Source: Nepenthes gracilis
Lineage: Eukaryota > Streptophyta > Magnoliopsida > Caryophyllales > Nepenthaceae
Assembly: GCA_033239525.1 (NCBI GenBank)
Contig: BSYO01000038.1
Span: 5,149,041 to 5,213,040 of the forward strand
Direction: 5' to 3'
Length of the DNA: 64,000 nt
Shown piece after piece: positions 1-64,000 of this stretch. The position numbers were made by a program, and so were the translations under genes. The notes under the pieces are model-generated. The model was not told the DNA's origin and ran no database searches. It worked only from the letters and a program-made list of their open reading frames with translations. Numbering within the stretch: the stretch's first letter is position 1; the number at the start of each line of letters is the position of its first letter.

Positions 1-1230
1 GCAGAAGGTAGTAGGCATAAAAATTTTCAACTAAGACATGCATGGTATTGCAAAACAAACTGAACCTCAAGGCATAAAACAGTTGGCATAAAATTTAACT
101 TGGACAAGCATAAGATTACAAAATAAATTGATGGAATCTCAATAAAATTGATGGAAGTTTAAAGCCTATGTCTTTCTAATGTGTCCTCCCAGCCTAATTC
201 GTTGAGGTGTCAACAACAGACAAGTGTATAATAACATATTATTTAGCTAATGGAACTTTAGAATAGTTGGAGCCTTTTCATGAAATTGAACAGCTTGCCT
301 TCTTCTTTCATATAGAAATGTATCTAATGCAGCATTGTTCACTAAACCTATGCATCAAACAGCAGAATCAAAACTGGTCATCAATGCCCTTAATTATTAG
401 AACCAAGTTTCAAAGAAAGATCTGCTCAAACATGCCCCAAGTGGCTGCAGAGGTGTTCCTAGGCACAGCTGGACCTGAGTTTCAATGCCCTCAATTAATT
501 ATTGCTACTGCCGTGTGCCCTTTGTTGTTTTAAGAAGTCCTTTTACTTTCAATACTTTTCTCATTGAATTGTATAGGTCTTGGAGTTTAAGCAAAGCTCA
601 ACTCAGATTTAAGTGAGTTTATGTCCTTAAATAGTGTTAAGTCTTCTATTCTTAAGGAGTGATAAGTCCTCTATTAGTGAACTATTCCCAAAACTTAGGT
701 TGAGTGATTCCCTATGCTTACTACCAATTATGGGTGAATTTCCTTGTCTAATGTGTGATTCTCCAACTATTTATCCTTGTATTTTTAATTAATACTTTTC
801 AATCCAAGCTTCATTTTATCTTTCAGACACAAGTCCACATCAATAGCAAACCATCATACTGATAGTTGTCTTTCAACATTATTAACTTCGAAATATTGGG
901 TATTCACAAAACATGCCATGAATCTGTTCAACTGACAAGATAGCAAAAAAGAAGAAAACGCTCAACAGTCTTTCTTTTGTGAAGCTGATAGGAAAACAGA
1001 GTAACAGTCACAGATTTGGTTTTATATATTATAATAAATAATTTAAAGGACTTTTCGTCTCAGAAAATTGATTTCATAAGATTTCTTGTCAGAACTATAC
1101 TTGTTTTTTGCTTTCCAATAACCCATTGTCTATCGACTGGAGGTGATGGTAATCAAATCGAATAATAAGGAAGGCATAAACAATCCAACCAAGGACTTTT
1201 TGGTTATGACAGACACATAGGCTCGCATGA
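1..1230. other. Non-coding stretch, no supported gene
   Basis: AT-rich sequence without a convincing reading frame. The one ORF of note (267-533, plus) has no recognisable domain, no codon-like composition and no splice context. I see no repeat or RNA gene in it. Confidence 0.5.
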
Positions 1231-1231
1231 A

Positions 1232-1545
1232 ATCCCTTAGTGTTGGAGCATAGGCAAGAAAGAGCTCAGTAATGTATAATTTCACACAAAAATGAATCAG
1301 TCAAAAATAATCTCCACAACATATACAGCCGGTTTAATAGAACTACAAAACTGCACCACAACATATACAGAAGAAGAATCCAGTGAGTTGACAGAGAGTT
1401 AGAAGAGGAAGGTGAGAGATAGTAGGAGTAGAAAGATATTTTATTCCTTAACGCATATGCTTCCCAGGCAACGCCTTTATACAGTATAGGCATGCGTATA
1501 TTCTAACAGCACGTATGATCCTAACAGATGGTATATTCTAACAGT
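1232..1545 (-). mobile_element. Possible copia-type LTR relic
   Basis: Read on the minus strand, the block starts among repeats of the form TGTTAGAATATAC. It then has a TATA-like ctgtataaagg (about 1,480), a pyrimidine-rich stretch, and it ends in ccaaca at 1,232. This is the general layout of a Ty1/copia LTR. No target-site duplication could be matched: the left flank is ccttag and none of the candidate right ends is followed by it. No primer-binding site follows the ccaaca end. If it is an LTR, it is a solo or truncated copy with an uncertain outer end. Confidence 0.35.
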
Positions 1546-1578
1546 AAGTGGTTGCAACAGGAATTCAAATAGTCTAAC

Positions 1579-1740
1579 AATATACACAAACAATCCTCAG
1601 AAATACACAAACAATCAATTCTAACAGATTAATTACAGGTAAGAGACAGATTTAGCTGACGAGGAGATGATACAGAGCAACAATCCTCAGAAATACACAA
1701 CTATAATTATATACACAACAATCCTCAGAACAACACAGTT
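1579..1740. repeat. Short interspersed direct repeats (caatcctcagaa)
   Basis: The string acaatcctcagaa occurs four times in about 160 bp, mostly followed by atacacaa. It sits inside otherwise unremarkable sequence next to the LTR-like block. Function unknown; it may be decayed subterminal repeats of a transposon. Confidence 0.5.
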
Positions 1741-2499
1741 GGACTCGTCACTAGCTCAATAACCGAACAAACACTGCGGCTCCAAACAAGGCATAAGACT
1801 CTGCTTTTAGAATCTTTTCGATTCTCGCCTAAATCAATAAAATCTATAACGTTTTTTTCTCCCACACAAAAGACAATAATTATAATGTTATTCCTCTAAA
1901 TTTCTCCCCTCAATTTAACGAGAAATGCTCAACATTCTCGAATCCTTCGCCATCAGAGCCAAGTGTTGTTTTCCTGCAAAGTTACCTAATGGCAGAATAC
2001 GACCAATTTCTTTCAAATCTCGGCACACAAGAATGAGATCTAACCTATATAAGAAGAATGAAGGACCTATTTGAAGAACACGTGAATATTAGAAGAAGAA
2101 TAGTGGATTACTTGCAAAATCATAGTCAATGTACTCGCAAGAGAGAAAGAATTTACTTGCCTGGTTTGAGATGGTTATTAGTTATGGCAACAAGAAATAG
2201 CAGCGACAGCAATAGTGGCTTTCTCTTCGGCAACGGTAGGCGACAACAACAGAAGAAGAACAAGAAACAGAAGAAGAAGGAAGGTAAACGGGTGAATCGG
2301 CCAAAGAAATAATGAAGGTAGAAACGAACAAAGAAGAAGGAGGGAAAAATGGTAGAACAAAAGGGAAGGGAGGAGAAGAAAAAGCGAAGGATCAAGAAAG
2401 AGAGAGAGACGGAGAGACGAAGAGAGAGAGAGGAGCGTGTGGAATGATCGAGAAGCACAGAGGAAAACAAAAAGGAGATCGATATTTACTAAATTTTTA

Positions 2500-2678
2500 T
2501 TATATTATTATTTAAATTTTAAAATTTAAATTATAATAAAATTATTATTTATTTGATTTTCAATTTTTAGTGACAAAATAATATTTTTGTCACTAAATTA
2601 TAAATATTAATTATTAATAGTGACAAAAACATATTTGTCACTAATTTTTTATCACTAAAAATTAGTTTTTTTGTAGTG
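2500..2678 (-). mobile_element. Terminal part of a CACTA-like DNA transposon or MITE
   Basis: The right edge reads tttttttgtagtg, which is the reverse complement of a cactacaaaaaaa terminus typical of plant CACTA-family elements. Next to it are two short hairpins built from agtgacaaaa and ttttgtcact (about 2,569-2,594 and 2,621-2,643), like the subterminal repeats of such elements. The opposite terminus was not found upstream, so the element is truncated or its other end has diverged. The family call rests on the terminus and hairpins alone. Confidence 0.5.
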
Positions 2679-3553
2679 GCCATCACCCCAAGTATGATCA
2701 TGAGAAAAAGAGAATAGGAACTTGGGAAAACAAAATCCTGCACATTGAATAAGAATTACTAGTGACACAGATGCAACCACGCGGGCACTGGAAAGAAAAT
2801 AATTTCAGCGACGGAAATATAAATAGGTATGCATAAAACAATTATTAGCTTTCTACTAAGATGTTTTCCAGTACAGAAACAATATAGAGGACAGAATATA
2901 AACCCCTAGTAAGACTTAAATCATTACTGAACAAGTCTGTGGCCATATAACAGCATGTCTAATAACCAAACACCAGATATTATGTTAATTTGTTAACTCA
3001 TGTATTGGAACTACAATGATAGAAATACCACTTCCATGCCCCCAAGGGGCACCAAATAGTTCTCTTCATAGGCATAATAATTACAAACCCTCACTAAATT
3101 CAAACCAAACAAAAGAACATGAATTCTATAGGCGATGAGTCTAAAATGAAATAGAAAGTCCATCAAATCAAAAGGCCAAAAGAAACGTAATGCAATTAGG
3201 GTTTATCTTTCTCGCAATTTTACTAATTGTTAACCAAACGTAATGCACGCCAAACACATACAACACCTTAGGTTGTAAAAACATGCTAACTAAGTGCGGG
3301 CCAAGGGAAAATCTTTGCATGTAAAAACATGGGGGCCATAATTCCATGTCTCCCAAAATATTCTATTCCCCCTTTTACAATTATTTCAAATCTACCTTTC
3401 AGGTTACAAGAATGATGTAATTTGAAATAATTTCAGCTTCTCCACTAGATTTTGTGGAAAATACTTTATATATATATATATATGAATTGGAAACAAATTT
3501 AACCGCAATTCATACAAATACGCAAATTGCAATAAAAAATAAAGTTGACTAAC
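2679..3553. other. Non-coding stretch with a short (TA)n run
   Basis: No supported gene. A dinucleotide tract of alternating t and a lies at about 3,468-3,482. The small ORFs on the minus strand here have no domain. The right part may be intron of the exon-like block at 3,554-3,639 if that block was ever part of a gene. Confidence 0.45.
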
Positions 3554-3639
3554 CCGAAAGGTGCTGCTGGTGCATGAAATCAACAAACAACTTTCGATCA
3601 ATTGTCGTCCCCAAATCAGTCAGCTTAATGAACGGCCAT
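3554..3639 (-). pseudogene. Decayed first exon, paralogue of the exon at 51.5 kb
   Basis: On the minus strand an ATG (3,639-3,637) is followed by 86 bp ending at a consensus donor (ggttagtc). The block aligns over its whole length, and with its upstream flank, to 51,465-51,549. The sister copy is 85 bp and open; this one has a one-base insertion just after the start codon that brings an immediate stop. The shared part downstream encodes LFxDFMxQQHLS. The protein family is not recognised. Upstream similarity continues to about 4,020, including an AAAAG-rich tract and a gattacgaaat motif, so promoter and exon were duplicated together. Confidence 0.5.
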
Positions 3640-3660
3640 TTTTCACAGCCTTCTCCCTAG

Positions 3661-3690
3661 AAAAAGAAAAGAAAAGAAAAGAAAAGAAAA
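3661..3690. repeat. (AAAAG)n microsatellite
   Basis: About five tandem copies of aaaag in the 5' flank of the exon-like block on the minus strand. A shorter A/G-rich tract lies at the equivalent place near 51,575. Confidence 0.8.
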
Positions 3691-4019
3691 TTAGAGATGG
3701 ACAAAATAAAGCCGAGAGAATGGAAGCCAATCGGACAGAGGCCCATTTAAGGACGAATAAAGAAGCCGGCACTCCCACGCGGAGAAAAGAAGGGTGCATG
3801 CAGATTGAGGGGAAAATTGAAAAGAAGGCCCATTCTGAAGCTTTGTCTTCAGTGGTGAATGGTTCATTACTGAATAAAAACCGTCTCTGTAACGGTACAC
3901 TGAGAGGGAGAGTGGAAAGTGAGGAGTCTGGGCGTTGAAGAGAAATCGAGAAATAATATCAGTCAAAGATTACGAAATCAAGTTACTGATATGGCATTAA
4001 TGACTAGATATGCCAAGAT

Positions 4020-4520
4020 TTTTTGATTGTTTTAACCCTTTTTACTATTTTAGTACCTCAAAATTGTTTAATAAAAAGTTTAAAAATTACGAAAAATTTG
4101 TTTAAAATAAACTTTTAATTTTACTTTTTACGCTACATTATTAAAATTCTCATATTTTACTTAATAATTTAACATTATATTTATATTACCTTGAGTTAAT
4201 TTTATATTATACGAATCAAATTGAATTATTTTTAGTAATCATGATTTTTCTTTTTAAACTTATTCAAACTATTGTCAATTTTTATCTATATAATGAATTA
4301 ATTAAGGCTTGGAGTTTGGGCAAAAATTTCACAGGTTCAGAAACTTTTATTACTTTTTTAGAAATATTATTAAAAATATTTTCTAACGGTTTTTTATAAT
4401 TTTGTTTCACTATTTCTAGTATATAATTCTTTACAAATATTTTTTAATTTAATGTTAATTTTTTCATTTAAAAATTATCATTTTTTATAGTTCATGAAAA
4501 TCTAGGATCTAGTGCTGCTA
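4020..4520. other. AT-rich non-coding spacer
   Basis: Very AT-rich with no open frame of interest. It resembles the spacer after 53,040 in composition and in short strings (tgtttaataaaaa), consistent with a shared ancestral flank of the two first-exon copies. Confidence 0.4.
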
Positions 4521-4635
4521 TATACGGATTCGGGGGGCGTCCAACGTTGGGGGAGTTGGACGCCGTCCAGCGCCAAACAACAGCCGTCTAATTCTAATCG
4601 GACGGCCCGCGCGTGTTTAACGAGTGATATAACGT

Positions 4636-4731
4636 GGGCCGTCCGATTTTAAATTTGATCGGACGGCCCACGCGCGTCATCCCGAATTTTAATCTCAGCC
4701 GTCCGATTTTAAACTTAATCAGACGGCTGAG
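4636..4731. repeat. Two adjacent inverted repeats built on gccgtccgatt
   Basis: The first palindrome pairs gggccgtccgat with atcggacggccc around a short AT spacer (about 4,637-4,670). The second pairs ctcagccgtc with gacggctgag (about 4,693-4,731). Another half-site, tcggacggcc, lies just upstream near 4,598. Such stems are typical of transposon subterminal regions but no full terminal repeat was found. Confidence 0.6.
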
Positions 4732-4779
4732 ATTAGATTCAGTTTGATAAGATCCAGGCCGTTGTTTTTCTGAATCTAA

Positions 4780-5690
4780 CGGATGAAATTTGAGAACTAT
4801 GTAACCCTAAATTTGCAGAGAGAAGTGAATCTGGCGGCCATTTCCTCGATCCCCTCTTCTTCCACTCCACTGCAATTCTCTCGAAACTTCCTTCTGCGCC
4901 ATTGTCGATCGGTTCGCTCAAAGCTGCATCTTTGTTTTCTCTCACTCGAAGCTGCATCTTCGTTTTCTCTTGCTCGAAGCTTCCACTGCAATCTTTTTCA
5001 GTTTCGATTTGGTAGTTGTGCGTATTTTTCGGACGAAGTATTTCTCTCGAAGCGCCATCTTCGTTTTCTCTGGAAGCTTCCTTCTGCAGTTTTCCTGTTC
5101 TTCCGGTAATCTGCTCTCTTTCGCTTCTCGTTTCGTTTTGTGTATGCTTCGTTTTCATTCTCGTCCAGGCGTCAGAGATGGTGGCGCCTCATATGCTTCG
5201 TTTTCGTTCCCGTTACGTGCTTGAACAAAGCCATTTTCATATTTTATAAAAGGGAATATCAGATTCCCGAAGTTGCTTAGATTTTGTGTGTTTGCTCCTG
5301 AAATTATTGCTAATCTGCATGCCCGAGAGAGAGACAGGCATCGTTAGAGGACGAGATGGCTAAGATGGTATTATACATCTGTACACAAGCTACGGCCGTA
5401 CAGATGTATGGGCCGTTTCGTGTATAAAGCAATGGCCGTTTCCTTCAAAATTATGTGCAGAGAAAATACGTTTTACTGTACAAAATTCCAGTAGGGTTCG
5501 TGCTCTGAGGTTTCTGTCTCTGGCTCTCTTCCTCGCTAAGCTGAGCTGGGCTGTTCCCATATATTAGAAATAGAAAGAGGAATCTGATGAGACCTATATG
5601 TTTCAGATTTTGTGTATTTTTTGCTGAAATTGTATTATTATATTAATGCATATGCTGTTGTGGAATGATTAAAAATAGAATATTATTGAC
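4780..5690 (+). promoter_or_regulatory. CT-rich leader-like region upstream of the FAR1-type gene
   Basis: Between about 4,830 and 5,110 the plus strand is pyrimidine-rich, with three imperfect copies of a segment containing gaagctgcatcttcgtt. It is followed at 5,106 by a donor-like ggtaatct. This looks like a plant 5' UTR with a leader intron, which would place the promoter and leader of the FAR1-type gene here. A hairpin of tacatctgtac with gtacagatgta sits at 5,375-5,408. No start codon upstream of 5,692 gives a useful frame. Inference only. Confidence 0.3.
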
Positions 5691-5691
5691 T

Positions 5692-8095
5692 ATGGATGAT
5701 TACACACCATTCATTGGCATAGAGTTTAACACTATGGATGATGCATGAGATTTATGGAAGAACTACGGTAAAAGAATAGGTTTCGGTGTACGAAAAAATT
5801 TTATAAGAAAGTCAAAAATTGATGATGTTGAAATTTATAGGATGTTTACTTGTGCAAAAGAAGGTAAGAGGAGAATAAATAAAAGTGGGGAAAATACATT
5901 AGAAAGGTGGGGAACTCGATGTGGATGTCAGGCAATGCTTGAAGTGGTGCTTGTTAGAGAAACAATGAAAGTTGTCATGAAAGCGTTCATGTCACAACAC
6001 AATCACGAACTTGAACCACCCGAAACAAGACGTTTTTTAAGATCACAAAGGGAAGTGTCAGTCGCACAGGGCCAACTTATTGAGATGGCTCATGGTATTG
6101 GATTGAGGCCAAGCGAGACCTTTGAGCTCACAGTGATAGAAGCGGGTGGTAGTGGGTTGGTCGGTTATACGGCAGAAGACCAAAAGTCATACCTTCATGC
6201 GAGGCGGCAGCAGCATATGCAACATTGTGAGGCAGGGGCTATTTTAATGTATTTTCAAAAACAAAAAATGAAAAACTCCGGATTTTTCTATGAGTTGCAA
6301 TTAGATTCTGATGACTGTGTCACTAATATATTTTGGGCCGATACGGAGATAATATTAGATTATCAATGTTTTGGAGATGTAGTCACATTTGATACTACAT
6401 ATGACACTAATAAAGGTTTGAGGCCCTTTGGTACCTTTAGTGGGTTTAACCACCATAGGCAGATGGTGGTATTTGGTGCTACTTTGTTGTATGATGAAAC
6501 GGCTGATTCATTTACATGGCTATTTGAGACTTTTCTACGATGTCATGGTGGCAAGGCTCCCATCACTATTTTTACTGATCAAGATACCGCGATGGCGAAA
6601 GCTTTGAAGTTGGTGATGAGTAATACTTATCATAGCTTATGTACTTGGCATATCTTACAAAATGCTACAAAGCATCTTGCTGCATGTTCGGACTTATTGG
6701 CTGTATTTAAATCTTGTATGTTTTCTATACTTCATGAATCTAATTTTTAGAATGTATGGAATAGTATGGTGGCCAATGCAGGAGAGTCTCATGCCCGGGT
6801 ATGGTTAGATGGAATATACGGGCTTCGTCATAAATGGGCTTCTTGTTATATGAGGAAAACGTTTTCACTGAGTATTAGAAGTACACAACTGTTAGAAAGT
6901 CTCAATAGTGATTTGAAAACTCATTTAAAATCCAATATTAATTTGAGAGATTTTTTTCATCATTTTGAACGAGTTCTGAAGAAGAAGCGTGAAAGAGAAT
7001 TATTTTCAGATTATGAGTCAAGGCAAAAGTTGCCAAATTTGATCATGAGTAACTCTCCATTGATGATCCAGTTGGCACAGATTTATCGCCAACTATCTTT
7101 AAAATGATGCAGAGTGAGATGGTGGAGGCATTAGCCTGGCGTATGGTATCACGACAAGACCCTGAATATGTGCTTGCATCCCATGCTGATCCGAGGCATA
7201 TAGTGAAGGTTATTTTTGAGCATGAGGCTGAGGTTATTGAATGTCAATGTCGGCTTATGGAGACTAACGGAATTATTTGTGCACATGTGTTTAAAGTTTT
7301 TATCATTCACAATGTGATAGCTATACCTGAGAAGTATATACTTCATAGGTGGACTAGAAAAGTAAGATCTTACACGCCAACATTGTGTTCCGATCGTATA
7401 GTTTCAGGTGATGATAAAAAAGGGTGGTCGGGAAGAATAATGTCAAAGGTTATGAGAAATTGCTTATTAGTTGGAGATTATCCTGAGGCGAGAGAAGAAA
7501 TAGAGGACAACGTTACCAAGATGGACGAGATTGTGCACAAGGTTTTAAATTTGCATGTTGGTGAGGGTACAAGTAATGTGAGCATGCCACAACAACTCAC
7601 CGATGGAAGTGTTAAAGGCGTAAAAAATCGTGATGGACGGAGGGCAACCAAATGACCGAAAAGCTGTTTAGAAAGACGGAGAGCTAAGAAAAAGGATCAG
7701 GTTGGTGTACCCTCAGTTGGAATGCTTTTCAACCAATCTTTATTATATTTATGTATTTTAACTCTATTTTTTCCTTAGGTAACTATCGGTGCTCATAACT
7801 TGATGTCGGATAGCCAATATCAACCGATTCTACAAATATCAGACCATCGCTATCAATCGCCTCATCTGATGTCAGGTCATGACTATCAACTGTCCGGATT
7901 GACCTACACGCAGCTGCTACAGGTGCGTTGTTGTGCATTATGTCTGCCTTGGTTGTATATATATTATTACTAGTTCTAATTTACTTTATTGTATTGTAGG
8001 AACAACATATGACTGTATCACAAAATCCGTTGTACATAACAACAGAACCTTTAGATGGGGATCAAGAGGTTGCAGAAGAAGAAGACTCAGATTGA
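5692..8095 (+). pseudogene. FAR1/FRS-type MULE transposase gene, three exons, inactivated
   Basis: Exons are 5,692-7,700, 7,779-7,922 and 8,000-8,095, joined in phase by clear GT-AG sites. The product has an N-terminal FAR1 zinc-binding domain ending in QHNHELEPP, then a MULE DDE transposase core (TFDTTYDTNKG, IFTDQDTAM, CTWHILQN) and a SWIM finger (CQC...CAHVF). The C-terminus is acidic (EEEDSD). FAR1/FHY3 proteins are transcription factors derived from Mutator-like transposases, and the same layout occurs in autonomous MULEs. In-frame stops lie at 5,746-5,748, 6,748-6,750 and 7,653-7,655, and a one-base loss near 7,087 shifts the frame. No terminal repeats were found, so host gene versus transposon cannot be decided. 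Confidence 0.85.
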
Positions 8096-8099
8096 GTAA

Positions 8100-10255
8100 A
8101 AGCCAAACCTTCAGAGACGATGTTGTTCTGGGTCTTCCAAATGGGTACTAGAGATAAGGGGAAGAAAGGAAGCTTAAAGGGCCATGATGTTGCAGTCAAA
8201 GTTATTCCCAAATCAAAGGTCATGTGTTTGTTGTTCAGATCTTGATCTTATCTTATTTTTGGAGATTTAGTCATTTTATTGAAATGATTGTAGTACTTGC
8301 AATTTGCAAGCTGAGACAAATATAAGAACTTGGGATGGTATATTATAGATTGCTTATTTTATACACTTATATCTAGTTTAAGTTCCTTGACTTGTCGATA
8401 TGTGGATATAGTGAATAGGGTTGCGCTTGATCTAATTGCTTGTTGGAAACAGCATCATGGAATGTTCTTGATCATCGTGATTTGATGGTTCATTGACATC
8501 TCTACTTTGTTTCATAGCAGTTTCAATGTGGTCTAATTAGCATTTCTCTCAGGAATCATTTCATAATTATATATGGTTTAAATTGAGAAGGATTTTTTTG
8601 TGGAACTTACCCCATTCACTTGGGTGGGGAGTATCTTGGTTATGATGTTAAATTTTAGTTATAGAGTTCCAAATCGAGAATGGAAATGTAGTTGAGAGTG
8701 AACCCACATTTGTGCGGGCTAGATACCACACATATGTGGCGAAACCTGACTCGCCTTTTCCTCTAAATCATGAATGGTATAGGCACTTGCTAATATCCTT
8801 CTGCACTTCGGAGATCACTTCTCTTCCTTGCTTGCTTTTGTTAGATTGGCCAGAAGCTTTTCTAAGTCCCATTGTGCTGACAAGTTTAGGTCCTTATTTT
8901 TGGCTTCTAGCTTGGGTGATCTCATCCCAAGAAAACATCTTATAGTATGATTAGACAACATATTCCTCTTATTCTAACTCCTGCTACATTAAATCTTTGC
9001 AGGCTGTGCAATGGGGGTGAATTATTAGATCGAATACTTTCAAGATATTTTGCTAAAACATTGCAGCATCGGCTTTGCTTTATTTAGGAGGTGACGAAGA
9101 ACTGGAGTTTCTATTTGTGTTATCCAGGTGGAAAATACTCAAGAAGACGCAAAGGTTGTCATGGTCCAGATTTTAAGTGCGGTTGCCTCTTTGTCATATC
9201 CAAGGTGTAGTTCACTGGGACCTCAAGCCCGAGGTAACTATCATATTACCCATTACTCCAAATTTTCTTACTTTTTCGCCAACACTGGAAATTCTCATTA
9301 TCTTCTGGCATTGCTTTTTAGGGACAATTGTCTGGTACTTAGTTCTTTGAGATCTGTGCATGATTGCATATACTTTAAATGGTTTTAAGCTTACATAAAT
9401 TCTTCACATCAATTGTGAAATCTGACTATACTAACGTTAAGTGATGATAGTAAAGCATGTTCATGGATACATTGAAAGAGGTGAAAGATCCATGCTTCTT
9501 TTTTTTCCTAACCTAAGGTTAATGGCCCCGTGCATCTTCTATACTACATTGTTTAGTAAATGCTCATTTCTCAAATTACTCTGCTTCTTAATTCCGTACT
9601 ACGCTTTAGTAAATGTTTTTGTGCACTACATGATGAATTTGTTGAAAAAGGTGACTATAGTATGGAATCTAGTAATACTTGCATCATTGGATTTTCTTCT
9701 ACATTCTGGTGCTCACATGTAGTGGGACTTTGAGTTGTCTGTGTGGATTATCTCGATCAGTTTTAGTCTCGCGAAATGATTTATCATCTCTTAATTGATC
9801 ATGGCCTTAAATATCATTTTCAGAATTTCCTTTTCACTTCTAAAGTGGAGAATGCCCCTCTCCAGGCCATTGACTTTGGACTCTCTGACTATGTAAAGCC
9901 AGGTTAAGTACTACTTGAGTTCATTCCCTTTTGTAATTTTCAAGCTGGTGGATTGGTAGTTTTTGATTTTTTTTTTAAATATTCGTGCAGATGAATGGTT
10001 GAATGACATTGTAGGAAGTGCGTATTATGTAGCTCCTGAAGTCCTGCACAGATCATATGGGACTGAGGCAGACATGTGGAGCATCGGCGTAATTGCTTAC
10101 ATTCTTCTGTGCGGAAGCCGCACCTTCTGGGCCCGCAAAGAATCTGGAATTTTCCGGGCTGTCCTAAAGGTCGACCCCCAGCTTCGATGAGCTCCCTTGG
10201 CCATCACTGTCATTGGATGCAGTAGATTTTGTCAAGAGATTATTGAACAAGGATT
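8100..10255 (+). pseudogene. CDPK-related kinase (CRK) relic, 3' truncated
   Basis: Kinase exons follow the CRK gene plan. The glycine-loop/VAIK-type exon ends at 8,218 (DVAVKVIPKSK). The GGELLDRILS exon is 9,003-9,044, the catalytic-loop exon 9,128-9,233, the DFG exon 9,834-9,902 (AIDFGLSDYVKP), and the APE exon starts at 9,991 ([19 protein letters not shown]). The exon expected between the first two, which carries helix C, is missing. The catalytic HRD is H-W-D and the frame breaks just before it. The glycine loop is unrecognisable, and one extra c at about 10,173 shifts the last exon. The relic stops at NKDY, where a retrotransposon LTR begins. No EF-hand-like C-terminus is present. Clearly non-functional. 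Confidence 0.85.
8219..9002. other. Expanded intron of the CRK relic, helix-C exon absent
   Basis: About 780 bp between the first and second surviving CRK exons. I found no trace of the missing exon in any frame. An ORF at 8,712-8,945 has no domain and is probably chance. The segment could hide a small insertion but no repeat ends are visible. Confidence 0.45.
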
Positions 10256-10632
10256 ATTGTCCCACGTCAATTCAGATTCCGGGAAAGTTAGCCACCCATC
10301 GCGGTGCATCAGGGAAACCAAGCCTTCCATAACCTGCTCACTGCATTCTCCACACCATCATTCACGCATCTCTCACGCCATTACAGCATTAATTCGTGCA
10401 CCGCTCCTAGCGTGGGCCATTTTCGTTCATTGCGGGAATTTGCTAACTTGAGCGTCGGAGCGGCTTCGGTGGAAAAAATCCTGCTGGACCCCTGACCTAT
10501 TGTTTGTTGTTTGTGTTGTGCAGGTCCAAGTTCATAGAGACGGAAATCGGACCCTTCTCCTGACGCCACCGCATGCTAAGGAACCCGAAGGCTCTCTAAT
10601 CCGCACAGCAACTTCGGACCCGGGACGCATCA
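10256..10632 (+). repeat. 5' LTR fragment of the deleted Tat-type element
   Basis: It includes the motif acttgagcgtcggagcg, commonly seen near the 3' end of plant Tat-lineage LTRs, and ends in ca at 10,632 just before a primer-binding-like sequence. The left edge at 10,256 is a truncation point shared with the second copy. Confidence 0.7.
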
Positions 10633-10705
10633 TTGGCGTCGTCTGTGAGAAACTGACGAGATGTGGCATGTGTTTCTTTCCCACCTTGCTCCTGAACACC
10701 AGAAG

Positions 10706-10888
10706 ATGGTAAATACTCGACCACAAGCTAGTGCTCCGGCGATGGAGGTCGTTGCCCAAAGAGAAGACCCCCCTGTCAGGAACCAAGTGAACGACCGTCC
10801 AGAGCCCGACATCCACCGTCTGGTTGCGGACGTGGGTGATATCAAGCTAGTCCTCCGCGCCCTGTGCGAGAACACGGGGTCTCTCTAG
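10706..10888 (+). pseudogene. gag N-terminal remnant
   Basis: The frame starts MVNTRPQASAP, like the start of the gag in the larger element at 32,621 (MVNTRSRTN), and lies at the same distance class after the LTR. It ends at a TAG at 10,886-10,888. Remaining gag-like acidic and basic sequence continues untranslated to about 11,084. The core gag domain and zinc knuckle are missing. Confidence 0.7.
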
Positions 10889-11084
10889 CCGGGGGCTGCT
10901 CCCCCAGCATCCCAAGCCTCCACCTCTAAGAAGGCGAGGCGTCGTCCAGCTACCTGCAGGAGGCGAGCCAACCGGCCCGATGACGCCGCAGCACAGGCAG
11001 CCCCAAGTGGAAATGATCAGAACGAGGCGGAAAGTCATCCCGCCCGCGATGACCGGGAGGATAGCCCTGAGAGGCGTAACCCTC

Positions 11085-11700
11085 GCGACTCATGCGGCAT
11101 TGAGGCCAACCCAGAGAAGATCAAGGCCATCCTCGAGCTGAACCCACTGAGAATGATAAAAGAAGTACAAAAGCTGACCGGGCGAATAGCAGCCCTCTCA
11201 CGGTTCCTCGCTAGGTCAGCAGAAAAATTCTTGCCCTTTTCCAAGGCGCTAAGGGGCACCAAATCACAGGGATTCAGATGGAGTGATGAATACGACGAAG
11301 CTTTCAGAGAATTGAAGACCTACTTATCCAGCGCACCGCTCCTAAGCCCGCCGCGCGAGGGAGAAGAACTTTACCTCTATTTGGCCACGTCAACAGCAGC
11401 TCTCAACTCCGTGTTAGTTGGAGAGCATGAAGGCAGACAACAACCAGTGTACTACGTGAGTCGGGTGCTGACGGACGTAGAGGCCCGCTATCCGCACGCT
11501 GAAAAGATGGCGCTCGCACTTATCTATGTGGCGTGGAAGCTGCGGCCCTACTTCCAGTCGAACCGGAACGTCATATTGACAGACCAACCGCTGAAGTCAA
11601 TCTTGTAGAAGCCGGATACGTCCGGACGATTGGTCAAGTGGGCTGTCGAGCTAGGAGAGTTCGATCTAGAGATCCAGCCCCGGCCAGCGACTAGAAGTAA
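11085..11700 (+). pseudogene. RT thumb and RNase H remnant of a Ty3/gypsy pol
   Basis: The translation runs through the end of RT (GIEANPEKIKAI) into the gypsy RNase H (KLTGRIAALSRFLARSAEKF, QQPVYYVSRVLTD, ALIYVAWKLRPYFQ, LTDQPLKSIL). A TAG at 11,606-11,608 interrupts it and similarity continues to about 11,700 (SGRLVKWAVELGEFD). RT active site, protease and integrase are absent. Closest in this window is the pol of the element at 32-42 kb, but more GC-rich, so it is another family of the same lineage. Confidence 0.85.
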
Positions 11701-11816
11701 CTTGCGATCCATCTACGAACTCTGAGCTACCTTCCTCTCAACTGGATCATGAGAAAGATAAAGAGCTGGAACTGAGAACATTCTCACTTTCTTCTTACAC
11801 GAGCTAGCTCTCGATC

Positions 11817-12042
11817 ATTGTCCCACGTCAATTCAGACTCCGAAAAAGTTAGCCACCCGTCGCGGTGCATCAAGGAAGTCAGGCCTTCCATAACCTGCTC
11901 ACTGCATTCTCTACACCGTCATTCACGCATCTATCACGCCATTACAGCATTCATCTGCGCGGCACTCTTAGCGTGCGTTATTTCCGTTCATTGTGGGAAT
12001 TTGCTTACTTGAGCGTCACAGTGGCCTCGGTGGGAGAAATCC
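11817..12042 (+). repeat. 3' LTR fragment of the deleted Tat-type element
   Basis: The same 226 bp as at 10,256-10,481, with scattered substitutions. It is cut at its right end by LINE sequence. Confidence 0.7.
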
Positions 12043-13535
12043 ATTGGCTTGAGGAATTCCATTGGCTCTCTGGCCTTTCGGCAAATGTTAATAAGAGCGA
12101 AGTTTTTATATGCTCTAAAGACTCATCTCTTCATCAGAGCATTGCTGACATCATGGGTTTTAGAGTGGGCAAACTCCCCATCAGGCACCTTGGAGTTCCT
12201 CTGATCACCACCAGGCTGTCAATTCGGGATTGCAATGCTCTCACGGAGAAAATCACCCGGCGTATCAAATCTTGAAGGAACAGATGGCTCTCTTTTGGAG
12301 GGAGATTACAACTTGTTGCTTCTATCCTCTCGTCCGTCCACTTATATTGGGCCTCAATATTCATCCTGCCCAAATCTATTCTTAATCAAATCGACTGCAT
12401 GATGAAACGGTTCCTGTGGAACGGATCTACTGATGGAAAGGCAAACGCAAAAGTAGCTTGGGCTGACATCTGTTACCCAAAAAGTGAAGGTGGTCTGGGT
12501 CTCAAAAATTTGCAGGCCCAGAATAAAGCCTTCATTTGTAAGCTCCTCTGGCGTATTTTATCGAAGGATCCTGAGTCGGCTTGGTCTTCATGGATCCACA
12601 ACAATAGAATCAAAAATCGGTGTATTTGGACTCTCAAGGTTCCTGACTCAGCCCCCTGGGGCTGGAGAAAGATCATGAAGCTCCGTCTTTTCATGCAAAC
12701 TCATTCTATTAAGATCATTGGTGACGGCCTTGATACCTTTCTCTGGCATGATAACTGGCATCCTTTGGGCCCGCTGCGTAATATTAGTACTGATCGTACT
12801 CGTCAAGTCACGGGTTTATCTTGGGATGCCAAGGTATCTCAAATAATCAGAGATGGCCTTTGGGCTTGGCCTAACCCTAATGATCAGGATGTGTCTAGTT
12901 TTGCAGAAAACATTCCTCTTTATCTCCCTAACATAGAGCATAAAGATTCCCTGCGGTGGAACGGGAGCCCAAACGGAATCTTTTCATCTCGTTCTGCCTA
13001 CCTCCTTATCCACCCACCCAAGCCGAAGCTTAGCTAGACCAATTTAGTTTGGAGTCCCTCCCATATTCCTGCCCACGCTTTTACCCTTTGGCTGGCTATC
13101 AAAGGCAGGCTAAATACCATTGATCGCATCATAGGAATTCCAAACCTCACCAATACATGCATTCTTTCTGACTTGGATGATGAAAATCATGAACACTTTT
13201 TTTTCTCCTGCCCTTTCTCTAGATCAGTGTGGGCCAAAATTCAAAGAAAAGCCGGCATCCAATGGCCCTACCCCGAATGGTTCCATAATATCATTTGGGC
13301 TGCCCACCAATGGAAAGGGAAGAATTCTATTGCCTTATCCAAGCGCCTTTCTCTAGTGGCCACAGTCTACTTTATTTGGAGAGAACGCAACCACCAGATC
13401 TTTCAAAAATCCTCCCCACAGGATATCTCTCAGATTTGCTCTCAGATTATAAACGTCGTTCGGGACAAACTGAAGGCTTCCTTGTCTGCCGACGGGTGTA
13501 CAAACCACTTGATTCTTGTCCGTTGGACCTTATAA
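12043..13535 (+). pseudogene. LINE ORF2 3' part: RT end and zf-RVT
   Basis: One frame carries the typical late RT signature (LSGLSANVNKSEVF, LPIRHLGVPL, then a GRLQLVASILSS-type stretch), followed by RFLWNGS and SEGGLGLKNL. The zinc-binding RT region follows with HEHFFFSCPFSRSVW. It is interrupted only by TGA at 12,273-12,275, where a conserved Trp is expected, and TAG at 13,035-13,037. Both are what a single G-to-A change would make. Catalytic RT residues lie upstream of the truncation and are missing. Confidence 0.85.
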
Positions 13536-15045
13536 TAATAATAATAATAATAAAAGCTGTCGAGTTTTGCTTTATTTCTTTAGTTGTGGATCGATAGTGG
13601 TATTGGGCAGGTTTGAAACCTGTTGTTGCCGCACCGCTGGTTGTGATTGGGGCTGGGTGTTGTTGGATGTATCAACTTAATCTAATTGATATTTCCTGTT
13701 GTGCCGGTTCCCTGTGTGGATGTGATGTTTGGCTGCAGATGTTTGGGATATCTGCCGGATGAAGGAAGAACTGTGGCAACTGACTGTATTCTCATTGTGG
13801 GAGCTGCTATTGGTTGACTGTGGATTGAATGTCACTGCTTTACTTCTGAGGAGTTGGTTTCCTTTTCTTGATGAGGATTTTTGCTGGAGTGGGTTTGGAA
13901 ATGGAAAGCTGGTACTCTGACGGCGTGCCTTCAATGTGCTGGATAGAGTATAGTGTGTCAATTCCTGAGCTGGCCCATGCGGATGATGCAATGTGGTGTT
14001 ATGCCTTGGGCTGCATAGTGCTGAGGGGTACACTTGATTGCCGTTGGATAATACTGCTGGAGTTGGGCTGAGGCTTGGGTGTTGCGAAATTAGCCTGGTT
14101 TATTTGTCACTGTTGGAATATTGTGGTGGGTGGATACAGTCTTTGCTGCTGACAGTATCATCACTGTTGCTGGTTTTCAGCTCGGTAGGCTGGTGGCAGA
14201 GTGGCTCATGCTGTAATCGGCAGATTTGGTTGTTTAGTGACATGTTGTGCCTCCTGAAGATACGGCGCCTGGTGCTGTTGGACGTTGCTATACAGATTAT
14301 GGCATTGGTAGCTGTGGCCGAACTCTAGCATGCTGGTGGAGATAGCTGCTGCTTCTGAAGCAGTGGTGATGGAGCTGGCCTACTGATCTTGGCCTGTTGC
14401 TTTTACTGATGCCGGTAGTTGCTGTTGGGTGAAGGAGCTCAGGTAATGGTGTTCCTGGTGATGCAGACCAGCTGTTTCGCCCCTGTGGAGATTGTTCATT
14501 GCTGCCATTGTTGTCCATGTATTGTCCTGATGCTGCTGAAGGATCCACTGTCGACATGAAGGAGGATCGCATTGTTCTCCCTGCTGCTGAGTGCGGCTGC
14601 TGAAAGCAGCTTTAGCCTTATGGGTTGAAAAATATGCATGGGAGGACTGTTCTGATGTTCCTTTCCATGTTGCTGAAGCTGTGGCTACTCCTGCCTCTGC
14701 CATTGCAATGGCTGGTTGCTACAGTCAAGTGTTGCGCTGCCTTTGGCTAAGATGTGGATATGGTTCTGCTTCTGGGTTTGGCTGGGTGTTAATCCAGCTT
14801 GATTTTTTTTTTTACTGCTGATGATGCTGTTACAGCCTTCTGCCAGTCGTGCATTGCTGTTGTTTTTTTTTCTATGGGCGTCCGTAGATCGTTGTCCTTC
14901 TAGCGGCGTTTTTTGTACTATCTGATGTACCGTTTGTTCTGGGTATGCCCTAACTTTTCATGTTTTAAATCCAAGTCAAAATACTTGAAGATAAAACATT
15001 ATTTTTGTACTTTTTTTTATTAATCCAAAATTCTTACTTACCAAA
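13533..15045 (+). other. LINE 3' non-coding region
   Basis: Begins with a short (AAT)n run at 13,533-13,551. It is rich in gctg and ttgctg strings with scattered short ORFs on both strands that lack domains. It is assigned to the LINE because it lies between ORF2 and the poly(A) and its last 150 bp match the LINE tail in copy C. Confidence 0.55.
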
Positions 15046-15943
15046 AAAAAAAATCTATTCAATTATTTATATAAATCTAGATAAATAATTCAAAATGATT
15101 GCAAAGTACAAATAAAATTGATTATGAGATGAATTCAAAATTTCATCATCTATTAAAAAGATTTTTCCGATATTTTTGTTTTATTTAGATTTGTAACTTA
15201 CAAAAATTAATTCTACAATTAAATATTCATAAAATATTAGTGTATAAATAAAATCAAAAAATTATAAAAAATTTGATGATCCTAAAAATATATTTTTTAA
15301 TATTTCAAGTTTTTTAAAAATGAAAAAAGGTTCCATTTTAAAATAATAAATAACAAAAATTTAAATATTATTTTAATACATTATTGTAATTATAGACTTT
15401 TATATAACATTATCATATTTATTAATAAAATAAAAAATAAGAATGTTGTAGAGAGTAATACCTAAACAAATTCAAAAATGACATCCTAATTTTATCCATG
15501 AAAATGCCTAAATTTACAATTAAACAAGTATAAATGCTTTAATTTAATAACAAAGCCATCACCATCTACTTTTTAAGCACACAGCGCCCTTGTAGAGTTC
15601 TCATTTCATTTGCATGCATAGACAAAATTAGGCCACCAAGTATAAACAGCAACCCCAACCATCTTTATCAATATCCAACTTTTTGAGAGAATGTCATTCC
15701 TATATATCCCATCCTCCACTTAAAAAAAAAAAAATTAGAATGTCATCACCCCATGCTGTCGTAGCAAAGCGAAGTCCTTTTCCATCTTTGATTTTTATAT
15801 GTATGCATATTAGGTGTCTTGAATAATTGAAATCTTACACGTAGTACCTGTTGTACTTGCTTAAATCTCTTACAACATATTGTACCTGGCATGCTACTAT
15901 GCTGAAATGATAGTTCTATATTTTCACCCTTTTTGTTTATGTG

Positions 15944-16707
15944 TTCTCACTGTACTACCTACTAACTGAAATGCCAGCCGAAAAATCCATCATCGTTGCG
16001 ACTGATTTTACGGGACAACCTCCAAACCCATACCTTCACAAAAAGATCCGCAACCCCCATGATTCCCGGGGATTCATTCCAAAGTCTTGTACACACCATC
16101 CTCCATGCTATGAGAGCTCTCAAAGCCCAATTTCGCTACCTTGTTCGCAAGTAGGAGCTCTCCGAAGTCTTGTTCCTAATAAGTTGCATGATTCCTAATA
16201 AATTCTCACTGTACCACCTGCTAACTGAAATGCCAGCCAAAAAACCTATCATCGTTGTGACTGATGTTAGGGGACAACCTCCAAACCGCTGCCTTCACAA
16301 AAAGATCCCTAGCCCCATGATTCCCAGGAATTCATTCCAAAGTCTTGTACACACCATCCTCCACGCTATGAGAGCTCTCAATGTCCAATTTTGCTACCTT
16401 GTTCGCAAGTAGGAGCTCTCCGAAGTCTTGTTCCTAATAAATTGCATGAGTTCTCATAAATTCTCACCGGACCACCTGTTAACTGAAATGCCAGCCGAAA
16501 AACCCATTATTGTTGTGACTGATTTTAAGGGACAACCTCCAAACCCCTTCCTTCACAAAAAGATCGCCAACCCCCATGGTTCTTGGTGATTAAGTCTTGA
16601 ACACACCATCCTCAACGCTATGAGAGCTCTCATAGCCCAATTTTGCTACCTTGTTCGCAAGTAGGAGCTCTCCGAAGTCTTTCTCCTAATAAATTGTATG
16701 ATTCCTA
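15944..16707 (+). repeat. Threefold tandem repeat of about 259 bp (copy A)
   Basis: Units start at 15,944, 16,203 and 16,461, each with ttctcac followed by an accacctg-type string. Each contains an ATG-led frame of the type MPAEKPIIVVTDFRGQPPNP and a second short frame MRALKAQFCYLVRK. The coding-like strings are kept better than the rest, but frames do not join between units and each is closed by a stop. No family recognised. The third unit carries a deletion. It may be a fragment of a captured gene. Confidence 0.8.
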
Positions 16708-17709
16708 GCTCTATCCAGCAGAGTACACCTCTTATCCTCCCCTAGATCCCTGTTCTATCTCTCTAGACATGAGAGATTTTATCTGGTTTTTGATTGTTTT
16801 ACGTGTCCACAATTGCCACAAATTCTGAAACTTTTGTTATATAAATTTATGGCCCAACTAAGCTGCCATGGCCCATCCCATCTTCGACAAAGATGCGTGG
16901 ACTTTTGACATCAACCAATGCACAAATAAGAAGTGTTGTTCCCTATACACTTCTTGTATATAGTAATCAAATGAATCTGTAAAACCATAATAATAGGCTG
17001 CCTAATAACTAGGACAATTTATCTGTCAGAGAATGTAACAATACCTAGTGAGTCACCAAAACTGATATTATTAAGTCTATCCTAGTCAAGGAAATCTTTG
17101 TATTTTCTTGCAACTTGGGAAAGAAATTTGGACTGTCCGATGCCTTTCCCTTTGAATTTTTGAACTTGCTGTTGACTTTGTTGTTGAACTTCACTGAGAG
17201 TTAGGTTTGGGGGATTCGGAGCTGTTGGTTAGGTAAGACTTTTGAAAATCTAGTAATGGAAGACAAAAGATTACTGTGGTTCTATAGGTGAAGCAGAATT
17301 TGGACGTGTTGGTGTGAGTGCAACATAAAGGCTATGGTAACAACATGACTAAAGGCAAATAAGGCAGAAGTTGACAATGATAATGGTGTCAGTGGGAACA
17401 AATAATAATTATGATGGGTAGTGAATGAGGAGGAGGGAGAAAACAAAGAAGGAGACAAGGGCTGTTGTTTTGATGTCTTCTCACCTTTCTTGATAGTAAT
17501 TTTGATTCTATACTTTCTTATTTAGCTAGAACGCATGTTGAATCTGAATGCCTTAATGCAAAGTTAGTTTCATATATGTGAAAATTTTCCTGCTTTCTAT
17601 TCATAATGATAGTTGTATATGTGCTTTTTACCTGTGGCTATTCACTGCATAATAAAATGGCAATTATAATCAATACGGTTTCAATATGGTCTGCATTAGG
17701 AGATCAGAG
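16708..17709. other. Conserved spacer of the duplicated segment
   Basis: Matches B 29,936-30,937 and C 57,826-59,104 closely. No ORF of note. Short exon-like pieces with flanking AG/GT cannot be assembled into a protein. Confidence 0.45.
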
Positions 17710-17891
17710 TGTAATATTTCGGATCTCGATTGGATTATTTTAATATTAATTATGATTTTGGGTATTTCAGACGTGGTGAAAGTAAATTAAAATATTCTAA
17801 AATTTTGAGGAATGATCGGAATTTCGGAGCACCGCCCGAGGTGCACCTCTGCTGTTTTTTGGAATCTGATTTGGATTTTAAAATTTAAGAT

Positions 17892-17974
<83 letters not shown>

Positions 17975-20265
17975 GAAAAAAGGGGGAGAAAGGAGTTGGG
18001 GAGAGAGGGGTAAGAGGAGAGAGAGAAGGGGAAAAGGGATTTAGGGTTTGAGCACGAAGAAGGAGGAGGAAGAGGAGAAGGGAGAAGAAGGAGGAAGAGG
18101 GTGACGGCAACGGCAGTGGCGTCGCTGGTGAACGGCGGTCGATGTTGGTTGTGGGTGTGGCCGTGATTGTCGCGGGTGAGACCGTGACGGTTGCGGATTG
18201 AGGTGGCGGCGGTGCTGGGTGAGGAAATCGATACCGAAAGAGTCGACGGCGGCCGCTCGGGGTGGTAGAGGCGACATCGGTGGTTGCAGTGGTGAGCTGT
18301 GGCACGGCGTAGGCTGAGGCGGCGGTGGCGTGGTGCGAAGGAGAGAAGTCGTTCGATGAGAAAGAGGAGGCGACAGCACAGCAACTTCGGCGCGGCTGGG
18401 TGAGGCGGAGGAGGCCGGCGACGGCCATGTGAGGCGGCGCGGTGGTGGAGCAGCAGCAGAGGACCGGCGGTAGCAGCAGCAACGACGCGGTGGCTGTGTG
18501 TAGAGGAGAGAGGGGGGCTGTGCGCGCAGGGTGCGTGGGGCAGGAGAGAGAGAGAGGCACAAATTGGGTGCTTCGGGATCTCATTTCTTCAGATCTGCGG
18601 AGTATAATGTTAAGGCAAGTATCCTCTAGCCCTATTCTTGGTCTGATTTAATTTCTGATGCATTTTGACTATTGTGAGAGATTTTACTAATATCATGTAT
18701 TTTTATATACCCTAAATTTATCAATTATGTACATGCATGTATATTTTATCGGTTATGCAGTGATTTTGTACTTGTATTTATGATTTGGAGGGATTTTGGG
18801 CACCCGGATGATATATATGTATGTTTGTGTATTCATATATTGTGAAACCATGAACCAGGCCATGCGTTGGTCCACACGCACGCTGTCGGGGGTGGGATCA
18901 CTATGGGACCGTGGCGGTCTGAGACCCTAGGGGTCGATTTGTGATCCGAGGCATTGGCTATTTGTGGCGCCGCTCCCGACAGGGAGACTTAGTCCCAACG
19001 GGGATGTATATGATAGGCTACTTTCGTCCGAAGAAACGTTGAGACTTTTAGTAGCTGACCTGCCCCACTGTTATTTAATTGAGACCATCGTAAGGAATTG
19101 ACGAAAAACTAATATATTCGGACGTCCTAATATAAAACTAAAAACTTGAGGTTGCACCCAAAGCCGCGGGTGGTAAAACATAGTGAGTAAGTTCCTAATC
19201 TATGGGAGACAAAGTATATGGATGGCCTTGAACTACTGGCCTAAACCGTAGCCTAGCCTTGAACTGCTGGCTTAAATCACAGCCGATATAACCGTAGTTA
19301 CTGAACGAGGATAACTCTTCATCAAGTTAGTATCATTGATATTTGGTTCTTCGATTTCGTGCATGCTATGTATTTCTGCATGTGTTGCGTGAATGACGAT
19401 TTGAGATACGTGGTTTGCCCCACGGATGGGCGATAGGAATGTCGCGTACGTACTGATGTGATAAACCCAGAACGTGTTTTTATTTATGTTTTAGTTCCGG
19501 CGGTCTTTTCTTGATTTCTGCATTATGAGTTTTAGATCCGGACGACGGTATATGTCCCATATGGATGTGGTGATGGTTGCGATTATGTAATGTGACCTTG
19601 GATCATATGATATGATATCGTCTATGAGATTTTATCGGATCGTGATTTATATGACTTTGTCTCGGAGGGACGAGTTAATACGGACGACGATTTAGTACGA
19701 GACATCTCCTAGATTTTTAGGGATTTTATGGACATTGTGTTTTGTTTTACGTAATTGCTATGCGATATATCCCTACTTTTGATTTATGTGTACCATTTTA
19801 TATGATTGTTGATACTTGCTGAGCTCTAGGCTCATGTTTTCATGTTTTATCCCTTCAAACCAGTGGCTTGAATACGCTTGTAGAGCTTGAATGTTGTCTG
19901 ATGTGGCATATCTCTATCGGTGAGTGGAGATGTTCATATTGGTTATATTTCTAATCTCAAGAATATATTATGGTTTTGTCTATGGCCGGATGAGGGCCTT
20001 GATCCATGTATAGAATATGTTTGGAGTTATCGCGTTATGATAATGAGTTGTTATAATATTGAATACCTCCCTTGTGACATTTGGATAGCAGGTCGTATAT
20101 TGTATTTGTCCGGATTTATATCCGATGAGATCTTGTGCGGGGTTTATCATGCTGGGTCTTGTATGTGTTCGGATTGTCACGCCCAAATTTGGTTATTATG
20201 GTTAATAGAATATATATTATTAATTTTATTTTGACCTGCGAATATTGTGTTCTTGGATCGTGACA
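17710..20265. mobile_element. 2.56-kb solo LTR with 5-bp target duplication
   Basis: Copy A is interrupted at a point where B and C read straight through (atcagagtcttgtggg). The insert starts TGTAATATTTCGG and ends GATCGTGACA, flanked by cagag on both sides (17,705-17,709 and 20,266-20,270). TG...CA ends plus a 5-bp duplication and no internal coding region make it a solo LTR. It holds a long (AAT)n run, a GC-rich stretch at 18,060-18,560 and a ttgctgagctctaggctc motif near the 3' end. Long LTRs of this kind suit Tekay/Del-type chromoviruses, but that family call is inference. The long minus ORF over 17,787-18,584 is simple-sequence noise. Confidence 0.9.
17898..17972. repeat. (AAT)n microsatellite, about 25 units
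   Basis: An uninterrupted trinucleotide run within the solo LTR. It produces poly-Asn, poly-Ile and poly-Leu translations in the different frames. Confidence 0.95.
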
Positions 20266-20270
20266 CAGAG

Positions 20271-21680
20271 TCTTGTGGGTTATATCACATTAGTAACATG
20301 CTGTTGTTATATTTGTTTAAAGAACATCAACAGCTTCTCAATTTCGCCAAAAAAAGAAGAAAAAAAACAACAGATTTTGGTATGTCAACTAATACCTTTT
20401 TTTATTATCTGTTTTGAAAATTTTTTCAATGGCAGTAGGGATTGACCTTAAAGGATGCATATATGTATATATATAATAAGTGTATGAGATGGCAATGTAA
20501 TTTTATCCAGTGAGTCGAAGTCAAATGCTCATAGAATTGTATCATACACTTGAAATTTACAAAAACTTTGGAGAGTTCAAGTTTTTGATTTTACAAACTC
20601 AACAAAATAAAAATCAGAAGATGACAAGGAAGCAAGTTATCCCAAGAAGAACCACTTTTGAGGTAAGACCACAAAGAGTGGATTGCACCATACTATAACC
20701 GATTAATAAGGAGGTAAGAGATTGTTTAACTTACAACTCCAAATGTCACAGCCCATGTTATGATAGTATCTGGTTTAACACCTATATTGTTGAAATCAGC
20801 ATGCTCAAAGCACCAAGTGTAATAACAAGCGTTATATCTATTCCTACAGCCTCACATACTAAATAAACCATATGAAACTAAGTGGTAGCAAGTGACATGC
20901 AAACGTAAAAGTTCTATTAGAAATTGGCTTTGATATCATGTTAGATTCGGAGATATAAAAGCTGAAATATAATACGCGGAAACATGTGGAAGAGGAGATC
21001 CGAAATGATGAATTCATGTCATGAGAAGCCAAACATGATGATTATGATAATTTGGAATCAATTCTTGATGTAGGACACTATTGCCTTTAATGCATTTGTG
21101 CTAATGTAAAATTAAAATCTTGATGTTAAGATACAAAATATACGTACATGACTAAATAATGAGAAGCAGAGAACATGAAGCTCCTATACACAAAGTCAGT
21201 ATACTAAAGAATAGAGGAGCAGAAGAGCAGATGGATACGGGTGCTACATATGAACTAAAATATAGAAATGAAGAACACCATGTAAATAATCAGCCCAATG
21301 GGTGTTAATGTATTTTATTAATTCAGAAATTTAATTTACAATCTGTGAAATCAACTACTTGTTTTTCAGTTGCAGATACAACCATCAGATAGATTTCAAC
21401 ATGGGTTAATCTTAGCCTCACATGAGTAAACATGACTATATATTAAATCTAACAATACATTTGTATACAATACCGAAACAATAAAAACACAAATTGTGTT
21501 TCTTCTTGTAATTGATTAGTGTGCAGTGGTAATCAACCAATCAAATACAATTGATCCTAGGCATAACAACTTCACCCAATCAATTAAGTTGTTATGCTTT
21601 CCCTGGATGGATTTTCTGTCAATAATAACATAACAAAATTCAATAACTTATATTTTGATAAACTGCTCTCATTAAAGTTG
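20271..21680. other. Conserved spacer with a copia-like primer-binding relic
   Basis: Collinear with B 30,938-32,140 and C 59,105-60,500. On the minus strand ctaacatgatatcaaagcca (about 20,925-20,944) resembles an LTR end plus a decayed initiator-Met tRNA primer site of copia elements, with G-to-A changes. The rest of such an element could not be traced. No other gene supported. Confidence 0.35.
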
Positions 21681-22260
21681 CTATGACAGAACTATTACAC
21701 GACAGTAACTTATATTGTTGTGATAAACTGCCCCTGTGATGATAGTGAATTCTCTACTAACTTGCCTAACTAATTTGCACTGATTTTCTGATGTGCTGAT
21801 GAATACGTGATATATATTTGCTGAATTAACAAAGCTGATGAAATTGAGCACATGAGCAACACCAACAGACATGCCTCTGCTGTATTGATAATGAACTCAG
21901 TGAAGCTAAAATTGCTAATTCACGTGGAAGCCAAATGCTGCCCTTGCTCTGTGCATAACTGCAGCATGATATTGCCCAAGGATTATTCTACCAAGTAGAT
22001 AACCATCAAGACTCTTACACAAAGTTTTCCCATTCACAACTAACCCCTTCAACTGCAGATCACATGAAATGAAAAACAAGTAATACATTCCAGTCTTTGT
22101 GATATAAAATACGATATCCTACATTTATGACGATAAAGTACTCCACCGAAATATATGTTAATAACAATGGGCCACTTAGCATCATTTGATGCTGGTATTC
22201 AAATGACATCTCCTTGCGAGCTTTGTCCACCATATGCAAAGCCACCTATATCAAGATAAT
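21681..22260 (-). pseudogene. Coding-like exon block of the duplicated gene (copy A)
   Basis: On the minus strand three exon-like pieces recur in A, B and C. One contains SVGVAHVLNFISFVNSANIY. One contains LKGLVVNGKTL then GQ(Y/H)HAAVMHRA. One contains GGxAYGGQSxQGDV and then KWPIVINIYFGGV. In copy A the middle piece has a clear acceptor (ctgcag) at about 22,056, but the third has a stop where B reads Ser. No known family recognised. The block lies 3' of the tandem array in transcription order, so it may be the 3' part of the same gene. Confidence 0.4.
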
Positions 22261-22261
22261 G

Positions 22262-25200
22262 CAACCCTAATGAGCAAAACCTTTATTTTAATTGTGAGTA
22301 GAAATCGTAGAGAATATTTGGTCATCTTTTCACTAAAGACAGATATATGGTACATCAGTATTAAAGCCTAACAACTAAAATTAAAGTTTTCAACATATAA
22401 AATAACATATAATTTAATGAGTATTAGCATAAATGCAATTTTTCAATAGTCTCATTGATATTTTATTATCTTTTCAGCTGTATTTTCTCCGTTATTTTTC
22501 CTCCGATGTGCATTTAGATCTCACGATTATTTTCCCTGCACGTAAAATCACCTGTAATTAGAAAATGATTTTGTAAAACACATTATTTCACTTGCAAAAT
22601 TGTAACATCTGTTAAAAGCCTAAACTCTAAACCTATCCGCGGAGACCAAGACTAAAAGGTAAACCCTAATACCTGACCAATAACCCAAAGAACTTAAAAA
22701 CTAAGATTAACAGTACAGTACCGTTTAAGATGACGTCAGTACCAATTCAAAAGTTACTATACGTACCTTGACAGTTTGACAAATATTTTACGTGCAAATA
22801 AAAATTTAAGTAGAGTGTACTCCTTCTGTTACCATCACCTATAAATTAGAAATTAACATGCTATAATACCAAATATTTGATATACATATCTTCTTTCAGA
22901 GAGAAGTCGACACATTTCCTCAAGAATTTCACCACCAAATCCAAGTAAGCAATGTGCGTGTATGCTCGTCTCTGCATAGCCTTCTAGAACTATTCATCTA
23001 CCAAATCCACGTCCACATCCGGCAAACGAGGTTAGTACCCCAAAGTTTAGAACTAATGTCAATATAAATTTAAAATTACACAAAGGAATACACAAGTATT
23101 GAAAATTGCAAATATCAAGAGTATGTTACCTTGATGAGCCATACCCTCATATTAATTGTGAGCACAAATATTGATTTATACATCGTTACCTTTTTACTAA
23201 AGGAGGATGCATACTACATCAGTATTAGAATCTAACAAATAAAAACATAATTTCTAACCACACATAAGATAATATAAATCTACTAAGTACTCACACAAAG
23301 GCAATTTTTCAATAGTCATTTTGACATTTCATTAGCTTTTCAGCTACATTTCCTCCTTTATTTCTTCTCCCAAGTGCCTTCAAATCCCATGATTATGTCT
23401 CCTGCATGTTAGAACACTGTAATGTGAGAACTATTTTGTAAAACATATTAATTCACAAGCAAAATTACAACATTTATCGAAAGCCTAAACTCTAAGCCTG
23501 TCCGCGGAAACCTAGACTAAACCTTAAAGCCTAACACCCGACCATTAATCCTAAGAACTAGGAAACTAAGGGTAACAATACAACACCGTTTGAGATAAGA
23601 TATGTATAAATTTAAAAGTTGCTAATATTAAAAAAAACACACCTTGATAATTTGATAAATATTTGTGTAAATAAAAATTAAGTAGGGTGAACCCATTTTG
23701 TTAATCTTATCCTCAAATTAGAAATTAACATGCTATAATACCAAATATTTGATATACATACCTACTTACGGGAGAACACGACACCTTTCTTCAAGAATTT
23801 TGCCGCCAACTCCAAATAAGCGTTATGTGTGTGTATCGTTATATCTGCATATAATGTTTGAAAATAAAGTCACTATTTCAAAATTTCATATTAAAGTCCT
23901 AAGCGAGCTCTAAAGATTGAAATTATAAATGACAATTTACCTTTATTTTATTTTAGCGTTATTTTCAAGATAGCCGTTTTATCCTTTCTTTTAAGGTGGA
24001 GAACAATGTGCCTGCAAGCCCACCATTAAAGAATATCATTTAAAACTTATGAATAGATTTTCATAAAGCCGAAAAATTTTTCAAAAACCAACATCCATCC
24101 TTACATCATCTAAATTTTCACCCTTAAATAATGTCTCGACTCCTTCCTTTTCCTCTTCTACAACCTTCTGAATATCGTTCCTTGGAAGGAACTTTATGTT
24201 CTTAACGGTGGACAAGAAAATAAATATTGATATATTCAATAAAAACATAGAAAACATACATATATTTCCTAAATCAATTTGCGAGCCTTCTAGAACCATT
24301 CATCCACTAAATCCACATTCACAACCTGCAAACGGGGTTAGTACCTAGAGTTTAGAACTGATGACAATGCTAAATTTAAAATTACACATAAATATACAAA
24401 TATTGAAAATTGCAAATATTAATAATAATCAACGTTTATACCTTGACGAGCCACACCTTTGCATTAATTGTGAGTGCAAATATTGGATGGTACTTCGTCA
24501 TCTTTTCATCAGAAGATGATGCATGTTCATTAGTATTAGAGGCTAACAAATAAAAATATGATTTACAACCACACATAAGATAAGATAAATCTAATAAATA
24601 CTCACACAAATGCAATTTTTTAATAGCTTCATTAACATTTCATCGTCGTTGAGCTGCATTTTCTTCGTTATTTCTCCTCCCATGTGCCTTCACATCCCAA
24701 GATTATTTCTCCTGCATGTCAGAACAATGTAATGTGAGAACAATTTTGTAAAACATATTATTTCACGTGCAAAATTGTAACCTTTGTCGAAAGCTTAGAC
24801 TCTAAGCCTATCCACGGAGACCTAAACCAAGCCTTAAACCCTAACACCTTACCCATAACCCTAAGAACTAGAAAACTAAGAATAATAGTGCTGCACTGTT
24901 TGAAATAAGATATGTATAAATTTAAAAGTTGCTAGTATCGAAAATACACACCTCGATAATTTAACAAATATTCTCCGTGCAAATAAAAATGTAAGTAGAA
25001 TGCACCCATTTTGTTAACTTTACCTGCAAATTAGAAATTAATATACTATAAAGCAAATATTTGATATGCATACCTACTTTCGGGGAGAACTCGACACCTT
25101 TCTTCAAGAATTTTGCCGCTAAATCCAAGTAAGCAATATGCGTGTATCCTAATATCTGCATGTAATATTTGAAAATAATATCACTATTTCAAAAATTTTA

Positions 25201-27610
25201 TGCTAGAGTTCTAAAGTCCTAAGCGAGCCCTGAAGATTGTAATTGTGAAGGACAATTTACCTTTCTTTTATTTTCAGTATCATTTTGAGATACCCACTCT
25301 ATCCTTTCTCTAATGCGGAGAACAATGTCCCTGCAAGCCCACCAATAAAGACATCACTTAAAATGATATGAATAATTTTCACAAGGCTGAGAAATTTTTC
25401 AAAAACCAAATATATTTTCACATATCCTAGATTTTCTTACAGAATTTTCGCCCCTAAATAATGTCTCGACTCCTTTTTCCTCTTCTACGACCTTCTGAAT
25501 ATCGTCTCCTAAAAAATACTTTATGGTGTTAATAATGGACGAGAACATAAATATTGACATATTCAATAACAAAATACAACACATACATATATTTTCTTAA
25601 TCAATTTGCGAGCCTTTTAGAACCATTTATCTACCAAATCCACATTCACATCCTGCAAACGGAGTCAGTACTCAGAGTTTAAAACCAATGATAATGCTAA
25701 ATTGAAAATTACATATAAGAATATGCAAGATTGCAAATATCATGAATATGCTACCTTATGAGCCACACCTTTGTATTAATTGTGAGTACAAATATTGGAT
25801 CGTACTTCGTCATCTTTTCACCTTAGGAGGATGCATACTACAACAGTATTAGAGCCTAATGACTAAAAATGTGATTTATAGTTATATATAAAATAACATA
25901 AATCTAAAAAGTACTCACATAAAGACAGTTTTTTAATAGCCTCTTTGACATTTCATTGTGGTTTCAGCGGTATTTCCTATGTTATTTCTCCTTCAATGTG
26001 GCCTCAGATCCCATGAATATTTCTCCTGCATGTTAGATCACAGTAATTTTAGAACGATTTTGAAAAATATATTATTTCATATGCAAAACCGTAACCTTTC
26101 TCGGAAGCTTAGACTCTAAACTTATCCGCGGAGACCTAGATTAAAACTTAAACCCTAACAATTGAGCCGTGACACTAAGAACTAGAAAACTAAGAATAAT
26201 AGCACAGTATCATTTGAGATAAAGTTTGTATGAATTTAAAAGTTGCGAGTATTAAAAATACGTACCATGATAAATTGACAAATATTCTATATGCAAATAA
26301 AAATTCATGTAGAGTGCACCCCTTCTGTTAAAGTTACCTATAAATTAGAAATAAACGTGCTATAATCCCAAATATTGGATATAATACCAACTTTCGGAGA
26401 GACCTCGACAACTTTCTTCGTGAATTTGACCGCCAAATCCAAGTAAGCAATATGCGTTTATCCTTATATCTGCATGTAATGTTTGAAAATAATACCACTA
26501 TTTCGTCAAATTTTATATAAAATCCTAAGTGAGCTCTGAAAGTTGCAGTCATAAAGGACAAGTTACCTTTCTTTCATTTCAGTATCATTTTCGAGATAGA
26601 CGCTCTATCCTTTCTCTAAGGCCGAGAACAATGTGCCTACAAGCCCACCATTATATCATTTCAGTATGCTATCTTGATGAGCCACACCTTTATATTAATT
26701 GTGAGTACAAATATTGGATGATACTTCATCATCCTTTCACTAAAGGAGGATGTATACTATATCAGTATTACCGCCTAACAAATAAAAATGTGATTTACAA
26801 CCACACATAAAATAACATCAATCAAATAAGTACTCACACAAAGGTAATTTTTTAATAGCTTCATTGGCATTTCATCATCTTTCCAGCTGCATTTCCTCCA
26901 TTATTTCTCCTCACATGTGCCTTCGAATCCCATGATTATTTCTCCTACATGTCAGAACACTGTAATGCGAGAACGATTTCGTAAAACATATTATTTCACA
27001 TGTAAAATTGTAACCCTTGTAGAAAGCCTAAACTCTAAACCTGTCCGCGAAGACCTAGACTAAAACTAAAACACTAACACCTTACCTGTAACCTTAAGAA
27101 CTAGAAAACTAAGAGTAACAATGCAACACCGTTCGAGATATAGTTAGTATGAATTTAAAAGTTGCAAGTATAAAAAATACGCACCTCGATAATTTGACAA
27201 ATATTTTATCTGCAAATAAAAATTTATGTAGAGTGCACCCATTTTGTTAACTTTACCTGCAAATTAGAAACTAATATGCTATAAAGCAAATATTTGATAT
27301 GCATACCTACTTTCAGAGAAAACTCAACACATTTCTTCAGGAATTTCATCGCCAAATCCAAGTAAGCAATATGCATGTATCATTATATCTGCATATAATA
27401 TTTGAAAATTATGTCACTATTTCGTAAATTTTATACTAAAGTCCTAGGTAAGCTCTAAAGGTTGCAGTTATAAAGGACAACTTACCTTTATTTTATTTCA
27501 AAATTATTTTCGAGATAGCCGTTCTATCCACTCTCTAAGGCAAAGAACAATGTGCCTGCAAACCCATAAAGACATATTATTTAAAATCATATAAATAGAT
27601 TTTCGTAACG
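22262..27610 (-). repeat. Tandem array of about 0.86-1.32-kb units (copy A)
   Basis: The string aaagcctaaactctaa with ccgcggagacctag after it marks each unit, at about 22,614, 23,480, 24,790, 26,104 and 27,022. Spacings are 866, 1,310, 1,314 and 918 bp. On the minus strand each unit has exon-like pieces with AG/GT edges. One encodes DVNVDLVDxWF. One (full-length units) encodes VVEEEKEGVETLF. One encodes LDLAxKFLKKGVEFSPK. One encodes NxYLxxKYLSNYQ-type sequence. The 918-bp unit lacks about 400 bp present in the matching B unit. The array is cut at its 5' (right) end. Confidence 0.75.
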
Positions 27611-28407
27611 CACAAATTAGCAATAAATTAGCAATAAATCATATTAAATCATATGAGGATATTAATTTATTTATTTATGTGCACAAATTACTTATGTGTT
27701 TTGTGCTATTAAGTGATTAGTGAGTATTAACCAGAGGGTATCAATTTCCTTAAATTGTACTATGATTATATTAATATTTTTTTTTATAAATTAGCAATAA
27801 ATGACATGTTTAAAATAATAGAATATTACATAAAAATATAAATATTATCATTAAGGTTTAATATTGATAAAATAATTATACATTCAGCTTTTCATATTAA
27901 CTAATATAATTATATTTTTAAATATCACAATTACAATCTATATCTATTCAATAATTTATATAAATCTGAATAAATAATTCAAAATGACTGCAAAGTATAA
28001 ATAAAATTGATTGTGAGATTAATTCAAAATTTCATTATCTATTAAAAAAATTGTTCCGATTTTTTCTTTTATTTAGATTTGTAACTTACAAAAATTAATT
28101 CTACAATTAAATATTCATAAAATATTAGTGTATAAATAAAATCAAAAAATTATAAAAAATTTGATAATTCTAAAATTATATTTTTTAATGTTTCAAGTTT
28201 TTAAAAAATGAAAAAGGTTCCATTTTAAAATAATAAATAACAAAAATTTAAATATTATTTTAATATATTATTGTAATTATAGACTTTTATATAACATTAC
28301 CATATTTATTAATAAAATAAAAAATAAGAATGTTGTAGAGAGTAATACCTAAACAAATTCAAAAATGACATCCTAATTTTATCCATGAAAATGCCTAAAT
28401 TTACAAT

Positions 28408-28777
28408 TTATACAGTACTGGACGTTCCTGCATGGATCCTAAATGTCAATGGATCTTTCACGCAGACAGGCAGCAAGGCCGGAGTCGTACTAAGGATCTC
28501 AGATAGGTCGGACATCAAATACTCTGTCACGCTAACCTTCCTGAGCACCAACAACGTGGTGGAATACAAAGCCCATCTCGTGGGGCTCCGGCTGGCTATG
28601 AAATGCTCCATGAAAGAACTAGTGGTGCGCAACGACTTAGAGCTGGTGGTCAACAGTATCGAAGGAGCCTTCGAAGCATCGAACCTGCAGCTCTCTAAAT
28701 ACCCGACAAAGGCAAAATCCCAGATCTAGGTATTTGAGAGCTTCGAAATTAAACACGTCCCGAGAATCGAGATCTAG
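28408..28777 (+). pseudogene. Captured RNase H fragment of a Ty3/gypsy element (copy B)
   Basis: Translation PAWILNVNGSFTQTGSKAGV, then TNNVVEYKAHLVGLRLAMKC and a region matching SDSELVVNQ as NDLELVVNS. This is the second, plant-type RNase H of Tat elements (compare WLLHVDGSSMQSGNGAGVVL in the large element). The first catalytic Asp is Asn and the SDS motif is NDL, so it would be inactive. It replaces about 30 bp of copy A between tttacaatt and aaagccatca. No terminal repeats or target duplication: it looks like filler at a repaired break. Confidence 0.85.
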
Positions 28778-29169
28778 AAAGCCATCAACATCTACTTTTT
28801 AAGCACACATCGCCCTTGTAGAGTTCTAATTTCATTTACATGCATAGACAAAATTAGGCCACCAAGTATAAACAGCAACCCCAACCATCTTTACCAATAT
28901 CCAACTTTTTGAAAGAATGTCATTCCTATATATCCCATCCTCCACTTAAAAAAAAAACAATTAGAATGTCATCACTCCATGTCGTCGTAGCAAAGTGAAG
29001 TCCTTTTCCATCTTTGATTTTTATATGTATGCATATTAGGTGTTTTGAATAATTGAAATCTTACACGTAATACCTGTTGTACATGCTTAAATCTCTTACA
29101 ACACGTAGTACCTGGCATGCTACTATGCAGAAATGATAGTTCTATATTTTCACCCTCTTTGTTTATGTG

Positions 29170-29935
29170 TTCTCACTGTACTACCTACTAACTGCAATGC
29201 TAGCCGAAAAATCCATCATTGTTCTGACTGATTTTAGGGGACAACCTCCAAACCCCTACCTTCACAAAAAGATCCCCAACTCCCATGATTCCCGGGGATT
29301 CATTCCAAAGTCTTGTACACACCATCCTCCATGCTATGAGAGCTCTCAAAGCCCAATTTTGCTACCTCGTTCTCAAGTAGGAGGTCTCCGAAGTCTTGTT
29401 CCTAATAAATTGCATGATTCCTAATAAATTCTCACTGTACCACCTGCTAATTGAAATGCCAGCCGAAAAACCTATCATCGTTGTGACTGATGTTAGGGGA
29501 CAACCTCCAAACCCCTGCCTTCATAAAAAGATCCCCAACACCATGATTCCTGGGAATTCATTCCAAAGTCTTGTACACACCATCCTCCACGCTATGAGAG
29601 CTGTCAAAGCCCAATTTTGCTACCTTGTTCGCAAGTAGGAGCTCTCCGTAGTCTTGTTCCTAATAAATTGCATAAGTTCTCATAAATTCTCACCGGACCA
29701 CCTGTTAACTGAAATGCCAGGCGAAAAACCCATTATTGTTGTGACTGATTTTAAGGGACAACCTCCAAACCCCTTCCTTCACAAAAAGATCGCCAACCCC
29801 CATGGTTCTTGGTGATTAAGTCTTGAACACACCATCCTCAACGCTATGAGAGCTCTCATAGCCCAATTTTGCTACCTTGTTCGCAAGTAGGAGCTCTCCG
29901 AAACCTTTCTCCTAATAAATTGTATGATTCCTAGC
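29170..29935 (+). repeat. Threefold tandem repeat of about 259 bp (copy B)
   Basis: Units start at 29,170, 29,429 and 29,688, each 259 bp apart, with the same MPAEK-type short frames as in copy A. One site differs: the first unit begins with MLAEK. Confidence 0.8.
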
Positions 29936-32139
29936 TCTATCCAGCAGAGTACACCTCTTATCCTCCCCTAGATCCCTGTTCTATCTCTCTAGACATGAGA
30001 GATTTTATCTGGTCTTTGATTGTTTTACGTGTCCACAATTGCCACAAATTCTGAAACTTTTGCTATATAAATTTATGCCCCAACTAAGCTGCCATTGCCC
30101 ATCCCATCTTCGACAAAGATGCTTGGACTTTTGACATCAACCAATGCACAAATAAGAAGTGTTGTTCCCTATACACTTCTTGTATATAGTAATCAAATGA
30201 ATCTCTAAAACCATAATAATAGGCTGCCTAATAACTAGGACAATTTATCTGTCAGAGAATGTAACAATACCTAGTTAGGCACCAAAACTGATATTATTAA
30301 GTCTATCCTATTCAAGGAAATCTTTGTATTTTCTTGCAACTTGGGAAAGAAATTTGGGCTGTCCGATGCCTTTCCCTTGGAATTTTTGAACTTGCTGTTG
30401 ACTTTGTTGTTGAACTTCACTGAGAGTTAGGTTTGGGGGATTCAGAGCTGTTGGTTAGGTAAGACTTTTGGAAATCTAGTAATGGAAGACAAAAGATTAC
30501 TGTGGTTCTATAGGTGAAGCAGAATTTGGACGTGTTGGTGTGAGTGCAACATGAAGGCTATGGTAACAACATGACTAAAGGCAAATAAGGCTGAAGTTGA
30601 CAATGATAATGGTGTTAGTGGGAACAAATAATAATTATGATGGGTAGTGAATGAGGAGGAGGGAGAAAACAAAGGAGGAGACAAGGGTTGTTGTTTTGAT
30701 GTTTTCTCACCTTTCTTGATAGTAATTTTGATTCTATACTTTCTTATTTAGCTAGAACGCATGTTGAATCTGAATGCATTAATGCAAAGTTAGTTTCATA
30801 TATGTGAAAATTTTCCTGCTTTCTATTCATAATGATAGTTGTATATGTGCTTTTTACCTGTGGCTATTCACTGCGTAATAAAATGGCCATTATAATCAAT
30901 ACGGTTTCAATATGGTCTGCATTAGGAGATCAGAGTCTTGTGGGTTATATCACATTAGTAACATACTGTTGTTATATTTGTTTGAGGAACATCAACAGCT
31001 TCTCAATTTTGCCAAAAAAAGAAGAAAAAAAAAACAATAGATTTTAGTATGTCAACTAATATCTTTTTTTATTATCTGTTTTGGAAATTTTTTCAATGGT
31101 AGTAGGGATTGACCCTAAAGGATGTATATATGTATATATATAATAAGAAGTGTATGAGATGTCAATGTAATTTTATCCAGTGAGTCGGAGTCAAATGCTC
31201 ATAGAATTGCATCATACACTTGAAATTTACAAAAACTTTGGAGAGTTCAAGCTTTTGATTTTACAAACTCAACAAACTAAAAATCAGAAAATGATAAGGA
31301 AGTAAGTTATCCCAAGAAGAACCACTTTTGAGGTAAGACCACAAAGAGTGGATTGCACCATACCATAACCGATTAATAAGGAGGTAAGAGATTGTTTAAC
31401 TTACCGCTCCAAATGCCACAGCCCATGTTATGATAGCGTCTGGTTTAACACATATATTGTTGAAGTCAGCATGCTCAAAGCACCAAGTGTAATAACGGGC
31501 GTTATATCTATTTCTATAGCCTCACATACTGAATAAACCATATGAAACTAAGTGGTAGCAAGTGACATGCAAACGTAAAAGTTCTATTAGAAATTGGCTT
31601 TGATATCATGTTAGATTCGGAGATATGAAAGCTGAAATATAATACGCGAAAACATGTGGAAGAGGAGATCCGAAATGATGAATTCATGTCATGAGAACCC
31701 AAACATGATGATTATGATAATTTGAAATCAATTCTTGATGTAGGACACTATTGCCTTTAATGCATTTGTGCTAATGTAAAATTAAAATCTTGATGTTAAG
31801 ATACAAAATACATGTACATGACTAAATAATGAGAAGCAGAGAACATAAAGCTCCTATGCACAAAGTCAATATACGAAAGAATAGAGGAGCAGAAGAGCAG
31901 ATGGAAACAGGTGCTACATATGAACTAAAATATAGAAATGAAGAACACCATGTAAATAATCAACCCAATGGGTGTTAATGTATTTTATTAATTCAGAAAC
32001 TTAATTTATGATCTATGAAATCAACTACTTATTTTTCAGTTGCAGATACAACCATCAGATAAATTTCAACATGGGCTAATCTTAGCCTCACATGAGTAAA
32101 CACAACTATATATTAAATCTAAGAATACATTTGTATATA
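29936..32139. other. Conserved spacer of the duplicated segment (copy B)
   Basis: Collinear with A 16,708-21,465 without the solo LTR, and with C 57,826-60,310 without the LINE tail. No gene supported. It gives the uninterrupted reference for both insertions. Confidence 0.5.
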
Positions 32140-32144
32140 ATACC

Positions 32145-32559
32145 TGACGGGTACAACTGTATATGATTTACTTTTATGGCCCATTAAAGGAGGCCCATTG
32201 AAGAAAGCCCATTGGTTTAGGAGTTATTGCAATTAGCACGTGAAGATGACGGTTATGAGAAACGGTTGTACAACCGGCCAAACCAACAGTAACGGATGAA
32301 ACTGATTATAAGAGAGAAGAACGACCATTACCAGAATGAAAAAATCAGGAAGAGAAGAGAAGAAAAGGCTTATAAAAGGAGAGGACTTTCAGAAAGGAAG
32401 GGGGGCTTTTTTCTTTCAAAAAAGAGAAAGGACAAGCAAATAAAAGAAAAACGTTGTGATGCCTAAATTCAAGACTTCTGTAATTCATTGCATGATTTAT
32501 TCTTTTATGATCTCAGTCATGAATGCTTTTCTTTGGGTCTTGAATCCATAGTCCCATCA
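32145..32559 (+). repeat. 5' LTR
   Basis: TGACGGGTAC...CCATCA. A TATA box (ttataaaagg) at 32,370-32,379 is a likely promoter for the genomic transcript. Upstream are agcccattgg and purine-rich tracts. Confidence 0.95.
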
Positions 32560-32583
32560 TTGGCACTGTCTGTGGAAATTCCG
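32560..32583 (+). other. Primer-binding-site region
   Basis: Directly after the LTR the sequence is ttggcactgtctgtggaa. It resembles the ttggcgccgtctgtggga seen after Tat LTRs, with changes. The tRNA that primes cannot be named with confidence. Confidence 0.6.
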
Positions 32584-32620
32584 AACAAAAAGCCATTTTT
32601 TCCATTCCATTTTCTAAAAA

Positions 32621-34508
32621 ATGGTCAATACAAGATCCCGAACTAATATTCCAACAAGGGATGCTACTACAATCAATAATCCACCTGCTGCTGTCATTCA
32701 AATGGAGAGTCGACAAGAAGAGATGATGCGAACATTTAATACTCGGATGGACAACATGACAGTAGCAATTCACAATCTTTGTGCTCAGTGTAAACCTGCT
32801 AATCCTATCGTCACGCCTGCCGAAGTTGACGAAAAAATGAATCATAAAAGAAAATATACCATCCACGAAGCAGAAATTCAAGAACAAGTGGCTTCGAGTA
32901 ATGCGGGAGGCCGATCTCAACTGGAAGGTCGATCTCAATTGAGAGGCCGATCTCAATTAAGAGGCCGATCTCATTTCGAAGGCAAATCTCAATTAAGAGG
33001 CCGATCTCACCAAGAGGGCCAATCTCGATTGAGAACTCGATCTCAACTAGAGGGACGATTGGGACCTGTCCCAGAAAATCAAAATCAGGATCGTCAAAAT
33101 ACACGATGCTCTCAAAGGGGTGAAAGGCCACGTGATCGTGAAAGTGTTTTTTTCTAACGGGCATATAGGACGAGAAAATTTTCGCCCGATTCGAGAGACA
33201 CAACCCGGTGGAACTAAGAACATATCTCAATGCAAAGAGATCTGCTTTGTTCCTCATATGGAAGAAAAGGTAGAGAAAATTTGGAAACATATGTTTGGAG
33301 GAAACACCGAAGAACGCCCAACGAGTTTGCATGGATCACCATTTACGATGGAAATTCGAACGAGACCACTCCCACATAAATTTAAAATGCCAACTTTGGA
33401 TGCTTATGATGGAAGCACTGATCCTATGGACCATCTGGATCATTTCAGAACCCTTCTGAGTTTCCAAGGACTAGACGAAATGACCATGTGCCAATGTTTT
33501 CCGATAACTCTTAAAGGAGATGCTCGAATCTGGTTCTATCGATTACAGCCAAATTCAATTCAATCGTTTGAAGAATTGGCCGACAATTTTTTGACCCAGT
33601 TCGCTTCCAGCAGAAGAATTGAAAAGCAACCCTGGCATCTCGCCAGGATAAAGCAAGGGTCAAATGAAAGCTTAAAAAGTTTCTTAGTTCGGTTCACTGA
33701 AGAAGCGCGACAAATCCCGCGAATAACTGATGAAGTAAAGTTGAATACTTTTATATCAACGTTGGAGCCAGGAGAATTTTTCAAACACCTAGCACACGGT
33801 GATCCAAAAACCTTTCGTGAAGCAGAAAAGATAACTCGAGCATACATCGCCGCAGAAGAAGCTAATGAAGCAAAAAAGCCATTGTCGCAGGACAACAATC
33901 AGCGAAGACCACCGAATGGAAAGAAAGGAGACAACAACCGTGCTTATTCACAAGAAAGGAAACAATCGAGTACAGGATCTGGATTTGCTAGGGAATTCAA
34001 GCCCTTGAATCTAACTCCCCTGAATGAATCCCGAACGAATATTCTCATGCAAATAAGGGGTGAAAAATTTCTTAAATGGCCCAAGCCACCCAAAAATCCA
34101 GAAGCTGGAGAACAGACAAAGTTTTGTCATTATCATCTTTCACCAGGACATAGTACTGAAGAATGCCGAACCCTGCAGAAGGAGATAGAAGAACTCATCC
34201 GAAGAGGGCATCTAAAGAAATTTCTGAAAGATTCTGAAGGAAATGCTGCTGAAGTAACGGAAGAAAATCAACCACAAGCGCCAAAAAACCGAGTTGCTGC
34301 AGGCGTGGTCAATATGATAACTAGCAAGTCATCAAGAGTACATCAGTCTGATCGGCTTGAGAATGATATGAAAGCCAAAAAATCAAAAAATGAGATTGAA
34401 GACGATATTATTCGTTTTGATAGGGAAGATATGAAGCATGTACAATATCCTCACTCCGATCCTCTTGTTGTATCAATGCTTGTTTCAGATGGTAAAGTTG
34501 ACTACTAA
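32621..34508 (+). pseudogene. gag: gag gene, one frameshift
   Basis: Starts MVNTRSRTN. The N-terminal part has eight hexapeptide repeats of the RSQLRG type (32,911-33,057). The frame changes at a run of seven t at 33,147-33,153, so the first ORF ends at 33,157 and the second (from 33,120) carries on. The retrotransposon gag core spans about 33,390-33,860 (DGSTDPMDHLDHF, GDARIWFYRLQP, ESLKSFLVRFTEEA). A knuckle-like CHYHLSPGHSTEEC lies near 34,130, followed by EIEELIRRGHLKKFL, typical of Tat gag. It ends at a TAA (34,506-34,508) in frame with protease. Gag forms the virus-like particle. Confidence 0.9.
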
Positions 34509-35840
34509 CTGAAACGGATTTTTATAGATAATGGAAGTTCGAGTAATTTGCTTTATTTCGATGCCTTTATTAAATTGGAATTAAAAAGAACCAATTTAAA
34601 AACAGCTGAAGGACCTCTTTATGGATTAGATAATGAACCAGTTCAAGTACAAGGAACCATCCAATTAGAAGTAACTCTGGGAACGTACCCCAGAGTGGCA
34701 TCACGTAAACTATCATTCTTGGTAGTTGATTTACCATCAGTTTACAACACTATATTGGGCCGACCTTGCTTATCAGCCTTTGGAATAGTAACATCCATAC
34801 CTCATTTGAAGATGAAATTCTTAACTTCTTGTGGCATTGGTGAAGTCTTAGGAGATCAAGTAATTGGCCGATCTTGTTATCTTTCCCAAATCAGTCAAAT
34901 AATGCCAGACGAACCAATCGAAGATCTTGATTATCGAGATGAAATTTCCTTACAGCAGGCCCAATCTGGAGAAACAACCGATCAAGTTCTCCTTGACCCT
35001 ACTAATCCAGACAAGTTTACGCTAATAGGGTCTTCCCTCTCTGAGCCGACTCGTGATCGGTTAATAAAATTTCTTCGAGAAAATTCGGATATATTTGCTT
35101 GGTCGCCCGCAGATATGCCAGGAGTCCCAGCTGATATGATGGTACACAAATTAGGTCTGGATCCCAGTCATAAACCGATTAGACAAAAGCGAAGAAATCA
35201 TTCTGTCGAAAAACTAATTGCCATTAGAGAGGAAGTGAAAAAGCTTTTAGACGCTGGTTTTATTCGGGAAGTTCAACATCCAGACTGGCTTTCTAATGTG
35301 GTTCTCGTGAAGAAAAGTAGTGGGAAGTGGCGAATATGTGTAGACTTCACTAATGTGAATAAAGCATGTCCAAAAGACAGTTTTCCACTGTCAAGAATAG
35401 ATTTATTAGTGGATTCAACGTCAGGGCACGAATTGTTGAGTTTTATGGATGCTTACTCAGGATACAATCAGATCCGGATGAGTCATAAAGATGAAAAAAT
35501 TACCTCTTTCATGACAGATCAAGGAACTTACTGTTACAAGGTTATGCCGTTCGGTCTAAAAAACGCTGGGGCCACTTACCAACGGCTCGTAAATAAAATG
35601 TTTGAAGGACAGATCGGCAAAAATATGGAAGTCTATGTTGATGATATGCTTGTTAAAAGCAAAACTGCTGGGGATCATGTGGACGATCTTAACGAAGCAT
35701 TTAAGATACTCCGAAAATATCAAATGAAGTTAAATCCGACCAAATGCGCTTTCGGAATTTCTTCTGGAAAATTTCTTGGCTTCATTGTATCCAGACGAGG
35801 AATCAAGCCAACCACAGAAAAGATAAAAGGCGATTATTGA
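34509..35840 (+). pseudogene. pol: Protease and reverse transcriptase part of pol
   Basis: In frame with gag after one TAA. The aspartic protease active site is IDNGSSSN (Asp at 34,527). RT follows from about 35,150 with FIREVQHPDWLSNVVLVKK, DFTNVNKACPKDSFPL, SFMDAYSGYNQI, MPFGLKNAGATYQ and the catalytic YVDDMLVKS. All main RT residues look intact. The frame ends at 35,838-35,840 because of an extra g at 35,829-35,830, after which the next ORF takes over. The in-frame TAA could be a readthrough signal, but a simple nonsense change is more likely. Confidence 0.9.
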
Positions 35841-35841
35841 A

Positions 35842-37270
35842 ATGAACCCTCCACAAACGGTTAAGGAAGTTCAAAGACTCACAGGAAGGTTAGCATCACT
35901 CTCTCGTTTCCTGTCCAAGTCAGCAGAAAAATATTTACCTTTTTTCAAAGCCTTAAGAGGAATCAAGACCAATGGATTTGTTTGGTCCTCTGATTGTCAA
36001 AAGACTTTTCAAGAATTAAAAGAATATTTATCTAGTCCTCCCTTATTGGCTTCGCCTAAAACGGGAGAAGAATTATTTATGTACCTAGCTGTCTCATCTG
36101 TGGCGATCAGTTCGGTCCTAGTTCGGCAAGAAGTAAATATACAGCAACCGATCTATTATGTAAGCAAAATCATGGCTGACGCAGAAACTTGGTATACGCA
36201 TGCTGAAAAGATTGCTTTGGCCCTTATTTATTCGGCAAGAAAACTGCGTCCTTACTTTCAAGCGCACAAAATCATTTTGCTGACCGATCAGCCTTTAAAA
36301 ATGATTTTGCAAAGGTCGGATATGTCCGGACGACTGGTGAAATGGGCAATTGAACTAAGTGAATTTGATATTGAATATAGACCAAGATCGGTCATAAAAG
36401 GACAAGGATTAGCCGACTTTGTTGTTGAAACTGTGAAGCCGATCCTGAATGTGGCTGAAGAAAATCTTGAAAACCAAACGGAACCGATTTGGTTATTACA
36501 TGTAGATGGATCATCAATGCAATCTGGCAATGGAGCTGGAGTGGTCCTAAAGACTCCCGAAGGAACAGAGATATGTTATTCGCTAAGACTTGCATTCCCA
36601 GCAACTAATAACATTGCAGAATATGAAGCTTTGCTTGCCGGACTTCGATTGGCTAAAGAATGCTCTGCAAAGAATATAATCGTCTACAGTGATTCAGAAT
36701 TGATCGTGAATCAGGTCCAAGGAAATTTTGAGGCCATAAACGCGCCCTTAGCAAATTATCTTGCTAAGGTTAAAAGTATGATGACAAATTTCAACAAAAC
36801 GGAGATAGTTCATATTCCAAGGGAAGACAATGGAAAAGCCGATCATCTAGCAAAAGCTGCTGCAACTGAAAATCCCGAACAGTACTCAAAGATTATGCGT
36901 GAAATTTTATCGACTCCAAGTATCAAAGAAGCCGAACATAAAGTCCTTCATCTAACTGAGGGAGAAAATTGGATATCTTCGTATTGGAAGTACCTCAAGG
37001 AAGGAGTTTTACCAGATAATCCAGAAGATAAAAAACGGATAAAGAAAACCGCCGGATGGTATACTATCATAGATGACAAAATATACAAGAGGGGATACTC
37101 AATTCCATATCTGCGCTGCCTTACTCCAGAGGAAGCCGAGTACGTATTAAGCGAGGTCCACTTAGGGATATGTGGATCCCACGTAGGAGGAAAGAATCTG
37201 GCCTTCAAAATAATACGTCAGGGATATTATTGGCCTACTATTAAGAAGGATGCCATGGAATTCGTTAAAA
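35842..37270 (+). pseudogene. pol: Two RNase H domains and integrase zinc-finger start
   Basis: First the gypsy RNase H (LTGRLASLSRFLSKSAEKYL, QQPIYYVSKIMADAE, LTDQPLKMILQ). Then a second plant or archaeal-type RNase H from about 36,490 (WLLHVDGSS, NNIAEYEALLAGLRLA, YSDSELIVNQVQGNF, IPREDNGKADHLAKAA) with all acidic residues present. The HH part of the integrase zinc finger follows (EVHLGICGSHVGGKNLAFKI). The CxxC pair is out of frame: it can be read at 37,272-37,283 in another phase, so a frameshift lies just before. Two RNase H domains mark the Tat lineage. Confidence 0.9.
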
Positions 37271-38203
37271 ATGCGCGAATTGCGATTCACGGCAACTTGA
37301 CGCATCAACCAATCCACGGAATTGAAATCTTTGCAAGATCCTTGGCCATTTTCACAATGGGGACTCGATATTTTAGGCCCCTTTCCTATGACGACTGGTC
37401 AAAGAAAATTTATAATAATTGGCATCGACTAGTTTACTAAATCGGTAGAAGCTACTCCATTGGCTCGGATAACTGAGCATAACGCTATTGAGTTTGTTAA
37501 ACATAATATTGTCTGCCGGTTTGGAATTCCTGAAAGAATTATTACCGATAATGGAACTCAATTCACAGGGAAACGCTTTACCAGGTATTGCTCCAATTTG
37601 AACATTCGGTTAATTCACACTTCAGTGGCGTACCCCTAGTCGAACGGACAAGTGGAAGTTACCAACAGAATTCTATTACATGGATTAAAGACGAAATTGG
37701 AGGACGCCGGGGGCTCCTGGGCAGACGAACTACCACTAGTTTTGTGGTCATACCGAACAACACCAAAAGAGCCCACAAGGGAAACCCCATTCAGCCTATG
37801 TTTTGGAACAGAAGCAGTCATACCGGTAGAAATCGGGTTACCCAGTCTGAGGATTGAGAATTTTGATCCGACCAATAACAATCAGAAAATCAGAGAGCAA
37901 CTTGATCTTCTCGAGGAAATGAGAGGAACGACGCGAGTTCGCACCGCAGCTTATCAACAACGAATCGCTCGGTATTATAACAAAAGAGTAAAATCACGCC
38001 AGTTTGATGTTGGGGACTTGGTTCTAAGGAGTATTGAAGCAACGGGGAAGATACTTAACAGAAATAAATTGTCTCCCAATTGGGAAGGACCCTTCATTGT
38101 CTCTGCTATTCTACGAAATGGATCTTACAAATTGCGTACTCAAAATGGAAAACTCGTTCCAAGGACATGGAATGCTATTCATTTAAAGAAGTTTTATCAG
38201 TAA
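37271..38203 (+). pseudogene. pol: Integrase core and C-terminus, disrupted
   Basis: The DDE core reads in a third frame from about 37,301 (SQWGLDILGPFP, RIITDNGTQFTG, SNGQVEVTN). Stops lie at 37,430-37,432 and 37,637-37,639, the second two residues before the catalytic Glu region. At least two frameshifts separate it from the upstream frame. The C-terminal part (37,652-38,203) is open: VLWSYRTTPKEPTRETPFSL, then a GPFIVSAILRNGSYKL module, ending LVPRTWNAIHLKKFYQ. The enzyme cannot be made from this copy as read. Confidence 0.9.
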
Positions 38204-38586
38204 GATTTGATCCTGACAGGTACCTTGTAAACTGTAAATTACATGAATATATATATAATGATAATTTTATCAATATTTTCTCGGTTCTTTAAGATTACTG
38301 ATCGGCCTAGATTGCCCCTAAGTCAAATGGCGAAACGCCACTTACTTACAGACCTATCAACGGTCTAAGAAAATTAAAACTCGATTGTATCGAGTGATTT
38401 GGACTACAAAAGTAAGATCCATTAAACCTTGGGGGTTATTCTAACATATGTGTGGCGATTCCTTTATAAAAGGATGAACACATTCAGTCTACTATGGTCA
38501 AAAAGCATCAAGTAATCAAATATAACAAGTATAAGTTTATACATAATACAAAGTTCAGTTAATGTATGACTGCTAAAAACATAAGT
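38204..38586. other. Spacer between pol and the antisense gene
   Basis: Convergent 3' ends of pol (plus) and the antisense gene (minus) face each other here. AT-rich, with an atatatat run near 38,247. It probably holds the 3' end of the antisense transcript; no clear polyadenylation signal was singled out. Confidence 0.5.
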
Positions 38587-40613
38587 CTACATAGAAGAAC
38601 CACCAGACGGATGAGATGAAGATGCTCCTCTATCAGAAAAATCCTTCAAATCAGATCGGCGATGTACGCCCATATTCCTTTGATCGAAAAAATGGACTGG
38701 AAATTGAGGATCGACCAACAAAGCAATCTTTTGGCATAACCGAATGCCTTCTTGAAATCTGGCACTCAAAGCCGATCCAACTTCTTCCGGTTTGAGTCTG
38801 GTCAGCAGTTCAGAATTCAAATAAGCTAACTCTTGTTGGGCCGATCCTAATTCTCTTTGGGAATCAGACAAATTCAAAGTTGTAGATTGAAGCTCATCCT
38901 TCATTTTTTGCAAATCAGACTCAAGAATGATGTTCTGGTTTTTATATTGTTGAGCCTCAGCAACAGCAATCTCCATCTTATTCTTCATCTCTTCTAAAAT
39001 TTTAGGATCCACTTGATTCTAGGACAAGGTTCGAACTTCTCGTTGAAGTTGTCCGATCCAAAGCCTCCGTTGATGAATCCCAATCTTTATAATTTCATTT
39101 AATTTTTCGTCCTAAAAAAAAAAAATTTATTAGTTCGAATTGACAAGATAAGACCGAATCCAGATACCTAAGATTATGCAAATCTAACCTGGATAAAGCG
39201 AGCTTTCAAAGCGATTTCGTTCAGAGACATCCTTGAAACAGGAGTAGTTGGACGATCAGGCTGATTTCCAGGGCTGGGATGCGAAGAAGAAGCAGGAGTG
39301 TTCATCCACTCTGGATGAACTCTATCTTGAACTCCAGTCGGATTGGACACTGGCACCTCAGGAAAACAGATCTACTTTTCAGGACAGGGTGGGTTGACAA
39401 CAGATTGAGTTCGGATTTCGTCCAGATTTGCAGGAAGAATAGGGACATCCTCAGAGGGAACATCATAAGTAGTAATGATTCCTTGAGTCCGATCTTGAAT
39501 ATGGGCCGATCGAGAAGAACCACCGATCGTTAATATATTTGAAGCTTCTTCAATTGTTGGTTCATTACAAATTTCAGAGAGAGAAGGGAGACCGCCAAAT
39601 ATGGCCGCTTCAGACCCATTATTCCTATCCAACATCTGAACATTAGAAGTTGGATCGGTCACTTCCTCAACTCCTTGTGCTGTGGGTGCAGAGACCATCT
39701 GAACATTGGAAGTGGGATCGGTCGGTTCCTCGATTCCTTGTACTGTGGACACAGAAACGCCAGAAGGTAAAACAGTTTTTTCTGTTAATTTATTCATACC
39801 ACTCATTCTCTCTGACAATGGAACGCCGGAATCAGTAGAAGAAGTGGTTGAACTTGACCGAATCATTCGACGTCGAGAGGTTGAACCCATAGACTTTGAT
39901 TGATGAGTTTTTCTTTTACGTTTGGGAGTATAACTGCTCGTTGCCGGAATTGCCAATAAAGGTTCCCATTTAGCCAACGTTAAAATCTCAGGCGACAGAA
40001 GACGTTCTTTGTCAGAGAACAAATTGATATTATCCCTGATTAAATCAGTAAATTGTCGAACTGATTTCTCCTCGTTATCTTCAAGTTTACCCAAAAAAGA
40101 TGACGGAACGTTACCCCATTCACTTGAAAAATTCATATCAAAACTAGCCTTCAAAAAGAAAAACTTATCTTTCCAACCTTTCACCGATTCATGAATAACA
40201 CCACCAATGTTCAATTCGCGGGGCGTCAAAGAAATCCAATCTCCGGATTGACTAAATTTGAAAAGCACCTTCACCGTTGCGATATTTAGAGTAAGCCCAC
40301 GAAGCCGAAAGAAGATACAAAGATTACAAAGGTACCTGATAGCGTTAGCATGGAACCTGGCGATGGGGACTCCTAATTCCATGAAAATCTGGCGCAATTC
40401 CAAAGTGAGAGGAATGCGTAAACCACTAGTCAAATGGGCTTCGTAAATTGAAATATAGCCTTCAGGAGGAGCGCTAGCCCTATCATCCTCGGAGGGAACC
40501 AAAAAAGGTATGTCTTTGCTAATCTTGAATTTTATATATATTGAATCGATGTCAACAGAGGAAAGAACCGATTTAAGAGAATGAACACGAAGAACTTGAA
40601 TGCGAGGAGCCAT
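38587..40613 (-). pseudogene. Antisense additional gene of the Tat element, two exons
   Basis: ATG at 40,613 in good context (cccATGGCT). The first exon runs to 39,189 and the second from 39,111 to 38,587. The intron (39,188-39,112) has a GTTAGA donor and a T-rich TTTTAG acceptor and keeps phase. The N-terminal 200 residues match the gypsy-type antisense domain known as Transposase_28 (PF04195) from memory: APPEGYISIYEAHLTSGLRI, LRQIFMELGVPIARF, FKFSQSGDWISLTPRELN, SVKGWKDKFFFLKASFDM. A Ser/Thr-rich linker with two repeats of VSAPTAQGVEE-type sequence follows, then a coiled coil. In-frame TAGs lie at 39,372-39,374 and 39,019-39,021. Function unknown; antisense ORFs here are known in Tat elements. 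Confidence 0.8.
39112..39188 (-). other. Predicted intron of the antisense gene (77 bp)
   Basis: Donor CAG|GTTAGA, acceptor with 12-13 T before AG|GAC. Splicing joins ARFIQ to DEKLNEI without a frame change. Unspliced reading stops within four codons after the donor. Confidence 0.75.
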
Positions 40614-40860
40614 GGGAAAATTTTGAATGAAGAAAATGGATGAGGAAGAAGAAATTCGAAACGGCAAAGGAAGATAAAGAACCTTGTGGGGATTTCAAAT
40701 TAACATATTTTTTCAAAATCATCATGATTGGCGGCTAACTGACACCTTTGTCATAATGATTCACACGTGTCAAAGCCAGATTAGTTCACCCACTGGAGTA
40801 ATTAATGGTTGTCCCATCTTTCGAAGAGCAAAATAAGAATTTTTAAATGATTTTTCAAAC
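40614..40860. other. Upstream region of the antisense gene
   Basis: Holds the 5' UTR and possibly the promoter of the antisense gene. No clear TATA box on the minus strand. The minisatellite lies directly behind it and could be part of the promoter. Confidence 0.35.
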
Positions 40861-40871
40861 GCAAACTGGTT

Positions 40872-41357
40872 GAAGACCGATTTCGATCCAGATCGGCAAT
40901 CATTTGAAAAGCCGGTTTCAAGCGTAAGCAGGCTGAAGACCGATTTCGATCCAGATCGGCAATCATTTGAAAAGCCGGATTCAAGCGTAAGCAGGCTGAA
41001 GACCGATTTCGATCCAGATCGGCAATTATTTGAAAAGCCGATTTCGACCGTAAGAAGGCTGAAGGCCGATTCCGATCCAGATCGGCAATCATTTGAAAAG
41101 CTGGTTTCAAACGTAAGTAGGCTAAAAACCGATTTCGATCCAGATCGGCAAAAGCCGGTTTCAAGCGTAAGCAGGCTAGAAACCGATTTCGATTCAGATC
41201 GGCAAAAGCCGGTTTCAAGCGTAAGCAGGCTAGAAACCGATTTCGATTCAGATTGGCAATAATTTGAAAAGTCTGTTTCAGGGGAAGCATGTTGAAAGCC
41301 GATTTCAATCCAGATCGGTAAAAACGTTTTCAAAGGCAAGCTGGCTGAAAGTCGATC
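40872..41357. repeat. 63-bp minisatellite in the hypervariable 3' region
   Basis: Eight to nine units start after ggct at about 40,872, 40,935, 40,998, 41,061, 41,124, 41,178, 41,232, 41,294 and 41,347. The first steps are 63 bp and the next two are 54 bp (the same 9-bp loss), all multiples of three. The core is cgatttcgatccagatcggc. Because the period is a multiple of three, frames stay open on both strands; these are not taken as genes. Tandem repeats in the 3' untranslated part are a known feature of Tat elements. Confidence 0.95.
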
Positions 41358-41463
41358 TAGAATTACAATTGGTTGATGACAGATTTAAAATCGAATCAGC
41401 AGAAGAACTCGAATGACCCTATCAGAAAGGACATATCGCCAGGTTAAGAATTCTAACCTGTCG

Positions 41464-41477
41464 ACATGGGGGACTAG
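41464..41477 (+). other. Polypurine tract
   Basis: acatgggggactag directly before the 3' LTR, the expected place for the plus-strand primer. Confidence 0.8.
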
Positions 41478-41892
41478 TGACGGGTACAACTGTATATGAT
41501 TTACTTTTATGGCCCATTAAAGGAGGCCCATTGAAGAAAGCCCATTGGTTTAGGAGTTATTGCAATTAGCACGTGAAGATGACGGTTATGAGAAACGGTT
41601 GTGCAACCGACCAAACCAACAGTAACGGATGAAACTGATTATAAGGGAGAAGAACGGCCATTACCAGAATGAAAAAATCAGGAAGAGAAGAGAAGAAAAT
41701 GCTTATAAAAGGAGAGGACTTTCAGAAAGGAAGGGGGGCTTTTTTCTTTCAAAAAAGAGAAAGGACAAGCAAATAAAAGAAAAACGTTGTGATGCCTAAA
41801 TTCAAGACTTCTGTAATTCATTGCATGATTTATTCTTTTATGATCTCAGTAATGAATGCTTTTCTTTGGGTCTTGAATCCATAGTCGCATCA
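41478..41892 (+). repeat. 3' LTR
   Basis: 415 bp, same ends as the 5' LTR and no indels. About seven substitutions by eye (four A/G transitions, three transversions). Confidence 0.95.
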
Positions 41893-42239
41893 ATACCGAA
41901 ACAATAAGAACACAAATTGTGTTTCTTCTTGTAATTGACTAGTGTGCAGTGGTAATCAACCAATCAAATACAATTGATCCGAGGCATAACAACTTCACCC
42001 AATCAATTAAGTTGTTATGCTTTCCCTGGATGTGTTTACTGTCAATAATAACATTACAAAATTCAATAACTTATACTTTGATAAACTGCTCTCATTGAAG
42101 CTGCTGCGACAAAACTACTACACGACATCAACTTATATTGTTGTGATAAACTGTCCCGGTGATGATAGTGAATTCTCTACTAACTTGCCTAACTAATCTG
42201 CACTGATTTTTAGATGCGCAGATAAATACGTGATATATA

Positions 42240-42690
42240 TTTGCTGAATTAACAAAGCTGATAAAATTGAGCACATGAGCAACACCAACAGACATGCCTC
42301 TGTTGTATTGATAATGAACTCAGTGAAGCTAAAATTGCTGATTCACGTGGAAGCCAAATGCTGCCCTTGCTCTGTGCATAACTACAGCATGATGTTGCCC
42401 AGGGATTATTCTACCAAGTAGATAACCATCAAGACTCTTCCACAGAGTTTTCCCATTCACAACTAACCCCTTCAACAGCAGATCACATGAAATGAAAAAC
42501 AAGTAATACATTCCAGTCTTTGTGATATAAAATACGATATCCTACATTTATGACGATAAAGTACTCCACCGAAATATATGTTAATAACAATAGGCCACTT
42601 AGCATCATTTGATGCTGGTATTGAAATGACATCTCCTTGCAAGCTTTGTCCACCATATGCAGAGCCACCTATATCAAGATTATGCAACCC
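42240..42690 (-). pseudogene. Coding-like exon block of the duplicated gene (copy B, first half of local duplication)
   Basis: Same pieces as in copy A: GGSAYGGQSLQGDVISIPAS then KWPIVINIYFGGV (42,570-42,670), and LKGLVVNGKTLWKSLDGYLL then GQHHAVVMHRARAAFGFHVN (42,335-42,475). Here the first piece is open where A has a stop, but the acceptor before LKGL is lost (ctgctg instead of ctgcag). The two copies are therefore broken in different places. Family unknown. Confidence 0.45.
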
Positions 42691-43900
42691 TAATGTGCAA
42701 AACCTTTATTTTAATTATGGGTAGAAATCCTAGAAAATATTTTGTCATCTTTTCACTAAAGACATATATATGGTAAATTAGTATTAAAGCCTAACAACTA
42801 AAATTAAAACTTACAACATATAAAATAACATATAATTTAATGAGTATTAGCATAAACGCAATTTTTCAATAGTCTCATTGATATTTCATTATCTTTTCAG
42901 CTGTATTTTCTCCGTTATTTTTTCTCCAATGTGCCTTTAGATCTCATGTTATTTTCCCTGCACGTAAAATCACTGTCATTAGAAAAAAATTTTGTAAAAC
43001 ACATTGTTTCACATGCAAAATTGTAACACCTGTTAAAAGCCTAAACTCTAAACTTATCCGCGGAGACCAAGACTAAAAGGTAAACCCTAAAACCTGACCA
43101 ATAACCCAAAGAACTTAAAAACTAAGATTAACAGTACAGCACCATTTAAGATAACGTCTTGATAACCATCAAGACTCTTACACAAAGTTTTCCCATTCAC
43201 AACTAACCCCTTCAACTGCAGATCACATGAAATGAAAAACAAGTAATACATTCCAGTCTTTGTGATATAAAATACGATATCCTACATTTATGACGATAAA
43301 GTACTCCACCGAAATATATGTTAATAACAATGGGCCACTTAGCATCATTTGATGCTGGTATTCAAATGACATCTCCTTGCAAGCTTTGTCCACCATATGC
43401 AAAGCCACCTATATCAAGATAATGCAACCCTAATGAGCAAAACCTTTATTTTAATTGTGAGTAGAAATCCTAGAGAATATTTGGTCATCTTTTCACTAAA
43501 GACAGATATATGGTACATCAGTATTAAAGCCTAACAACTAAAATTAAAGTTTTCAACATATAAAATAACATATAATTTAATGAGTATTAGCATAAATGCA
43601 ATTTTTCAATAGTCTCATTGATATTTTATTATCTTTTCAGCTGTATTTTCTCCGTTATTTTTCCTCCGATGTGCATTTAGATCTCACGATTATTTTCCCT
43701 GCACGTAAAATCACTGTAATTAGAAAATGATTTTGTAAAACACATTATTTCACTTGCAAAATTGTAACATCTGTTAAAAGCCTAAACTCTAAACCTATCC
43801 GCGGAGACCAAGACTAAAAGGTAAACCCTAATACCTGACCAATAACCCAAAGAACTTAAAAACTAAGATTAACAGTACAGCACCATTTAAGATAACGTCA
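42424..43900. repeat. Local 740-bp tandem duplication in copy B, chimeric
   Basis: The sequence gataaccatcaagactctt restarts at 43,163 after a first copy at about 42,422. The junction falls near 43,158. The first half carries copy C-type bases (ccacagag, aggccactt, gcagagcc). The second carries copy A-type bases (acacaaag, gggccactt, gcaaagcc). An acceptor ctgcag is intact in the second half. This is what unequal exchange between two paralogues would leave. Confidence 0.8.
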
Positions 43901-46900
43901 GTACCAATTCAAAAGTTACTATACGTACCTTGACAGTTTGACAAATATTTTACGTGCAAATAAAAATTTAAGTAGAGTGTACTCCTGTTACCATCACCTT
44001 CAAATAAGAAATTAACATGCTATAATACCAAATATTTGATATACATACCTTCTTTCATAGAGAAGTCGACACATTTCCTCAAGAATTTCACCACCAAATC
44101 CAAGTAAGCAATGTGCATGTATGCTCGTCTCTGCATAGCCTTCTAGAACCATTCATCTACCAAATCCATGTTCACATCCTGCAAACGAGGTTAGTACCCC
44201 AAAGTTTAGAACTAATGTCAATATAAATTTAAAATTACACAAAGAAATACACAAGTATTGAAAATTGCAAATATCAAGAGTATGTTACCTTGATGAGCCA
44301 TACCCTCATATTAATTGTGAGCACAAATATTGATTTATACATCGCTACCTTTTCACTAAAGGAGGATGCATACTACATCAGTATTAGAATCTAACAAATA
44401 AAAACATAATTTCTAACCACACATAAGATAATATAAATCTACTAAGTACTCACACAAAGGCAATTTTTCAATAGTCATTTTGACATTTCATTAGCTTTTC
44501 AACTACATTTCCTCCTTTATTTCTTCTCCCAAGTGCCTTCAAATCCCATGATTATGTCTCCTGCATGTTAGAACACTGTAATGTGAGAACTATTTTGTAA
44601 AACATATTAATTCACAAGCAAAATTACAACATTTATCGAAAGCCTAAACTCTAAGCCTGTCCGCGGAGACCTAGACTAAACCTTAAAGCCTAACACCCGA
44701 CCACTAATCCTAAGAACTAGGAAACTAAGGGTAACAATAAAACACCGTTTGAGATAAAGTCTGTATGAATTTAAAAGTTGCTAATATTAAAAAAAACGTA
44801 CCTTGATAATTTGATAAATATTTGTGTAAATAAAAATTGACGTAGGGTGAACCCCTTTCGTTAATCTTATCTGTAAATTAGAAATTAACATGCTATAATA
44901 CCAAATATTTGATATACATACCTACTTACGGGGAGAACACGACACCTTTCTTCAAGAATTTCATCGCCAACTCCAAATAAGCGTTATGTGTGTATCGTTA
45001 TATCTGCATATAATGTTTGAAAATAAAGTCACTATTCGTCAAATTTCATATTAAAGTCCTAAGCGAGCTCTAAAGATTGAAATTATAAATGACAATTTAC
45101 CTTTATTTTATTTTAGCGTTATTTTCAAGATAGCCGTTTTATCCTTTCTTTTAAGGTGGAGAACAATGTGCCTGCAAGCCCACCATTAAAGAATATCATT
45201 TAAAACTTATGAATAGATTTTCATAAAGCCGAAAAATTTTTCAAAAACCAACATCCATCCTTACATCACCTAAATTTTCACCCTTAAATAATGTCTCGAC
45301 TCCTTCCTTTTCCTCTTCTACGACCTTCTGAATATCGTTCCTTGGAAGGAACTTTATGTTCTTAACGGTGGACAAGAAAATAAATATTGATATATTCAAT
45401 AAAAACATAGAAAACATACATATATTTCCTAAATCAATTTATGAGCCTTTTAGAACCATTCATCCACTAAATCCACATTCACAACCTGCAAACGGGGTTA
45501 GTACCTAGAGTTTAGAACTGATGACAATGCTAAATTTAAAATTACACATAAATATACAAATATTGAAAATTACAAATATTAATAATAAGCAACGTTTATA
45601 CCTTGACGAGCCACACCTTTGCATTAATTGTGAGTGCAAATATTGGATGGTACTTCGTCATCTTTTCACCAGAAGATGATGCATGTTCATTAGTATTAGA
45701 GGCTAACAAATAAAAATATGATTTACAACCACACATAAGATAAGATAAATCTAATAAGTACTCACACAAATGCAATTTTTTAATAGCTTCATTAACATTT
45801 CATCGTCTTTCAGCTGCATTTTCTTCGTTATTTCTCCTCCAATGTGCCTTCAGATCCCAAGATATTATTTCTCCTGCATGTCAAAACAATGTAATGTGAG
45901 AACGACTTTGTAAAACATATTATTTCACGTGCAAAATTGTAACCCTTGTCGAAAGCATAGACTCTAAGCCTATCCGCGGAGACCTAGACCAAGCCTTAAA
46001 CCCTAACACCTTACCCATAACCCTAAGAACTAGAAAACTAATAATAATAGTGCAGCACCGTTTGAAATAAGATCTGTATAAATTTAAAAGTTGCTGGTAT
46101 CGAAAATACGTACCTCGATAATTTAACGAATATTCTATGTGCAAATAAAAATGCACGTAGAATGCACCTATTTTGTTAACATTACCTGCAAATTAGAAAT
46201 TAATATACTATAAAGCAAATATTTGATATGCATACCTACTTTCGGGACGAACTCGACACCTTTCTTCAAGAATTTTGCCGCTAAATCCAAGTAATCAATA
46301 TGTGTATATCCTAATATCTGCATGTAATATTTAAAAATAATATCACTATTTCGCAAATTTTATACTAAAGTCCTAAAGTCCTAAGCGAGCCCTGAAGATT
46401 GTAGTTGTGAAGGACAATTTACCTTTCTTTTATTTCAGTATCATTTTCGAGATAGTCGCTCTATCCTTTCTCTAATGCGGATAACAATGTTCCTGCAGGC
46501 CCACCATTAAAGACATCACTTAAAATGATATGAATAATTTTCGTAAGGCTGAAAAATTTTTCAAAAACCAAATACATTCTCACATTTCCAAGATTTTCTT
46601 ACAGAATTTTCACCGCTAAATAATGTCTCGACTCCTTCCTTTTCCTCTTCTACGACCTTCTGAATATCGTCTCCTAAAAAATTCCTTATGTTGTCAATAA
46701 TGGACGAGAACATAAATATTGACATATTCAATAACAAAATACAACACATACATATATTTTCTTAATCAATTTGCGAGCCTTTTAGAACCATTCATCTACC
46801 AAATCCCCATTCACATCCTGCAAACGGAGTTAGTACCCAGAGTTAAAAACCAACGATAATGCTAAATTGAAAATTACATATAAGAATATGCAAGGATTGC

Positions 46901-49900
46901 AAATATCATGAATATGCTACTTTAATGAGCCACACATTTGTATTAATTGTGAGTACAAATATTGGATGGTACTTTGTCATCTTTTCACTAAAGGAGGATG
47001 CATACTACAGCAGTATTAGAGCATAATAATTAAAAATGTGATTTACAGCTACATATAAAATAACATAAATCTAAAAAGTACTCACATAAAGACAGTTTTT
47101 TAATAACCTCTTTGACATTTCATCGTGGTTTCAACTGTATTTCCTCTATTATTTCTCCTTCAATGTAGCCTCAGCTCCCATGATTATTTCTCCTGTATGT
47201 TAGATCACCGTAATTTTAGAACGATTTTGAAAAACATATTATTTCATATGCAAAATCATAACATTTCTCGAAAGCCTAGACCCTAAACCTATCGCGGAGA
47301 CCTAGATTAAAACTTAAACCCTAACAATTGAGCCGTGACACTAAGAACTAGAAAATTAAGAATAATAGCACAGTATCATTTGAGATAAGGTCAGTATGAA
47401 TTTAAAAGTAGCGAGTATTAAAAATACATACCTCGATAATTTGACAAATATTCTATATGCAAATAAAAATTCATGTAGAGTGCACCCCTTCTATTAACGT
47501 TACCTGTAAATTAGAAATAAACAAGCCATAGTACCGAATATTGGATATAATACCTACTTTCGGAGAGAACTCGATAACTTTCGTCATTAATTTGACCGCC
47601 AAATCCAAGTAAGCAATATGCATGTATCCTTATATCTACATGTAATGTTTGAAAATAATGTCACTATTTCGTCAAATTTTATAAAAAATCCTAAGCGAGC
47701 GCTGAAAGTTGCAGTTATAAAGGACAATTTACCTTTCTTTCATTTCAGTATCATTTTCGAGATAGCCGCTCTATCATTTCTCTAAGGCGGAGAACAATGT
47801 GCCTACAAGCCCACCATTAAAGACATATCATTAAAAACAATATGAATAGATTTTCGTAAAATCAGATAATTTTTCAATAACCAAATACATTCTCACATGT
47901 CCTAAATTTTCTTATAGAGTTTCCACCCTTAAATAATGTCTTAACTTCTTCATTTTTCACTTTTACGACCTTATGAATGTCGTCCCCTAGAAGATACTTT
48001 ATGTTGTTAACAATGGAAAAGAAAATAAATATTAATATATTCAACAACAAAATACAGCACATACGTATATTTCCTAAATCAATTTGTGAGCCTTAGAGAA
48101 CGCTTCATCCACCAAATTCACATTCACATCTTGCAAACAGGGTTAGTACCCAATGTTTAGAACTAATAGCAATGCTAAATTTAAAATCACACATAGGAAT
48201 GTACAAGTATTGAAAGTCGAAAATAACAAGAATATGCTATCTTGATGAGCCACAGCTTTATATTAATTGTGAGTACAAATATTGGATGATACTTCATCAT
48301 CCTTTCACTAAAGGAGGATGCATACTATATCAGTATTACCCCCTAACAAATAAAAAAGTGATTTACAACCACACATAAAATAACATCAATCAAATAAGTA
48401 CTCACACAAAGGTAATTTTTTAATAGCTTCATTGGCATTTCATCATCTTTCCAGCTGCATTTCCTCCGTTATTTCTCCTCACATGTGCCTTCAAATCCCA
48501 TGATTATTTCTCCTACATGTCGGAACACTGTAATGTGAGAACGATTTCGTAAAATATATTATTTCACATGTAAAATTGTAACCATTGTAGAAAGCCTAAA
48601 CTCTAAACCTGTCCGCGGAGACCTAGACTAAAACTTAAACACTAACACCTTACCTGTAACCTTAAGAACTAGAAAACTAAGAGTAACAGTGTAACACCGT
48701 TTGAGATATAGTTAGTATGAATTTAAAAGTTGCTAGTATAAAAAATACGCACCTCGATAATTTGACAAATATTCTATGTGCAAATAAAAATTTATGTAGA
48801 GTGCACCACTTTTGTTAACTTTACCTGCAAATTAGAAACTAATATGCTATAAAGCAAATATTTGATATGCATACCTACTTTCGGAGAAAACTCGACACAT
48901 TTCTTCAGGAATTTTATCGCCACATCCAAGTAAGCAATATGCATGTATCATTATATCTGCATATAATATTTGAAAATTATGTCACTATTTCGTAAATTTT
49001 ATACTAAAGTCCTAGGTAAGCTCTAAAGGTTGCAGTTATAAAGGACAACTTACATTTATTTTATTTCAGAATTATTTTCGAGATAGCCGTTCTATCCACT
49101 CTCTAAGGCGGAGAACAATGTACCTGCAAACCCATAAAGACATATTATTTAAAATCATATAAATAGATTTTCGTAAGGCCGAAAAATTTTTTAAAAACAA
49201 AATACATTCACACATATCCTAGATTTTCTTACAGAATTTTCACCTTTAAATAATGTCTCGACTCCTTCCTTTTCCTCTTCTACAACCTTATAAATGTCGT
49301 CCCCTGGAAGATACTTTATGTTGTTAACAGTGGATGAGAAAATAAATATTAATATATTCAATAACAAAATACAGCACATATATATATTTTCTAAATCAAT
49401 TTGCGAGCCTTCTAGAACCATTCATCCACCAAATCCACATTCAAATCCTACAAACGGAGTTAGTACCCAGAGTGTAGAACTAATGATAATGTTAAATTTA
49501 AAATTACATATCAGAATATATAAGTATTGAAAGTTACAAATATCAAGAGTATGCTACCCTGATGAGCCATACATTTGTATTAATTGTAAGTGCAAACATT
49601 GGATGGTACTTCGCCATCTTTTTACTAGGGAAGGATGCATATATCAGTATTAGAGCCTAACATATAAAAAAGTGATTTACAACCACATGTAAAATAACAT
49701 AAATTTAATAAATACTCACATGAAGGCAATTTTTTAATAGGCTCCTCGACATTACATCATCATTTCAGCTGTATTTCCTCTATTATTTCTCCTTCAATGT
49801 TGCTTCAGATCTCATAATTATTTCTCCTGCATGTTAGATCACCATAATTTTAGAACGATTCCGAAAAACATATTATTTCATATGCAAAATCGTAACCTTT

Positions 49901-50390
49901 TTCGAAAGCCTAGACTCTAAACCTATCCGCGGAGACCTAGATTGAAACTTAAACTCTAACAATTGAACCGTGACACTAAGAACTAGAAAAATAAGAGTAA
50001 TAGCATAGCACCATATGAGTTACGGTCTATATGAATTTAAAAGTTGCGAGTATTAAAAATATGTACCTCAATAGTTTGATAAATATTCTATGTGCAAAAA
50101 AAAATTCACGTAGAGTGCACCCCTTCTGTTAACGTCACCTGAAAATTAGAAATAAACATGATATAATAACAAATATTTGATATACATACCTCCTTTCGGA
50201 GAGAATTCAACACCTTTCTTTAGAAACTTCACCGCCAAATCCAAGCAAGCAATATGCGCGTATCCTTATATCTGCATGTAACGTTTGAAAATAATGTCAC
50301 CATTTCGTCAAATTTTATACTAAAGTACTATGAAGTTCTGAAGGTTGCAATTATAAATGATAATTAACCTTTCTTTCAACTCAATATTAA
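43901..50390 (-). repeat. Tandem array of 0.86-1.32-kb units (copy B)
   Basis: Unit markers at about 43,775, 44,639, 45,952, 47,272, 48,591 and 49,903 give spacings of 864, 1,313, 1,320, 1,319 and 1,312 bp. The minus strand of each long unit has the same exon-like pieces; an example is 50,190-50,272, reading GYAHIACLDLAVKFLKKGVE with an AG before and GTATGT after. Others are the DIQKVVEEEKEGVETLF piece (for example about 46,610-46,680) and the (M)YKSIFVLTINMRVWLIK piece (about 44,290-44,345). Some pieces have stops in all units, so exon limits are uncertain. No protein family recognised; a long non-coding transcript is also possible. Confidence 0.7.
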
Positions 50391-51464
50391 CACTAAAGAA
50401 GGTTATTCAGGAAAAAATATTAACTTGAAACACAAATGCTGAAATGGATGAAATTCAAGTCATACTTTTCTGAAAATGAAATGAAATTTTAAAAATTCTT
50501 ACAACTCGCAAAGTACTAAAAATTTTAGACCTAAAATGACCATAATATGTGTCTCGACAAAAGCACACGAAAGGCAATTCATGTTTATTGCCTGAAGGAG
50601 AGGACAAAAGTCGTATGAGTGAAATGGAGTCGCGAGCAACGTTTCTGATAGCAAATTCATGCTAATTCATAGAATAAAAAAATCAAAGATATTTACAATA
50701 TTTATTTATTTAATAATATTATTAATTTGAATTTGTTCAATTCTATTACCTGTCCTAGAAATCAAACCGGCGAAATTTTTTTTACGCAACAAAATATTGA
50801 ATCGAAATTTCAATAAATGAACAAAAATTTAAAAAAATGAAATTAAAATTAAAAGTGCTAACCTAGCAGAGGTAGCCATAATTTAAGGCCGAAACCCGGC
50901 CCCAGGAAAGGAGTAGGAAGTTATTTAAACGGAAAAAAATCGTTCAGTGGAAATGACCATGAAGACACCAGCGGCAGGATGGCATCAAAAGCAACGGACA
51001 GTTTTTGAGAGCCAAACTTCTGAACCCATTTTCCAAGTTATTAAATGTGGCTTCAAGGATGGAGATTGCTTTGAGTCATCCAATGAACATCATCCATTGC
51101 TTTCCCCCACCCACACAGTTTTTGAGATTTGATGGTTTAGACCTCCTTTTTAATTACTATCTAACAGTCGATGTCGTATTCACTTCTCTTTACTCAGGCA
51201 CGAATCCTAATCCCTCCACGTTCAAATTTACCTTAGTTTTCACTTTTTCTAAGACAAGAATCGGAAAGAAGGATGAGCAATTCGAACAATGGCAAGCAGC
51301 TATCAAAGGATGATTTAGTTACTTTTCATGCCAATATTGTCAATTTCTTATAAGAACGAAATTTAAAGAATTTTGTTTGAAGACCAAATATCTGAAACCA
51401 GGCCAACAAAATTGAAACAAACAAAACGTAAAATTTATAGAAACAAAAAATACCAATGACTAAC
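50391..51464. other. Spacer or intron region 5' of array B
   Basis: Unique in the window. A small exon-like piece on the minus strand (50,863-50,879) starts ATGGCTACC and ends at a GTTAGC donor, so it is a second candidate for a gene start. The ORFs on the plus strand at 50,947-51,313 have no domain. Confidence 0.35.
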
Positions 51465-51549
51465 CTGATAGGTGCTGCTGCTGCATAAAATCAGCAAACA
51501 GCGTTCGGTCAACCGTTGTCCCAACGTCCATTAGTTTGATCAGCGCCAT
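51465..51549 (-). CDS. Candidate first exon of the array-bearing gene
   Basis: ATG at 51,549; 85 bp open to a GTTAGT donor at 51,464. It encodes MALIKLMDVGTTVDRTLFAD followed by FMQQQHLS. The same exon with a frameshift lies at 3,554-3,639. Its position and strand fit a gene that runs leftward through array B to the exon block at 42.3 kb, and then into the region that the retrotransposon interrupts. The link is by position only; no frame can be followed through the array. Confidence 0.4.
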
Positions 51550-52150
51550 TCTTCACAACTTTATCTCCAACAGAAAAAAAAAAAGAAAAAGAAAATTAGA
51601 CACGGCCAGAATAAAGCAGAAAGAGGGAAGTGAAGTGATGAGAGGCCCGTTTCAGGAGAAAAACAGAAGCTGGCTTTGCAACATTACACCGACGCGGAGA
51701 AAAGAAAATTGAATGCAGATTGAGAGGAAAACTGAAAAGAGATTTTGAAGCGTTCAGTTTGAAATAAGGATTTGAAGCACTGTAACCGTAGACAAAGAGG
51801 GAGAGAGAGGAAAGTGGGAGACTGGTAATTGAAAGGGAATCATGGAACGAAATAAGCCGAGAAAGAAAATCGCTTCCAGATTGAGAGGAAAACTTCTGAA
51901 GCTTTCAGTTTGAAGTAGGTGAGTGGATTCTGGAATGAAGTTACAAATCAATGAAGTTAACGGTACACTGACAGAGGGAGGGAGAGGAGACCGGGAATTG
52001 AAATATATGGTCAAAGATTACGAAATTAAAAAACTGATTTGATATTAATGGCAAAGATTCTTATCTGGACTGGAAATTGAAAGACTATCGGATTACAAAA
52101 TCAATTTGCTGATATAATATTAATGGCTAGATATATTAATTTCACTTTTT
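51550..52150. promoter_or_regulatory. Upstream flank of the candidate first exon
   Basis: Similar to 3,640-4,020 over several hundred bases, including an A/G-rich tract and the gattacgaaat motif. Presumed promoter and leader on the minus strand. A short internal duplication (aaactg...tttgaag strings) appears near 51,725 and 51,890. Confidence 0.35.
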
Positions 52151-52818
52151 TATTATTTTAAACAATTAATAAATCCGTATCCGTTACGTACACATACCTC
52201 CGTATATATAGGTACAACATACGCCCACTACCAGACACATGTATTTTCATTTTTATTATTTTATTATTATTATTTTTTCGTATAACTATGTCATCCCGTA
52301 TATACACGCGTTAATATACACACACTAATCTATACACAAGCACACACATACATACAAAATTTCCACACCCCAATTCTTCGTGAGCCCTTCAGAAAACCCA
52401 TTTCACCGCACAGAGCCAACGGCTCTGTTTTTCTCTTTTTCCCCAATTTTTACATCATCCAAAATTTCGGCCAATTTTCCTTAAAATCAAGACATGCAAG
52501 CGGGGGAATAACGTCAATAAGAACAAAGGAAGAATTTACGCGCCTTAATTTCTTTATTCTCTTCCGGCGACGGCGACGGCGACGGCGACATTTTTACTTC
52601 GATTCGGCTTGTGCGCGCCTCCCCTTCCTTAACACCACCGTATTCTTTAGATAACGAAGTGTCGTTCTAGGTTTCGTTGGGCTTCCAGTCGGAGCGTCGA
52701 TCTCCTCGCTGCTGCAACCCTCACCGATCCCCTCTCTCTCTCTCTCTCTCTCTTCTGCTTTCCTTCTTCTTCTGCCTTGCCTTCTTTCTTCTTTTCTTTA
52801 TTTGTTTCTCGTTTCCTT

Positions 52819-52857
<39 letters not shown>

Positions 52858-52877
52858 TCTACTTAATATTATATATG

Positions 52878-52910
<33 letters not shown>

Positions 52911-53030
52911 TTCTAGTTAATGTTATATATTATATTCGAAAACAGTGTTTACTATGCTGCAACAGGAATGAAAATATTTTTTTAAAAAATGCCGATTTAT
53001 ACTGAGAGAGAGAGAGAGGGAAAAGTGAGC
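52151..53030. other. Insert-like block with simple repeats
   Basis: Not matched near 4.0 kb, so perhaps an insertion relative to that copy. It has a (GGCGAC)n run at 52,565-52,588, a (CT)n run at about 52,733-52,752, and two (ATT)n runs at 52,820-52,855 and 52,879-52,908. The order pyrimidine tract then ATT repeat recalls the solo LTR in copy A in reverse, but flanks do not match. The ORF at 52,677-52,916 is simple-sequence noise. Confidence 0.5.
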
Positions 53031-55449
53031 ATCCTGGTTCTATCAACAATTATAAAATCAAATTATTAATATAGTTTTAATAACTAAATACGTTGTTTTA
53101 ATAATTCAAAGTTGTTTAATAAAAAAACAAAGATTACCAAAAAAACTGTTTAGTTTAAATTAGACTAAATTATTAAAATATAAAATAAACAGTTAATTTT
53201 ATTTTTTATTAATAATATTAAATATGTGGATAATATGTTAATAGTTACTATAAAAAAATAATTAATTAGTAATCATTAATTCTTTTATAAAAAAATGTGC
53301 TCCAGAACATAATGCTAACATTTTGTTCTTAAACTCAATACTACAAAATGAAAATTATATAGAGTTCAATTTATTTCAAAATTGAAACTTCGTACAGGAG
53401 GTGTTTTTTATTTCAAAATTTATTCAAAAAGAAAAATTGTATTTAAAAATTACAAAAATTATTTTAAATTTATCTTTCAAAAAAAAAAAAAACTCAACTA
53501 CTACCTTTTTTAAAATAAAACTTAAATAGAATTTTAACGAATTTTCTGTAAGATATTTTTTTAATTGGTCGAATTTATTATTTTTAAAAATTTATGTCAT
53601 TAATAATATTAAAATACTTAAAGTAAGACAATAATTTTTTTCTAAGTATCCAAATATTAATTTATTTTATATTGAAAAAGATACATTCATATTATATTTC
53701 AATAACTATCAATCCATCAATGGATTTAAATTGCTGAATGAATTAGAAAATTGTCTAATTCGGGTGTCCGATTGAAAGCGGGTCTAGCCTTCATTACTTT
53801 GAACCCAAATTAGTTTTGGGATAGTTATATGATATATTGATGAATTTGATGGTACCTTAATTGAATTGTATTGCCATTATGGAATATTATGAATGATTTT
53901 ATGTTTTCAGATTTCCGCGTGAGGGGTCCGAGCCACGCTTAAAGTTTAGGGTTCGAGTCGTCATAATACACAACTTGAGCGTTGGAGTGTTTTCGGTGGA
54001 AGAACCTCCCGTTGATTTCTGACCTCTTGTTTGTAATTTGTTTTGTGTAAGCCTCAAATTAAGGAGCGCAAAGACAGGACCCGTTCATGATCCGACTCAA
54101 ACACGAAATCTATTAGCTCCCTAAACCACTAGAGAATCCGAAACCAGGGACACAATAAGGAATATTATAAAAGATAAAAGAACTCATTACAAAATTTTGT
54201 TATAACATATGTGGTATGGATTTTACGATTGTCATTAAAATTTAATAAAACTTTTTTGAAATATAAATAATTTTAAATTATATTTTATCATGACATCCTA
54301 TATTTTACTATATTTATTTTTTTCCCCAATCATAATAAACTTATGTTTGCTAATAAATTCTTTAAAATTAAATACATACTCATTTCTAATTATATATTAG
54401 AAAATAATTATAAAATTAAAAATTTGCAATTATCACAATTTGATTAACAAAACCGTAATTATATCAACCGCCCAACAATTCTAATATTTTCAATTAATTG
54501 ATACTTATTACGTGTATTTTATTTTAAAACAATATTATTAATATACTAAAATTGTGAGTTTAATTAATTCGAACTAAATTCATATCAATAATAGGCTAGA
54601 TAAAGAATTTAATTTTATGTTCGTCAAACTAATGAGTTGAGTATAAATCGGGTGATGTATTAGCTATTTTTAAACTTTACCTATATGTTAAATTATCAGT
54701 AAGTCAAAAATTAGAAATGATATATTAATTTTAGTAAAAATAATTTTTTAAAATATTATGTAGGATATATTGTACTGACTAATTTTTCTGACAAAATGAA
54801 TTTCTTAATCAAATGACATTTGTGTCATTTTTAAATATATTGTGCTCTTGTGGCACAAAATATACTTTCTCAATATGAATAGACTACGGTAAATTTTATA
54901 CTATTAGCATTAATTTTAAATATTACTGATTCTGTTTTCTCATTTAAATATGAATTAAATGCCTCTTTTCAAAAATTATTTATTGCTATTTAAACTTATA
55001 TTTGATTTGACATTCAAATACTATTTAAAACTTATATTACTTGTTTTGTTCGGAATGTAAAGTAAGTATTATCTATTTAAAACTTTCAAAATAGCATTCA
55101 AATATATGTATATGTTTGAGACAATATTTGACTATTATTCAAATGTCATTAAATAGATTTTATTTTCTGATGTTTTTAAACCTATAATTTTATGAGATTA
55201 TTGAAATTAAAATTAGGATTAAGTTAACTATAAATAGTATTTTTGTATCACTTGAACCATAAATTGACTTTTTTTTGTTAGATTTACTTTTATTAGTACA
55301 AATATCTCATGAAGAGATTTTTTGCAAGGAGTGTTTGGATATTAATTATCCTTCTCGTCACCAATATTCAATTTTTTCTATCTATATGTAATATCATTAA
55401 TATTGGTGATCATGCATGTGATGAATTATTAATTTGTTATTGTGCCATC
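53031..55449. other. AT-rich spacer with an LTR relic
   Basis: Almost no coding potential. The only recognisable element is the LTR fragment at 53,970-54,165. Confidence 0.5.
53970..54165 (+). mobile_element. Fragment of the 3' half of a Tat-type LTR
   Basis: acttgagcgttggagtgt followed by ttcggtggaagaacctcc, a gacctcttgttt motif and gacaggacccgttc. It aligns with 10,445-10,620 of the deleted element, including spacing. No internal region or second LTR nearby. Confidence 0.65.
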
Positions 55450-56200
55450 TAAATTTATTTATTTATTTATGTGTACAAATTACTTATGTGTTTTGTGCTA
55501 TTGAGTGATTAGTGAGTATTAACCAGAGGATATCAATTTTCTTAAATTGTACTATGATTATATTAATATTTTTTTATAAATTAGCAATAAATGACATGTT
55601 TAAAATAATAGAATATTACATGGAAATATAAATATTATCATTAAGGTTTAATATTGATAAAATAATTATACATTCAGCTTTTCATATTAACCAATATAAT
55701 TATATTTTTAAATATTACAATTACAATCTATATCTATTCAATAATTTATATAAATCTAAATAAATAATTCAAAATGACTGCAAAGTATAAATAAAATTGA
55801 TTATGAGATTAATTCAAAATTTCATTATCTATTAAAAAGATTGTTCCGATTTTTTCTTTTATTTAGATTTGTAACTTACAAAAATTAATTCTACAATTAA
55901 ATATTCATAAAATATTAGTGTATAAATAAAATCAAAAAATTATAAAAAATTTGATAATTCTAAAAATATATTTTTTAATGTTTCAAGTTTTTTAAAAAAT
56001 GAAAAAAGGTTCCATTTTAAAATAATAAATAACAAAAATTTAAATATTATTTTAATATATTATTGTAATTATAGACTTTTATATAACATTACCATATTTA
56101 TTACTAAAATAAAAAATAAGAATGTTGTAGAGAGTAATACCTAAACAAATTAAAAAATGACATCCTAATTTTATCCATGAAAATGCCTAAATTTACAATT

Positions 56201-56569
56201 TATACAGTACTGGACGTTCCTGCATGGATCCTAAATGTCAATAGATCTTTCACGCAGACAGGCAGCAAGGCCGGAGTAGTACTAAGGATCTCAGACAGGT
56301 CGGACATCAAATACTTTGTCACGCTAACCTTCCTGAGCACCAACAACGTGGTGGAATACAAAGCCCGTCTCGTGGGGCTCCGGCTGGCTATGAAATGCTC
56401 CGTGAAAGAACTAGTGGTGCGCAACGACTTAGAGCTGGTGGTCAACAGCATCGAAGGAGCCTTCGAAGCATCGAACCAGCAGCTCTCTAAATACCCGACA
56501 AAGGCAAAATCCCAGATCTAGGTATTTGAGAGCTCTGAAATTAAACACGTCCCGAGGGTTGAGAACTAG
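56201..56569 (+). pseudogene. Captured RNase H fragment (copy C)
   Basis: Same fragment and same borders as in copy B at 28,408-28,777, with a few substitutions (for example a stretch reading TNNVVEYKARLVGLRLAMKC). Absent from copy A. Catalytic positions are changed in the same way. Confidence 0.85.
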
Positions 56570-56959
56570 AAAGCCATCAATATCTACTTTCTAAGCACAC
56601 AGCGCCCTTGTAGAGTTCTAATTTCATTTACATGCATAGACAAAATTAGGCCACCAAGTATAAACAGCAACCCCAACCAACTTTACCAATATCCAACATT
56701 TTGAAAGAATGTCATTCCTATATATCCCATCCTCCACTTAAAAAAAAAAATTAGAATGTCATCACTCCATGCCGTCGTAGCAAAGCGAAGTCCTTTTCCA
56801 TCTTTGACTTTTATATGTATGCATATTAGGTGTCTTGAATAATTGAAATCTTACACGTAATACCTGTTGTACTTGCTTAAATCTCTTACAACACGTTGTA
56901 CCTGGCATGCTACTATGCTGAAATGATAGTTCTATATTTTGACCCTCTTTGTTTATGTG

Positions 56960-57825
56960 TTCTCACTGTACTACCTACTAACTGAAATGCCAGCCGAAAA
57001 ATCCATCATTGTTGTGACTGATTTTAGGGGACAACCTCCAAACCCCTGCCTTCACAAAAANNNNNNNNNNNNNNNNNNNNNNNNNNNNNNNNNNNNNNNN
57101 NNNNNNNNNNNNNNNNNNNNNNNNNNNNNNNNNNNNNNNNNNNNNNNNNNNNNNNNNNNNGATCCCCAACTCCCATGATTCCCGGCGATTCATTCCAAAG
57201 TCTTGTACACACCATCCTCCATGCTATGAGAGCTCTTAAAGCCCAATTTTGCTACCTTGTTTGCAAGTAGGAACTCTCCGATGTCTTGTTCCTAATAAAT
57301 TGTATAATTTCTAATAAATTCTCACTGTACCACCTGCTAATTGAAATGCCAGCCGAAAGACCTATCATCGTTGTGACTGATTTTAGGGGACAACCTCCAA
57401 ACCCCTGCCTTCACAAAATGATCCCTAGCCCCATGATTCCTGGGAATTCATTCCAAAGTCTTGTACACACCATCCTCCACGCTATGAGAGCTCTCAAAGC
57501 CCAATTTTGCTACCTTGTTCGCAAGTAGGAGATCTCCGAAGTCTTGTTCCTAATAAATTGCATGAGTTTTCATAAATTCTCACCAGACCACCTGTTAACT
57601 GAAATGCCAGGCGAAAAACCCATTATTGTTGTGACTGATTTTAAGGGACAACCTCCAAACCCCTTCCTTCACAAAAAGATCGCCAACCCCCATGGTTCTT
57701 GGTGATTAAGTCTTGAACACACCATCCTCAACGCTATGGGAGCTCTCATAGCCCAATTTTGCTACCGTGTTCGCAAGTAGGAGCTCCCCGAAGTCTTTCT
57801 CCTAATAAATTGTATGATTCCTATC
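56960..57825 (+). repeat. Threefold tandem repeat of about 259 bp (copy C), containing a gap
   Basis: Units start at 56,960, 57,319 and 57,578. The first spacing is 359 bp, exactly 259 plus the 100 N. Confidence 0.8.
57061..57160. other. Assembly gap of 100 N
   Basis: Lies between cttcacaaaaa and gatccccaactccc. In copy B these two strings are directly joined. Any frame across the gap is meaningless. Confidence 0.99.
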
Positions 57826-58367
57826 TCTATCCAGCAGAGTACAACTCTTAACCTCCCCTAGATCCCTGTTCTATCTCTCTATACATGAGAGATTTTATCT
57901 GATTTTTGATTGTTTTACGTGTCCACAATTGCCACAAATTCTGAAACTTTTGCTATATAAATTTATGCCCCAACTAAGCTGCCATGGCCCATCCCATCTT
58001 CGACAAAGATGCTTGGACTTTTGACATCAACCAATGCACAAATAAGAAGTGTTGTTCCCTATACACTTCTTGTATATAGTAATTAAATGAATCTTTGAAA
58101 CCATAATAATAGGCTGCCTAATAAATAGGACAATTTATCTGTCAGAGAATGTAACAATACCTAGTGAGTCACCAAAACTGATATTATTAAGTCTATCCTA
58201 GTCAAGGAAATCTTTGTATTTTCTTGCAACTTGGGAAAGAAATTTGGACTGTCCAATGCCTTTCCCTTGGAATTTTTGAACTTGCTGTTGACTTCGTTGT
58301 TGAACTTCACTGAGAGTTAGGTTTGGGGGATTCGGAGCTGTTGGTTAGGTAAGACTTTTGGAAATCT

Positions 58368-58631
58368 TTTTTTTTTTTGATAAGTAAGTGATTTGGATTA
58401 ATGGGAGAAAAATTTACAAGTAAGAATTTATCACCAAGTGTTATACCGACTTGGGGATAAACCAAAATAGCTAGGGCATGCCCCGAATACTTTGATACAA
58501 CCGATGAAACCAACTAAAGGACAAAAATATTGGTATTCATACTACACAAGCAAACCACACAAAGACGGTTCCTAAACAAAAGAATAATATGCCAATCCAA
58601 GGCAAAACCCTTTATGCCAGCAACAAGATGT
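58368..58631 (-). mobile_element. LINE 3' tail insertion with target duplication
   Basis: Read on the minus strand it ends with cttacttatc and a run of 11 A. It is flanked by acttttggaaatct on the left and actttggaaatct on the right. Copies A and B have a single uninterrupted site here. About 264 bp, heavily 5' truncated, of a family related to the LINE ending at 15,056. Confidence 0.85.
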
Positions 58632-60505
58632 ACTTTGGAAATCTAGTAATGGAAGACAGAATATTACTGTGGTTCTATAGGTGAAGCAGAATTTGGACGT
58701 GTTGGTGTGAGTGCAACATGAAGGCTATGGTAACAACATGACTAAAGGCAAATAAGGCAGAAGTTGACAATGATAATAGTGTTAGTGAAAACAAATAATA
58801 ATTATGATGGGTAGTGAATGAGGAGGAGGGAGAAAACAAAGGAGGAGACAAGGGCTGTTGTTTTGATGTCTTCTCACCTTTCTTGATAGTAATTTTGATT
58901 CTATACTTTCTTATTTAGCTAGAACGCATGTTGAATCCAAATGCCTTAATGCAAAGTTAGTTTCATATATGTGAAAATCTTCCTACTTTCTATTCATAAT
59001 GATAGTTGTATATGTGCTTTTTACCTGTGGCTATTCACTGCGTAATAAGATGGCCATTATAATCAATACGGTTTCAATATAGTCTGCATTAGGAGATCAG
59101 AGTCTTGTGGGTTACATCACTTTAGTAACATACTGTTGTTATATTTGTTTAAGGAATATCAACAGCTTCTCAATTTTGCTAAAGAAAGAAGAAAAAAAAA
59201 ACAATAGATTTTAGTATGTCAACTAATATCTTTTTTTATTATCTGTTTTTGGAACTTTTTCAATGGCAGTAGGGATTAACCTTAAAGGATGTATAAATGT
59301 ATATATATAATAACAAGTGTAAGAGATGACAATGTAATTTTATCCAGTGAGTCGGAGTCAAATGCTCATAGAATTGCATCATACACTTGAAATTTACAAA
59401 AACTTTGGAGAGTTCAAGTTTTTGATTTTACAAACTCAACAAAATAAAAATCAGAAGATGATAAGGAAGTAAGTTATCCCAAGAAGAACCACTTTTGAGG
59501 TAGGACCACAAAGAGTGGATTGCACCATACCATAACTGATTAATAAGGAGGTAAGAGATTGTTTAACTTACAACTCCAAATGTCACAGCCCATATTATGA
59601 TAGCGTCTGGTTTAACACCAATATTGTTGAAATCAGCATGCTCAACGCACCAAGTGCAATAACGGGCGTTATATCTATTTCTACAGCCTCACATACTGAA
59701 TAAACCATATGAAACTAAGTGGTAGCAAGTGACATGCAAACGTAAAAGTTTTATTAGAAATTGGCTTTGATATTATGTTAGATTTGGAGATATGAAAGCT
59801 AGAATATAATACGCGGAAACATGTGGAAGAGGAGATCCGAAATGATGAATTCATGTCATGAGAACCCAAACATGATGATTATGATAATTTGAAATCAATT
59901 CTTGATGTAGGACACTATTGCCTTTAATGTATTTGTGCTAATGTAAAATTAAAATCATGATGTTAAGATACAAAATATATGTACATGACTAAATAATGAG
60001 AAGCTGAGAACATAAAGCTCCTATACACAAAGTCAATATACGAAAGAATAGCGGAGCAGAAGAGCAGACGGTAACGGGTGCTACATATGAACTAAAATAT
60101 AGAAATAAAGAACACCATGTAAATAATCAGCCCAATGGGTGTTAATGTATTTTATTAATTCAGAAACTTAATTTACGATCTATTAAATTAACTACTTATT
60201 TTTCAGTTGCAGATACAACCATCAGAAAAATTTCAACATGGGCTAATCTTAGCCTCACATGAGTAAACATGACTATATATTAAATCTAACAATACATTTG
60301 TATATAATACCGAAACAATAAGAACAAAAATTGTGTTTCTTCTTGTAATTGACTAGTGTGCAGTGGTAATCAACCAATCAAATACAATTGATCCGAGGCA
60401 TAACAACTTCACCCAATCAATTAAGTTGTTATGCTTTCCCTGGATGGATTTGATGTCAATAATAACATTACAAAATTCAATAACTTATACTTTGATAAAC
60501 TGCTC
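58632..60505. other. Conserved spacer of copy C with an intact empty site
   Basis: Collinear with A and B. Around 60,306-60,312 it reads ataataccgaaacaat, the unoccupied target of the retrotransposon in copy B. No gene supported. Confidence 0.5.
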
Positions 60506-61085
60506 TCATTGAAGCTGCTGTGACAAAACTACTACACGACAGCAACTTATCTTATTGTGATAAACTGTCCCGGTGATGATAGTGAATTCTCTACAAACTT
60601 GCATAACTAATCTGCACTGATTTTCAGATGTGCAGATAAATACGTGATATATATTTGCTGAATTAACAAAGCTTATGAAATTGAGCACATGAGCAACACC
60701 AACAGACATGCCTCTGCTGTATTGATAATGAACTTACTGAAGCTAAAATGGCTGATTCACGTGGAAGCCAAATGCTGCCTTTGCTCTGTGCATAACTGCA
60801 GCATGATGTTGCCCAGGGATTATTCTACCAAGTAGATAACCATCAAGACTCTTCCACAGAGTTTTCCCATTCACAACTAACCCCTTCAACGGCAGATCAC
60901 ATGAAATGAAAAACAAGTAATACATTCCAGTCTTTGTGATATAAAATACGATATCCTACATTTATGATGATAAAGTACTCCACCGAAATATATGTTAATA
61001 ACAATAGGCCACTTAGCATCATTTGATGCTGGCATTCAAATGACATCTCCTTGCAAGCTTTGTCCACCATATGCAGAGCCACCTA
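60506..61085 (-). pseudogene. Coding-like exon block of the duplicated gene (copy C)
   Basis: Same three pieces as A and B (SVGVAHVLNFISFVNSANIY; LKGLVVNGKTLWKSLDGYLL; KWPIVINIYFGGV). The acceptor before LKGL reads ctgccg and is lost. Bases at diagnostic positions match the first half of the local duplication in copy B. Confidence 0.4.
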
Positions 61086-64000
61086 TATCAAGATTATGCA
61101 ACCCTAATGTGCAAAACCTTTATTTTAATTGTGGGTAGAAATCCTAGAAAATATTTTGTCATCTTTTCACTAAAGACAGATATATGGTAAATTAGTATTA
61201 AAGCCTAACAACTAAAATTAAAACTTACAACATATAAAATAACATATAATTTAATGAGTATTATAATAAACGCAATTTTTCAATAGTCTCATTGATATTT
61301 CATTATCTTTTCAGCTGTATTTTCTCCGTTATTTTTCCTCCAATGTGCCTTTAGATCTCATGTTATTTTCCCTGCACATAAAATCACTGTAATTAGAAAA
61401 TAATTTTGTAAAACACATTGTTTCACATGCAAAATTGTAACATCTGTTAAAAGCCTAAACTTTAAACTTATCTGCGAAGACCTAGACTAAAAGGTAAACC
61501 CTAATACCTGACCAATAACCCAAAGAACTTAGAAACTAAGATTAACAGTACAGCACCGTTTAAGATGACGTCAGTACCAATTCAAAAGTTACTATACGTA
61601 CCTTGACAGTTTGACAAATATTTTATGTGCAAATAAAAATTTAAGTAGAATGTACTCCTTCTGTTACCATCACCTGCAAATTAGAAATTAACATGCTATA
61701 ATACCAAATATTTGATATACATACCTTCTTTCGGAGAGAAGTCGACACATTTCCTCAAGAATTTCACCACCAAATCCAAGTAAGCAATGTGTGTGTATGC
61801 TCGTCTCTGCATAGCCTTCTAGAACCATTCATCTACCAAATCCACGTTCACATCCTGCAAACGAGGTTAGTATCCCAAAGTTTAGAACTAATGTCAATAT
61901 AAATTTAAAATTACATAAAGGAATACACAAGTATTGAAAATTGCAAATATCAAAGTATGTTACCTTGATGAGCCATACCCTCATATTAATTGTGAGCACA
62001 AATATTGATTTATACATCGTTACCTTTTCACTAAAGGAGGATGCATACTACATCAGTATTAGAATCTAACAAATAAAAACATAATTTCTAACCACGCATA
62101 AGATAATATAAATCTACTAAGTACTCACACAAAGGCAATTTTTCAATAGTCATTTTGACATTTCATTAGCTTTTCAGCTACATTTCCACCTTTATTTCTT
62201 CTCCAAAGTGCCTTCAAATCCCATGATTATTTCTCCTGCATGTTAGAACACTGTAATGTGAGAACTATTTTGTAAAACATATTAATTCACAAGCAAAATT
62301 ACAACATTCATCGAAAGCCTAAACTCTAAGCCTGCCCGCAGAGACCTAGACTAAACCTTAAAGCCTAACACCTGACCAGTAATCCTAAGAACTAGGAAAC
62401 TAAGGGTAACAATACAACACTGTTTGAGATAAAGTCTATATGAATTTAAAAGTTGCTAATATCAAAAAAACGTACCTTGATAATTTGATAAATATTCGTG
62501 TAAATAAAAATTGACGTAGGGTGAACCCCTTTTGTTAATCTTACCTGCAAATTAGAAATTAACATGCTATAATACCAAATATTTGATAGACATACCTACT
62601 TACGGGGAGAACACGACACCTTTCTTCAAGAATTTCACCGCCAAATCCAAATAAGCCATATGTGTGTATCGTTATATCTGCATATAATGTTTGAAAATAA
62701 AGTCACTATTCGTCAAATTTCATATTAAAGTCCTAAGCGAGCTCTAAATATTGAAATTATAAATGACAATTTACCTTTATTTTATTTTAGCGTTATTTTT
62801 AAGATAGCCATTTTATCCTTTCTTTAAGGCGAAGGACAATGTGCCTGCAAGCCCACCATTAAAGAATATCATTTAAAACTATATGAATAGATTTTCATAA
62901 AGCCGAAAAATTTTTCAAAGACCAACATCCATCCTTACATCACCTAAATTTTCTTACAGAATTTTTACCCTTAAATAATGTCTAGACTCCTTCCTTTTCC
63001 TCTTCTACGACCTTTTGAATATCGTCCCCTGGAAGGAACTTTACGTTCTTAACAGTGGACAAGAAAATAAATATTAATATATTCAGTAAAAACATAAAAC
63101 ACATACATATATTTTCTAAATCAATTTGCGAGCCTTTTAGAACCATTCATCCACTAAATTCACATTCACAACCTGCAAACGGGGTTAGTACCTAGAGTTT
63201 AGAATTGATGACAATGCTAAATTTAAAATTATACATAAATATACAAATATTGAAAATTGTAAATATTAATATTAAGCAACCTTTATACCTTAATGAGCCA
63301 CACTTTTGCATTAATTGTGAGTGCAAATATTGGATAGTACTTCGTCATCTTTTCACCAGAAGAGGATGCATGTTACATTAGTATTAGAGCCTAACAAATA
63401 AAGATATGATTTACAACCACATAAGATAAGATAAATCTAATAAGTACTCACACAAATGCAATTTTTTAATAGCTTCATCAACATTTCATCGTCTTTCAGT
63501 TGCATTTTCTTCGTTATTTCTCCTCCAATGTGCCTTCAGATCCCAAGATTATTTCTTTTGTATGTCAGAACAATGTAATGTGAGAACGACTTTGTAAAAC
63601 ATATTATTTCACGTGTAAAATTGTAACCCTTGTGGAAAGCTTAGACTCTAAGCCTATCCGTGGAGACCTAGACCAAGCCTTAAACCCTAACACCTTACCC
63701 ATAACCCCAAGAACTAGAAAACTAAGAATAATAGTGCAGCACCATTTGAAACAAGATCTGTATAAATTTAAAAGTTGCTGGCATCGAAAATACGTACCTC
63801 GATAATTTAACGAATATTCTATGTGTAAATAAAAATGCACGTAGAATGCACCCATTTTGTAAACATTACCTGCAAATTAGAAATTAATAGACTATAAAGC
63901 AAATATTTGATATGCATACCTACTTTCGGGACGAACTCGACACCTTTATTCAAGAATTTTGCCGCTAAATCCAAGTAATCAATATGCGTATATCCTAATA
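61086..64000 (-). repeat. Tandem array of 0.86-1.32-kb units (copy C, partial)
   Basis: Unit markers at about 61,450, 62,314 and 63,636, spacings 864 and 1,322 bp, in the same order (short unit first) as A and B. The same exon-like pieces occur on the minus strand, for example YKSIFVLTINMRVWLIK at about 61,965-62,015. The window ends within the third unit. Confidence 0.7.

Follow-up and report, generated by a model that had tools for sequence, protein, structure and literature searches.

The window examined here, a stretch of 64,000 nucleotides, raises the question of whether open frames lying antisense to and downstream of the pol region of a retrotransposon are exons of one spliced protein-coding gene and, if so, how such an element could keep an intron. 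The host element is a 9.7-kb Ty3/Gypsy LTR retrotransposon, Retand-like, in Nepenthes gracilis (32145-41892). It is bounded by a 5' LTR of 415 bp with TG...CA ends (32145-32559, plus strand) and a 3' LTR (41478-41892, plus strand) that differs from it at 7 of 415 positions (98.3% identity; K2P 0.017), placing the insertion at about 0.66-1.2 My under assumed rates of 1.3e-8 to 7e-9. A 5-bp target-site duplication, ATACC, flanks the element (left 32140-32144, right 41893-41897), and two paralogous blocks of the flanks show the matching empty site (around 60306-60311 and 21468-21474).

The plus strand carries a gag ORF (33051-34508; PF03732, E 2.6e-15), a reverse transcriptase frame (34509-35840; PF00078), a frame broken at both ends that holds RNase H, a second RNase H (RVT_3, located where Tat elements have the aRH) and the integrase zinc finger (35827-37440), and the last open stretch of pol (37640-38203). 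These Pfam domains are spread over several frames, so gag-pol is broken in the window copy. Gag, RT, RH and INT stand in the Ty3/Gypsy order, with the integrase recognised by its zinc-binding domain alone (PF17921, E 3.2e-5; 24.4 bits, slightly below the Pfam cut-off of 25.5). In the Pfam coordinates RVT_3 (226-345) falls between RT_RNaseH (81-180) and Integrase_H2C2 (435-482), and an additional RNase H between RH and INT is described as an Ogre/Retand trait in PMC6317226. The region between pol and the 3' LTR is long (38204 to 41477, 3274 bp; 2.9-6.6 kb is the Tat/Retand range) and contains an antisense ORF. Together, domain order and antisense ORF fit an assignment to Retand, and the LTR (415 bp), the internal region (8918 bp) and the pol-3'LTR region all lie inside the Retand ranges given in PMC11963269.

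The surroundings are themselves repetitive. The element sits inside one unit of a large tandem or segmental array (20266-27611; 27661-32144 with 41892-50449; 55453-64000) whose units contain inner repeats of about 1.3 kb each. Two array units hold ORFs (28346-28729 and 56138-56518) that by eye resemble remnants of Tat-type RNase H, and two more ORFs, again judged by eye, recall a FAR1/MULE-type protein (5749-7652) and the remnant of a LINE-type reverse transcriptase (11853-13532). Within the element, a 63-bp minisatellite (40791-41168) separates the antisense gene from the 3' LTR. When the internal region (32560-41477) is set against the flanks, the hexamer GATCGG/CCGATC is found 15 times in gag-pol (2.5 expected), nine times in the antisense gene (1.1 expected) and seven times in the minisatellite region (0.45 expected), while it is nearly missing outside, with two occurrences in about 42 kb of flanks (12000-32144 and 41893-64000) and none in the 5' LTR. 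The excess may reflect a binding motif or merely base composition.

On the minus strand, the antisense gene begins at an ATG at 40613 and ends at 38587. Exon 1 (39189-40613) comprises 475 codons from the ATG to a phase 0 end, the intron (39112-39188) is 77 nt long, of the spliceosomal GT-AG type and in phase 0, and exon 2 (38587-39111) adds 174 codons and a TAG. With the slash marking the exon boundary, the donor reads AG/GTTAGA; the intron's 3' end is T(12)AG, and in a branch-point-like CTAAT (39129-39133, minus strand) the A stands 18 nt ahead of that end. The first-pass annotation had proposed a two-exon antisense gene with this intron and exactly two in-frame stops; coordinates, intron length and phase were all confirmed, and so was the number of stops. 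One stop interrupts exon 1 (39372-39374) and the other exon 2 (39019-39021). Among other aligned loci, 0 of 53 have a stop at the first position and 1 of 52 at the second. Both the genome and the deposited proteins include copies that are open at these positions. The window copy is a pseudogene that broke after insertion, and the recent decay suggested from its two stops agrees with the few LTR differences.

Two further details of the proposal held in part. The gene does run opposite to pol in orientation, but it does not overlap it; the pol frame ends at 38203 and the gene sits downstream, so an overlapping arrangement was rejected. The start codon, described as lying in good context, has the favourable G at +4 but a C at -3; the ATG is retained in 49 of 54 aligned loci. 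Upstream of it by 156 nt lies a G-box, CACGTG (40764-40769, minus strand), a candidate element of an antisense promoter, and CACGTG occurs 139-165 nt before the ATG in 16 of the 29 loci with at least 400 nt of upstream sequence.

Related copies were collected by searching the host genome (752.5 Mb) with exon 1, which returned at least 122 matches at 43-100% identity, some copies being in pieces; 101 of 15998 candidates were scored. The comparison set consists of 84 loci, among which three pairs occupy the same place and one, L009, is the window itself. Protein pieces allowed the junction to be placed in 55 of the 84 loci, and a second script, applied to 21 of the remaining 29 (L001-L008 were left out), placed it in 13 more (group B). 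Intron site and phase 0 are identical in all 68 placed loci, and the identical exon end and exon start appear again in families that are only about 48% identical. In L006 and L007, members of decayed families whose exon 1 is about 36-39% identical, inspection by eye shows an exon-2-like region preceded by a U-rich stretch with AG at its end; as an instance of the same junction this is suggestive only. A further copy (C11:15923689-15923721) has the textbook donor CAG/GTAAGT at the same site.

Deposited protein models give a second view of the junction. Nepgr_004190 (P0001) is what locus L011 encodes once its 79-nt intron is cut out precisely at the junction, the residues agreeing at 170 of 170 positions before it and 99 of 99 after it. 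It is the only one of five deposited models reaching the junction that splices; P0003-P0006 run into the intron and stop, two of them at loci with GC donors and two with GT. These N. gracilis entries, deposited as 'hypothetical proteins', are pieces of a retrotransposon gene (P0001 at L011, P0005 at L015, P0004 at L023, P0003 at L024 and P0006 at L035). Three protein searches that need shared exact words, the last limited to 7995 candidates, gave 1, 0 and at least 6 proteins, one of them common, all from N. gracilis, with no relative outside Nepenthes among the matches listed; a search of viral contigs found no relatives of exon 1 or A1.

The sequence between the exons has the properties of a spliceosomal intron, namely GT/GC...AG ends, a branch point, a polypyrimidine tract and a conserved site and phase. 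Across the 68 loci its length ranges from 58 to 91 nt (60-91 in the set of 55, 58-91 in group B), with GT or GC as donor in 56 and AG as acceptor in 63. The other 12 loci have a different dinucleotide at the placed donor, though L055 and L070 among them look like one-base misplacements, and five loci lack AG at the acceptor. In the set of 55 the donors are GT (22), GC (23), AC (4) and TT, AT, TC, TA, CA and GA (one each), and the acceptor is AG in 50; group B has GT in 11 and AG in 13 of its 13 loci. The motif CTNAY, for which shuffling predicts 15.8 occurrences among the 55 loci, is present in 49 of them, and the last 20 nt of the intron are pyrimidine at a median of 70%. All 23 GC introns begin with GCAAG, which in 15 cases follows CAG. 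A midpoint-rooted FastTree built from both exons puts the GC donors in a clade in which 23 of 32 loci have GC and one has GT, while in the sister clade GT is present in 21 of 23; members of the GC-AG clade include L019, L023-L028, L030, L033 and others. The GT of group B suggests that this is the older donor state.

Whether the exons on either side encode protein was approached through dN/dS (Nei-Gojobori, reference-anchored codons, stops skipped), with 22 window-like loci including the window (group A) compared with the 33 others (group G). Changes that accumulated once the copies had inserted are part of these values, so that constraint is expected to have been stronger while the elements were active, and no P value is given since locus pairs share history and are not independent. 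Between A and G the median dN/dS is 0.16 for the exon 1 domain (residues 1-275; 726 of 726 pairs), 0.12 for exon 2 (718 of 726 pairs) and 0.38 for the linker, against 0.98 and 1.52 (domain), 0.96 and 1.27 (exon 2) and 0.85 and 0.84 (linker) in the shifted frames. For domain, linker and exon 2 in turn, the values are 0.29, 0.52 and 0.29 inside A and 0.23, 0.47 and 0.20 inside G. In group B, anchored on a locus of its own, the domain stands at 0.19, the linker at 0.52 and the two parts of exon 2 at 0.25 and 0.24, the shifted frames of these reaching 1.05 and 1.23, 0.78 and 0.84, and 0.60-1.42, respectively. In comparisons with more diverged loci, third codon positions are the most different in both exons. 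Multiples of three are not in excess among exon indels, at 84 of 306 distinct events for exon 1 and 17 of 125 for exon 2 (intron, 21 of 71), so this test lends coding no support, although indels are about five times rarer per base in the exons, with about 0.6 per 100 nt per locus versus 3.0 in the intron. As judged from these codon comparisons, both exons are under purifying selection in the spliced frame and under none in the shifted frames, beyond what chance would give, which bears out the selection anticipated for them by the first-pass annotation.

A rival reading sees two separate antisense genes, one a TRP28 ORF that runs on for a few codons of the 'intron', the other a coiled-coil ORF of its own, which is how a survey made ORF by ORF would list them. 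The four deposited models that end just inside the intron would be read naturally in this way, as would the many copies whose exon 1 frame stays open only a few codons beyond the donor, where a single ORF would end, and an ATG at exon 2 codon 8 is available in 14 of 55 loci. Against this, exon 2 is constrained from its beginning, with a pooled dN/dS of 0.10 across codons 1-40, while in 32 of 55 loci an in-frame ATG is missing both ahead of and within this stretch, so an independent exon 2 start was rejected as a general rule. The pooled value is 0.40 over the last 20 codons of exon 1 and 0.64 just beyond the exon 2 stop; reading on through the intron gives 0.67 and 0.87 in the frames of the two exons. 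Furthermore, the GT/GC, the AG and the branch-point motif are retained while the other intron sequence drifts, and an identical exon end and start appear again in strongly diverged families. Two separate genes are therefore improbable. With the first codons of exon 2 constrained and so often lacking an ATG, splicing is the simplest explanation.

A second alternative leaves the transcript in place and denies a role to its product. The antisense RNA itself would matter, through dsRNA or siRNA control of the element, and the coding appearance would be residual. A regulatory role of antisense RNA has been proposed in PMC7264820, and the window copy is indeed a pseudogene; however, the strong codon-level constraint in both exons, missing from the shifted frames, is hard to reconcile with a residue, and we give this reading little credence. 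A programmed frameshift or readthrough instead of splicing would suit two ORFs close together on one strand. The spacer, however, belongs to all three length classes (mod-3 classes 1, 0 and 2 in 25, 20 and 10 of 55 loci), so no fixed shift would work; since intron lengths include post-insertion changes this spread is weaker evidence than is apparent, though all three classes are present also among loci with a stop-free exon 1 match. The spacer carries intron-like signals, no single conserved frame relation is seen, and frameshifting was rejected on the length classes as very improbable. Chance ORFs with a chance GT-AG pair in a decayed element, a reading to which the two stops of the window copy and the 738 GT..AG pairs (60-200 nt) in the region lend some colour, seven pairs leaving at most two internal stops and two of those seven leaving one, fewer than the 77-nt intron does, were rejected on dN/dS in the spliced versus the shifted frames and are extremely improbable, as the site is conserved across 68 loci and both of the separately anchored groups have dN/dS well under 1.

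Splicing of a coding gene is thus, with high confidence, the reading to be retained, and the locus very probably represents one antisense protein-coding gene of two exons in the pol-3'LTR region. Comparison among the copies establishes, at the level of sequence, its layout as a first exon with a TRP28-related domain, a basic cluster and a fast-evolving linker, a phase-0 intron, and a second exon with a putative coiled coil and a conserved C-terminal part; by the same comparison, selection maintained the gene while the families multiplied.

The domain of exon 1 had been called PF04195-like. No direct match bears this out, as a Pfam scan of the window protein gave none for PF04195 even at E<=10, and PF04195 is not among the families listed for 10 members of A1; the relation emerges through intermediates. 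At least five genomic PF04195 matches exceed the cut-off, and each of the five listed can be aligned with one and the same stretch of exon 1 (36-39% identity, E 1e-15 to 1e-29), a link made at the level of sequence. Through these intermediates the exon 1 domain is related, by sequence similarity, to TRP28 (PF04195); the corresponding stretch in the window is 40299-40448 (minus strand, about residues 56-105). Further along, a basic cluster (39861-39926, minus strand, about residues 230-251) is a candidate nuclear localisation signal. The AlphaFold model of exon 1 is poor (mean pLDDT 39), so DNA binding draws no support from it.

For exon 2 the proposed coiled coil was borne out in both respects looked for, a long helix and a heptad hydrophobic repeat. 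The long helices (38713-39006, minus strand) are predicted by a single-sequence model of the exon 2 ORF at residues 5-74 and 77-102, with block-mean pLDDT of 87-98 over 5-74. Over that first helix, a/d hydrophobicity in the heptads is 0.80, a value reached by 0 of 5000 shuffles, its halves being matched by 11 and 134 of 5000. Eight weak PDB matches (E 0.019-0.84) fall on BAP31, tektin, BICD-like and a designed protein, all of them coiled coils.

From these features the following course of events may be envisaged. Transcription would start from a promoter that belongs to the gene itself and lies within the element, in the interval separating the 3' LTR from the ATG, and the antisense mRNA would be spliced. 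The full-length genomic RNA would be the opposite strand, without splice sites there, so that reverse transcription would leave the intron in and it would persist through repeated copying. The spliced junction of the window's family has no genomic match (33 bases, up to 3 mismatches), while its unspliced donor junction has 24 (33 positions, partly degenerate); this lack of spliced-out copies fits a genomic RNA of the strand on which the intron is no intron. This suggests that a retroelement can keep an intron by carrying it on the strand which retrotransposition does not use as template. The protein would most likely enter the nucleus, dimerise via the exon 2 coil and act on element nucleic acid, regulating transcription or integration. 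It is perhaps a nuclear, dimerising regulator; that it is a DNA-binding one is a tentative proposal, held with less than even confidence.

Antisense ORFs are a hallmark of Retand. A conserved antisense intron alters the predicted protein and may unite two ORFs that have been held separate. It also provides a clean marker, since any spliced read would prove antisense mRNA rather than genomic RNA, making the transcription of Retand antisense genes directly testable in stranded RNA data. More speculatively, and with doubt prevailing, the antisense gene of Retand elements at large, beyond Nepenthes as well, might be one spliced gene, with TRP28 in the first exon and a 'Smc'-like coil in the last, an intron protected from loss as it is spliced only from the non-genomic strand, and a dimeric nuclear regulator of the element as product, an analogue of HBZ in plants. 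On this reading the GC-donor clade may splice its message less efficiently, which would set the dose.

HBZ of HTLV-1 is a spliced bZIP gene product that ends in a dimerising coil. It is set beside the present gene because both are encoded antisense within an integrated retroelement and the product is nuclear, in the present case putatively so; this is an analogy only, with no sequence relation claimed. The nuclear localisation of HBZ is mentioned in PMC11963269. The same study (Vicient, 2025) reports antisense ORFs in all Retand clusters shown, with TRP28 (Transposase_28, PF04195) in 97% and 11 Smc antisense domains, and these TRP28 ORFs occupy the same place between pol and the 3' LTR as the window gene and share a related domain. 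They were obtained with ORF Finder, and the word 'intron' is absent from the main text of PMC11963269, whereas in the window what is probably one gene has its TRP28-related part in the first exon and its coiled-coil part in the second. In the literature found (titles and abstract openings, with PMC11963269 and PMC7264820), no intron in a Retand antisense gene is described, and TRP28 and "Smc" ORFs are listed separately. Within that literature, antisense TRP28 ORFs in Retand are already known.

Other systems share single features with this one. Gene23 of maize Grande (Gomez-Orte 2013) is a related known system, compared here through PMC7264820 alone; that paper cites nuclear localisation of the Grande protein and calls for the examination of antisense and spliced transcripts. 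An antisense homing-endonuclease gene with a 47-nt spliceosomal intron, located in a group I intron (PMC9548176), is likewise an antisense gene of a mobile element with a short intron, but element, host and protein are unrelated. Ogre and EVADE, as described in PMC12786077 and PMC6317226, are cases of functional introns inside plant LTR retrotransposons; those introns lie in the sense RNA and govern gag/pol expression, whereas the intron of the window gene lies on the antisense strand.
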